The position numbers and the translations under genes are program-made. Under the pieces are notes generated by a model. It searched no databases. It was not told the origin of the DNA and was given only the letters and a program-made list of their open reading frames with translations. DNA of 64,000 nt. It comes from Thysanoteuthis rhombus. Taxonomy: Eukaryota; Mollusca; Cephalopoda; Oegopsida; Thysanoteuthidae. The DNA is taken from positions 39,340,825 through 39,404,824 of the forward strand of contig OY735215.1 of the NCBI GenBank assembly GCA_963457665.1, in the 5' to 3' direction. Shown piece by piece: positions 1 to 64,000 of the stretch. Every line of letters begins with the position of its first letter. The first letter of the stretch is position 1.

Positions 1-30
1 TAGTGTTTGATGATGATACATCCGATCACG

Positions 31-83
31 CACACACACACACATATACACACACATACACAAACATACACACACACACACAC

Positions 84-119
<36 letters not shown>
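31..119. repeat. Compound (CA)n(TA)n(TG)n microsatellite
   Basis: A CA run passes into a short TA run and then a TG run, so the array is nearly palindromic and could extrude a hairpin or adopt Z-DNA. Confidence 0.95.
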
Positions 120-369
120 TTGAAAATGCAAACTTTGGCACAAGATCAAAGAGCCCACATTATGGATCAATATCACTAGCATTACCTGAATAGACTAACC
201 CACTCCCTACGGCTGGTGTTCAAAATAGTCACTCGATGCATCAAATTTTTGCATTAGGCCACATCTAGGAATTCATAGTAAGAAACGAACTCACAAACAA
301 TGGTTTCAATGACATTGGCAAGCAATCATCAAATCAAGAATAATGATGGAAAAAAAGAATACATTTTAA

Positions 370-690
370 AAAAATGATCATTGCACGTTGATAAAAATTA
401 TCAAGTGACCATTATCTTTTGGTCCCATGTTGTGTTTGGGATGATCAATCAGAAATTGTAAGAAGAAATGATCAATAAATAAGTTACTCGTCTCACCATT
501 TGTTTGACTGTGATCACTACAAGATGTTTAAAATTTCATCCGTCTTGCTCCATTGTATGACCTGTACGCGTGATTCATACATACACAGCCAGCCAAGCAG
601 CCAGATCAACACAAAAAATGAAGAAACCTATGTTGACAAATTTGATGACTGTTTTGGTGGAAGGTTTTTAACACCCTGAAGAAGGACGTT
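370..690 (-). repeat. Interspersed repeat family A, copy 1
   Basis: Read on the minus strand this shares ordered blocks with 21715-22140, 34680-35100, 59140-59400 and 62710-63420: an AACTGTC-like start, a GGCTGGCTG block, GTAACTTATTTATTGATCA and GATTGATCATCCC. Spacing is similar in all copies. No coding capacity is seen. The order of blocks suggests an element of about 450 bp. Confidence 0.65.
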
Positions 691-699
691 GAAAATTTC

Positions 700-2002
700 A
701 AACGCTCACTTGAGCCCAACGAACTAAATTCTGCTCAGAGAAAAAAGAGGCAGTGCAAATGTGATATACACTAATGCAAGATTTAAAAAAAAAAGATAGA
801 GATTAGCATTCCAAGGAAAATTATGAATCAACACCACCCACATATGCTGTTTTTTTCCACCTCTTGATTGAACCAATGGTTGTGGTAAAATTAAGTTATC
901 TCCCTGACAATACTACTAGAGTGTTTTAAACGATAAATGCATGATTTAAAGGAAAAGAAATATAGACATAACCTGAGGGATCAATTCGTCAAAAACATGC
1001 ATTGAAAATTGAACCCCAAAATAAAAACAAGACAGGTTAGGGTGTTTAAATTGACTGAAAGCAAAAAACATTTCTCCTACTCATTTAGGGTTGTGTTCGT
1101 GTGGGTTCAAAATCTGAAGATTTTAGATCTCAGATAGGGAAATACCTATATAGATACATATACATGTCTGAATAAATGAATATACAAAACACAGCATCAG
1201 TGATTCAAACGGCCTGTTGTGGGTAGCAATGGTTACTAAGAAAAGAAAGAAGGCAGTGAATCGGTAAGAAGAAAATTGACATATTTCAAGAAGACTTTTG
1301 AGAATGTGCACTGTTACAACTGGAACAAACCAAACGAAAAAAACGATATTGGTGAATTGGTAAGAAAAAAAAAACAAAAAAACAAAAAACAAAACAGAAA
1401 AGGTGAATGAAAATAAAAATTTGAAAAAAGATCTGTTGGTTTTTGATGGAGTACAGTGTTGCATATTAAGAACTTTTTCACACTATATTTAGTGCAATTC
1501 GGACATTTTGGGTAATTTTTGGCTGTTTTTCAAGAATTTTAAAGATCTTTCTGGTATGTTCTGGCTATTTCCAGCGTTTTAAACTTGCACTAAAATATTT
1601 TTTTATTGAGTTTGCAGCATTAGTGGAGAAGGAGAGGATGGATTCGGGTGGAAAATATTGATCTGTTGAGGATTCAAACTCTTGCTATCAATCATCTGGG
1701 ACTTGTCTTTTTTTTTCTTTCTGAATGCAATATGTATTCATTGGAGTGTTTGTGGAGATTGCTCATTCCAGGTCGTCTGTACTCTTTGATATGATTCATT
1801 TTTGAAACATCATTTCGTTCTCTCGAACAAAGGAAAGAAAGACATGAACAATATTTTACGTTCTTTTTTTTATCTCGCTCTCTACGAATCTCAAGAGGAG
1901 ATAGAATCTATCATTATAATGCTTCGATCTTTTCATCGTTTTTTTTTTGCTTTTAATATGAAACGTAAAAGGAGTTTACACAAACATCAATGTGTGAGGA
2001 AG

Positions 2003-2004
<2 letters not shown>
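700..2004. other. Unassigned AT-rich stretch
   Basis: I see no exon with splice signals, no RNA gene and no recognised repeat. A/T homopolymer runs cluster at 1360-1400. Open frames here are short and biased to Phe/Leu/Lys, as expected of AT-rich noise. Confidence 0.5.
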
Positions 2005-2093
<89 letters not shown>

Positions 2094-2098
2094 GTATA
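2005..2098. repeat. (TA)n microsatellite
   Basis: About 90 bases of alternating TA with two TG interruptions near the end, directly abutting the foldback element at 2101. Confidence 0.97.
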
Positions 2099-2100
2099 AA

Positions 2101-2208
2101 GTAGATTATGGATTCGTTACACAAACTAGCTCATGTTTCTGCCCTCTCAGATGAGGCCTGAAGAGGGCAGAAATATGAGCTAGTTTGTGTAGCGAATCCA
2201 CAATCTAC
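2101..2208. repeat. Foldback element with 47-bp inverted arms
   Basis: Arms 2101-2147 and 2162-2208 are inverted complements at 44 of 47 positions around a 14-nt loop. The three differences are all transitions. It abuts (TA)n on the left. Degenerate relatives with TAGATT, a TTTCTGC block and TCTTCAGGC lie at 25335-25400 and 45430-45515, also next to CA/TA arrays. It looks like a MITE-type foldback; there is no coding capacity. Confidence 0.8.
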
Positions 2209-2361
2209 TATTAATTTCCAGCTGTACTTTAGCAACTTAACTCCAGGAGTAAAATGTTGTATGTATCGAGCTCTCTATGGAATAAACCCATTGCATTTCA
2301 GAAGTGGCTATATATTTTTGATATATTATTATATTATGTTATACTGCTAGTCTGATTTGTA

Positions 2362-2364
<3 letters not shown>

Positions 2365-2432
<68 letters not shown>

Positions 2433-2442
2433 TATATTCATA

Positions 2443-2492
<50 letters not shown>
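2365..2492. repeat. (TA)n microsatellite with TTCATA interruptions
   Basis: Two long TA runs separated by a short TTCATA motif; the open frame across it (Ile-Tyr repeats) is an artefact. Confidence 0.97.
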
Positions 2493-2495
<3 letters not shown>

Positions 2496-2776
2496 CTAAG
2501 GCACTACTCCTTAATATCGCTTCTATGGTTCTGAAAGTACAGATATTGGCCCTTTTCCCCCACTTAGTAAGTTTTTTTTGTTTTCTGATATTGCTTTAGA
2601 ATTCCCTGCATTTACAGTAAAGCCCCTAAGTGTCGACGTGTGATTTCACAGAGTCATTAGGGCAGGCTTGATTTTATTCACAGGACAGATCCTGTTGATG
2701 CTCTCAGGACAAGCCTAGTGAGTAATTCTGGGATGGACAATCCTGGACAAAGATCAACTTCTCAGCCTGGGGTTTC

Positions 2777-2820
2777 AAAGAACAGATACTACACTTCGGT
2801 CTTAGCCAAGAGGCCGATCT
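2777..2820 (-). pseudogene. U2 snRNA 5'-end fragment, copy 1
   Basis: On the minus strand the sequence contains GGCCTCTTGGCTAAGA and GTGTAGTATCTGTTCTT, which matches the 5' region of U2 snRNA, including the GUAGUA branch-point-pairing box. The match ends after GTTCTT; no stem-loop IIa, Sm site or 3' half follows, so it is not a functional U2 gene. The sequence that follows (2776-2745) is partly shared with copy 2. Confidence 0.85.
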
Positions 2821-2911
2821 TTTTATTTGCACCCCTACGGCTGCAAATTTGATACAATGCACCAGCGTAAAGGCTGTCAAAGCTCAGATCTACTTTCAGC
2901 ACAAAGGCATC

Positions 2912-2948
2912 AAAGAACAGATACTACATTTTGATCTTAGCCAACAAA
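2912..2948 (-). pseudogene. U2 snRNA 5'-end fragment, copy 2
   Basis: The minus strand reads TTGGCTAAGATCAAAATGTA then GTATCTGTTCTT. It is the same U2 segment as copy 1, same orientation, about 130 bases away. After GTTCTTTGA a GCTGA...GTAGATCT stretch follows, resembling the GCTGAGAAGTTGATCT after copy 1. This points to a repeated unit with a U2 head rather than two independent pseudogenes. Confidence 0.8.
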
Positions 2949-3264
2949 CATTGACACTCGCTAGTCAAGTGGACCGGGGACTGTTTCGCGGATGGGAACA
3001 TCAGACCAAATGCACAAGTGCAATGACGTAGCCAATTAGGTGACACTGAGGGCTGCGCACTTCTAAGCACATTTGGAACCTTTGGACTTGTACTTGGTTT
3101 CTCCCATTATTACTCGGTCCAGTCACGTGGATGCACATCGCCCAGGGGTGGCGCTGTCCCATTGTACTAAGAAGGGCAGGTCAGCCTAGGCCTTACGCTT
3201 TTGCAACTTCGGTTGTAGTGGCTGGAGCTATTTTTGCGGATGCTCCATCCAAGACAGCAAGATA

Positions 3265-3350
3265 TATCAGGAAGGAAAATAGAGTCCAAAACTTTAGAAT
3301 CCATTAGTAAACTCAAATGGCAGTGCACACACTTTTCATGTTGGCACGTC
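3265..3350 (+). mobile_element. RTE-type LINE fragment, C-terminal region
   Basis: The bases encode a broken version of the [15 protein letters not shown] then LKWQW block seen in better copies at 20158-20598 and 27600-27988. It is only about 85 bp and has several frame breaks. Confidence 0.6.
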
Positions 3351-3359
3351 AAAGTGTAA

Positions 3360-4010
3360 AGAAACTCGTAGCGGTTGGAAATCTCCGAGTATATTTCCTG
3401 TTAGTGGCATTTTCGAATAACTCATTTCGATATTTATGGTAAGCTGTCTTAAATATTTAAAAGGTTAACTCACCAGGGGAAAAATATATATATTTTTTGC
3501 TTTCGGTTAAGAATCTCATTTAATATTTACGATTTTCTATTTTATTTTTGAAGCACCTTGAAACACCTGTTTTCTTGTTTTCCGCCCAAGAAGTTCATTT
3601 AATATTTTTCGACTAGAAAAATAGATATAGAATTTTTTATTTGTTTTCGGATAAAAAAAATATAATTGAATATTTTTCGACTATTGTATCTTCAATATAT
3701 TTTTCAATTCGACATTTGCAACTATATTGTACGTCCGGAGCATCCAAGAATAAGTTATCTCGACATTTACAGTATATATTTTTAAAAAATTCAAAGGTTA
3801 ACGCAATAAAAAATAACTTCGTGGCTACAGTGGAAATTCTTGAATTTTTTTCGTTTCTATTACGTTATCTTTTTTTACAGTTTTTCTGAAGCCATTTCAG
3901 CGCTCGAGGTAAGTTGTTTTCAAATTATATCTTTCATAACTTTCATAACAGGCCTTTCTCTTCTTGGGGCGATATTGGTGCACTATGGTCTTCTAAATTA
4001 CCTATATTCT
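3360..4010. other. AT-rich lead-in to the Helitron
   Basis: Rich in TTTTT and ATATTT runs, with several near-repeats of TTTAATATTT and TTTTCGACTA. No exon is seen. It may be the 5' non-coding part of the Helitron or an older insertion. Confidence 0.4.
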
Positions 4011-4014
4011 ATAT

Positions 4015-7000
4015 ATGACCGTGGAAGATTTGAATAAGAGAAGATATCGATTGGCTAGGGAGAAGGTGGTCAGACAAAGAGCCCTAGAAACAGGAGATCA
4101 ACGGACAACAAGAATTGATTCAAACTTTTTTACATAGACCACTGCAAATCGCGAAACAGACAAATCAGCCGTTAGGTGCACAGAAAGTACATATCATCAA
4201 ACTGCAGAGAAAAGACGACAATTAACATGGGGACAAGTCAATAGCAGACAAATTAAGAACTGATGGAAGATGAAAGCAAGAAACTCAAAAAGGAAAAACA
4301 GCAGGGCTCGAACCTCAGATATGAAGAATTAGTCAAAGACAACAGAAAAAAAAAAACACAAGAAGAAATTAAAGCCAGGCTCAAAGTGGAGAGAAAACGA
4401 ATATTTGAACAATTGTTAAATAAAAGTCAAGAGGAAACCAATTGAAGGAAGTTAGTTGCAAAAGATTAATATTGTGCTTTTATTGTAGCGGAAAGTAAAG
4501 TCTATCTTATTTGCACAAGACGAAGAAACCTAGCTCTCATTCAGGATAGAAAGAAATGCCATATTCAAAAATGATATATAACACGACACCTTTTCTGAAG
4601 GAGGTTTATTGCGTCGTTCTCATGGGACTACGGATATTGTTTACCAATTTTGCAATGTCAAACATTTTTCACCCGGGCTTCCATCAGATAGTGAATTGAA
4701 TAAGTGTTGTCATGAAGAGCAGGCAAATACTGTATGACCAAAGAGATCCACCGGTGTATCTTCGCGATTAGATTGGTAATCCAAGGAATCACAATAATAA
4801 ACATTTCAAAGACAATATTAAGCCTTACAATTCTAGTCTATCCTTTGCATCGATTGGAGCACAAATATCGGATGCTCCCAGTAGTGAGCCGTACTGTTTT
4901 TGCGTCCACAGTGAAATATATGATCGCAATTTGCATCCCACGGAAGGACGTACTAAACAATATTCTCAGCTTTACCTAACTCACTCTAAAATGGCCGCAC
5001 TTACTAGAATCACATTAATGACATAGACATCCCAGGAATTACCTAATATTTAGATAATGTTATAAGACTGATGATGTTTATGCTTCCATGTGTAAAATAT
5101 GGAAAGAAGTTGAAAGAGACGAAATTTAACTAGCGGAAAAACCAATTATTCCAACCCCTATTGTAACCTGGTATTCAAGAGAAATAAACAGCAAAATCGT
5201 TATAATCTATCTACTGTGAATGGAATGGCAATGATTTTCAGAAATAATTACGGAAAAACCGCCTTTTGAACGAGATCTTTGTGTCAAGAAATCCCTCTCG
5301 TGAATTTGAACAATTAAGAATTAGGAATCATGACATACACATTATTCCAGCCATATGAAGAACCAGGATAACAATCAGGATTTAAAATCAATTGCAAACT
5401 GCTTAGTATCAATAGACACACCAAAATTAGCATACTGTAATTATCTCAGCAATGGGTTATCTTTTTTATCCTTAGTTAAATGATTAAAATCATTTTAGGT
5501 ATCAAAAAACGATGTCTCAAAATTGATCAGTATCAGAAACTTTCTGATTATTAAACTGAAGTCAGTAGTGATGCAGAAACACCATTTCAAGGCTTTCCTG
5601 GGATCATGAAAGAGAGGTACCACGCTGCTAGGGCTATGGCTATGGTAGAAATTTTCGGAAAGCCAGATTTATCTATGAATAAGACGTACGATCCTTCCTG
5701 AAGTGAGATTAGGGATAACCTCTATCAAGGACAGTATTCAGACAGACCACGTATCGTGGAAAGAGTCTGTAGTATTAACCTGTATGAGTTATTGAGGGAT
5801 ATCTTAAGAAATAATACATCTGGTATTCTCAGAGCATATCGTTTTTTCATCGAATTTACAAAACCAGCATTACCACGTACACATGTTCTGATCGTTTTCA
5901 ATGAAGAAAATGAATTTCATGACTCAGGTGAGTGTGGACAAAGTGGTATGTGCAGAAATACCTTAACCGAGACTTAAGATCAGTTTCAATAATTCAAGGT
6001 TCAAATCAAAGTCGATTTGACAGTCATCCCTTATACGGAAGACGGTCAAATAGGCGATCATACCATTGATAACATTCATTGTTCCACATAACACATATCT
6101 CAGCTTCAATTTTAACTGCCAAATCAATGCTGAAGTGTGTCTCTGGTCTATTCAATTGAGTATACCTACGAGTACATCTATAACGGCTGCCAGTATGTTT
6201 ATGTAGGAGTGAAGGAGAAAAAAGGATAGCAGAAGAATTAGGTATGACAAAATCTCCCACTATTCAATTGCCAGGTATGTTAGTGCAACTGAGGGGATTT
6301 TGCAACTCTTAGAAAATACCATGCATGACAAATCACATGCAATCTCTCTGACGACAACGTATTTGGAAAGAGAGCAGAATATATACTTCAGTGGACGGAA
6401 TGAGAGATGATCATAAGACACATTTTGGTCTGAAGGAATCGCACATTGAAGTGTGGTTTCCTTTGGATCGATACGAGGTTCAAGTACCAGACCTGGTCTA
6501 TTTATCTATTCCATATCATTATGTCTTTGACAAGGAGACGGCACGGCAGAAACCAAGAATTTGTAGGGTGATTAGGATTATTCCCAGGATGTATACTGTC
6601 AGTCCATCTCAGAATAATATTGCAAATATGTTAAAGGGGCAGTTCGTTCTGAGAGTCCCCTGAGAGTTGATCGAGTTGTCCATGCGAGTTTCGAATAAGC
6701 AGCCGAAAGGCAGCAATTTGGTTCGTAATGACGACAAATGAGTTAGACGCATGACGGAAGCTGTGTCAAAACAACTTCTTCACATCAGACATTTATTTGC
6801 CATGATATGCCAATTAAATTAACCTAAAATCTAGTCCAGCTCTGTGGACGGTTTCAAGAAAAGATGATAACTGATTATAGTGAAAGCAAATATGCTTTTG
6901 AGGTTGCAAGAAAAAGATGCTTTGCAGCGACTGTAAATACTTTATCGATGCATGGTTTGAAGTGTTCAGCACTGGGATTTCCCGATTTGGGAATTGTTTC

Positions 7001-8400
7001 ACTTGTTTCCACTCGACAACAATAACTACTCGAACTAGACGAACTTGAAGTAAGGGTGAACAGCTTGACTATTAGACAACGACAAAATACTAGACCACAT
7101 AATCGCTGTTCTCAATATCGCCGATAATAGATTCTCCTTTATTGATAGACCAGCAGGATCTCATAGAACAGATATATACAATACTTTAATAGGCTACTTG
7201 AAGCAGAAAAGCATACATTGTTCTTCCATTTGCAGCGATAAGAATAGTAACTGATTTGTTAAGAGGGTGAACAGATACAGTGGATTGAGACTTCCTGCCT
7301 GCTTCTTGATGCATCAACTTTCCACGTGAAATTTCCTTCCAATGAATCCAATAGTATCCTTCAAGCTTCCTTCCTAAAGATCGACGAAGCATCAATGTTT
7401 CATTCCAATGCTCTGAGAATAGTCGTGTCACTAAAGGTTATAGAGCAGAATGACGGAAAGGTTTAGAGGTAAAATTGTTATTATTAGAGGTGACTTCAGT
7501 CCAGCAGCTAATGTGATCCCAAGAAGGTCGAATGTTGATATAATTGAATAATTTATTGAAGTTATCACTCATGAGATACGTACAAAGATTTGCTATCAAT
7601 GAAAGTATGAAAGTCGCACGATGAGACGCATGGCTTAAAACAAAACAAAAACTGATGATAGAATTCTAGATAATGTAGTGACGATGGATCTCAGTGTTGG
7701 CGGAATCCTTATAGATACGGTCATCGAATGAAATATAATTGGAGAAATGGATTGTGATTCAAATGATGTCACAAGTGCTGAAACGATAAATGAACTATCA
7801 ACAAAGATAATTCTTACCCCCCCTACAAAAAAACAACAACAAAAAACAAGAAAGTGCACTGCTGCTCAACAATGGGTTATTGAACCGTATCCCTTGAGAT
7901 GTCATAACATACAAAAGTGCTGACTCACAAATAATAGAGTATCTGCAATATATTTCCCCATCAGGATTTTTGATGAGCGATTTTCGTCATGATCATCTCT
8001 CATGAATCTTAATCAAAGAAAGGCTTCATTATAATACTGCTTCGAAACTTTTTAAACAGTGACCGTATGGTAAACCGATCACTACTTGAGGCTTTTATTT
8101 GTGCATATCAAGAGGGAAGAACATCAACAATGAAGTGCTCACACCAAGAATTGATTCATCTCCAAGTGAGACAAACTTACCTTTCCAAATGGAAAGGCGA
8201 TAGTCTCAAATGAGCCTTACATTAGCGATGGCTATCATCAAATCTCACGGCCAATCTTTTGATAAAGCATATTTGTTCCTTCCAGTCTGTTTTTAGCCAT
8301 AGTCAACTTTATGCTACAAACAGTGGAACAACAACGAAGTACCGATAAAAATTAGGATTGTCAAGGTAAACCCATTAAAAAAAAAGAAAAAAAATGCTAT
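4015..8400 (+). mobile_element. Degenerate Helitron (Rep-helicase remnant)
   Basis: Translating in shifting frames gives an ordered series of Helitron blocks. A basic N-terminus, RRYRLAREKVVRQRALETGD, starts at the ATG at 4015. At about 4810-4985 come IKPYNSSLSFASIGAQI, PYCFCVHSEIYDR and HPTEGRTKQYSQLYL. At about 5600-5970 lie HAARAM, EIFGKPDL and CRNTLTET. At 6580-6610 RMYTVSPSQN matches the block before the helicase. The helicase half keeps KIDEASMFHSNAL (about 7375), RGDFSPAANVIPRRSNVDII (about 7480) and, at about 8150-8290, LPFQMERR then KSHGQSFDKA. Many stops and frameshifts interrupt it. The Rep HUH site reads RTH where family members have H-x-H, so it is dead. Helitron ends (5' TC, 3' hairpin-CTRR) were not located. 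Confidence is high for the family, low for the exact limits. Confidence 0.85.
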
Positions 8401-8460
8401 TGTCTGAGAATTATTGCATTAAATACATTTTACGCCAAAATCTGAGACAGAACTGGAGCA

Positions 8461-8790
8461 ACACTATGATACTCTGAGGTGCTGATCCTGTTTGATTTTT
8501 ATACTGCTGCTGTGGTCGGAAGAACCTACTGATATCGTGAGGAACTGCTGGGGCGCTCTGGTATTATATGCAATTGGTCCTACGATCTCGAAACCATACA
8601 TTACCCCAGGTACATCATCTGGTACTGCTACTATGACGCCACCGCCTACTACCACTTCTTTGGTTGATTGCAAAGGCATGAGAAGCCATATTGTAAATAT
8701 TGGATCACGAATTACGTTGTCTGACGAGCAACTCATGGTCTTAGTCGAGGTAACCAGAGTAATTGATATGTTGCTTTGATTGATCAGAGA
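8461..8790. repeat. Diverged direct repeat, unit 1 (downstream of Helitron)
   Basis: Shares with 8975-9190, in the same order, a TATCGTGAG, a GAACTGCTGGGGC/GAAGGCACCCTGGG block, CGAAACCAT, CCCCAGG and an ACGCC(A/T)AC block. Open frames exist on both strands here (95 and 90 codons), so I cannot say which, if any, is meaningful. It may be Helitron cargo or a 3' flank. Confidence 0.5.
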
Positions 8791-8974
8791 GAAAATTCAT
8801 AAATACAGTACTTGGCAGACCAGAAAATCATGGAAATACTAAAGCCGATAAAAAAAAAAAAGTTACTGCGAAGAATTCTGAATTCAAATAATGGAATTGT
8901 AACCCCAAAAAGACTCCTCTAAAAAGTTGAGTAAACCAATGAAAGGTAAGTTCTACTTTGAAAAGATGTATGTG

Positions 8975-9190
8975 CTGCATGCTATCACTGATACTGTGAC
9001 GGGAAAACAACGAAGCCTGCTTGTATCGTGAGCTACTGCGAAGGCACCCTGGGTAGTGGTAATGATGTTTCGATCCCGAAACCATGCGTTTTCCCCAGGG
9101 ACGTCATTTGATGAAGGTTTTGTTATTAGCAACTGCAGCAGTGACTGCAACGCCTACTTTCATTTCTTCACGGGAAGCCTTATTGAAAAA
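8975..9190. repeat. Diverged direct repeat, unit 2
   Basis: Partner of 8461-8790 (see there). The plus strand encodes DPETMRFPQGRHLMK without a stop, the minus strand NDVPGENAWFRDR. No family recognised. Confidence 0.5.
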
Positions 9191-9301
9191 TGAATGTTTT
9201 ACGTTGATTACGCTGATGAAAATGCTACCAATAACAGATCCGTAGGTAAATAATCCTGTCATTCGCGATGTTAGTATATATATCTATATCTGTCTATCTA
9301 T

Positions 9302-9303
<2 letters not shown>

Positions 9304-9346
<43 letters not shown>
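9304..9346. repeat. (TA)n microsatellite
   Basis: About 40 bases of alternating AT after a TCTATC-rich lead. Confidence 0.95.
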
Positions 9347-9348
<2 letters not shown>

Positions 9349-9619
9349 TGTGAATGCATAAAATACACTAACACTGCTAAAATAATCAAATGATTAAATG
9401 AAATGAGATGATAATTCACAAAATCGGTGGACGTTTGAAACTGAAATAAAATGAAAGAGAAGAGTGTATATTACTGACGGTAATGTTTAGTGCTGAGTTG
9501 AAACTTAAAAAATTAAAATTAGCATACTTGGACTATTGAAAAAAAATTACCATGAAAATGCAGCACAAGACCTATCCTTACATAAATACCTCCATTGTTT
9601 TTGACGGGTACAATCTATA

Positions 9620-9634
9620 ATCTCTCTCTTGCTC

Positions 9635-9695
<61 letters not shown>

Positions 9696-9759
9696 CTTTT
9701 TCAGATCCTATCGTCGCTTTCATCAAGATTTTATCGGATCACCTCACATCCACACACAT

Positions 9760-9812
<53 letters not shown>
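9620..9812. repeat. Paired compound microsatellites (CT)n(TA)n and (CA)n(TA)n
   Basis: A CT array runs into TA (9620-9695). About 55 bases later a CA array runs into TA (9752-9811). The open frames here are artefacts of the repeats. Confidence 0.95.
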
Positions 9813-9814
<2 letters not shown>

Positions 9815-11880
9815 GATTATAGTGTCGTCCACAGATAGCTGTATTACAACTCTTCAGTGTGGCTATAGACTATCCATTATCCCATCCAGTACCACGAGGT
9901 AGGATCGAAACCTTCGCTTCAGGCCCAGAGGCTGGCAACTTTCTCTGCCCTACACAGAACTTGACGGTCAGTAAGGTTGGATTCAAGCGATATATTCACT
10001 CATTCATAATTTTTAATCCACCAGAGTACTCTATTCCTAAGTTCGAAATATATATATATATACTCCATGCCACCTTCTCATAGTAATCCAATCAGTTATT
10101 TTCTAAATGGCCGTATTCCGAAAACTAGCAGACGTTTTCTTTCTATCAGTAGGTCTTTAGTACGAATAGGGTTGAGTATCCTAAAAACGACTGATTTCAA
10201 TGGTATATCTACTTTCAACACATGACACGCTTATCTAAGAGTGCGTAATCCCCTTCACTCATCACAAAGCTTTGGATCAAAAGATACTATTTCACCCTAG
10301 AAAAGCACCAGATAAATAATTGTACATCGATAGAAGAAGAGCCTTTGGATATATATGAACATGATTCCTTTTGTATGGTAGGCCGTTGATAATCATAGAA
10401 CTAGATAATTTCCTCTATGATTGAAGTTGAATAAAAATTACATACAATTTTAGTTCACACAGACACACACCAAAAAGTACATTTGGTACTCTTAATAAAA
10501 ACTGTTATCATATCAGAACATAGATCTTCAGCCGTAGTGTAATGATATTTTAGACTAGTTAACATTTGATTCAGAGTGTTATCAGTACTAGAAGCCCAGC
10601 TTATCTTGAAAAAAAAGTTCTTTTTCCCTCTAGCTTCTCCTATCCAATCCAGCTTTTCCTATCAAACCTAGACCTAATGCGCTTTTTATGTTTAGAAACT
10701 CATTACCGGAGACGAACACCACCTGGTCTATGAGAGCTTTTTTTTTCAGATCGAACTGGAAATGGTTGGAAGCATCCAGAGAGAAAGAGGGGAGGCAGAG
10801 GACAGAGAGAGGAGGTATCTATGAAGGCAAGGAAGACTATTTGCTGCTGGCAAAGACAAGTAAGATACTTAAAATTAGAAAATGGGAAAAGAAAAGACTC
10901 GTGTGTTACTTGCAAAGTGAAGGGGAAAGGGGGTCGCTAGGTCTGTGATGGCCAAATTCACATCGTTCCGGATCAAGTTGAAAAAGGTTGCAGTCTGCTT
11001 GCAGCTTGCATGACGGGTTAGGTATTTAATGAGAGAGTGTGAAAAGAAATAAACTCAACAAGCGAAGAGTAAGAATAAGGAAAAAGAGTGTACGAAAAAG
11101 AAAGTTGCTGGGTCTATGATTGCCAAATTCACCTTTTCCCAAGCCCAATTTAACCCCAGTCAGACTCTCAAATTCTACATTCTTATTGAAATATTCATGA
11201 AATATTGCCTTCTTTTTTTTATAAAACATTAACTTTTTATTTTTTATTTTTTGATGAAACATTTTAATGATATCATCTAATTCTATCGATAACCTCAGAC
11301 ACAAATATCAAAAATATGTAAACAACGTCGGATGTTTTGAAAAGAGATTTTTTTGCTTATTTTTATAATGATATCATTCATCTAAATAAAGAATTGAATG
11401 GAAGTTAAAATAATCGAGCTCAAATTAAACTTTGGTCAACATATTCCTCCATACGGATATCTTGTTAACGATCTCACCCTTTTAGCTTTATAATTAAAGT
11501 TCGAAAAAAGGTCAAGTGGTTATTTTAATATAAACAAAGACCTATAGCATAGAATTAGGTAGTAAATTCCACGATAAAAGTATTCGTCATGTTTCTTGGA
11601 AATAAAAAGATTTTATACAGTAGGGATGCTGTGCTTGTTGGTAGTTATAAATTTGGAGGATTTGATATAGGCATTTTCGTTATCAGTATGTAGTTAAACC
11701 ATCAGTGTATTATATTTCCTCTCAGAGGATGTCTCATTCTCGCTTGAATCTATTTCTATTTATTATCATATTTTAAGTTTTACCCTAAATTAACCTGATG
11801 TTTGAATGCATCTAGCACTTTATGAAATAAACCCATTACACATCAGATATTGTATCATATTGAATTATATACCTGATGCG
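9815..11880. other. Unassigned intergenic stretch
   Basis: No splice-bounded exon, RNA gene or recognised transposon. 10440-10500 has ACACAC-rich sequence. 10688-10948 is a purine-rich open frame of 86 codons on plus with a 70-codon antisense frame; composition explains both. 10920-10980 and 11105-11160 share a GGTC(T)TGTGATGGCCAAATTCAC-like stretch, so a small duplicated segment is present. Confidence 0.45.
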
Positions 11881-11883
<3 letters not shown>

Positions 11884-11932
<49 letters not shown>

Positions 11933-11935
11933 GTA
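11884..11935. repeat. (TA)n microsatellite
   Basis: About 50 bases of alternating TA with a GTATATATATATG end. Confidence 0.95.
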
Positions 11936-12499
11936 TTGCTTTCTACTTTCATCAACATGTGATCTTGACGTCTTTTTAGAGTCGAATCTGGATGAATGAA
12001 TAAATCAACAAAAATAGCTAAAAGAGTGTAGTTGTTTCATAGAGTCTATAACACACAACACCTGAAATGCTATATTCAGGCGGCCCGATGTAATTTTGAT
12101 AAATTCAAATTTGTAAATTACCTAAAAAAGCACGATTGACTTTTATGATTTAGATAATATCATGAGTCTTTTTTTATCAATATTTTTCGAATCGATATCA
12201 ATCAGTGTTTATACCTCGTATCATAGCTAACACGTGTATCTCTTTCAGAAGCTTTTTTCAAAAACTGAATATAACAAGAGATAGCGAGATAAAAAGAAAA
12301 AATACGAATCACGTTGATACCGTCGATGGAAATTAGAAATTTGGAAATCAATGAAATTTCAAGTGTCCTCTTGAAACTTTGTTTAAGCTGATGAACCATT
12401 CCCTTTTAGAAACTCATCATTGCACGTCTGAAATCCTACGGTTCGGCCATTTTGGAGATATGGTTTTTAAGATTATGGTAGCTTTATTTGTATATTTTC

Positions 12500-13250
12500 A
12501 TACTGTACAGACTCTCTCATGACGTCAAACTTGATAGACTGCCTGGGGAATCAAACAGCATCATTACCAGACTCACCAGTAAAATATGGAAGAACATCGA
12601 CAGAATTCACAAAGATCGATGTCTACCGGGCCTATGTTCTCGGTTACTCACTCTATGGAAATGAGTTTTGGGCTACCTTCATGAGGCAAGTGCACTGCTT
12701 TAATTTCTTTTACATGTGATATATCAAGCGTCTGCTTGGAGGCAGCTGGCAAGACCACATTCAACGATAAGTTCTTTAGCGTGCAAAAATTTAAAAATCT
12801 CCTGTCTGCGCCACATTTGATGGTAAGGACATGACCGAAGCATTATGGCTGGATGGCTGCGAAAAGACATCCTGTACGGACAGTTAGCTGCTTGCACAAG
12901 GAGGGTAGGCTACCTCTCACTTCGAGTCAAGGACGTTTGCAACGAAAGGCCTGCAATATGTCTCAAGATAACTTGGAACTATAAGCTGCGGATCGAGATG
13001 CCTGGTGTCAGATCATACTTAAGGGTATTTAAGACGCAGTTGTGAAGGGTTCTCCAGCTTGCAGCAGAGAAAAGGACCAGTGGGAATGTACTGCAACAAT
13101 CATTGCAACCCAGATGCCTCTGGATGCCTACACTAAGTGCAATAGAGACTGCAACTTGTACAACAGACTGCACAACCATGACAGACGATGCCAGGACCTT
13201 GATAACTGACTTCACTCCATGATCTCCCAAGACTGAGCTATAAATGATGA
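12500..13250 (+). mobile_element. Non-LTR retrotransposon (LINE), C-terminal region of the RT ORF, decayed
   Basis: Translation in shifting frames gives DCLGNQTASLPDSPVKYGRTSTEF style text as garbled copy, then YRAYVLGYSLYGNEFW, RKDILYGQLAACT, LRVKDVCNER and, near the end, KCNRDCNLYNRLHNHDRRC. These correspond to the post-RT blocks YGSETW, IPKDLLYGEL, RYKDVCKRD and a C-terminal CNRDC...HxRRC zinc-knuckle-like motif common in metazoan LINEs. Frameshifts and stops are frequent. Its 3' end lies about 190 bases past the lipase stop on the opposite strand. Clade not assigned. Confidence 0.8.
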
Positions 13251-13439
13251 GAATATCTCTTCCATCTTTAATGATATCGAAGGATAAAAAAAAATAAAGA
13301 GATCTCAATTCAATATTGAAAACATAAAGCTTCAAAACGATGATAAGTCACATAGTGAAATGCTGAGGTTTTCAGAAAATGTAAAGAGCCCGAAGAAATA
13401 AACAATAACCAAGTAGAATAAGAAAGGAAATTCAATACT

Positions 13440-13583
13440 TTAATAGTTTCCCATCAAAAAAGACAATGGTTTGAAGATTGTTTTCTCAGCATTTGTTGCG
13501 TAGATGAAATCCAAGTGACTGTAGTCCGGGATGCGAATATGTGCCATCATATTTGGCAATTCTGATATCAAATGGTCGGCGTC
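13440..13583 (-). CDS. Lipase exon 10 (catalytic His and stop, residues 361-407)
   Basis: The acceptor AATTAAAG precedes GAC at 13583; 144 nt end at TAA (13442-13440). The reading ends [18 protein letters not shown] then [15 protein letters not shown]. His383 in YSHLDF matches the EHLDF histidine of the family. The acceptor has a weak pyrimidine tract, but phase and homology fix it. A candidate variant poly(A) signal ATTAAA (minus strand) lies at 13272-13267; it is weak. Confidence 0.93.
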   Translation of the reverse strand, partial: DADHLISELPNMMAHIRIPDYSHLDFIYATNAEKTIFKPLSFLMGNY

Positions 13584-16500
13584 CTTTAATTAGAGGAGAA
13601 ACATAGATTTATAAATTGTTTATGAATAATACAGATGTATAAATATGTGTTTGTACGTCTGTATATACATGAAAAATCAAAGTACATGTGGGATTATAAA
13701 TTCTACAGAATTGAATCAAAATCACTTTGAGTATGGATAGAATAGAATATTACTTATTAGTATATTACTAGTATATGAATATTTTTCGAAAACTGATATA
13801 TGTTTCAGAGTATTGAAGATAGAATACATAAATAAATGGACATATGTCTTATATAGAAATAGAAGATATAAGTTATTTCCATTAATCAATTACTTATACT
13901 GATTTTTCCAATTACGCTCACGTTCATAATTGCAAACAAACAAAACAAGAAATTTCGAATGTCTTCATGAATGTAATATCAACCACTGAAGTTTGCATAG
14001 CAAATGACCATTAACGAAAAAATGCTTCCAACTTAAAGGTTTTTGTTATCATTTAGAACAGCAATGCTGAACGTGGCACTCAAGGAAATATTTGGGTGCG
14101 GGGGCTGCCATTCGAAATTTATGTGTGACAAGGCGAAACGGACCCAGTTGCTCGAAACTCAGAGTTATAACGAGCTAATCTGAATAATTCCTAATTACAT
14201 AATACTATTAATTTCCAATTTTACTATAGATTCTAGAGTGACATGTGCCTTTTCCTTAAACTTCCTGGGGTACAGAAGAAGTTCTCTAACACTGGTCACG
14301 ACAACAGCCGTCCTTGCCTGTGCTCCATATCACAAGTTTCTCTTTGTCTCGGACTTCTTCAAGGTTTTTGCGATATTTTGAACAAAACAAGCACCTCAAG
14401 TGATGTCACTCATTTTACCATACCCTAGTTTAACCATATATAGAGAGAGATCGGATTCAATTAACCTCACGACGGGTTAATCGCGCTGTTGATACAAAAT
14501 TTCACGCAATACAGAGTTTACATACATTTTAGTAAATACCTTGAAGTTCAAATAGCATATTCTTTCTCATCGAATTTTGTTTCCAATTAATTTGTTTCTG
14601 TTTGATTTAACATTTTTTTGGTAAATTTCTGAATTTAGCCTAATATTTATATACCTTTTCAGGATATTTGTTTGTTTTTTTTTGTAAGGGGGACATCAGA
14701 TCTTCTGAGCAGTAGAGTTTGGATAAATAGCAAAAAAGGTTAAGAAGCATTGGTTTAGAGCAACAGTATTGAAAGTGTGTTCTGTGGAACCCTAAGACCA
14801 ATTCTTTATTACATAATCAGTTTCTTTGCAGTGTTTACACGTCTTTTGTTTATTTCTTCAAGACAGACAATATTTCTGTATGTGAGAAAAATTAACAACA
14901 TTTTGCCGGTTCAATTGAAACATCTTTTTATCTCACGCTATTCTATCAGAAATCATCCATATGGCTATTTTCCCTCGGCAAGCCTCTATTTTTACTTTTC
15001 CATTCAGATTTCTATTGTCTAATTGGGTTTAAACACATTCGGATAGACAAGGGTTCCCGAATAGTTAAAGTTTAAAGACTGGTTTAGAGCATCGATCAAC
15101 CATCCGTTCTACTAGACGCATTGTAGACCAGATAAGCACCCCGACGCCAAAGAAGAGGAAAAAAAACCCAACTATTTTTACTGTTCAATTAAATTGCTTA
15201 CTGGAGTATCAGATAGAAGTGTAACTGTACCTCCACAAAAATGAGGTAAAGTAGATAATTCTTCTTGTCAGAGAGGATCCTGTGCATTTTTCTTTCCTTT
15301 TTTTAAATACTTATGAGGCCATTTCTTGAAACCTCATTTTGAGTTGTTGAAGATATCTTATTAGAAATATTCCATGAAATACAGCCTGCGTTATTTCCTT
15401 ACGTATTATAGTTCTCAACTTACTCATCTATCGAGGATTAGATACACACAGAGAGTTATTAGTAAGACCCACTTGCGACTTGCCATGCCTATGGAAGCTT
15501 CGTTCTGTTTACGGCACCTAGTATTCCACAATGGTCACCCATTAGATATTGAGCAGGCTTGACGTTCCTTGACATCGATGATCTTAAGAAAACTTGTGTA
15601 TCTAACGTGATTTGGCCATAACCCCTCTCTCGGTGAGAGGTTCCTCAATCATAGATCTATTTTCCCGTGACAGAGGTTAATAATGAGAGTTGTGGAAACT
15701 GCATATACCGTGCCAAATCAGTAATTGCTAGTTTTTGTTGAACAAGGTTGTAGCAATAATTTCAGTCATTTTCTAGCGTGTTTACTTTATCAAAGTAAAG
15801 AAACACAAAAAGAACAGCCAGTGGCCCGAAAGGATCGAAATAGTTACCTTATTTCGCGCAACCCTTTTGCAATGCTTGATATTCTTGCCGTAGAGATATT
15901 GGCTTGGTGCAAGTCCATTCCCATATACCTTCATTCAAACCACACTAAATTGAGTGGATGTACCTCTTAATTACATGAACCATTTACGTGATCGAATGCT
16001 TCTAGATGTCACTTTCGAGCAGTTTCATTTACATAACAATTGGACCACCAAACCACAAGACGATAAATTATCGCTTGTTATCGCAAATTCTCCTTTTTTC
16101 CCGTTTACATTTTTTTTTACTGATCAAGAGAATATTACCAGAAACAGATGATCTTATCTACCAGACAGTCAAAAATAAGAACAAAGCGACGAATAGTATT
16201 ACAAAAAACAAAAAACAAAAGATAATCATTGACTTTTAAAAAAAAAGAAAAGTCATGATAGCGCTTCGACAACAGATGTTCGTATTTTCATCTGTTTCAC
16301 CTCAAGACAGGATATTATCAGTATTGGTTACACTTCACGAGAAAACCCGAGTACGTCTAATATTTCTGAAGATTTCCAAGATGACACCAACGAGAGAACT
16401 TTTGCCTTTTCTTGATTTTTATGCTCTCTACCATTTCATCCTTTCATGGACTTAGTAGAGGATCACCCGAAAGATTATAGGGTGATGACAATAAATAATA

Positions 16501-16660
16501 TGGATGGTTTTCATGGGATGGTTTTGTTTGGGACGTATCCTCATTCCCAATAACTGAGACATCCCTTTCGTTACCCTGATAAAGATTTCTCTTTTCTAAG
16601 ACTGTTGCTTTACAAAAGAACATGGATCGACAGTGTAATTCTATAATTCAGAATCTATCA

Positions 16661-16697
<37 letters not shown>

Positions 16698-16907
16698 CGA
16701 GGTGTACAAGAAATGTATATATGATATATTAGCAATCAATTCTTAAATGTTTGCTTGTCTTCAGGTGAACATTAACAAAGTCAAGTCTTAGGGCAATTTC
16801 CTCTATTTACCTCATTACACTCTTATGCTGCACCTTGTTTCAATCTATCTATCTATCTATCTATCTATTTATCTAGTCTGTTCATATATATCTATCTTGT
16901 CTGTTCA

Positions 16908-16962
<55 letters not shown>

Positions 16963-17269
16963 GTGTTTGATTTTGTCACCACGCCAAAGTCTATTCATGT
17001 TTTCAACAGTTTGCCAATCAATTATTATTACTATATATTTTATTGTGGTTGTTGACTTTAATTTCAGTTTGTAAGTTACCAGAAACCTGAGGCTAGCGAG
17101 CTTTAGATGAAAAAAATTGTGGAGGACCAAGGCTTTTTTACCGCATAGAAGATACAACATTTTTAGAAACATCCCTTTACTTATACATGAAATAATATAG
17201 ATCAGGTGTAGCGCATGCACTGGCATTGACAAAAATGTGCTAATAATGTGTGCAGTAGAAATGAGAGCA

Positions 17270-17324
<55 letters not shown>

Positions 17325-17331
17325 GAATCTC

Positions 17332-17367
<36 letters not shown>

Positions 17368-20300
17368 TATTATTTTTATTTTTATTATCATTATTATTAT
17401 TATTATCATCATCATCATCTACAGGTAAGATTTCAAGATCACTTCCATGTCGATTTACCTGTTTATTCGCAATGATATCATGTCCTCCGGTGAAAATAAT
17501 AATTGGTAAGTCCATTTCAGAAAATGTAAGTTCTGGTGCCTCCTCCTAAAACGAAAAAAAAAGAAATATCATGGTATTTTCATATTCGACAAACAATAAT
17601 ATCAACTTGGACAAATGGCTCTCACAGATTGTTTTAGTATTGAGCTGTTATTATGAGAATCTATTTTTTGGCATTAAAGATTGTTACTTTTCGAGCTAGA
17701 AAAGACTCTATGAACAAGAAAGGGCAGTAACTAAAATTCAGGAATTCATTGTCCATTCAATCATAAAGATTCCTGTAACAAGTTATGAAATGAAAACAAA
17801 CCAAACTAGATCATTAGTTCCCAACCAAGAGAGCCTGCGAAAGACGTTTGGTTTAAGATGTAATCACTAGTAATGCACTAATCGAAGAACTAGTAGCAAA
17901 AAAACAAAAACAAAAAACAAACGAACAAACTAGAAATAGAGATCACATCGATGTGTATATTACTTACTATAGCAGAATTGTTATTTTGCAGTGATAAACT
18001 AAAATCTCAAATCATGTTCCGCATTATTTTCGATTGCTTTCTCTCAATACATAGCAACAGCTATACAATTAAATAATTGTACTAATTCTTACTATAAAGC
18101 TTTCTAATTATATGCAAAAAAAAAATATCTATTAGAAATTATTCTTCGCTGCAACTAACTTTAACTGACTAGTGATATCATTGACAAGAGTGGGGTATAA
18201 CTTTGACAAGCTTTGGAACCACTGATTCAAACTAACAACCGAACAGAAGAGAAGAATAAACAGCAATTCACAAGACCTGACAATGTACGAATTATAATTT
18301 TGGTATAATTGGACTTACTAATTAGATAATTCTCTTGTCTAATTAATTTAAGGCTCACATGATATCGAAAGAGTTACGCGTCAACAATAGAGCAACGAGA
18401 AGGGAGAGCATCTTGGATGGCATTGTAACAATGAGATTTGGAATCAAATCATCAAATAAGATAGAAGATTATGTCGTGTAACTTGATTGTATTTAATTTC
18501 TGTAAACTCCTCACCTTACGTGATCTTATATATCTGAAATTGGAATGCTTGTATGTAAGTCTTATACATGTATTCTCATAACCTGAGAACTACGCACCCC
18601 AGACAAAAAATAAAACGAGGACGAATTCAGCACGCATAAATTTGCGTACAGCAAATATCACAAGGTCGAATTCAGAAAAAAAAAAACAAAAACAAAAAAA
18701 ACATTTGAAATTTTCACTCTTTTAGAGTTTCCTGCGTCCGAAAAGTCTCCAGTCTACAGCTAATAGGAGAAGTCAGAGCAACGGTGAGTCATTTTAAAAA
18801 AAAGTAGGTTATGTATGTGTACCCGAGTGTGGCTGTCCAAATCTTATTCAGCCAACAGCTGTGGCTTCAGGAAAAGGAAGAAAAGGTCTTTCCGTGGGAA
18901 CAAGGTCAAAAATGTTCGAGATGGTGGATTTTCACCGATTTGCAGATTAGTATAGTTACATGTATATTTTTTCAATCCGATATTGTCACAAAGTTAAACT
19001 TACCGATCCATATATGGCTTTGTTATCTTCAGGATGGACATGGGAATATTTTCGAGTTTTGTTAGATCGCATCATCTGTGTGTTGAAAAGGGCAGTTGAA
19101 TGTTTTGTTAATTATTCATGGATATTGAATAAAAAATTTAAATTCTGCATAAAAATCAATACAATGAAAAAGACATTGAATTTTACTCACAAAGGTAAAT
19201 GTATATTCTCAGCATTAAAAAACTATTATATGACAGGACAATGCTCTAATTATATGAAAGATTACTCAATAAAAACGTGAATATTTACCTGAGCCCAGTG
19301 AACAAGGTTCTGCACTGAGGAGCCTGCTGGAGTGTGCATGAAATAAAGCCCAATGCGTGTCTACAAGAGAGAAATATTTATATAGATTTGTAATAACAAA
19401 TTTTGGCGAATCTGAATATTAATAAGAAATTTTCTTTAAAGATAACTTACATTGAAAGATTCATAAAAACAAGTTTATCATGAAGTAAACAAATCGCACT
19501 TTTGCTCTTCAATATATGATTTATATCCTGTTCATTTTGAGGCCGTTTTGTGCTTACGTACAGTTTTAAGAAGAGGTAATCCAACAAGATATTAGAGAAA
19601 GAAGGCTCTATTCTGAATATAGCTATAATGCGTAAATCTGTTCCTTATTTTCAGCCATTCGTAGTCTCGAAATATCCGGTTATTTTCCTCATGATATTGG
19701 ATGTAAAATGTTTCTCGCTAGTAGTGTTTTGTGCTTTTATTAAGAGTTTTTGGGGGGTTGGGGGCTGTCAGGGGTACGCAATTAAGAGAAAATGTTGAAT
19801 TGGTAAAGAAATAAAATTCGGAGTAAATGATGAATCGTTTGTATATTCAGTTTGCCTTGAGTTTTACCTCGAAGAAAGTAGTCACAAACTTGAATCTTAA
19901 TCAAACATTAATCTGTATTATGCTCACGGGTGCACTGGCTTAATTTCTTGATTCCTAGTTTCTGTGCGTAAAAATAACTGTTACTTTTGAAACGAACAGG
20001 ATTACCTCCCCCATGCAATTCAGTGACATATACCTTTTCAACAACCACAACAATAACTTCATTTTAACATTTCGCATACTCACCCATTAATTCTAAATAA
20101 TACCCATTGATCCTAGAAAGACCCCATCAATTCTAAAAAGATCCTGTTAATCCCCAAAAGAAGGGTATACAATCAATGCATCCTCCCAATATTCACTTAT
20201 GGATCTGGAACATGGAACATAACCAAGAGACAGGCCTGCGAATTGAGAACCATGCTGCGTGAGCATGAGAGAATTATGCTGGGCCTCACACGGAGAGACC

Positions 20301-23300
20301 ACAAGGCTGCACAATACATCTGGGAAAAGACAGGAGTCCGAGACATCATAGATTCCATTAAAAAACTCAAATGGCAATGGGATGGCCATGTCGAAAGAAT
20401 GCCCGACTCACGACGTGAATCCCCTGAGATCACATGCGTAACTGAGGCCGGCAGATTACTAGATGTAGAGACGAGCTAGACAAATTCAGTACTGGCTTCT
20501 CGACGCCAACGATAGGGAAATGTGGTGGATACAGGAGAAGGTCCTTGTCTAACGGCAGACGTTAAGAAACTGATGATGATGATGATGATGATAATACTCA
20601 CCCACTCGATGCTAAAGACAGTACACTGATGAAAGTAAAAACGATTTTATTTCCATACAAACCCTCAACGTTTTACACAATCACCCACTCGATGTGAAAA
20701 AAACCCCGAACAAACAAACAAAAACAAGGCGCGAATAAAAACAATTTAACAATCTAATTCATTCAAAGCAATAACAATAAAAAATTTTTTTTCTTACTTC
20801 TGCACCGAACTTGATCCGTACTTAAAATGGCTTGGCAACCATTGTTCCATAGTGAAGATAAAATATTTACTAGGCAAGCCTAGTTTGACATAAGATCACC
20901 AGCATTGAGCACCAAGAAGAGGAGTAGCAGGGGAGAAAGAGAGGGTAAGGGAGAGGAGACGATGTGCATTTAACTTTCATTTATTAGCGTTGCTCATCAT
21001 CTGAACTGAGAAACTTTTCAAGTGTCCTTACGCTGGTCACGACAACAGCCGTTCTTGCCAAGGTTATACTTATCACAAGTTTCCCACCGTCTCAGAGTTT
21101 CTCAAATTTTTGCATCATGTGAACATAGGCTTATCGATGACAAACACCAAAAGTGGCGTCACTCACTTCATCATATACTATTTTGGCCATAGCTGGAGAG
21201 AGAAGTCGAATTTATGACTTTCCCATGGGCATCAGTGCGATTCTCAGTCCCGGTGTCAGAAGATAGCATTTCAATCATTTCAAATATAACGTTAGTAACG
21301 ATTGCAGCCCTGAGAAAGTTATCAAATCAAAGGGAAGTAATTTGGGCTTCATAAGGTATAATTGACGAATTTACAAGAAGTGCCTTACTTCGTCAAAACT
21401 TGGGCTCAATTTACCACCGAGTGCTTCTCCAAGTTTAACACAAACCCCACGTGTTAATCCGTTGTTGCAGGTTGCTCTAATGGTCAGATCCCTCTTCCAG
21501 TCAGGTCCATAAAATGATTTGTGACCGTACAATACGTAGAGCGACTGGAAAAAAATCATAGCAACAGATATATTAATTGGGCTTAGCTTTGTTCGAAAAA
21601 GACAAATAGGCAGTAGTGAGGAGGAGAACATGAAGATTACTTAGAGGCAATGTATGTATGTATTCAAATAGATACGAATTGGTCAGTGAATTTTGCAAAT
21701 GACATATTCAATTATCAAGAGGAACAGCTGAACCGAAATCGTCACCAAAACTGTAAGAATAGGTTTTTCTTAGTTTTTAAGTTGGTGTGGCTGCCCATGT
21801 ATGGATGTACGAATGCTTCACCGATGGAATTAGGGGCCGAAAATTTGTACATTTTCTCCTTATTATATCAAGAAAAAAACTTTTTTTTTCATACATCCCC
21901 CACCCTTATTTATCTTTTTAGGGTGGGGGTTTAGCTTTCAATGTTAGTTTATGCTGATTTGACCCCTCTATTTTAGCCGACCCCTTTTTTCAAATTTTTT
22001 TTTAATAATAGCTGCTCAAACTAAAGACAATATAATTAATTGATCAATCCCTTTCCCAATGTTTTAATTGATCACCAACAACACAGCATGCCCACAAAAT
22101 AAGTTGATTACTTGACAGTTTCTTTTGGGTAACTAACCAGATCTTTTTTTTGTCCAAAATTCTATGGGGGTCAAAGTGAATTTGGCAAGTTGACATTCAT
22201 GGCTCCTACCACGACGAACGAACATCTAAACGACAATATGTTGGTGAGGGTTGCGTCAAACTGACATCATCATCATTGCTGTTACTATTCAATGATTCTT
22301 TCAATCTAACATCAGCATCTTTGTTGTTAATATTCAATAATTCTTTTAAATTATAATCTCCATATAATCGTTTTCATTTGATAATTCTTTCAAATTATTA
22401 TCGTCATATTTCAAAGACGAAATAGTTGATTTACAAAGGTTTTAAATAGGAAAATAGATATTTATTTTGCAATATATATATATATATACTATTCTGCTAT
22501 TTAGATGTTCAGATATAGTGGTGATATGAGGATAATAGAACCTGGATATAGAAAAAGCACTAATGAAAGGACCAAGAAATTATTGAGTTACCTCATCACT
22601 CATAGATGCATACATCGTGAGCTTTGATTGTACATTAGCAGCGTAACCAACTGGACCGAGAGCTGCGAAAACCCCAATCTGAAATATAAAAAGATCGAGA
22701 ATATCTTGTATATTTAAAAGAAAACGCGAATGATTTCAGTAAAATTGGTGTTTTTCACAACTTCTATTATCTTAGTCTCAGTTTGATAAATTTTACCTTT
22801 TTAGCGAGAGTTTTATTTTCAGAAAATGCTTCTAAACCGATTGTTACTCCCTGTGAGTGTCCAATATAGTTGAGTGTTTTTTGATTTGTCTTTTGCAGAA
22901 TATATTCGATAGTGGCTGGCAAATCGTACCTAGCCATTTCGTCAAAGCTGAAAGCAGAGAAAGAGAAAATTGTACGTTATTCGACTGATCCAAATGTTAA
23001 CAAGAATCTTGTATTGAATTCGTATTAAAGAGCAGGTTGATGTTATTGTATACAAACATAAATTAAAAAAACAAAAAAGCAAACTAATATTTAAGTGTCC
23101 CTGTAATACACATTTCAAAAGTATGGATTTTCTTTCATTTATTCAAGGTGAGTCTTTTCTTCCCACGATTTATTCTGGTTTACTTGAGGCCGTCGGATCA
23201 AAGATGGGTGAAAGCTAATTGAGACAGTTTAGTTGTATCAATTCAAAATAGGACGTTAAGCAGTGGAAAAGATATCAACAAACGTATAGTTTAAAATTGG

Positions 23301-24220
23301 TTCCAAAACTTCTAGAACGGAGACGAGAGCCTTAAGTATGTGGACAACCTTGGAGGCCATTATCAAAGCAAAGCGACACAAAAACATCCTGAGAAGTCAC
23401 AGAGGAAGTAAACGTTGACCATTCAACAGTTGTTAAACATTCACATCAAATTGTAAAAGAAAAAAAAATAGCTTGCAGGTCACACAACTGACACTGCAGA
23501 AATTTAACAAACTTGGCTAGATCACACAACTTACTCACCAGACATCTCCCGAACCGACTATCATTGTTTCAAATAATTTGATCACTTCCTGTAAAGGAAA
23601 GTCTTGAACAACCAGACAGCAGTTCAAAGCACCCTCAAAAATTTCATTGGTTCCAGGACCCCATAATTCTATGCTTCTGGGATAAATGGGCGTTTTTCTA
23701 ATTGGCAAAAATGTGTAGATTCTGAAGGTTCTTATTTCAGTTGATAACTTTTATTCTAAGCTGCGATATAGTGCTTTATAATTGATGGTGAAAAATAGCA
23801 ATTACTTTTGCAGTAACTCACTGATTTTTTTAGTCATAAATCTCCAGTCCATTATTCTGAATTCTCGACTAGCTTTTTTTTACATCATAATTTCAGTTGC
23901 TTTTTATCCGTACTCAAAGATCATCATTCTTCGCCCGTAAGCAAGCAGTGCAAATCAGAAATAAAGAATAAATCCTCTCGAGCGGGCAAGATCAGCAGGC
24001 CAATTGCTGCGAATAGTCAAAGTTCACTTAAATTTAAGATACAAAACCAGATTTGTCGAGTATCATCGTGAGGGACAGGTTATGGGCTCAATATAATGGA
24101 CAATGAACGATCAATACTTGATATTAAATTATGTTCCAGCATCATAAGAGACTAATCTTTGTGAATTTTAGTTTTTAATAGACTGACACAGATAAATCCA
24201 GTGTTTACAGAAATATATAC

Positions 24221-24289
<69 letters not shown>

Positions 24290-25296
24290 CACACACACAT
24301 AGACATACATATATTTACCTATATATATATATATATGTATATAAATATACATATGTGTGTGTGAGTGTGTGCATATGTGTAAACTTAGTCGCTTTTTGGA
24401 CATAAGCAAGAGACCTGACGGTAAACAGAGGGCAAAATACTACTGTCAGAGTCCCAATGGCTCAATCAATTAGCGCAGACGTAGGCTACATAGGTGCTCC
24501 CATGATAATTAATGTGGGTTCAAATCCCACCCAGTGCTAATTTCGTTATTTTCCAATCATCACTTATATTTGGCTCACAACTGTAAATAATCCAGTTCGC
24601 GCTAAATTAAGTTCCTAAAACTGCGTTTATCTATTCACATTGCCAGATACTAATATCCATTACAAATCATGCTGCTGACAATGATGTATATATGTTGAAA
24701 TACGTAAATACCTGAAGACCTGAGATTAACACAAAACAGCAAAAACCAGATTGCGATCGAAGAAGAGGTAAGGGCGTTATTAGGATCTCTGTCTACCGTT
24801 AAAGTCCTAAGCTTAATCGGTTAGCGCAGACCTTGGCTATATAGAAGCTCCCATGGTAATGGATATGGGTCATATTTTCATCCAGGGCTTATTTCTTCGT
24901 TCACTACCGTTAATGATGTGGTGCAAGGAAAATTTAGTTCCTAAGACTGTTTCTTTATTCACATTATCGGATATCAATATCCACCATATGTCACGCACAC
25001 ACACACACACACACACAAACGCACATACAAACGCACATACACACACACACTACACACACACACACACACTACACACACACACACATATATATAATACAAG
25101 TTAGGAATGCAGTATAATATAATACAATATACAATGTATGATGGGTTTATTTCATGAATTGTGCGATGCATTCAACATTAAACATTAAGTTTACTCATAG
25201 CTGAGCTTAAAATATATATTTACCGGGAGAAACTTTAACTGTGCAGAAACATAAACGTGTTTATGCAGCGAATCCTCAGCCCATTACACAAACACT

Positions 25297-25328
<32 letters not shown>

Positions 25329-27348
25329 TATATATAGTAAAATATTAGATTCGCTACGCAATTATTTTTCTGCATTCTAAAGTCTTCTTCAGGCAATGAT
25401 TATTTATTCTGATCCTTATTTTAGACGTCATTGAGACGGTGATCTATTTCCACTGGGTGGATATCCTTCGTCGTATTATATTTATATTTACTTTTCCTTT
25501 TTTGTCTTTTCTCGTTTATTTGTTCATTTCTGCTTTTATTTAATCTTCTATAGGGGAAGTGGATTCCTGGCTAGTTGTTTTAAATCATTTCGAATGTTTC
25601 AGGCACGTTTTTTTCTTACCAGTGTGTTGTCCATCCATCAGCTTTTTGTGGTTTGTTTTGTCTTAGGAAGTAATTCTTTTTACTTCTATCTACCCCCACA
25701 GCGTTAGGATTCACCTTTACATGACCTTTTTTGTTTATGTTAAATTCTCTTAATGTTCTTGGCGGTTTTGTATCTATATAATCACGAGAAGATGATTACA
25801 TTATGCTTAGGCTGGGGTATAATAGTACTAGTTATAATGTTATAGTACAACTGCTACTACTATCACTACTGGTAATAACGAGAAGAACAAGATAGCTATG
25901 ATAGTTGATTTTTGTACACCTGCATACTTGGTGTTAAATTGAGTTTTTTGATAGAAATTTGGAGCGGTGCTGACATTTTGAAGCTACTTCATTTTCTTCA
26001 TTTAGTAAGTCTCATTTTCATTTAGCAGAAGTAGCCTAGGTTTCCATGCTCTGCCATACGTGTGTTTGTTATAATATTTTCCATTTCAATACTGGTGTGA
26101 GACTGCTGTTTTCTAGGCCCCAGTGGTCTGTGAATGTGATATATTGTTTTTGTATTTATCGTTTGTGAAGGATACTGTACTGTTGGCTAATCTTAATCTA
26201 AAGGGTATGTTTGATATTCCTATACAATATTATCTCCTGAGGGGTTTGATGTTGGAATGCTTTACGGCTGAGACTGAGTTAGTTCGTTGGAAAATACCAG
26301 ATGAGAACCATGCAACATGCACATGAAAGAATTACGCCCAACTCCACATGGAGAGATCATGATACGGCACAATATATTATGGGAAAAAAAAACAAGTGTC
26401 TGAGACATCATGGAATCCATAAGAAAATTCAAATGGCAATGGGCAGGACATTTTGCAAGGATGTCAGACAACCATATGGCATCCCGTGAGATGATATGCG
26501 AAAACGTAGCCTATAGGGAATAAGATGGTGTGACTAGCAAGAATAATTCAGAAAGTAATGGTTCCATGATACTCATGATAGAAAGGTCTAGCAAATCTTG
26601 AGGAGGGTTTATGTCCAACGACAGACGCTATAAGGCTGCTGCTGATGATGTTGATGATGAAACACAGACCTCATACACATTTCAGATTTCCGTCTTGGGA
26701 AATTCTACCTGAAAAGTTGTGCTGCAGGTAAATTGAAACATTCTGGTTTCGAATGTACCCTCGTGACGCATAGTTGTCGTCTTGTAAGAGTTTTAACACG
26801 TACACATACATTCTTTATTACTTTAAAAAGTCTGATACCGAGATAAATGCAGTATGTATGATAAATTGTTGGTGACTCTTTTGTAGCCTTTTTGATAATT
26901 CACTTGATGTTACTGACCTGAATCTCCAAAATTCTTCATCATCACTTGTGTAGGTATTGTGTTTCAAGGAGTAGGTGTTTCCCCGGGCGTTGGTCAGCCA
27001 GACATCGTGGCAAGCCTCAGAGAATAGATAAGCTAAAAGTAGAAGAGATTCGTTATCATACAGGGTCAACACATTTTAATAACTTCTATCTGTAAAGAGC
27101 ACCGTGGAGCAAGATATTTTTACTTTAACTATAATTTCGTTCATCGATAAATCTGTAAATAATATTGATTATTAATGATGATATCGCTAGCATAGTGCAC
27201 GTAGAAAATGACAGGATTATTTACGTATGACAGAAATAGAAGTACAAGGACAAGTCTTTTCTCCAATACGTAATTTGGAGAATGATTTGATTTGAAACCT
27301 TTTGGACCTATTTAAAAAAAAAGGGTGTGCATCTGTTTGCTCACGTTC

Positions 27349-27397
<49 letters not shown>

Positions 27398-30300
27398 TGT
27401 GTGTATTAATGTGTCTGTTGAGGGCATTATGTTCAGAACCCATATGCTGAATTCTGAGTAATAGATACAAAGGCGAGTTTATGGGTGAGCTATTGTGTTT
27501 CGGGTTGAACTTCGTAAACATCTACACTCAGAATCAACCAAAGAAAGGGCCTGCTTCTAGAATATTTGATGCCTCAGGTAAGCTCACCTTGGAGGCTGCC
27601 TTTTAACCTAACCAAGAGGCAAGCTGAAAAGCATGCAACGAGCACACAAGAGAATCATGCTCAACCTCACATGGAGAGATTACAAGACAACACAGTATAT
27701 AAGGAAGCAAACGGGAGTCAGAGACATCATAGAATGTATTAGAAGACTTAAATGGGAATGGGCAGGCTATGTTGCAAGAATGACGGACAACTGATGGACA
27801 TCACGACTCACAACATGGATCCCCAGAGATCACATGCGAAATCAAGGCCGACAAAATACAAGATGGAGCGATGAACTGGACAAATTAAGAAAGTACTGGC
27901 TCCGTGACGCCCATATTAGAGAATTGTGGCGAATCCTGGGGAAAGTCTATGTCCATCAACGGACGTTAAAAGACTAACGATGATGATTCCTTAAAAATCT
28001 TTTTCGACTAATTTTTCTATTATCGGCTTTTTTCATCTGCTTGATTTATTCGTTCTCCCATTTTTACCGGAAAGTCCAAAACACTTCGTGACATTTAAAC
28101 ATTGTCTACCTCTCATTTCTAGAAAAAAATCTTTCAAAAAATTCCCATCCCGCTCCAGGGGGGTGGATTCACATGCTGGCCAAATTGGTTTCTTAAATTA
28201 TATCTGGCAGCGTTCACACTTCTTTTTATTTGGAAAACGCTGGCTTTTTAGAGGCTGAATTAAAAGCGCTAGAAGTGAGCCATTTATTGATCACTATACT
28301 TTAAAGGGTGATAAAGTTTAGCTTATCCAAAGGCGTTAGGAACCCTATGGCTGGTTCCGATAGTGGCGACCATTTCGCAGACACATAGAGATAACTAAAC
28401 GATATCATTCATAGAGAGGTTGCTTACAAAGAGATTCCTTTGGGCCGTTGATGAGGAAGTTGGTTGATGACCCCAGAAAACCATGGGCAAATAAAACAAC
28501 CTTATCAATAGTATCACAATGTTTATTTTGCGTAACAGGCAATCGGTGCAAAGTCAGGATGTAACCATCTTCAGTTTCCACTTCGTGTTCTTCGCATTTA
28601 TAGCCTCTGGCCGCTGCCAATTCACACTGAAAAATACAAAAGCCAATCATTAGGACATGTCAATAAAGCTTCTTTGCAAATGCATTATAGGTAATCCTGG
28701 CTTTGGCGATTCTAAAACATGGCGGCATAACTGACTAAAAAGACAAAAATTGGCCAGATTTTCAATGTATCTAAATTGTGTCACGAAGCACGTCGGTACT
28801 CTCACTGAGAAGTAAACAAATTTCACGTCAAATTCCAAGCTGAAACTTTTTGAAATGGAAGAATTTAAAAAAAAAATAGCTATGATTTAATCGGAAGTAT
28901 CTTTAATTTGATCAAAGCATGGATAACATGGTTGTACGTGACATTTTTCAAGATGTGAAGTTAATGTGAAGACAATCAAATATGAATCTCACACATATTG
29001 ATTACTTGTTTTCAGAGTTACTTTTATCTGTTATACGTATTCATGATAAATACATGCAGATATTAGCATAATATCGCACAAGATGATATTGCAGAGCACC
29101 CAGATATGATCAAATATTGCTAGCAGCAGTTTTATTCTTTCTACATTGGTCTGTTTAGATCTATTCATCTATGAATCATTGGGGCCAACATACCCAAAAT
29201 ATCTATATATAAAACTTGAGAAACCTTTTTGCTCCAATTTTCTTATCTTGGTCTACTTCGTGGCTGTCATGCAAGTTGAGCAAATAAACAAATAACGATC
29301 ACTGAACTGTAGTTCCAGGTGCAATTCGTTACTCAATCGTTCTGAGAATGTTCTCTTTCCAATAGAAATTGTAACGGGCGATGAAAAGTGGATGCTTAAG
29401 TTAACAAGAAAGTGAAATACAAAAGATCGTGTGGAAAACTGAATCGATCACCCAGTAACCGTACTAAAGGCTGATCCTCATTCAAAGTAAGCGATGCTGA
29501 TATTTGAGCATGTTTGATATCACCTGCGTCGTATAGTTTAATACATTATTTTCTCGTAATCTCTTGATTTGCTTTCAATCGGAACTGGTCTACTCAACCG
29601 GGGAAAGTCGTTTAATCTTTTTTTTGTGCGTGTATATTCGGGAATTATCAAGATTTGTTTTGTATTATGTTTGGGTCGCATTTTATCTTACTGAAAATGA
29701 AAAGACGCATAGTGATCAGAAAATGTTGCTTATTTTTTCCATCTCCAATGCTAAAATAAGTGAACAAAAATACGCCGATTTTGACAAGATTATTTCTTAG
29801 AAGAAATGCACGTTAATATGACAGCTGTCAGAATACAATCAAAAACAACATCTTTTGAATGATATCCGTTGAAAGTAAACGCCTCCAATGCCATCAAACG
29901 ACAAAATAACAGAAGGAATGTTTTAGGTAAGACAGCGATGACCATCTTACAGCTGATGTGAAAATGCAAAGGACCAGGTCCTGGACCAGAAAAAGAGAAC
30001 ATGTCTGATAATAGACGTGGCTGTGCCTATAGATCACATAGTTAATACGGAAGAGGGTGAAAATCTTGGGAAATACCTGACAAGGGGACTGAAGAAAGTG
30101 TTGAACATGAAAGTCAGGAACTCAGAATCGTACCAAAGACATTGAAAACAAGACAGCACTAATACTGAAGAGAGTACTTGAAATATGGCACCTACTCCCC
30201 CAGCTGTTAGCAGTGTCCTAACAACTAAGGAAAAAGCATCGTGGGGAAGGTACAAACCGCATGTGGAAGGCTGGAGACCCGTCGAGACTTACCGTCACTC

Positions 30301-30410
30301 AGCCTTCAGAGATAAGCACAAGGCAACGGGTGTGAAACTGTGAATCACATCGCTGCTATGAACTATATGAAATGACGGACTGACCAGCAGACAACTGGTG
30401 TGGACATGTA

Positions 30411-30473
<63 letters not shown>

Positions 30474-30712
30474 AAGATTAGAAAAGAAAAAAGGCAAGCA
30501 GAATGAGAAAGAAGACTTTTGTCGATGGAAAAAGTCATTAATCGACTTGGGATATATATCATGAATTTTTGGGACGACGTTTATACGATTTGTCTTTCAG
30601 AGAAAGATACTTAACGACCAGGGCAGTGCTTTAAAGGAAATTCAGTAAAACACACACACACACACACACGCACACATTGAAGCTAGGCACACAGACATAC
30701 TCAGACACACAG

Positions 30713-30807
<95 letters not shown>

Positions 30808-30995
30808 CAGATCACCAGTTGAGACTCGATATCTGATAAATCCAAGCTACTCACAGCCTTCATTGTCATTTCTGGATCACCAAAGTATTCACTATTGTCA
30901 CCTGACATACCAGCACTGACGCCTCCGTGTAGGAAGACACACAGACACAAGCTGATGGTAGATAGGAGGCTACGAAACAAGTACATAGATGCCAT
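13440..30995 (-). CDS. Secreted/lysosomal acid lipase (AB-hydrolase lipase family), 10 exons, complete
   Basis: Exons on the minus strand are 30995-30855, 28626-28428, 27032-26918, 22947-22797, 22678-22592, 21544-21389, 19360-19289, 19075-19004, 17545-17459 and 13583-13440. They sum to 1224 nt, i.e. 407 residues plus TAA, close to the roughly 400 residues usual for lysosomal acid and gastric lipases. Every junction is GT-AG and phases match. Seen: a hydrophobic N-terminus (about 1-28, likely signal peptide), VETEDGYIL (63-71), AHGFLGSS oxyanion loop (94-101), [31 protein letters not shown] with Ser183, [24 protein letters not shown] with Asp354 and YSHLDF with His383. Asn-Lys-Thr sequons lie at 196 and 312. 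Family knowledge: these enzymes hydrolyse cholesteryl esters or triacylglycerols in lysosomes or gut lumen. Which substrate applies cannot be told from sequence. No stop, frameshift or lost catalytic residue is seen, so the gene looks functional. Confidence 0.93.
14235..14450 (+). repeat. Interspersed repeat family C, copy 1
   Basis: Shares with 21015-21240 the block CTGGTCACGACAACAGCCGT, then ATCACAAGTTTC, GTCTC, a GCACC...AAGTG(A/G)(T/C)GTCACTCA stretch and a CCATA...GAGAGA end. Lies in lipase intron 9. No coding capacity recognised. Confidence 0.7.
14690..15110. repeat. Possible hAT-like terminal remnants
   Basis: AAAAAAGGTTAAGAAGCATT at about 14733, followed by TTTAGAGCA, resembles decayed GGTTGAGAACCACTG-type hAT ends; a second TTTAAAGACTGGTTTAGAGCA lies at about 15070. 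The similarity is short. Confidence 0.3.
16655..16962. repeat. Two (TCTA)n tetranucleotide arrays
   Basis: Arrays at 16655-16697 and 16842-16962 are separated by about 145 bases in lipase intron 9. The second has TCTGTTCATATCTATCT interruptions that are themselves duplicated, a sign of tandem expansion. The Tyr-Leu-Ser-Ile open frame is an artefact. Confidence 0.95.
17271..17420. repeat. (ATT)n/(CAT)n trinucleotide array beside lipase exon 9
   Basis: Two ATT arrays separated by GAATCTCT end in a CATCATCAT run at 17404-17419. On the minus strand the array starts about 40 bases inside intron 9. Confidence 0.97.
17459..17545 (-). CDS. Lipase exon 9 (catalytic Asp, residues 332-360)
   Basis: The acceptor CGTTTTAG and donor GTAAAT bound 87 nt. 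It encodes [17 protein letters not shown] then [12 protein letters not shown]. Asp354 in GGHD is the expected acid of the triad. The exact acceptor could shift by one codon because GAG is repeated there. The intron beyond the donor runs within about 40 bases into a (CAT)n/(ATT)n tract. Confidence 0.93.
19004..19075 (-). CDS. Lipase exon 8 (residues 308-331)
   Basis: This 72-nt exon lies between CAACACACAG and a consensus donor GTAAGT, phase 0 at both ends. It encodes [13 protein letters not shown] then [11 protein letters not shown]. It fills the gap between the HW-Q block and the strand before the catalytic acid, where related lipases have a K-x-F-DYG-x-N-x-xIYG pattern. The FDYG part is poorly conserved here, so support comes from splice sites, phase, spacing and the N-K-A-I-Y-G end. 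Confidence 0.82.
19289..19360 (-). CDS. Lipase exon 7 (residues 284-307)
   Basis: The acceptor CTTGTAG and donor GTAAAT bound 72 nt. The reading [18 protein letters not shown] then LVHWAQ matches the family block with HSPAGTSVQNMLHW almost residue for residue. Phase 0 on both sides. Confidence 0.95.
20080..20165. repeat. Short minisatellite, unit about 20-22 bp
   Basis: Four to five diverged units of the form (A/C)CCCAT(T/C)AATTCTAAA-AGA follow each other. Related ACTCACCCACTCGATG... units recur at 20597 and 20682, beyond the RTE fragment, as if the LINE end had landed inside the array. Confidence 0.55.
20158..20598 (+). mobile_element. RTE-type LINE 3' end, 5'-truncated
   Basis: Encodes [54 protein letters not shown] and [16 protein letters not shown], the post-RT C-terminal domain typical of RTE/BovB-clade LINEs, then ADVKK and a (GAT)n tail. 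It sits in lipase intron 6, antisense to the gene. A frame break after about 20479 disables it. Confidence 0.85.
21015..21290 (+). repeat. Interspersed repeat family C, copy 2
   Basis: Partner of 14235-14450 in the same orientation; in lipase intron 6. Ends near the exon 6 flank. Confidence 0.7.
21389..21544 (-). CDS. Lipase exon 6 (lid/cap region, residues 232-283)
   Basis: The acceptor TTTTTTCCAG and donor GTAAGG bound 156 nt (52 codons). The product [20 protein letters not shown] onwards carries two cysteines, at CNNG and VCVK, in the cap region, where acid lipases have conserved cysteines. Cap sequence is less conserved than the core, as expected. Confidence 0.9.
21715..22140 (+). repeat. 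Interspersed repeat family A, copy 2
   Basis: Starts with GAACCGAAATCGTCACCAAA-like sequence, then GGTGTGGCTGCCCATG, CTTATTATATCAAG, GGGTGGGGGTTTA and two TTGATCA blocks. Same block order as 34680-35100 and 62710-63420. It lies in lipase intron 5. Confidence 0.75.
22260..22490. repeat. Short internal repeats and (TA)n
   Basis: The text (T)TCAATGATTCTTTCAA / TTCAATAATTCTTTTAA / TTTGATAATTCTTTCAA recurs three times at about 60-bp spacing (22290-22400), followed by a TA run at 22473-22488. Intron 5 of the lipase. Confidence 0.5.
22592..22678 (-). CDS. Lipase exon 5 (residues 203-231)
   Basis: The acceptor ATATTTCAG and donor GTAACT bound 87 nt (29 codons). The reading [20 protein letters not shown] corresponds to the FFALGPVA segment after the nucleophile elbow in the family. 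Intron 4 between this exon and exon 4 is only 118 bases, the shortest in the gene. Confidence 0.93.
22797..22947 (-). CDS. Lipase exon 4 (nucleophile elbow, residues 152-202)
   Basis: The acceptor TGCTTTCAG begins an exon of 151 nt that ends at donor GTAAAA. It completes Ser152 and reads [17 protein letters not shown], then [11 protein letters not shown]. The G-H-S-Q-G motif places the catalytic serine at residue 183. An Asn-Lys-Thr glycosylation sequon follows at 196. The exon ends in phase 0. Confidence 0.95.
24205..24375. repeat. Compound (TA)n/(CA)n/(TG)n microsatellite
   Basis: TA runs, a CA run at 24286-24298, further TA and TG runs in lipase intron 3. The open frame across it is an artefact. 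Confidence 0.95.
24440..24700 (+). mobile_element. tRNA-derived SINE, copy 1
   Basis: AGTCCCAATGGCTCAATC then AATTAGCGCAG gives a pol III A box, and GTGGGTTCAAATCCCACC gives a perfect B box with paired flanks. A shared 3' body (TTCGTTA, AGTTCCTAA, TATTCACATT, ATATCCA) is also present at 24795-24990. The tRNA-like head lacks a full cloverleaf and is followed by non-tRNA sequence, so it is a SINE and not a tRNA gene. Confidence 0.75.
24795..24990 (+). mobile_element. tRNA-derived SINE, copy 2
   Basis: AAGTCCTAAGCTTAATCGGT then TAGCGCAG repeats the head of copy 1 about 340 bases away, in the same orientation. The B box is degenerate (ATGGGTCATATTTTCATCC). The 3' body matches copy 1 through TATCAATATCCA and runs into a (CA)n tract. 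Confidence 0.7.
24995..25100. repeat. (CA)n microsatellite
   Basis: CA runs with AAACGCACATA and TACAC interruptions, directly after the second SINE. Confidence 0.95.
25288..25400. repeat. (CA)n(TA)n array joined to a foldback-family fragment
   Basis: A CA run (25288-25324) and short TA run are followed by TTAGATTCGCTACGCAA, TTTTTCTGC and TCTTCTTCAGGC, a half-copy of the element at 2101-2208. Confidence 0.65.
26285..26662 (+). mobile_element. RTE-type LINE 3' end
   Basis: Encodes [27 protein letters not shown], a frameshift, then [20 protein letters not shown] (shifted [15 protein letters not shown]), ending GCTGATGATGTTGATGATG. In lipase intron 3, antisense to the gene. Confidence 0.8.
26918..27032 (-). 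CDS. Lipase exon 3 (residues 114-152)
   Basis: The acceptor ACTTTTAG is followed by an exon of 115 nt ending at donor GTCAGT. Joined to exon 2 it restores Ser114 and reads [19 protein letters not shown], then [20 protein letters not shown]. This matches the DVWMGNSRGNTWSRKH block typical of acid lipases. It enters in phase 1 and leaves in phase 2. Confidence 0.92.
27350..27405. repeat. (GT)n microsatellite
   Basis: About 45 bases of uninterrupted GT and then a GTACGTGTGTGT end, in lipase intron 2. Confidence 0.96.
27600..27988 (+). mobile_element. RTE-type LINE 3' end, best-preserved short copy
   Basis: Encodes [60 protein letters not shown] and [18 protein letters not shown], with one break at the [10 protein letters not shown] point. 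This is the C-terminal tail of RTE-clade reverse transcriptases. It ends CAACGGACGTTAAAAGACTAACGATGATG. In lipase intron 2. Confidence 0.88.
28428..28626 (-). CDS. Lipase exon 2 (oxyanion loop, residues 48-114)
   Basis: The acceptor TTTTTCAG precedes TGT at 28626 and the donor GTAAGC follows 28428; length 199 nt, leaving phase 1. It encodes the [16 protein letters not shown] strand and [13 protein letters not shown]. The HG dipeptide (residues 95-96) forms the oxyanion hole in this family. The upstream flank also reads open in this frame for a few codons, but the acceptor and the family alignment place the exon edge here. Confidence 0.92.
29790..30485 (+). mobile_element. LINE 3' end of a different clade, with (AAT)n(AAG)n tail
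   Basis: Reads [20 protein letters not shown], then [20 protein letters not shown] and, in another frame, [11 protein letters not shown]. These match the C-terminal LIDVAVP...KY.DL....WN.K and LGTAHILRKVL blocks of a group of metazoan non-LTR elements. An AAT array (30412-30444) and AAG array (30445-30479) form the tail. It lies in lipase intron 1, antisense. Confidence 0.75.
30650..30805. repeat. Compound (CA)n(TA)n microsatellite beside lipase exon 1
   Basis: CA runs at 30651-30674 and 30713-30755, then TA to 30804. On the minus strand it begins about 50 bases after the exon 1 donor. Confidence 0.97.
30855..30995 (-). CDS. Lipase exon 1 (signal peptide, residues 1-47)
   Basis: It starts at the ATG at 30995 and runs 47 codons in phase 0 to the donor GTGAGT (30854-30849). 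Residues from about 8 to 28 are hydrophobic and end in a GGVSA-like signal-peptidase site, so the product should enter the secretory pathway. The tail DPEMTMKA lines up with the DPETNMN region just after the signal peptide of vertebrate lysosomal acid lipase. A compound (CA)n(TA)n microsatellite lies in the intron about 45 bases downstream of the donor. Confidence 0.9.
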
Positions 30996-31091
30996 TTCGG
31001 AAATTCCAGAGAGAATCTTCAGGCGCTCTCGTCAGCGAAGTTAGGAGATGTGCAATAGCAAAATATCTCAAAACTTCTTCAGTATTTCTCA

Positions 31092-31099
31092 TATTTATA
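31092..31099 (-). promoter_or_regulatory. TATA-like box of the lipase gene
   Basis: On the minus strand the sequence reads TATAAATA, about 97 bases upstream of the lipase ATG. A start site 25-35 bases downstream would give a 5'UTR of roughly 65-75 nt with no intervening intron needed. This is inference from motif and position only. Confidence 0.5.
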
Positions 31100-31279
31100 A
31101 AGCTCCCAATAATGGGAACTGCAACATCTGAAGATTACTGACCAATCATGACACAGACTACTTTTACTGTTTCGATCGATAAGACTATCTATACACGTCT
31201 GATGTTTTCAAATGTAAGTATGTATCTATGCATGCTAGAACAATGTCTTTGGGGACAACGTGTCATATCAGGAAGAACA

Positions 31280-31980
31280 AAGATAAGGTGTACAATGCTT
31301 GTGTAATGACCTCTTTTCTATATGGATGAAAGACGTTGATGGCACATCGTCTTCATATAAGACAGCTGGAGCACTTTCACCAATAATGTTAGCGAAGAAT
31401 TTCAGGCGTACGTCGGGAATGCGCATAAATGATATCGAAGTTCTTTAGGGATATCGCCGAGATAGCATTTTAACCATAATCTTGAAGTATAGGCTAGTGT
31501 AGTTTCGGTCATTTATCAAGACTGGATGGTGAAGTAGCTTTTGCATGGAGTGCTTGCTAATGGAAAATGTCCTCTCTGTAAGCCAAAGAAGAGTTACAAA
31601 GATGGGCACCTAAAGTTGCAAATATCCTGGTTGATGACCTGGAGAATCCGGTGAGAGACAGTGATTCTTGGTGGAAACTAATCCATCGAATAAATGTTGC
31701 ACTCAAGGAATCTTGCATTAAAAATGTAAAATTGAGGAGAAATGTTTAAAAAGGCCTGACTTTGAACTTCCTGCTCATGAAAGTGGCTGCCAAGAACTAA
31801 CTTGTCATATCTGAGGAGTTCGGAGGCTACCTCAGCCAGGAGAGAGAAGCCATATACGAAGCCATGAAAACAAGTTAACTATCAAATAGCAGTATATTAC
31901 AACACCTGTCACGCTTATGGATAGGAATGAAAGTCATCAGAAGAGCTGGAAAGGCATGCTAGGGTTCTTTGAAGTTGTGC
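31280..31980 (+). mobile_element. LINE remnant upstream of the lipase gene
   Basis: Reads VYNACVMTSFLYG, HRLHIRQLEHFHQ and, after breaks, ISKFF and KDGHLKLQISWL plus DSWWKLIHRINVALKE. This is the decayed post-RT region (YKAVVLTTLLYGCETW, RQLEQFHMRSLR, KRYKDNLKANLK, ASDRSNWRTL) of another LINE group. Stops and frameshifts are numerous. Its 5' side begins within about 200 bases of the lipase TATA box. Confidence 0.7.
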
Positions 31981-32154
31981 ACCGGGTGCCAATATCATGA
32001 ATTCTCTTATGTACCAAGTTTTGTGCTAGAAATATTAAATCCCTGGCTGAATTGAAAAGCAAGATCCATTCTCGACAAAGTTTAATGATTCTTTTGAGTG
32101 ACATATTTTGATGGCTATAATCGAAATCAAAGTTGAAAACTTCATATATGACAG

Positions 32155-32156
32155 TA

Positions 32157-32220
<64 letters not shown>
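32155..32220. repeat. (TA)n(TG)n microsatellite
   Basis: TA run 32158-32191 followed by TG run to 32219. Confidence 0.96.
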
Positions 32221-32222
<2 letters not shown>

Positions 32223-32504
32223 CCCAATGTGTAATAAAGTTTGTGAGAGTTAAGTAAGCATAGGCCAGTTACAATGCTGATATTCAAAGGGTAGCCATGG
32301 TGGTGCCAAAGACCATTATGATCTGCAACAGAACCCGCAAATAAACATCAATTCTTAAAAGCCACTCAGAGCTCATAAGAGGAAAGCACCTTATCTTTGC
32401 AAAAAAAACATGGATACTTTTGAAATTCTCTGGAGAGAGAGAGAGAGAAAAGTAATGAACTTGTAGAAACGCAACGGCCTTAATCGTTAGTGGGTCGACA
32501 GCCA

Positions 32505-32505
<1 letters not shown>

Positions 32506-32562
<57 letters not shown>
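32506..32562. repeat. (TA)n microsatellite
   Basis: About 56 bases of alternating TA; a short (GA)n tract lies at 32432-32449. Confidence 0.96.
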
Positions 32563-32563
<1 letters not shown>

Positions 32564-32564
32564 A

Positions 32565-33640
32565 TCGAAAGTAATATTTTATAAAACAGGATTTTCTAAA
32601 ATGTGTGTATGGATGATTGATATTAAAATGATCACCTTGCATTTAATACTCTATCTCTTAAATCTCCCGATGCGTTAGCGTCTATAGCAGCGATCGCTGT
32701 CAATGAGTGAATGACTGACAAATCGACTTAGCAAACGTCTCACACCATCGCTGCAAAGCATTTCCATCCGCTCTTCGCATCATGTGTCAGAACTTGGAAT
32801 TCTATTTTACTACCTCAGAATAGAAACACGCGAAATTATATTTTACAACCACATTAGCGTCGAATTAAGATTCTTCCAGGGGAAATAACTATCAAGGATG
32901 GGTATTTTGAAAGTAATTTTTTTAAAGGAAAAGTTTTATGAAGGCACTAAATATCGAACTAGCCCATATATGGTTTGACTCTCACACTCATTTTGCTAAC
33001 AAGCGATCTTTTCGAAACAATATCCAATCAATCATTTAGTTATCAAACACGATGTAAACAAGACATACCTATTCGTCCTGTGATAACAACTGATATTCGA
33101 CAAGGGGAATTTGTAGTACCTATGACAGAATAATGGTTAGCATGTTTTTTTTTAATGCTAACCTAGTCTGATCTGATCTGATACCAACTCAGTCCAAAAA
33201 TACCCATGATTAACGATGTTAATAAAACTATAACTTTTTCTCTGGTGATAATGAACTTGTTAAAACTCTCCAATTATTAATGAATAATCGTTATTTGATT
33301 AAGAAACAGAAAACTTTGCTTACTTTTATCGATGTTTCGATGTTTAGTCACACCATCTCTGAGTTCATTTAAATCAGCATATTAATCTGATATACTACAA
33401 TTCTTTGCTTAATATTCAAATGTTAATTTCCCAAATGCATATCTTGGGAGTTAGTTTTGCCAATGTTTTCTATAATTGCAACTATGGCGGAATATACAAA
33501 TACAAGAGAGCATTAAAAGTGGTTATCAAAGGTGTTTCAAGACAAAAAAAAAGGAGCGTAAAAGTCTCATATGTGGCCTTGCAGTCGGTCTTTGAAAAAA
33601 CAAACTTAAGTACAACCAAAAAGATTTGCTTTCAAACTTA
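32565..33640. other. Unassigned stretch
   Basis: AT-rich, no exon, RNA or recognised repeat. A TGATCTGATCTGATA triplication is at 33170. Confidence 0.4.
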
Positions 33641-33642
33641 GA

Positions 33643-33910
33643 ACCATGCAACGTACACAGGAGAGTATCATGGACGGATCACAAAACACCAGAAATACAA
33701 TAGAGAACAAACAGGCAGGGGTCAGTGTTGAAGTAGAAAACTTAAATAGCCACGGGAAGGCCATGTCGCTAGTATGTCAGAAAACCGCTAGACATTACGA
33801 CTCACCCCTTGAATCTAAAGCAATCATATGAGAAATTGTGACCACCAAAAATAAGACTTTCTGACGATTTAAATAAGCTTAAGAGATATTGTACCACCAT
33901 AGGGAGATGA
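33643..33910 (+). mobile_element. RTE-type LINE fragment, strongly decayed
   Basis: ACCATGCAACGTACACAGGA matches the MQRAHERI start of other copies, followed by shifted LNSHGKAMS (LKWQWAGHVA) and HYDSPLESKAII (DSPLESKEIT). There is no GAT tail. Confidence 0.65.
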
Positions 33911-33999
33911 TTCTGTCTAAATTTCCCATTTGATTTCCATAAAAAAGGCAGCTTCTAGAAAAGAAAAGACTGATGGACTCCCTAATCCCCTTTGACTAA

Positions 34000-34640
34000 G
34001 TAATCTAGTTTTGCCCTAGCGCTGGCTACGGCTTAGGCTACACACGTCACATTACTCGGATTCTGTTTGCAGTTTGTGGAAAAAGACTTTGCAACAACAA
34101 ACATCCTGGGTAGCTTCACGCTTCACAAGGCGCCATTTCACCCATGTCTCGGAAGAGTGATGGATCCAAGGGTCTTTCCCGTGGATATTAATGCCAAGTG
34201 AACGTAAACTGTCTCAGCTGGAGTCTGAACTCGGTCCGCCGAGTTCATTCCCCGTGCCGTTACCAGCTTTGTCACCCCTCTCCTCCTTTCCACTTGCAAT
34301 CAAACCAGTGACACTTTGATTAACAGTGATCCCTTCTTGGTCACATTATCCAAAACAGCTCCGATATTTTATTTACTTAACAATTTTTTTTCGCCTCAGG
34401 ATGAATTCGTCTAGCTCTGTGGTGACTCAAGCATGAAATTAATCTTTTCTCTGAAAACACAAGCCGGCTTTAAGTGTCCGTTCATATAAATGATTTGTGT
34501 TGACTCTGCCGTCAAGGGGAGGGACAATTTTCACACTTCCCTAAATGCAGGTCAGCCTTACCCACTGATGTAGAATAGCAATCTATTGGCATGGGTCTCA
34601 AGACATGCATATAAAGTGTGCCACTCAGGATGAATGAATC
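34000..34640. other. Moderately GC-richer unassigned stretch
   Basis: Contains GGCTACGGCTTAGGCTACA and CTCGGTCCGCCGAGTTCATT, richer in GC than the surroundings. No exon or RNA recognised; an unknown repeat is possible. Confidence 0.35.
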
Positions 34641-34679
34641 ATGCGTCCATTCATAAATCTCTTTCTATCTATTAGAAAC

Positions 34680-35100
34680 CATCAACCGAAACTGTCCCCA
34701 AAACTGTCAGAATATGTCTCTTCAGTTTTTCAGCTGGTCTAGCTGACCGGCCATAAATGTGCGTATTACGAATGCAGGCCACGGCCAAGAGCTGCACATT
34801 CCAAGAATTATACCTTATAAAGTTTGGGAGGATTTTTTTTTATTATAAAAAAAAAAATAATTCAAATAGTTTATCGGTGGGGGAGGGAATTTACAAGGTG
34901 AGTTTATGTTAAGTAGTCACTAGTCTTTACCTGCTTCTTTGAACATTCAAAGTTTTTAGTGACCTGACAAAAGGGTGAGAGAAGTAACTCATTCATTGAT
35001 CAACTCTTATTCCAATTTTTTGATTGATCATCCCGAACAGGGCACGCTGCCAGAAGAAGCTGGTAACGTAATATTTTCTATTTATTGATCAACGGGACCC
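34680..35100 (+). repeat. Interspersed repeat family A, copy 3
   Basis: Starts CCATCAACCGAAACTGTCCC and passes through CAGCTGGTCTAGCTGACCGG, a poly-A-rich section, GAGAGAAGTAACTCATTCAT and TTTTTTGATTGATCATCCC. It ends GCCAGAAGAAGCTGGTAACG, as 62710-63420 does with GCCAGAAGATGTTGGTTAGA. Confidence 0.8.
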
Positions 35101-35496
35101 GTATAATTATGCCGGATCTTACTGATTTAACACTTTCGTTCTGTTCATTTGACAGAGCTGATATGCGAATGCATTAATATATTCAAAGCCAGATAAGAAA
35201 TATTACGTTTAAGACTTTCATATCCGTGTAGATATCTTTCCAATCAAGAAAAAAAAATACATGCTTTCTTTTAATTAAAGTTAAAGCTCATCATTACTTG
35301 AATGACACTTATAAGATCAATTGTTCAGCCATTTTGACATGCATTTTCATCAAGATGCTTACTGGAGGTCATCATATCTTCGCTTAAATCCAACAAGGCA
35401 GGTTCATCAAACTTATTTTGAAAATTTTTATTCAATAACCCCTACTTCATGACATGTATCAAACGAAATACTTCATCTCAGAATCAGCACATATAT

Positions 35497-35497
<1 letters not shown>

Positions 35498-35531
<34 letters not shown>

Positions 35532-35541
35532 CATCATCAAT

Positions 35542-35574
<33 letters not shown>

Positions 35575-35870
35575 TTTCTGAACTTTAGTCCGTTGCACCA
35601 TCTTATATTTCGCTTTCGCATGTGATTTCTTTTGAATCAAAGTTGCAAGACATGATGTCCAGCAGTTGCCTGTCCTTATTGCAACATGACTAGCCCATTG
35701 CCATTGGATTTTATAATGTCTCAGACCCCTGTTTTTCCTCTAATATATTGTGCCATCCTGTGATCTCTACGTGTATTGTTATGCATGATTCTCTCTTGTG
35801 TACGATGCAGGGTTCTCAATTTGAGTGTCAATCTTCTGGTTAGGTTCCATGTTCCAGATCCTTATATCGA
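35498..35870 (-). mobile_element. RTE-type LINE 3' end with (CAT)n tail
   Basis: A CAT array (35498-35574) is the (GAT)n tail on the minus strand. Then the reverse complement encodes a degraded QRTREN, EKQGSETL, NPMAMG series that follows the DIIKSNGNGLVM pattern of other copies. The 161-codon plus-strand frame at 35776-36261 partly overlaps it antisense and is unlikely to be a gene. Confidence 0.7.
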
Positions 35871-36264
35871 AGGGATGCATTGTTTGATAACCTCTCCTTT
35901 AAAGACTAGTGTTTTTTTCCTGTTCTTGAAGGTGGAGCTTGTTTGCTCTACCGAGAGTTTGCCAAGTGATTCTCCGCTTGATTTAATCTTCTTTAGAGGA
36001 TTCCATGGTGATTCATTGTCCTCGGTAGATGTAGCTGTTGACTCTCTCTTTTTAAAAATTTTCATTGTTGTGTCATCGTCTCCAACTTTTGTTTCACTGA
36101 AGTTCATGTTTAGACTCACATTATTGTTTTTCTTCATTCAGTTTATCCATTATCATGTGGAGGTTATGGAGGTTCTTGGCACTTTAGAAGTTCAAATACA
36201 ACTAAACACGTTTCAAAGGCGTAGATGTGGGAAACGTACTCACCATACTGCACACGCATGAATC

Positions 36265-36775
36265 GTGTCTTGCTTACCAATGCTCCCTCTCCCTCTCCAC
36301 AAAACTCTGTTGTCAGTTTCCTTTCATGCTGAGGCTAGTCTTTGATGATATAATAGTTTAACAAAAAATTATTGATGATTAAGGTTATAAGATTATAAGA
36401 TACTCGCCATCACAGTCAATAATCAAACAACGATAGCGTCAAAATTTTCTATTTATCCGCAAAATTCCCTCGAAAATGAAATATAACCTGATTAAATTCT
36501 ATATATGACTTCACTGGCGTTTCCTATCATAAAACTTTCAAAATAAAGTGAAAAACCCAAGTAAGAACGCTTAGATTCATGAAAATTATATAACGTGCGA
36601 ATAAATAGCGTTCCCATAAGGTCAAAATGTATTTATCGAATATTGAAATGTAAACGTTTTTGGAAAGAGGTTTAGAGGAGTACTGATGCTAATTGTAAAT
36701 TCTGTAGACCAAACGGCATGGCCCGGAGCGCTGGAACAAAGAAACAAGCAAGGAAACAAACAAAAAAATCAAACG

Positions 36776-36828
<53 letters not shown>

Positions 36829-38775
36829 CAATACACTTGCATACAAAAAAAATGATAAAACCCTTCACCATCTTTGATGGCTACGTTTATCTGCTATCAA
36901 TATTTCAAATCTTTATCATTTCAGTTTCACTGATATTTTGCACACTTATTCTTTATATAACATTTTATTGCGAACGTGAAACTCAATCAGCAGGATCTTA
37001 CAACCCAGTAATGGGTTGAGACCACCACTTTGAAGAGCCCATTACAAGCTATAAAGTATTAAATAAACAACCAAATATTGTAATTGCCTACAGCACGTTT
37101 ATTAAATATCAATTATTGAAAGCCTTTTTTTTACGATGTTTGATACGCGTGGAGGTTTGGCTCCAAGAAAGGTAATGGAAGACAATATGCTGATATAGTT
37201 ATGCATTATTCATTATTTAAATGTGTTTGGCAATACACAAAATAAACATAAAAAGTCGATATTATAGGAGTTTCCAGAGGTTTCGATTGTATATTCAGTC
37301 TTTAACTCTCAAAAAACAGCATCGGTCACATTTGCACACACTTAATATATTTTTGAATGTATATAATTTTTTTTATATACCTCGAGTTGACTGGCAAAAT
37401 ATTGAGCATATATCGATAATTCATTCAATTCATTTTCCCAAATTCAGATTTGACAAGGGAATTGAATATGAAGATAACATCTGAAATATTAAAAATATGA
37501 GATGATCCCACAGGGTTCTGACTAGAATACTCAATGTTTCAAAAGTCGAAAGCGTGTTCTAAGTGTACCCTCAACCTAATGGCTGCTAAGGTGCGTGTCG
37601 GAGTTTAAATTGTAATAACTCCACTTAATTTTATATGCAGGATTCCCTCAGCATGACAGAAAAACAAACAAACGAAAAAAAGTAACTTGAGAACACCCAG
37701 GAAATGGATACCTCGGCCAACACGACCGCCAGGGAAGTAATTGTTCATGGATCCGCCCAAATGTAATCACTCATAGCCTCTTCCCCCCTCCCTGAAATAT
37801 AGAAATTTATTCAGAGCTTTTGGAGATATCATGTGGACAGACATGAATTTATGGTTCATTGTGTGGTTTAGACATATAATTATAACTTACAGGAAATAAT
37901 TATGCAAGGGTCCAGTTCTCCAATAGCCTAAAACTTCATTAATAAGCTTTTGAGGTATCGTATGGACAGTCAGTAGTGATTACATAAGTATGATTTGCAA
38001 AAATCCGGCAAATTATCTCTCAATCAGAAAACAATATGCTTACATTCACCTCGAAATTGTACCAGTCCCTTCTCACCCTATTCATCACACTTCCACATAA
38101 TTTCATTGAAATTCGTTCTGTAGTTTTAAAGAAATCGACTGAAGAGACTAATAAGAGATTGAGCAGACCTGACTGAATGCATGTACTTATTTTCATCTTT
38201 GTTGATAAAGGTAAATAAATATACATCTTTGATAATCAGTGTATATTTAGATTACATTTTCCATCACTATTTATATCATCTTCTGTTTTTTTAGATCGTC
38301 ACAAACAAAAGGGAATAGTTATACCAGACGGGTTCACAAGAGACACTTTAGCAATACTGGAAGTCATTTTTCTACAAGAGCATTAATTATTTGAACACGG
38401 AATAGTTAGGTTTCCAGACGATTATTATGTGAAATTACGCAATTTCATCTTTTTTTTTTTTACCTGAATTCAGACGTATAATAGACTCTATTGATTTGTG
38501 AAACGGAACTCAGCCTTAGCACCCTTACAACGGTTTTATATCGTTGTTTCCAAGAAAGAATCGAACAATATTCCGGAAACAGCCAGCGGAAGACATGGTA
38601 GTGTATTAAATTCTACAATTGAATAGTCTCGCATCAAGGTGGCACCTACCTCAGTCAATTTGGGTTGAGCGTAAGGCTCAGCAGTGAGATTTTAGCGTTT
38701 TGTTTCATTCATTTTTTTTAGATGCGTCAACGCATCTCTATAAGACACTTTTTGGTTGGTGGGTTCCTGTTATGT
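36265..38775. other. Unassigned stretch with (CA)n and an internal duplication
   Basis: A CA array lies at 36779-36825. At 37803-37845 and 37935-37980 the pattern AGCTTTTG(G)AG(A)TATC(A)T(A)TGGACAG recurs about 130 bases apart. It is followed by CATTGAAATTCGTTCTGTAG, a text common in invertebrate interspersed repeats. No exon found. Confidence 0.45.
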
Positions 38776-38779
38776 TAAA

Positions 38780-39540
38780 TTAATTTTTTCTCAGTGGCGT
38801 CATAATGAAGTAATATGAAATTTGGCCCAGACCTTCAGTTAAACAATATTCATCTCCCTTCTACTCTCTTTTCTCCTCCTTTTCTTCTTCCTTTGGTTAC
38901 TACAACCATAATATTCTTTTAAATTCTATATGATACTTTTTGGTAGGTCGATTCCTTATATGTTAGATCTCGATTTCCCAAGCTGTATAATGTTGGATTG
39001 ATATGAAACTTGGTCCAGACCTTCGGTCAAATCATTCTGATCTCCCTCTTCCCTCTACCCCTCTGAATCCCCATGTTTTTACTACGATCCTAATTTCGCT
39101 GTCCCACCCCCTCTTCCTCTTCCTCCTGTGGCTATTACTACCATAAGTAGTAACACTAAATATCATTTTTCTCAGTCGCATCATATTGAGTTGATATGAA
39201 ATTTGATTCCGACCTTCGGATGAACCATCTTTATCTCCCTCATTATACTCCTCCTCCTGCTACTCCAACCACAATTAGTAAAGCAAAATGTCAATTGCCC
39301 CAGATGCTTGAAGTCTGGCCTGAAACACCGGGAGAACCATCCTCATCTTCCCCTTCATCCTCCTCCCTCTGCTACCACCACAACTAGTAATACTAAATAT
39401 CACTGTCACATCTATATAATGTTGGATTGGTATGAAAATTGGAACAGACTTTTGAATGGACAATCCTCATCGTCTTCTCCCACCTCCAGTTCCTTTTGCT
39501 TCTGCTTCTACTACTACTATTACTACCACGGATGGTGGGC
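38780..39540 (+). repeat. Pyrimidine-rich minisatellite, about five diverged units
   Basis: Units begin near 38800, 38985, 39180, 39295 and 39415 with a TTG(A)TATGAAATTTGG(T/C)CC-AGACCTTCGG-like core, then CATC-TCTCCCTC and CTACTACCAC-rich text. Lengths run from about 115 to 190 bp. Open frames on both strands are by-products. Confidence 0.75.
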
Positions 39541-39984
39541 GTAGCGTTGAACTTATGGTTCCTGTTTAGTATACACACGCACACTTTAATGGTGCTTTGT
39601 ATTATGGAATTTTTTAAAAAGAAAACATTATGTACTAATTAGTTCATCTGTAATTGTTTTTGCTTGTTTCATGACTTGACAATTTGCTTTTGTTCTTTTG
39701 TTCTTTCCTTTCTTTTTTCTTCTTTTCTTTCTTCCTTCCCTTTCTCATTCTTTTTTCTTTCTTTTCTTCATTTCCAAACGAAGTAAAGCAACGTGCAGAT
39801 ATAATTTGACATTTTAAAAACTTTCATCTTAAAATATCGCATTTTATCTGGAATTCGCATTAACTCCTACGAGACACAAGCATCTACTGGGGGAAAAAAA
39901 AGTAAAAAAAACAAAAACAAAAACAAAAAACCAAAACAAAATCCACAGATAAAGTAAACAACGACGTTATAAACGACGAACACT

Positions 39985-40220
39985 GTCCACACCGCCGCCC
40001 CCCTCTGCCTGATCATGTGCATCCGTCTAGAAAGAAGGCAAGCTATCACTTCCAATTCAAAATGGCGCTCGCTGACAGTTTAAACAATTTGCTGAGGATA
40101 GGGCGGGAAATTTATCTCGTCACCAAGGCAACGTCGCTCAGCGCGGTCTCTCTTGTTGCAACGAATAGCACGCGTGTTGGTCTTGCCTGGTTTCTGCAAA
40201 TCAACGGTTTCAACTTAACC
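39985..40220. promoter_or_regulatory. CpG-rich island with promoter-type motifs, no assigned gene
   Basis: About 18-20 CpG dinucleotides fall in roughly 230 bases, in a window otherwise poor in CpG. Seen: a YY1-like AAAATGGCGCTC at 40059-40070; GGGCGGGAAA at 40101-40110 (E2F-like on the minus strand); and GTCACCAAGGCAAC at 40119-40132, a full match to the RFX X-box consensus. A plus-strand frame of 85 codons covers it (40017-40274), with an ATG inside the YY1-like site at 40062. No protein family is recognised. It could be a promoter and first exon whose other exons I cannot find, or a CpG-rich repeat. Confidence 0.5.
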
Positions 40221-40720
40221 CTTTCAGTTACTGAAGGTGATTTCAAGTACCACATGTTTTGTTTATTTATTTGAGACAGGGGCGCCCAAGTAGTTCTTGT
40301 AAGTTCAATTAAAAAAAAAAACAATTAAAATTAGAGTTAACCAAAATGTTTCTTTATCGTTCAATGTTAATCGTCTTTATATGACCTTCAATTATGAATG
40401 AAAATACGATTACAAAACCATATAAAATTTTTTAAAAAGTCTGGAGAAAGGGTTAAATCGGTTGTTTTTAATTGCAGAGGGAATGGAATTGATTATTCCA
40501 TTTGTATTAATTTCTTTTTTAATGAGGCATAATGGAGGAAATTGAATAATCTTGCTAGTTATCACGGCAGTAACGAACACGTTGCTGTTAAGAATATTAA
40601 CGTAAATTCTTGGTTAACTATTACTACGAAGTCGTTTAATGAAAACATCAGCATTTAGATTGTATGGGAATGGGAGAAATTCTTATCATACGTCAAAAAT
40701 TGACCAAATCAATACACATT

Positions 40721-40759
40721 CACAAACACACGCACACACACACATATATATATGTATAT

Positions 40760-40805
<46 letters not shown>

Positions 40806-40818
40806 AAAGTGTCCCACC

Positions 40819-40863
<45 letters not shown>

Positions 40864-40868
40864 AGCCT
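40721..40868. repeat. Compound microsatellite (CA)n(TA)n(GA)n then (CAC)n(CAT)n(CAG)n
   Basis: CA and TA to about 40760, GA 40762-40802, and a CAC/CAT/CAG trinucleotide run 40813-40866 that serves as the tail side of the RTE fragment that follows. Confidence 0.95.
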
Positions 40869-41105
40869 TTCAGCGTCCGTCGTTGGACACAGACCTTCCT
40901 CATGGGAATCACGGAGCCAATATTATCTGACCTTGTCAATTTTGTCACGCCATCTTATATTCTGCCTGCCATAGTTCACATATCTCATGGGATCAACGTA
41001 GTGAGTCATGATGTACATTGGTTGTCTGACATTCTTGCAACGTGACCGACCCATTGCCATTTGGATTTTTTATGATATCCCTAACTTTAATATACTGCGC
41101 TCTTC
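40808..41105 (-). mobile_element. RTE-type LINE 3' end
   Basis: TTTCAGCGTCCGTCGTTGGA and ACAGACCTTCCTCATGGG are the reverse complement of the element's conserved 3' end; CATTGCCATTTGGATTTTTT is the reverse of the KWQW region. The tail is the trinucleotide array on its left. Confidence 0.82.
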
Positions 41106-42026
41106 CGTGATTATAGGAAATATCTGAATGAGATTAAAACGGCTTATCTATCCTTATCGATTAATCAAATCAACGTTCGACAGATGGAAAAAGAAAGTAC
41201 TAGGATTAGCAAATGAAAAAAAGTAAACGGGTGAAATGCTTTAAACACCCTCACGAAACGAGTTCGGCGCTTAAAAATTCTCAAGTTTGAGCAGTTCTCT
41301 TGGAACTGAATAAATCTGTTTGAGTCCTGATCGATAAAGCAGTGAATGATATAACGTTTATATGTAAAAATATTAAATTCAGAGGATATTGTCTGAGCTA
41401 ACTTTAATATGGACACCATCATCCATGTATAAGGCATCTAATTGTGAACCTGATAATATCATATTTAATAACATAATACTGTGTAAAAAATTTGGACTCA
41501 AGATAGATGAAAATATACAAAAGTTACCTATTAGGTACTTGCTTCATTGTAGCCAGTAGGGTTTGTAGCACTAAACCTCTCAAGAAAGCTGTTTCTGAAG
41601 TTTTTAATTTAATATACAATCAAAAAACATATTAAAAGTAAACTGTAAAGTAATTCAAATCTCTTCTAAGTACTAAATAAATCTGTGCGCGTGAAAGGAA
41701 AATTTGATATCATAAAAATCCGTGAAGGGGATGAATCTATCTAAGCCTACGATTTCAGTACTCTCTGTGTTGGAAATTCTCATGAAGATCTTACTAAAGA
41801 ATTGGATAAAATGATGAACTTGGCATTTGCAGGAGGAAATAGTAAATATGATAGATTTTCAAGCTCAGAAAATCTCTGGTATAAAACAAAAAAAGGCAAG
41901 ACGTACTTTACAGGTTCTACCCTTGAGGCGATTGTTAGTCATTTTATTGAGGAATGTTGCATTAAAATAGGAAATAATTAGACAAAATGATAGATTTGGT
42001 AAATGCATGAGGATAGTTGTGTAATT

Positions 42027-42028
<2 letters not shown>

Positions 42029-42106
<78 letters not shown>
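42029..42106. repeat. (TA)n microsatellite
   Basis: About 75 bases of TA directly flanking repeat family B copy 1. Confidence 0.97.
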
Positions 42107-42112
<6 letters not shown>

Positions 42113-42350
42113 CACAACAGATTTGATATTCCCATGGATGGACACTCAATAGAAATGACACGAACAACAAGTCATCTCTGTTGTTATACTTACAGATCCC
42201 TCATCGTTAAGTACGTTTTTGAAGTAACCTACGTAATTAAGCCCTGTGTTTAAAAAAAAAATCAAATGATGTGTAGAATAAAATAATATCCCTACACAGT
42301 ATATCATGATAATACCCCGTATAAAATAACAAACAATATGTGACATAAGC
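42107..42350 (-). repeat. Interspersed repeat family B, copy 1
   Basis: Its reverse complement matches 45835-46020 in order: GGGTATTATCAT, TTTAAACACAGGGCTTA, AAACGTAC, TTGTTCGT, TCATTTCTATTGAGTGT, CATCCATG and TTGTG. No coding capacity recognised. Confidence 0.7.
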
Positions 42351-42632
42351 TACATATCAAGATAAAGGCTGAAAAGGGAGTGTTTCATCAACACTGCTGG
42401 GATACCATATTAATAGAACTGTTTGTTTTTAATTCCCCAAAACAATTACACTGTAAAAAACTGATGATCCCAACGAAGCAAAATTTACACATATAATGAT
42501 CAAGGTATTTGTAAAATATTAAAAAAACTACATAACTTTCATTAAAAGATATCGGGAAATAAGTGACTGAAGTGACGCAAAAAAGAAATTTGAAAAGTTT
42601 TTTTTCGATGTGTTTGCTGTTTGAAGCTTTGT

Positions 42633-42637
<5 letters not shown>

Positions 42638-42717
<80 letters not shown>
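42638..42717. repeat. (TA)n microsatellite
   Basis: About 80 bases of uninterrupted TA, the longest pure run in the window. Confidence 0.98.
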
Positions 42718-42720
<3 letters not shown>

Positions 42721-42819
42721 GAATGTATATTCTAGGTTCAAACCGCATAATTACCAAAGAATCCACCATAAATATTAATTTGGTTCCATTAGGTTTACTC
42801 GTTATATAACAGGGGACCA

Positions 42820-44095
42820 AAATGGGAAACTAATTCTTCTGTCCCCTGAAATGAAAGATTATAACAGTTGGGCACACTTCACACCCTCGAAAGCTAATTG
42901 TATCTGTACATAGCTTTAGACAAACAGTGCGAATGAGTGAAAGGATTAAAATTAAGGAATAGTGGTGTTTTGTATTTCAAGAGGACAACTTGTGTGACCC
43001 TTCCGTTGCGAGGAGTTATATATATGAATAAGTTGGAAATCTATTAACTTGATCAGTCAAGGCAAATACTTGATTTTTTCATAGCATCTCCCGTTCATGC
43101 TTTTGTCAAGTAACGTTTTGATAACAAGGAAAAACGCTCGAAACTTATTTTTAAAACAAAATATCTTATGATTACTAAAAATATCTACTCTCTATAAAGA
43201 TCAAGAATTAAATCGGTTAATTTTTTTTCTATTTTCGGCTTCTTTCGTGGATAGTGAGAATTAGGCAATGAATTGGAAGTTTGAAATAAATGCAATTGAA
43301 TGAAAATAGTTAATATAGAAAGTCTGTATTTGATTATTCTTTGATTTCTTTGACCGTATAGGGAACAGACGACCCGGAATTGATCGAACTGAAAAAAACA
43401 AAAAACAAACGCACCTTTTGACTCTTCACTTGATGACATCAATTCCTATGTCACCAGTCCTACAAGCATACATGGTATATATACATCTTTTTATGGTCAT
43501 TTTGAAAAATAAAAATATATTGTAAACTTCGGTCTTGTAGGAAAAATATCATTGATATACAACTTAATTAAATAATCAAAATTATATGGACTGACAAATC
43601 CAATACAACTGACGTCTCCGCCTTTCCATGACACCTCGAGTACAAGTGGAAGAAGGTTAAGAAATATCTTTTGCTTTGTGATATAATGAATGGTTTAAAG
43701 TTTTTGATTGTTTTGGCAATACAGTACTACAAAAAAATGAACAATAATACAGTATTATAAAAAACTAAAATTTGTAAGCTATATTGTCTATAAATAGCTT
43801 GAAGATTCTGTTTATTTATTTTGTAATGCTTTATATTACAAAAAAAAAAAAAGACAGAGAAACCTTAATTTGTAATCTTTCCCCATCTCTGAGGAGCTTC
43901 AAGATTTTGTTATTTTTCTGTAATACTTAGAATTAATGAAAGATGAGGAGAAACTGCAAGCAATTCATACATAGTACAAATTACAAACTACAAATAAAGT
44001 GTAGCTTTTTAACCCTAGAAAACAACTAAATAAAATAATCTGATTGTAAATTGCAGCCGGGAATGAAATATACTGCTTGATAATATCTCACATAA
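42820..44095. other. Unassigned AT-rich stretch
   Basis: No exon, RNA or recognised mobile element. 43700-43970 has several TGTAATA/TATTACA near-repeats that could form weak hairpins. Confidence 0.4.
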
Positions 44096-44110
44096 AGGAA
44101 ATATCAAAAT

Positions 44111-44320
44111 ACAGTCGGCCCTCCGATTTCATGGGTGTTCAGGGCCCAAACACCTCACGAAATTTCAATTTAGAGAAAAACTGAAAACTCGCCTAAAATT
44201 GAAGACTTATTTCTGTAAAATGACTTATTGGATGCAATACGTGTATGACATCACAGTTTTCATCCATAAAGTACCAAGAGTAACAGTACTGCACTGTGCA
44301 TAAATGATAGAGTAAAGATG

Positions 44321-44387
<67 letters not shown>

Positions 44388-44560
44388 GGATGGTAGTATA
44401 ACTTAGTAAAGTACTGTACGCATCGTAACCTAAGCTGGTGTATGGAACAGTACAGAATTTTTTGTAGTCTGAGGTTATTCCAAGCAGTCTGCAAAAATAA
44501 CAAGAAGCCGTTTAAGTGTCGATGACAAAATCGCGGATAATCAGATCTGCGGAGTAAAAA
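44111..44560 (+). mobile_element. Non-autonomous DNA transposon remnant, pogo/Tigger-like ends
   Basis: It starts ACAGTCGGCCCTCCGATTTC and ends near AATCGCGGATAATCAGATCT-GCGGAGT. These are the kind of text seen at the ends of pogo/Tigger-like elements (CAGTCGGCCCTCCG...CGCGGAT). A (GA)n array (44322-44386) is embedded. No transposase frame. Family call is by eye only. Confidence 0.45.
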
Positions 44561-45024
44561 CCTAGCAAAAAAAAGCATGTCTACCTTAGATAATGTCAGT
44601 TCTATTAAAAAAAAAGATGACCCGATTCATTAGACTGGTGAGTTTTAAAAAGAGACGTGCTCATTCCGATTAACAACGGCTCTCTTATTACTACTTACAC
44701 TGTAGATGCCTCTTTGTGATTATTAGCAAAAACTGCCGAAAATTTGTTGATAATTTTATTGTGAGGAATGTTTGTGCCATTTTCCAAGAAGATTGATAGA
44801 CAGAAATCCTGCTATAATGAATTGTCTCCAGAATTCAGAACCAAGTTATCCGCAGGGAATGGGCTCTGGTGACCTCGAATAACACCTGAAATTATCGTAT
44901 GTGAAGTCGATTTTTATTGATTTTCCATATTGGGTATCATGTCAGTTGGCCTTGTAGTTTTAACATGAAAGAGGCTCGGACAAATAGACATAAATCTGGA
45001 AATGTTAGTCCATATATATGCATA

Positions 45025-45033
45025 TATATGTGT

Positions 45034-45071
<38 letters not shown>

Positions 45072-45075
45072 ATGT
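45025..45075. repeat. (GT)n microsatellite
   Basis: TA and GT runs; the open frames on both strands are artefacts. Confidence 0.95.
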
Positions 45076-45354
45076 GTATTGATAAAGACCACTGTCATTA
45101 AAATTGCATATTTATTGTTTGTCTGTTGATAGTAAAAGACCGCAAAAATGACCAACAGATAGATTAGTTAGTATAAGGTCTAAAACGATTCTGGAAGCCA
45201 CAAATCAATAATCTATCGGAAAAAGCATAAAATAATTCAAATTGAAAAGATAAAGTGAAATAAGAAAAAATCAAGAACTTAGGATAATATAAATTGAATA
45301 ATCATAATGAAAAAACGCAAAAAGAAAAGAAAAAAATGTATAATCATAATAAGG

Positions 45355-45530
45355 TGGGGCTTTCCACCCAGGAAGATCAACAGAAAAATAAGCACCCCTC
45401 CAAGAATGTTCTCAAATAGCGGTCTGAAAAAATCAGACTATTTGCCTGAAGAAGCCTGAAAGGCAGAAACACATACGTTTCTGTATAAAGAATCTATGAT
45501 TTCATCACACACACGTATATATATACATAG
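45355..45530. repeat. Foldback-family fragment next to (CA)n(TA)n
   Basis: CCTGAAGAAGCCTGAAAGGC, AGAAACA and AGAATCTATGATTTCAT read, on the minus strand, as TAGATTCT...TTTCTGCC...TCTTCAGGC, the order seen at 2101-2208. It contains ATAGCGGTCTGAAAAAATCA-GACTAT, a second short inverted repeat. Confidence 0.6.
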
Positions 45531-45834
45531 TGTCGAAAGCTTCACAGCTTTAAACACGATATCCATTTAAAAGTTCTTAAAAAATCTTTTTGTGTCACTT
45601 CACGCACTTATTTCCCAATATCTGTTCTTCAGTTGTTTTTTTTTCAATCTTTTACATATACTTAGTCAATATGGTACAGTTTTAATTTTTTCGTCGTTGG
45701 GTTCATCAGTATGCGAATTTGATTTAAACCAAACAGTTATATCAAAATGGTACCCCAGCAATGTTGAGTACACACCACCTCCCTTTCAGCTTCTATCTTG
45801 ATATATACCTTACACTGTACATGTATTTTGTTCA

Positions 45835-46020
45835 TTCATATAGGGTATTATCATTATGTTTTGTTATTTATAATACACATTTGAAACACAGGGCTTACGT
45901 ACGTGGGCTACTCCAAAACGTACAACGATCAGGGATCAATTTAGATATAACAGATGTTGTTCGTATCACTTCTATTGAGTGTTCATCCATGTGAATTTTC
46001 AATCCATTGTGTAATTTTCC
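45835..46020 (+). repeat. Interspersed repeat family B, copy 2
   Basis: Partner of 42107-42350 in the opposite orientation; see that entry for the shared blocks. Confidence 0.7.
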
Positions 46021-46024
46021 TCTC

Positions 46025-48090
46025 TAAGAGCCAAGAAAAATTCGTCTGATATTTTTAGTAGCCTCATATCTTATTTCTACCAATAAATGATTCATCATCT
46101 AAAAACGTGAGGCCACGAAAAATGTTCCTGTGAATCTCAGTTTTATCTCAGCAATTTGAACTATGTTCACTTTCAACCCCGGCTTGTATATCAGCATCCA
46201 TTTCGCTGAAGGCTGTCCGTTTACGAATTTCAGTCATAACTTCAATAATATTAGCGATGGTCAGTGTGGTATTAAGTATGTAGTGGAAGAAACATATGCT
46301 GCGGGAGCCACAATTTCAGGGACCCTGCGCTAAATGGTTGCCAGCTATTTATTCCAATTCAGAGATTCTTAACTTACCCTATAATTGTACTAATATACAG
46401 CCATCGACTGGAAGATTCTAAGATCAATGGAAAGTATATGATAGGATCAAAATCTAACGATTTGGAGAATAATAGCTAATTTCTATCTGAAAAAAAAATT
46501 CAATACCACTTCGTAAAAAAACTCAATTCTAGATCAAGCAGAGCGGAACAAACTCTCAGTTAAATGAGACGAGTACAGGAACCAGAACACTGGAGCAGCT
46601 GCTCCTCAATATTCATTAAGCTTGCATATAATGACATAAGGACGAAATGGGGAAAACAGGAAGAAGAATTTGCTGTTGTGACAATCTTCAAAACAGGAAA
46701 GAACTTGCTATATGAGAGAATCAGCGCCCAAAATACAGCTTTGTCTCAGCCCCGAACGTTTAGCATTGTCATAAACTGTAACCCATCCTAACTACTAGCT
46801 TTCAGCCAATTGAGAAATACTTGAAATCAAACACGTCGTAATTGTTATAAAATAAGTCTTGAACGCAAGGAAGACGTCCAGTTAATGATTTATGGACGAA
46901 TAGAATGACTGATGTTCAAGAATCAATTCCTGGCTCCTATTTGGGACACATGATATATGGCAAACGATGAAACACAAACTGCCTTTTGGAGGCAATCCAG
47001 ATATACCACTTGGAAAATGTCTGGAAATCCGTCTTGAAGACAGCGCTTTCGAACTGCATTAAAAGGGATAAGGTCCGGGTTATTCGATAACATCTACAAC
47101 ACTAAGCTGATGGAACCAGACAAAATTTTACTTAATCACTTACATTTATGGGAGGAGTCCAACGTTTAAAAAAGAACATTCCCAATATTTTGATCCGTTG
47201 GCGGAATGTATAACTCTTTCTTGGGAAACGTATTGATAATCATATAATAATGAAAAGTACAAGTATTATGAAAATTTTCAAATGAGTCTTCTAATATTGA
47301 TGAAACTTCAGCACATTGAAAGCATTAGCGCAAGAACTTCAGCAATGAGGATTCAAGTATGAATTCATTATGGTATTTGAATCTGGTCGACATTGATTCA
47401 GTCAAGTTAGATCACACTTTTTCAATCTTTTCCCCTACCGTTCCATTTCGGTTATTTTTAAAGCAATCATTCTCTGCTCCCCCAAATTCCCGATGAAACT
47501 AAAATGACATGTCATTTACGTATATTTGTGAGTTTCAGTCTTAGATCTCTCTATATATCTATATAGAATATCACAGGGAGTCCTATAGCAAAAACCTGTC
47601 GTGCTTTTTGATACTCCCAAAACAGGTTTATCATGAAACAGCTGACGAATTCGATAATAAAGAATCCAATTATAGGTTCAAATAAATCTAATTTATATGC
47701 AACAAGAACCTAAAATCGTATGATAAACAGTTATACAACACATTGAAATAACACAAGTCAAATCAGAAGTGGCTTGTATACATTGCGACGATATAAAAAT
47801 TGACTAGAAAATGTGTTGAAAAGTTTCTTTGTGTTTCCTTTCTTCCCCCCCTCTCTCTCTCACACACACACACACACATATATATATATGCATTAATTTT
47901 GCTCATCAGACAAGTTTCATAACACGTTGAAACTCTTCAGACATATTGATGCCTGGGTTTAACAATTAAAATATGATATAAGTTTATTTGTCTTTTCCTT
48001 CTTCCCTCACCTGGAATGTGTCTGGTTATTTATTGATCATCTGGGTTTAATTTTCCTATTCATTTTTTTGTTCATAGGGGTGTGTTATAC

Positions 48091-48121
<31 letters not shown>

Positions 48122-48690
48122 TCCTGTTGCCTTGCTTGTCTGTGTGAGCTTTGTGCATATATGATTGTGTTCGTGCGCATGGGTGTATTTTCTCATTTAA
48201 CTCTCTAGTGTATTTGTTTTGGTGAGTGTATGACGATTATTTTTGAAAGCCTGTTTTTGTATGGTCTCTTATTTGATTTCTGATATAGAATAGATTTGAT
48301 TATTTGTTTGAGTATTCAAGCATTTAAAAGGTTTTGAAGGTTTCCCAAATTAGGAATATAGATAATCACAAACTGAAAACACAGAGACCCATCCAGAACA
48401 CGGAAAAAGGTTGAAAAGAACAAGAGAAACAAGGAAAAATGGAATCAAAAGAAGACAATATTCAACAATATACATAAGTATATATATTGTTTTATATTAT
48501 ACCAAGGATCACATTTGAAATGATCCCCCGTCATTAGACGGTTAATATATCACTTGGCCCAGACAACATAGATAGGATAAGCAATTGTAGAAAACGGAGA
48601 TGCTGATGGTCACAGTCTCGATTCCTGCACCAACTCCATTTTCTCCAGATAATGGTAATTGCTGATTGTTGACGAGATAATTTCAAATAA
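46025..48690. other. Unassigned stretch, possibly decayed coding repeat
   Basis: The plus strand carries broken open text at 46150-46330 (FNPGLYISIHFAEG, KYVVEETYAAGATISG) and at 46564-46790. Both look more protein-like than chance but have no splice signals I can trust and no family I recognise. Small (CT)/(CA)/(TA) and (GT)n arrays lie at 47850-47890 and 48093-48121. Confidence 0.35.
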
Positions 48691-49109
48691 GAGTTTTAAT
48701 CGGATTGCCCACGTTAATCACTGCAGGGTCTAAGAGATTGGTCCTGGGTCAATCATGGATGCTCCGATTTGATACCTCTGTGTTAGCATTTGATCTTGGC
48801 AAGTCTTTCACATTGTTTACATGCAGAGAAGCCTATCAATACACTTTGAATGTTCCTGATATTCCATATTCCGCTTCGTTGGCTGGTTACGAAGGCTGGA
48901 AATCCTTGCAATTTCAGTTGCGGCGAATACATTTCACCGTCATTTCCAAATCATTCTAATCTCGGGTGCTTTTATTGGGTATTTCATGGATATGGCTATG
49001 TGCAAGCATTTACATTATTTATCTACATTGTATATAAACAATGTTGAAGTTTGCACTCAATTTTGATTGCACAAATACATGCATTGTGGGAGCGGACGTG
49101 GGGCATGAC

Positions 49110-49755
49110 AGTCCGCTTATCTCTTGGCTGTCAGGTAACTGCTTTCAGGACTAAATCCCAGATTCTCACAAAAGATGACAGTATTATATCTTGCTTAGAA
49201 AAGGTAGATCACTTCATCTAACTCGGACAACAAATCTCCAAAGGGCCCTCAAAAGAAGAAGAAATCAAGCAAAGAATCTCCCTAGGATGACAAGCCTTTG
49301 CCAGAGCAAGCACAAACTTCTAAAACAAAAATAACCTATCAATCCTAAAAGGAAGGATGTGCAACCAATGCATTTTCCCAAAAGTCACTTATGGAATTGA
49401 AACATGGTACCTTACCAAAAGAAATTGAGAATTGAAAACCATGCAACGTGCACATGGAAGAATTATGCTCAACCTCACATAGAGAGACCATAAGACAGCA
49501 CAATACACCCAGGAGAAGACAGGGGTCATGGACGTCATATAATCCATGAAAAATCTCAAATGGTAGAGGGCTGGCCATGTTGCAAGAATGGCAAACAACC
49601 GATGGTCATCATGACTCAAACATGGATCCCCAGATATTACATACGCAACCGTTGCCGGCAGAGAATTAGATCGAGGGACGAGCTAGATACACTCAGAAAG
49701 TACTGGCTCCGTGACCTTCAAAATAGAGAAGTGTGGCGAATCCTGGGGATGATGA
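49110..49755 (+). mobile_element. RTE-type LINE 3' end, longest copy
   Basis: Extends further 5' than the other copies: VDHFI-LGQQISKGPSKEEE, IKQRISLG, AFARASTNF, MCNQCIFPKVTYGIETWYL, then MQRAHGRIMLNLT, EKTGVMDVI and GHVARMANNRW. This is the end of the RT domain and the RTE C-terminal domain. Stops replace W codons in places (TAG for TGG), and a shift follows NRW. No GAT tail. Confidence 0.85.
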
Positions 49756-50720
49756 TTTTTAGCCAGTATCAAATCCTTCCCAAATAGGGTTATTGAAAGG
49801 GAAATCAAGATTTAAAAAAAAGTTTGTCAGAAGGCCCCTTGTCTCCCACTGTTGGGGCACGTAGGATTATCATGTGGGACACACTGGGCCAGTTATGAAA
49901 AGTGTAAGCGAAACCTTAAAAACCGCTTGGAATTTCACAGAAGCAAACATATTTTGATTTGCATTGTATTGACTGTAAAAATCTTGTTTAATCTAGAGTT
50001 GGTTGTCGTGCCAAGTGGGACCGACTCAGAATCACCCTGTTAACCTGATGACAGTTGGATGATGTTGAATTGGTACCCCCACCTGAGATGGGTAGTTGGA
50101 GACAGGTAATGTTAGATATGTCGAAAGTAGAGGGAAGGGTCACAGATTTACCGCGGATTTTTTCTCGATAGCCTTGAATAGCTAACAAAAACCTCCTTAT
50201 CGTCCTTGTCAATTACTTGAGCTACGCAGCAAAATTGTTTAGCAGATTTCACAGCTGCCAATTTCATCATAACATAGTCTCCAGTATCTGTCACTTTATG
50301 TTCATCAAAATCGGGTGTAGACATATATCTGTGATGTTTCCAGCACCAAAGCTTTCATCACTTTGAAAGCTGTCTATCTTTCAGGGAACAGTCATTACAA
50401 TAGGTGGTCGCTTTCACTAAATTCTTAAATACTTTCATTGCCCCTTTATTCTTGTTCTTCTAGTTAGAGCTTTCTATCTACATTTCAAGCAACTGTTGCT
50501 TTTCAGGTGTACAGATTTTCTGGATCGGGTCGGTATTAAGGATCTTTGGAAACCTTCCATTTTCAAACCGAAGCACCATCGTATGTTGTACGATTGGTTT
50601 TGCTTTGAGATTTTTTTTACTCAAAAGGAACGATACATCAATGGTCCTCTAACTAAGTTTTCTAAACATAAAAATAAAGTACAGTTCTTGTATATCAAAT
50701 GCTTTTAGCGACAACTCTAG

Positions 50721-50721
50721 C

Positions 50722-50780
<59 letters not shown>

Positions 50781-51115
50781 GTCTTTTAACGTCCATTGTT
50801 GGACATAGACCTTCCCTAGGAGTTGCCACACTTCTCTATCATGGGCAACGCGGAGCAAGTACTTTTTGAACTTGTCTAGTTCGTCTTTCCATCTTATTTT
50901 CTGCCAGCCTCGGTTGCGCCTATGATCTCAGGGGATCCATGTCGTGAGTCGTGATGTCAATCGGTTGTCTGCCATTCTTGCATCATGGCCAGCCCACCGC
51001 CATTTGAGATTTTTAATGGATTCTATGATGTCCCTGACTCTTGTTTTTTCTCAGATGTACTGGGCTGTCTTGTGGTCTCTCCATGTGAGGCCCAGCATTA
51101 GGCTGAATACAGACT
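50721..51115 (-). mobile_element. RTE-type LINE 3' end with long (CAT)n tail
   Basis: CAT array 50722-50780, then AGTCTTTTAACGTCCATTGT and the reverse of RWKDELDKFKKYLLRVAHDR, and so on to about 51115 (GCCTCACATGGAGAGACC on the minus strand). The upstream rest of the element is truncated. Confidence 0.88.
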
Positions 51116-51510
51116 GATTTTACAAAGAAATTTCATGGGGCAGGTTGGATGGCAATGACCAAAGTGGTCCAACCGACCCCAAATCCTATGGTCAAAGATA
51201 CCCCATAGGAGCATTCCAGCATCATATACAAAACAAAAAAACAAAAAACAGAATACAAAGTATAAACGCTATTAAAGTAACGGACAACCGTGGACAACTC
51301 ATGGTTGATTAAGAAATTGAAACTAGATAGTTCTGATTCTTTGTACTTGAGGAGAAATTACACTATAAGTGAAAGTTATAAAAGTTTTCTATGTCACCTC
51401 GAATTACAAAACTTATCTTGGAGAACTTATCACATTTTAAGGCTGATGAAGAAATCTTGTTGAAAAGCTTGATTAAAGAGGATTCTTTAGAAGAAAACTA
51501 GGAACAGCTG

Positions 51511-51879
51511 TTATGGTACCAAGGTGATTAGGTGTGGTCCAACTGACTCATGGATCAAACGTTCACCACTCTTTCTTGCATATAAACACAAATGCATATT
51601 AACGCTTTCTTCTTCAGCGAACAAACTCATTAAGTCATTGGCATTCATGATTTCACTTAAACTCGACTCTTGTATATTACAGAAAGAACGAAAAGCATGT
51701 TGAGCTCGCTGTAGATCATGCCTTTGCGTCTGTGCCATTTTGCTGAATTGTTGCCCGATTTTCGCATTCAGTTTTGTGCAACCGACAAAAGCAGAAGACA
51801 ATGAAATTGTCTGCAGAACTTCATAGCTTTTAATTGCTTTGACCAGCATCAGCATCGGCGTTGTTCTGTCTTCTGGCAT
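51511..51879 (-). CDS. Unrecognised 122-codon open frame
   Basis: A single-exon frame with ATG at 51879, an in-frame TGA four codons upstream and a stop at 51511. It has mixed composition, no simple repeats and looks helical: KAIKSYEVLQTISLSSAFVG, then AKIGQQFSKMAQTQRHDLQR. No signal peptide or membrane segment. I do not recognise the family. Flank 51975-52090 recurs at 63565-63665, so the frame may belong to a repeat element. It could also be a lone exon or chance. Confidence 0.3.
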   Translation of the reverse strand: MPEDRTTPMLMLVKAIKSYEVLQTISLSSAFVGCTKLNAKIGQQFSKMAQTQRHDLQRAQHAFRSFCNIQESSLSEIMNANDLMSLFAEEESVNMHLCLYARKSGERLIHESVGPHLITLVP

Positions 51880-51974
51880 TTTGGATAATCAACCGCTTCA
51901 TTCAATGCTTTTCATCAGTCTTTTATTTGGGATTTTCTATCCTACTCAAAGACTTGGCAAGAGATTTTGACTGG

Positions 51975-52090
51975 CATAAAGGACCAGAGGGCTCTGTTTT
52001 TTGAGAGCCTACCTCTAACATTTAACGAGATTTGTCAATAGAAAAGGCAGTAGGAGGACAACTATTTCAGAAAGCTTTTAGGGCCTCTTC
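51975..52090 (+). repeat. Short interspersed repeat shared with 63565-63665
   Basis: Shared order: TTTTTTGAG, AACATTT, AGATTTGTCA(A/G)TAGAAA, ACTATT, (A/T)AAAGCTTTT. Confidence 0.55.
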
Positions 52091-52264
52091 ATCAGGTGTT
52101 CAAACATCTTCCTTCAGCTACGTCTCTGTTCTTAGTGATTTAATATCCTCTCATTACTACCTTGAACCATTTTGCTTCATCCTCATAGACAAGCAGTTTT
52201 TCCTTCCTTTCTTTCTATATTAGTTATTTATCGTATGAACAACCGTAGCCGCCAAAGTTAGCAA

Positions 52265-52375
52265 AGTGTTTTATCCCTTTAAAATATGTGCGTGTTTCTA
52301 TGTCCCAGAGTTCCTTGTTATACTGTTTGGTCAACAGACTTGAAAATTGGTATCAGTACTCCACTAGATAAATGC
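52265..52375 (+). repeat. Short interspersed repeat shared with 60600-60700
   Basis: Both copies read GTGTTT-TAT(G/T)(T/C)C, CCCTTGT-type text, ACTTGAAAA(T/C)T, and TCAGTACTCCACTA in the same order and spacing. Confidence 0.6.
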
Positions 52376-52379
52376 GCAT

Positions 52380-54960
52380 ATAAGAATATTTGGTGAGAAC
52401 AACTGCATATGAAAATCACTGTCCTGTTCACAAAAGCAAAGTTTAAAGGAAATAATTGTCGCATAATAAACGTTTAACATATAAGTAACTAGAAAATAAC
52501 ACTTACTACCTAGGAACAAAATCGAGTTGGCTACCTTACTTCCTTAGGAGCTTTAATATTTTTGCTTTCCTCGTGTCAGTAAGTTCCTCTTCTCGTGATT
52601 AAAAGTCTTAATTTGAGCTTATTAACTTACAATTGACAGTGTCTTCGAAAATGGCGACTGTTTTTAGTAATTATAGAGGTCAAGAATATATCCGTCCAAA
52701 ATGACGTGGTTATTTATATACGACTCGGCACTAAAGAGCCTGAAGTTATTTCATCAGGTGATTAATTATTCAAAAATTCAATTAGAAAAAGAGAAAAAAA
52801 ACTCGACTCATCTCAGGATGTTTTAATGTGTGATGATCAGACACGAAGTTTTAAGAGTTTTCATGGCGTATTTTCCACTGTTATGTCATGAAAGAGAGGT
52901 AGATCAACCGATGTAATCGATGCAAAACAACCAAATAGATGGATAAACAGAACAAAACTGAATGTAAGCATATAAACTCAGTATATGGTTACATTATTAA
53001 TAAATAGTTTTGCTTCTCATAAAACAAAGAAAAACATCTTTCTTAAGTCGTCTTGCAAATTCCCTTCCCAGTTTTACATTAGATTGGTTAGGGGTTGCTA
53101 AGCTGGTGGAGGGGGGAGGCTTGTAATTGACTGGAAAGGAGAAGAACATTGATAGATTTGAATGAAAATATCATACTTTTCCTCCACGACACGCAGCGTA
53201 TTATATAAATTAGCCGTTATTCTTCTGCCTATTCTGGTCTCTCTTTGACGAGCATCTTCTTCCATCTGTTAAATTGCATTTGATTTTTATCAAACTCAAG
53301 TCTAAGTTAACTTCTCTCGTGTAAAAGAGAACAATCTTTGCCAAATATAGTGACGTGAACTCGTCACAATTTGTCTATCTCGTAACGTTGATCCACATCT
53401 ATATAAAGAATCAAGATTTCCCCGTCTCACCGATTGTATCATCAACCTAGCTGACTTGACAAGTTCAATATTCAAACGACCTTATTCACTATATATACGG
53501 TACAAAAGTTGCATTAATCATCATCAGTCGGAGTAGAAGTAAGAGTTGAGTTTGACTCTATAACAACTTCACTTGTTATTTAACTTTCTTTCTTCATTAT
53601 ATATTTCCCGCCTTCTTCTTTCTATGTGAGTGTTCTTCTCTTTCCCTCGCCTATCGTAACTGAACCCTCCTAGACTTATATCCTTCCCTTCTGTTTCTAT
53701 TCAATTCTCTTCTTTCTTTCTCTCTTCCTTCTTCGTCATCGTTTTCATTATTATTTTGATAATTCATGAACAATGGTTTCATTTCAGTTAATTTCAGCAG
53801 ACACACAAAAACCATGATCTGATTTGCATCAATAGAAATATAAGTTATCAGCATTCCCCTTCGCTATGGCGCTCTCACAGTCAGTTGATAAAACCTGCCA
53901 AGCTCCAGCGCCATTATTCGTAAAACGGATTAACATAAATCCTAAAAACGAACCGACGAAACGTCATAAATTATTGGGAATGTGATAATATATTATTTAT
54001 AGCTTGAAATAACATGTTGCCAGTTCACATCATTTGTATAGACATTTGTTCCATAAAGCTAACGTTGGAACAAAGCCAGACATGTGGAGCATCCAGTGAA
54101 CAAATTAGTTACATGAAAAAACATAATTCACTCGAAGCCGTTAGAGTGATCGCGCTCACACTTTTTGTAATCATGCATAATGGAAATAAATGTTTGTACA
54201 AAAGTTTACTTTCCTGAAATAATATCGTATTGAATGGATTTTGATTTAACTAATTCCAGCAGTTTTATTGATAATAATAATCCATGAATTGGTGGGTGTT
54301 ATTCTTATAGATTTATTTTGACATTGTATCACTTAAAAATAAGAAAGATATAGTAATGTCCCATTCAATGGAACAACAAACTGAACTAAATAATGCAAAT
54401 TATGGAATAAAATCTAAACGAAATACGTCACTTTATACGAATCAATCGTGCCTATATCATATCAAAACATGCAAATACAAATCTATAAGCTACGATGGAT
54501 AGATTGAACCAAAATTATTCGGGAAAAATTTCAAATTTACATTTGCACAAACATCCAGTGCGTACAGACATTTGTCATTAGAGAAACATTCGTACAACAT
54601 GAGATTTTTGCACCCACTAATCTTGAAGAATTGGAAGGAACATTGCTAGCAACAGGTTCTGATATTAGCCTGTCTGCTTTTCCACATAACTTTTTAAAAC
54701 ATTGAATTCAGAAGAACTGGTTGCAGCTTAATTTTCAAGAAAGTTGTCTGTTCACTTGAAGCTTCATTGATATTTGCTTTGATATATGCATTGACAGTAT
54801 TTACGATATGATACCCGACAAAACACTAATAGGTGACAATGTGAAAAGAAACACAAATTGTAAAATCAACGAACTGTGAAAATGTTTCGCTGATGAAGCT
54901 GTAACGATCAAAACATGTCGATAATTGTTAATTTTAGCTAAATATCTGTATTTCTTTCTA
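52380..54960. other. Unassigned stretch
   Basis: No splice-bounded exon recognised. 53551-53740 is CT-rich. 53865-53925 has a small CpG-richer patch (CTATGGCGCTC, CCAGCGCC), too short to call a promoter. Confidence 0.4.
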
Positions 54961-54967
54961 CATTTTC

Positions 54968-54968
54968 A

Positions 54969-55036
<68 letters not shown>
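54968..55036. repeat. (TA)n microsatellite
   Basis: About 68 bases of TA. Confidence 0.97.
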
Positions 55037-55038
<2 letters not shown>

Positions 55039-55284
55039 TGTCTAAAAAATATTGTATTCCTTGAGATGTTCCAGATGAAGCTGTATCATTATGATTTTTT
55101 AATCAATATTTTTCCCGTTCTTATTGTAGCTTATTTCCCACAACACTTTTAGTGGTTTCAAGAATTGTTTGGATTATTGAACTTTCTTTTGCTGCGATCA
55201 TGTTTTGGTTGATCAATTCTTGAGCTGTACAATTCTTATGGAAAGAAGAAGGCTATTTTTTCTCTGTAGTTCGAACTAATATCC

Positions 55285-55715
55285 ATTTCACCATCATCAT
55301 CACCATCATCATCATCATCATCATCCTCTTAACGTCCGTCGTTGGACATAGACCTTCCCCATGATCAGCCACACTTCTCTATGACGTGCGTCATGGAGCC
55401 AGTATATACTGAATTTGTCCAGTTCATCTCTCCATCTTGTATTCTGTCGGTCTCAGTTTCTCATGTGATCTCTGGGGATCTATGTTGTGAGTCGTGATGT
55501 CCATCAGTTGTCTTCCATTCTTGCATCATGGCCTACCAATTGCCATTTGAGTTTTTAAATAGTTTCTGTGTCTCGGACTCCCGTTTTCTTCCTGATATAC
55601 TGTGCTGTCTTTTGGCCAATCCATGTACGGTTGAGCATGATTCTCTCATGCACACGTTGCATGCTTCTCAGTTTGCAGCTCCATAAGTGACTATCAGGAA
55701 ATGCATTGGTTGTGT
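55285..55715 (-). mobile_element. RTE-type LINE 3' end with (CAT)n tail
   Basis: A CAT array 55291-55325, then TCTTAACGTCCGTCGTTGGA. The reverse complement encodes the [47 protein letters not shown], and HERIMLNRTWIGQKTAQYI series, with few breaks. It extends to about 55715. Confidence 0.87.
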
Positions 55716-56344
55716 ACTCTACTTCTTAAAATTTCTCAAATTAAGATACAAAGCTAAAGAAGATGTGGTGCGATACGGTTCGAACTGAGGAAGAGCTGGT
55801 GTTCATGTTGAATAACATCAACTTTGCTAATCACATTCACTGATGCAATCAAGTAATATTATTTCAGTTACCTCAATACCTCTTTAATCCTGAATTTCAC
55901 CTTCACGCTCCAATCACCATAATACTAATTTTTCTCAATAAATAACTTGACTGTTTAAGAATTCCCCATCGGAATGCAGGTGAAATGATTGGAACGTCTT
56001 TTTAATCTATGAAATGGATGATATTTACAATTTTTACGAGGTTAGACGACGGGTAAATCTTACTGCTGAGGACTCTATGCAAACAACTTGCATAAATGCA
56101 AAGAGAACATTTCTTCCTTCCATCTCACAGGGAGAGGAAGGAGTAAGGTGTAAGGAAAGGGGACTGAAAAACAAAAATTGTACCCATTGACACGTACTCC
56201 CCTGGAATGTTCAGCAAAAACAGGCCTATTCTATCTTCTTATTAATTTTCATTAGCTTTTACCTAACTCCCAATTACTTTTTATCACTACTTTGACTAAA
56301 ATTTTACTGCAAAGGTTAAACAGCGTAATCAGGAAATAAGAGCA

Positions 56345-56465
56345 AGTTCACGGTGAGGATCTAACTCACTTCCGCTGGCCAGAACGAGTTGCAGTGTACA
56401 CGTATCCGCTATAACCATTCAGCCATTGGGACTTTAGAGTTAAACGGAAGCTGATTTTATGACTT
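56345..56465 (-). mobile_element. tRNA-derived SINE head
   Basis: On the minus strand AAGTCCCAATGGCTGAATGG then TTATAGCGG is an A box like the SINEs at 24440 and 24795, and GTGAGTTAGATCCTCACC is a B box with paired flanks. The internal spacing fits a tRNA-derived promoter. No cloverleaf is convincing. Confidence 0.6.
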
Positions 56466-56699
56466 GACCCCGATTCCTTACAACCGATATTCCACGCTTG
56501 TTGATGTTTACATTTGAGATTTTAATTCAACGATACTTTAATTTAAAGGAAAAAAATTATTGATAGTCAGAATTAATTATGATAATGCTGCAATACTTCA
56601 TCTAAAAAGAATTTAAAAAAGAATTAAGAATATGGCTCTCTTCTATCTCAGCTTTTGGTACTTGGCTGACAAGTCGTATCTAATTTGAAAGATTCTCAT

Positions 56700-57190
56700 G
56701 TGCCGGCGTATTTGAAGTAACCTTGAGTTCAGCCCCTCTCACGCTAAACGTGGGCTACATCCATCCACTTCTAACTGAATCCCTTTTTTATACAATCCCT
56801 CTGACCCCTCGCCCGAATCACAACTCGTGCAAGGATTTATAAACACAGTTTTATATGGGGGTTTACCTTTGTCTAGCAACGGGAGATTTATTTAGCTGTC
56901 ACACATTGGAGTTTATGGGGTCCCATACTTAACAACGGTTTGTTGCGTTTTACAGTGAAATCAACCATCTTAAATACCCTATTGACCTCGCCCAGCGTAA
57001 GCGTACGCGCCAGGAAGGAGACAGAGAGGACAGCTATCCTTCCAAATTCAGTAGATGGGAAACTTTAGGCAGTTGATATTCTTTTTGCCAAGAGAAGTAG
57101 AAAAACGTAATTTCTTTGTAGCAGCTTGCTGTACGATTTGTATTGTGTGTAGTCTAAGTAATAAAGAGTGAGTTTCTGCTTTTAATCTGT
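56700..57190 (+). repeat. Possible solo LTR or unassigned repeat
   Basis: Denser in GC and CpG (GCGTAAGCGTACGCGCC at about 56995) than its surroundings, with a TTTATAAAC box at about 56838 and AATAAA at about 57161 followed by a GT-rich stretch. Order TATA to AATAAA is LTR-like, but no matching second LTR, target duplication or pol text is seen. Confidence 0.3.
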
Positions 57191-57619
57191 GTTAAATTTT
57201 GAGAAAATCAAGCCCTTAACCACCATTCTTTTTTTAATGGGGAGTTCCCATGCGCCCATGCTATCAAGCATACAGTTGGTGTGCCATGGGCCTTAGTCAT
57301 TTCTTGTCAGATTCTTGGCACAGTTTTGCAGGTCTTCCCCTCAACACACCGTAATAAAGCTACAAAGTTTTGTAAGATGTTCCAATCGCAAAGCCAAAGG
57401 ACTTTTGACTTCAATTACGTCCGGATCGATGTGGAGCACATCTCTATCCATTTTGTTCTTTTCTCCCTCTGTATTTATTTCTGTGGGACTTTGTGAAAAA
57501 GGAAATTAGGTAAGCGGAGGTAATGATGGTGATGATTACGATGTTGTTAGTGGCGATACCTTTTTGGGGTAATGAATCATGCTCCTTCGAATCGTGATCA
57601 GATGAAGGACTTCCCTTTG

Positions 57620-57760
57620 TTCAGTTAATTCTTAGATGAGATGCGTCTTTTGGTTCATTGGTAATTGCTGCGTATCCAATCGAGCGTATGATACGATGCA
57701 GAGCCCAGGGATTGATATGGGCCTATTCGTTACTATAAGGAAAAAAGAGTTCCTTTCAAG
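57620..57760 (+). mobile_element. Possible degenerate SINE
   Basis: TGGTTCATTGGTAAT could be an A box and CCCAGGGATTGATATGGG a decayed B box with paired flanks, followed by TTCGTTA as in the SINE at 24440. Weak. Confidence 0.35.
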
Positions 57761-57769
57761 TCGATGCAA

Positions 57770-59130
57770 ATCTAGAAATTACAAAAGTATTCATGCAAAT
57801 AAAACATAACCTAACAGAAGGAATATGCAAAAAAAAATCACCCAACAAAACAAAACCAGAAAAAACAAAAACAGTATCCGCAGATTTTGTCAAGATGTAG
57901 ATAAAAAAATTAAGCCTAAAAACATATTGAAAATTTCTGTGTTCCCCCGATCCGAATCGCAGCCATTCATTGTTTTTTTTAAATTTTCTAAATATTTTTT
58001 TATAGTAGATTATGTTAAGCTGGTAATGGCCTAGTGAAACAGGAATCCGCCAGTTTTTTTTGTATTTTGAAAAAAGCTTGTGCTGTGAATATTGAAACAG
58101 ATGCTCAAGATTTAGTTTCAGATAGATATGATTAGGTTTTTGATTGAAAAAGTCATCTGTAACCCCAGGAAATATTTGTTAAATGACGAACTAAACATTC
58201 CTGGATTCAGTGCAATTAGTGAGGGAGTAGTATCAAATGCTACGTAGGGACAATTTATCATAAGATATTTCGTAAACTAACTGAGCGACAATTATTCAAC
58301 TGAGTGTCTATTTGATTTTGTAAGAGGATTTTCAAAGGGAGGAGGGTATTTGAATCGAGCCATCATCAGGGCTTCTAAAAGAAATTCATGGAACGTACCA
58401 ATACCACAGCCTAGATGTACCAAATCATTCGAAAAATCCGTAGTAAATAATCAGAACCGTGAGGATATAGCTTTCATCGAAAAAAATGAAAGAAATATTA
58501 GTTCTTTGCATGAATGAAACACCGTAACCCACGCATGTAACAGAACTAATCATACGAAAAATTATCTGAAAGAATAGATCTTATATTCAGATTCATTTAA
58601 AAAAGATACTAGTACAAGATTTGCGCATTGTTAGTCCAAAATGTCCATAGAGACCCCAAGAAGCGCGTTTATGGAAAAAAAAATGAAAAAATTGGCGTTT
58701 TTCGATATTGCTCAGTGGTGTATTAATGAAAATCTTCCAGGTTGTGGCTTCCAAAATGTGACCAGGAGTTCCTGGACACACACGCACACACGCATGGACA
58801 GAGGATATCAAAGAAAGAAGACTTTGTAGCACACGAGGCTAGTTAATCGAGCGGGCAGTTAGTTTGAGCTGCTGTGATTCAATGCAAAAGTAATACAAAT
58901 GTATATAATGAAGACGTGGAAGTCACTAATCTTCATTCAATCTAAACCAACAAGTAACTATTCATGTTTGGTTGGATCTTCACAGTCTGGTAGATATTAG
59001 ATTCTTTTCAGTTCTTTATTTTCTTCATCAAAGACTTCTTAATCTGAATGATAGACTTCGCAGTCGTTTACTTTCACATTATCACAGACACCAATACCAC
59101 AATTGAATATTGATGAACAAAAATTTCCCA
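57770..59130. other. Unassigned stretch
   Basis: No recognised gene, RNA or repeat. Overlapping frames near 58593-58832 on both strands are short and lack features. Confidence 0.4.
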
Positions 59131-59139
59131 GGATGCCGT

Positions 59140-59400
59140 GATGAGTGTGATCAATTAAAAATTGGAAAAAGAGGTGATCATTGAATACGTTCCTTCTCTC
59201 ATATTTTCGCATTTTGTAGGGTGATAATAACTAAAAACTTCAATTTTTTCCCAAAACAATTTGAAGCCAATTGCATGATACAAACATGCACGCATAGCCA
59301 GCCAGCCCGCCAGCCAGCCAGCCAGATGAACTTGAAAACTGATAAAACCTACGTTGACAGCTTTGATGACTGTTTCGGTTGACGGTTTCTAACAAGTAAG
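59140..59400 (-). repeat. Interspersed repeat family A, copy 4
   Basis: On the minus strand GTCAACCGAAACAGTCATC, a (GGCT)n-like block GGCTGGCTGGCTGGCGGGCT and AATTTTTAATTGATCACACT follow the family order. Confidence 0.65.
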
Positions 59401-59447
59401 TATTGTGGAAAGATGTAAAACGTACTAAATAGTTCTCATGTTGTACC

Positions 59448-59672
59448 CAAACGTAACAACAAATGCCAAATGCGCTAAATATGGCAACGTTGACGACCAT
59501 TTCTCCTGGCTAACCTCCACTTCATCAAAGTCTTCGTTAATAACTTTCTCGGTGTGAGATATTTCCTTTTTACTTCCCCAGATTTCCCCTTTTCCCTTTC
59601 GTCCATCCAACTTTCAACAGTTAGCAATCTTTCAGTGAAGAGACCCATCATATTTTTAGCATTTAAAACCAT
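59448..59672 (-). CDS. Possible first or lone exon, weak
   Basis: Two overlapping minus frames start at 59672 and 59610. The second reads [18 protein letters not shown], then [20 protein letters not shown] and [10 protein letters not shown], an acidic stretch leading into a hydrophobic segment. A GTACAA donor-like site follows at 59446. By eye the end loosely resembles the membrane-anchor N-terminus of serine palmitoyltransferase subunit 2, but the match is too short to name it. No downstream exon was found. Confidence 0.22.
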
Positions 59673-59747
59673 TGGCGAAATTTGCTGCTTGAATTTCTAT
59701 TGCTTCTTAGAAAATTTTGTTTTTTTCGGAATTTTTTTGGCATATGA

Positions 59748-59751
<4 letters not shown>

Positions 59752-59815
<64 letters not shown>

Positions 59816-59924
59816 ATGTATGTGTGTGCGTGTGTACGTGTGTATATATATATGCGTGTGTTTGTGTGTACGTGTGCATATATACACATATATATGTGTG
59901 TGTACGTGTGTATATATACATATA

Positions 59925-59975
<51 letters not shown>
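59752..59975. repeat. Long compound (TA)n/(TG)n microsatellite
   Basis: Alternates TA and TG/CGTG blocks for about 220 bases. It is open in several frames on both strands only because of the repeat. Confidence 0.97.
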
Positions 59976-59977
<2 letters not shown>

Positions 59978-60599
59978 TATCCATGTATTGAAAAAATAAT
60001 TGATTTTTTGAATAATTAAAGGATTTGAAGAATTCGTCTATTGAAAGAAAATATATTCTATTGAAAGAAAAAAATATCAATAATTGTTCCTCTTCCAAGT
60101 ATTTTTACACGCTTTCTATATGAATAAATCTTTTCTTAAAAAACAAAGTTTTCTCCAAAGCAGAAGAAATTCACACATATGACCATCCATTACAAATGTC
60201 CTCAATGGTTTGAGATCCTCTTAATGAAAGATTGCCCAACGATTTTCTTTCTTGATGTCTTTTCACAGTGTGAGATTTTTTCCTATAAACCCCTGGGTCA
60301 CAACGAAATCCTCCACACAACGGTTAGTGCCTGGGAACAGAAGACAAAGGAAGATTTTGCTTCTTGTCGTATTTTCTCATTATCTTTCATACTATGTACA
60401 AGAGGACCCCCTCCCTTTTAAAAATGGAGGGGATCAATGGGGGTCTTTTTTTTTATCTGTCTTTTCATTTGTTGGCACTTTTCGTCCTTGGGTGACTCTC
60501 CTTGAATATTCATCCATTTTAGTAGCATATGAACATCTATCACACAATCTATCTGTTGAACTATCATAGCCTTCAAAAGTTTCGAAGGGTTATATCTTT

Positions 60600-60700
60600 T
60601 TTTATATTTGCATGTGTCTGTGTGTTTATTCCAACGCTCCCTGTCGTATCGTTTTGTCTATGGACTTGAAAACTACCCTCAGTACTCCACTACATCCTTT
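60600..60700 (+). repeat. Short interspersed repeat shared with 52265-52375
   Basis: Same orientation and order of blocks as its partner, ending TCAGTACTCCACTA. Confidence 0.6.
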
Positions 60701-60890
60701 TTCTGATTTTTTACCCTTCTGAGCCTTATTAATGCGGGTTTATAAATAGCATCAAGATTCTCCAAAATTTAGATGCTTTTAGATATTTTTTCTTTAGATT
60801 TCTGATGTTTTCTAATGAAAAACGCTTCTGATGTCACAAAGAGAATTAATTCTAACCATATTCATTCACTGATGTTTTTTTTTCTTACAG

Positions 60891-61157
60891 GATTTGAAAT
60901 TTATCAGTGTGTCTATCTATCCATCGGAACAAATCAGAACACCTAAATATATTGAATGTGTTTCATCTTATGGCAAGATCTATCTATCGAAACAAATAAG
61001 CACAACAGAATGTGTTCCAATGTATGACAAGATCTATCCATCGAAATAAATCAACATGCCTAAATATATTGAATGTGTTCCATCATACGACGATATCTAT
61101 GTATTGAAACAAACAAGCATACCGAGATATATTGAATATGCTCCATCGTACGACAAT
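60891..61157 (+). repeat. Tandem 63-bp repeat in frame (21-residue units), four units
   Basis: Units are 60915-60977, 60978-61031, 61032-61094 and 61095-61157: 63, 54, 63 and 63 nt, all multiples of three. Read in one frame they give IYPSEQIRTPKYIECVSSYG-like units. A pyrimidine tract and TTACAG precede GAT at 60891, in the same frame. A TAA interrupts unit 3 at 61047. Either a decayed repeat-protein exon or a minisatellite with a fortuitous period. No family recognised. Confidence 0.6.
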
Positions 61158-61159
61158 TC

Positions 61160-61715
61160 CCTCACTCAGTTATGCCAATCGCTTTAAATTTGTTTTATTA
61201 ACGTAACTTGAGCATAAGACTACGTTCACAGAACATGCAGTAGGGAGCAAACTCTCCAACTGTATCTCGCATGACAAGGCTGCAAACCATGGCATTGTAG
61301 TCAATAATTCAGTTTCCCGTTATCTATAAGACTTCATTTAGCAGAAACCAATAAATTAAGAATTCGTTCTAGCAAGTTGAATAAGAGAATTCTGCTGTCA
61401 AAACCACATCTTGAAACTATTCGGGATCTCATTATATTCTTCATTACCCAAAGCCAAGACACATAAGAGGCAAATTGAGTACCTTATATCGTCAATTCTA
61501 CTTGAATGATTCTTTCTTGAATTTCCACGAAATCTTTATATCGATTGCTATTAATCGATGTTAACATTTTCATGCAGAAATGAACTTCTTTGACATTATA
61601 CGTACCAGTTCACAAGTTTTTCATCCATCTGAACATTTTCATATCGCCTTAGGGTTGCATATACCAGTCTCCATCTTGTATGTTTAGAAGTGGATACTTG
61701 AGAATCGTACTATTA
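61160..61715. other. Unassigned stretch
   Basis: No exon or repeat recognised downstream of the tandem array; no in-frame continuation of the array text beyond a few codons. Confidence 0.4.
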
Positions 61716-61719
61716 GCCC

Positions 61720-62080
61720 AATGATCACCATGGCCCCGATAGTAGAGTGATTCCCTCCGGTACGGTAAGCTGGGTTTCAATCAACCCCTGGGTCATACCA
61801 AAGACTTTGAAAATGGTACTCATCACTCAGCACAATGACTCTGATTGAATGACCTCCCACCGAGGCTAAGTGGTTCGACCATGTCATGTTGGATGAACTG
61901 ATTTTCGAAAGATCACCGAGATTAAGCCACTTCGAGTCTGGTCAGTGTCTAGTTGAGTAACCATTGGCGACTGCAAAATATAAGCAAAACGAAGTTTTGA
62001 CGGACTTGCAAGCCGGGTTGGGTCTTACTAATAATTGTCCGTTTGTATCTAATCCAGTGATACTCTCAATGGATGTTTAA
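61720..62080 (+). mobile_element. Possible tRNA-derived SINE
   Basis: TGGCCCCGATAGTAGAGTG could be the A box and GCTGGGTTTCAATCAACCCC the B box. A non-tRNA body (CAAAGACTTTGAAAATGGTA, TCACTCAGCACA) follows. Only one copy in the window. Confidence 0.45.
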
Positions 62081-62339
62081 GCGAAGGAAGATAATACATG
62101 GAGGCAAAGAGCATATTCAGATGAGTGAGATTTAGTGTTTTAGCTCCATCTGAGTTCTTTATTCGTTGGGCTCTCCTCCAATGTAATTTCTTGCCATTGT
62201 TAAATCAGTAATCGATGAAAATCTTCCATTCATTTTGACCACAATATTCACGGGCTTCATTAAGATCTGTCAGCCCAAACTGTCTACCAGACTGTTGAAA
62301 TAGATTTCTTCAGTTTCCAAGTTAGTCAAAAAAAAAACC

Positions 62340-62535
62340 CCCGCTGGACATCACCACTCACTACTGGGATCCTCAGAGATCATATGCGAGACAGTGGCCG
62401 ACAGAATATACGATAGCGTGACGAAGTAGACGATTTCAGAAAGTATTGGCTCAAAGATACCTGCAATCAAGAAGTCAGACGGTGTAGGTCTGTGTCCCGT
62501 GACGGACGCTGAGGCTGCTGCTAGCGCTGATGATG
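62340..62535 (+). mobile_element. RTE-type LINE 3' end, short
   Basis: Encodes LDITTHYWDPQRSYA (shifted RDHMRDSGRQN), ADRIYDSVTK, then FRKYWLKDTCNQEVRRC and ends CCCGTGACGGACGCTGAGGC with a brief GATGATGAT. The 80-codon minus frame opposite it is antisense noise. Confidence 0.8.
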
Positions 62536-62709
62536 ATCGTGACGGTAATGATTGTGTGTTATTCTGTTCTTGTTGAGTCGAGTTGTCTGACATCTTGACG
62601 CTAGTCTGGGCAGCAGATTAGATTATACAACCATCAAAGTTTCATTTTTATACGAAATCGATAACTTGGCGTGATATCTCTTAGTAGCTCACTCAGAGGT
62701 TTATCTCGT

Positions 62710-63420
62710 TAGGAACCCTTGAACAGAACTGTCGCCTGAACTGTCAAAATGGGGTTCTTGAGTTTCCAAGTTTGCTCGGCTGGCTGACTCACTACATATA
62801 CCTATATAAATCACACGTACAGGCTGTACAAATAAAAAGCTGAAAATTTAAATGTTTACTCCTTATTATATCTTGAAAAAAAAACACAAAAAAAAACAAG
62901 CAAAAACTGACAAAGAACTACACTTTTTTGATCTGTCCCTCCACCCTGATAGGTTTTTAGTCGGGGTTCAATTTTCAATGTAATTTGGCCCGTAGTTTAT
63001 TCCCAAGTTGGTCCCGCTGGTGGTCTATGTATGTATGTATGTATGTATGTATGTATGTATGTATGTATGTATGTATGTATCGAGCATACAGGCAATGCCA
63101 AATAAGTTTAACTTACAGCATTTACTTTATAAAATGTGTACGGCGGTTTTTTTTTTCGATTTTTCGAATATATCCGATAATAAGGCTTTATTGGGGAGTG
63201 CAATGCAAATTTATGCTGATTTACTCCCCAACCAGTATTCATGCTTGTTTTTCGAAAATTCTGACTTTCTTAGTGATTACTGCTCAACCAAAGGCGAGAG
63301 AAGTAACCTATTTCAATTATTTAATTGATCACCCCTATTTCGACATGATGCCAGAAGATGTTGGTTAGATTACGGTTTCCATTGGGTTACTGAGAAACTT
63401 GTTTTATGAATAATTATTTA
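62710..63420 (+). repeat. Interspersed repeat family A, copy 5, with (TATG)n insert
   Basis: CAGAACTGTCGCCTGAACTG, GCTCGGCTGGCTGAC, CTTATTATATCTTG, GTCCCTCCACCCTGATAGG, GAGAGAAGTAACCTATTTCA and GATCACCCC follow the family order. A pure (TATG)n array (63026-63080) interrupts it, lengthening the copy. Confidence 0.75.
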
Positions 63421-63564
63421 ATATTGCATATTCTTAAAATCTTGCGATTATGTGAAAAAATGCTATGCGAAACTTTCTCTGGAACTTATATGGAACTTAA
63501 TATGAACGGGTTTGGAGCAGATGCCTGGTCTAGATAATTGCTGGGGGCGGGGCAGAAGGATCTG

Positions 63565-63665
63565 GGCATTTGACTTTTTGAGGGGTTCCTTTCGAACATT
63601 TCATTAGATTTGTCAGTAGAAATGCAATGAATGAAGTACTATTCATAAAGCTTTTTGTGCTACCC
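63565..63665 (+). repeat. Short interspersed repeat shared with 51975-52090
   Basis: See 51975-52090. A minus frame of 82 codons follows at 63914-63666, in the same relative place as the unrecognised frame at 51879-51511, but the two proteins do not obviously match. Confidence 0.5.
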
Positions 63666-64000
63666 TCACTTTTTCAAAAAGAACCCCCCGGAGGGCATCA
63701 ATGAGTCTTGAAACAGTCTTGCAAATGATACCTTTGCTGTTGTAATTGTACTGATCTGGCAGCATTTTACACACAAGAATTCAAGAAAATTGTCGTTTTT
63801 TTGGAACGATGCCAAAACCCTTTGTAGAAAAAGGCACGCGGCAAATTCTGACCAATGGACTTTGATGCTGGTGACAACTTCAATTGTTGGTGGGATTTGT
63901 GGGGAATGTCCCAATGATTATACTCGCTAATATGAGAGCAGGCTTTTTTTGTAACGTCTTCATGAGGAGCAAATAGGTTCCATTAATAATATGGTGACGA

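Follow-up and report, generated by a model that had tools for sequence, protein, structure and literature searches.

The window, that is, the whole 64-kb stretch of DNA analysed here, carries on its minus strand a ten-exon gene extending from 30995 to 13440, whose joined exons comprise 1224 nt, or 407 codons and a stop codon. Exon 1 (30855..30995, 141 nt) encodes a hydrophobic N-terminus and has an alternative in-frame donor that would extend it to 30816. It is followed by exon 2 (28428..28626, 199 nt), the longest one, with the HGFLGSS region; exon 3 (26918..27032, 115 nt); exon 4 (22797..22947, 151 nt) with the GHSQG motif and Ser183; exon 5 (22592..22678, 87 nt); exon 6 (21389..21544, 156 nt) with Cys257 and Cys266; exon 7 (19289..19360, 72 nt); exon 8 (19004..19075, 72 nt); exon 9 (17459..17545, 87 nt) with Asp354; and exon 10 (13440..13583, 144 nt including the stop codon, whose final base is 13440) with His383. 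All nine introns have GT-AG borders, and their lengths, from the first to the ninth, are 2228, 1395, 3970, 118, 1047, 2028, 213, 1458, and 3875 bases. The window sequence thus reproduces the structure given in the preliminary description, which had listed ten exons with GT-AG borders, 407 residues, no exon above 200 nt, and introns of 118 to about 3970 bases. The coding part is flanked on the same strand by a TATAAA box at 31094..31099 (first base 31099), 104 bases upstream of the start codon, and by ATTAAA, a poly(A)-like signal, at 13267..13272, 168 bases past the stop codon.

The gene is embedded in repetitive DNA. One repeat family occurs in nine places (20135-20600, 26299-26666, 27605-27987, 35614-35893, 40830-41074, 49327-49749, 50742-51098, 55288-55678, and 62345-62550), and some of its copies overlap or adjoin TCA/CAT microsatellites. 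We take the reading frame of this family to be the terminal part of the reverse transcriptase of a LINE, the repeat then being a LINE 3' end. The gene had been described as hidden among transposon ends: three of the nine copies do lie in introns 2, 3, and 6, but two frames of the family had no Pfam match, and the LINE label is our own assumption. Tandem repeats in the window account for 60 TRF rows. In intron 9, a 5S rRNA-like sequence (15506-15623, minus strand, Rfam 45.8 bits) lies within a longer repeat, a second copy of which is found at 61839-62055 on the plus strand; this repeat is perhaps a 5S-derived SINE. ARAGORN, run on the window with the bacterial code, found no tRNA.

Reading frames of at least 40 aa that passed a complexity filter numbered 656 in the window. 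Of these, 19 that lie outside the lipase exons (9 + 10, one of them inside intron 6) were compared with Pfam, yielding one weak match, to Helitron_like_N at 5702-5974 on the plus strand (E 2.1e-5, 25.3 bits against a cut-off of 28.9). The neighboring frame at 6352-6660, also on the plus strand, had no Pfam match, although it looks Helitron-like to us. A 125-codon open frame at 51514-51888 (minus strand) has an even composition and no Pfam match. Inspection by eye of 156 frames of at least 50 aa outside the locus revealed no second functional gene. The earlier statement that no other gene in the 64 kb is clearly functional therefore holds as far as these 19 frames compared with Pfam and 156 frames viewed by eye go, which is a partial test.

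The preliminary description had assigned the gene to the acid lipase family and suggested a Pfam search with the joined protein, and the assignment is borne out by Pfam, by matches in PDB, and by the alignment of the catalytic triad. Residues 49-108 match Abhydro_lipase (PF04083; 5.7e-19, 67.9 bits, above the cut-off of 27), and residues 90-388 match Abhydrolase_1 (3.4e-16, also above the cut-off); Hydrolase_4 matches below its cut-off. Three distinct PDB sequences match at E ≤0.001, being 38-40% identical to the window lipase: human gastric lipase (8e-89), dog gastric lipase (6.9e-87), and human lysosomal acid lipase, LAL (2.9e-80). The alignment to these enzymes has a single internal gap, one residue long. 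The Ser183-Asp354-His383 triad named earlier is reproduced and aligns with S174, D345, and H374 of LAL, and GXSXG is present as GHSQG. Similarly, C257 and C266 align with C248 and C257 of LAL and putatively form the same bond. In LAL, the former three are given as active-site residues and the latter two as a disulfide (PMC3324826). The N-terminus encoded by exon 1, judged hydrophobic by eye, is a candidate signal peptide. A search of NCBIfam with the protein gave one match, to another family and far below the cut-off. Close relatives were also looked for in bacterial and archaeal genomes, where none of 13 pattern matches was confirmed. Literature searches for octopus gastric triacylglycerol lipase and for mollusc acid lipase family expansion found no papers, and the results for mollusc digestive gland lipase contained, by title, nothing on such a gene.

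We asked how far the exons stand out from the 2926 frames of the 64-kb window. With a profile made from the three vertebrate PDB sequences alone, leaving out the window protein, frames with exons 2, 3, 4, 7, and 10 were found at E values from 1.6e-24 to 1.2e-6, and exon 9 at 0.1; other frames started from 4.2, and the best reversed frame had 3.1. A four-sequence profile that included the window protein was also run, but its exon scores are circular for that very reason. In tblastn with the three vertebrate sequences used singly, the same five exons (2, 3, 4, 7, and 10) had E <0.001 and exon 9 had 0.03-0.2, while 60 shuffled queries produced one match at E ≤0.01. Exons 5-9 were compared locally with the part of the vertebrate alignment between their flanking exons, and each came out as the best match, with ranks of 1/164 for exon 5, 1/137 for exon 6, and 1/240 for exon 8. 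On the whole strand, exon 8 ranks only 7/16400, and it is the weakest exon by similarity.

The same exon carries YSHV in place of the conserved (F/Y)DWG segment. Of 210 residues that do not vary among the three vertebrate enzymes, the window lipase keeps 114 and differs at 96. In the HGLL motif the first Leu, which we presume to be an oxyanion-hole residue, is replaced by Phe. In LAL, the sequon NKT at 161-163 bears at N161 the mannose-6-phosphate glycan for lysosomal targeting (PMC3324826). The window lipase has QKT at 170-172 instead (N161 corresponding to Q170) and carries other NKT sequons at 196 and 312. Since the targeting sequon is missing, the sequence leans weakly to a secreted role, similar to that of gastric lipase. 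Human LIPA and fly LIP3 are published as 38% identical (PMC3324826), the same value as for the window lipase and LIPA, and therefore the overall distance of the window lipase is ordinary for an invertebrate gene.

All splice sites are in place, and the exons are free of frameshifts and premature stops. When neutral decay was simulated with substitutions only (2000 copies), the stop-free fraction fell from 37% at 2% divergence to 10.6% at 5% and 1.6% at 10%; the frame, splice dinucleotides, and start codon were all kept in 16.6% of copies at 2% and in 1.35% at 5%. As few copies stay stop-free at higher divergence, a long neutral phase is unlikely, while a short one is compatible with the simulation. 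This bears on the possibility that the locus is a freshly silenced or non-catalytic paralogue, with the frame still open and constraint relaxed. The loss of DWG together with the 96 changed invariant positions, the clustering of acid lipase genes in human (reported in PMC3324826), and a doubtful decayed copy of exon 7 at 710-781 all speak for it; the intact coding sequence and splice sites, and the equal distance of fly LIP3 from LIPA, speak against it, and we hold it to be improbable. The candidate exon copy (minus strand) has a tblastn E value of 0.099 and a DNA score of 49, among 1498 random chunks with a top score of 94 and the next of 45. It scores 40 versus 24-29 for reversed targets, an unrelated plus-strand stretch scoring 37, and with the vertebrate-only profile its E value of 4.2 is not significant. 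There is likewise only a slim chance that the gene is a fast-diverging paralogue from a tandem cluster of acid lipases in decay, in which case the loss of (F/Y)DWG would mark a different substrate, or lipid binding without catalysis.

Splice sites were compared with the other GT and AG dinucleotides of the gene span, donors being scored with weights from a general consensus and acceptors by pyrimidine content. Among 1022 GT sites, eight of the nine donors rank in the top 5%, the exception being that of exon 2 (percentile 82.5), and the acceptors range from percentile 80.0 to 99.7 among 891 AG sites. Use of the exon 1 donor after 30816, which would make the protein 13 residues longer (420 residues), is very unlikely: this donor has GT, keeps the frame, and outscores 93.4% of the GT sites, but the 407-residue model is preferred because the donor after 30855 scores slightly higher (95.6) and leaves no gap at that place against the three solved enzymes.

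Taken together, the locus is very probably an intact animal acid lipase gene, a relative of the human gastric and lysosomal lipases. This identification is based on an uninterrupted frame with proper splice borders, on the match to the family, on the triad and the aligned cysteine pair, and on the hydrophobic N-terminus. From the intact frame, splice sites, and triad, and from the promoter-like and poly(A)-like signals, we infer that the gene is functional. The pre-mRNA would start near the TATA box and lose nine introns by splicing, and the protein would enter the secretory pathway and adopt a lidded alpha/beta hydrolase fold. At acid pH, in either the gut lumen or the lysosome, Ser183 would then attack the ester bonds of its substrate, a triglyceride or sterol ester, with His383 and Asp354 as the relay. 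As such, the window lipase is an ordinary further member of a well-known family, and a sound case of a multi-exon gene read out of raw repeat-rich DNA.

Among the known enzymes, human gastric lipase (LIPF, PDB 1hlg) is identical to the window lipase at 143 of 360 aligned residues and dog gastric lipase (PDB 1k8q) at 140 of 366. Both have the triad, GHSQG, and the cysteine pair in common with it, and differ from it in the DWG segment, in a Cys that is replaced by Gly at window position 274, and in other invariant residues. Human LAL (LIPA, PDB 6v7n) is identical at 138 of 367 aligned residues and shares the triad and the cysteine pair; unlike LAL, the window lipase lacks, besides the sequon at the N161 position, the C-terminal Arg-Lys. 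Mapped on human LAL, the exon borders of the window gene fall at c.111, 313, 428, 579, 666, 822, 894, 966, and 1053. LIPA, we assume, is also bordered at c.111 and c.428. Its exon 8 is given as S275-Q298, and therefore c.823-894, and from the reported variant c.966+2T>G it follows that an exon ends at c.966 (both in PMC11678757). Three borders (c.822, c.894, and c.966) agree exactly, including both borders of exon 8; this exon, which is skipped in the E8SJM variant of human lipase deficiency, thus has identical borders in a distant relative, as exon 7. By contrast, the variant c.229+3A>C (reported in PMC6995538) implies that an exon of LIPA ends at c.229, where the window gene has no intron. 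Vertebrate LIPA is described as having nine coding exons, the first one matching the signal peptide (PMC3324826), versus ten in the window gene. Drosophila LIP3, compared here through that source's published figure of 38% alone, is similarly distant from human LIPA.
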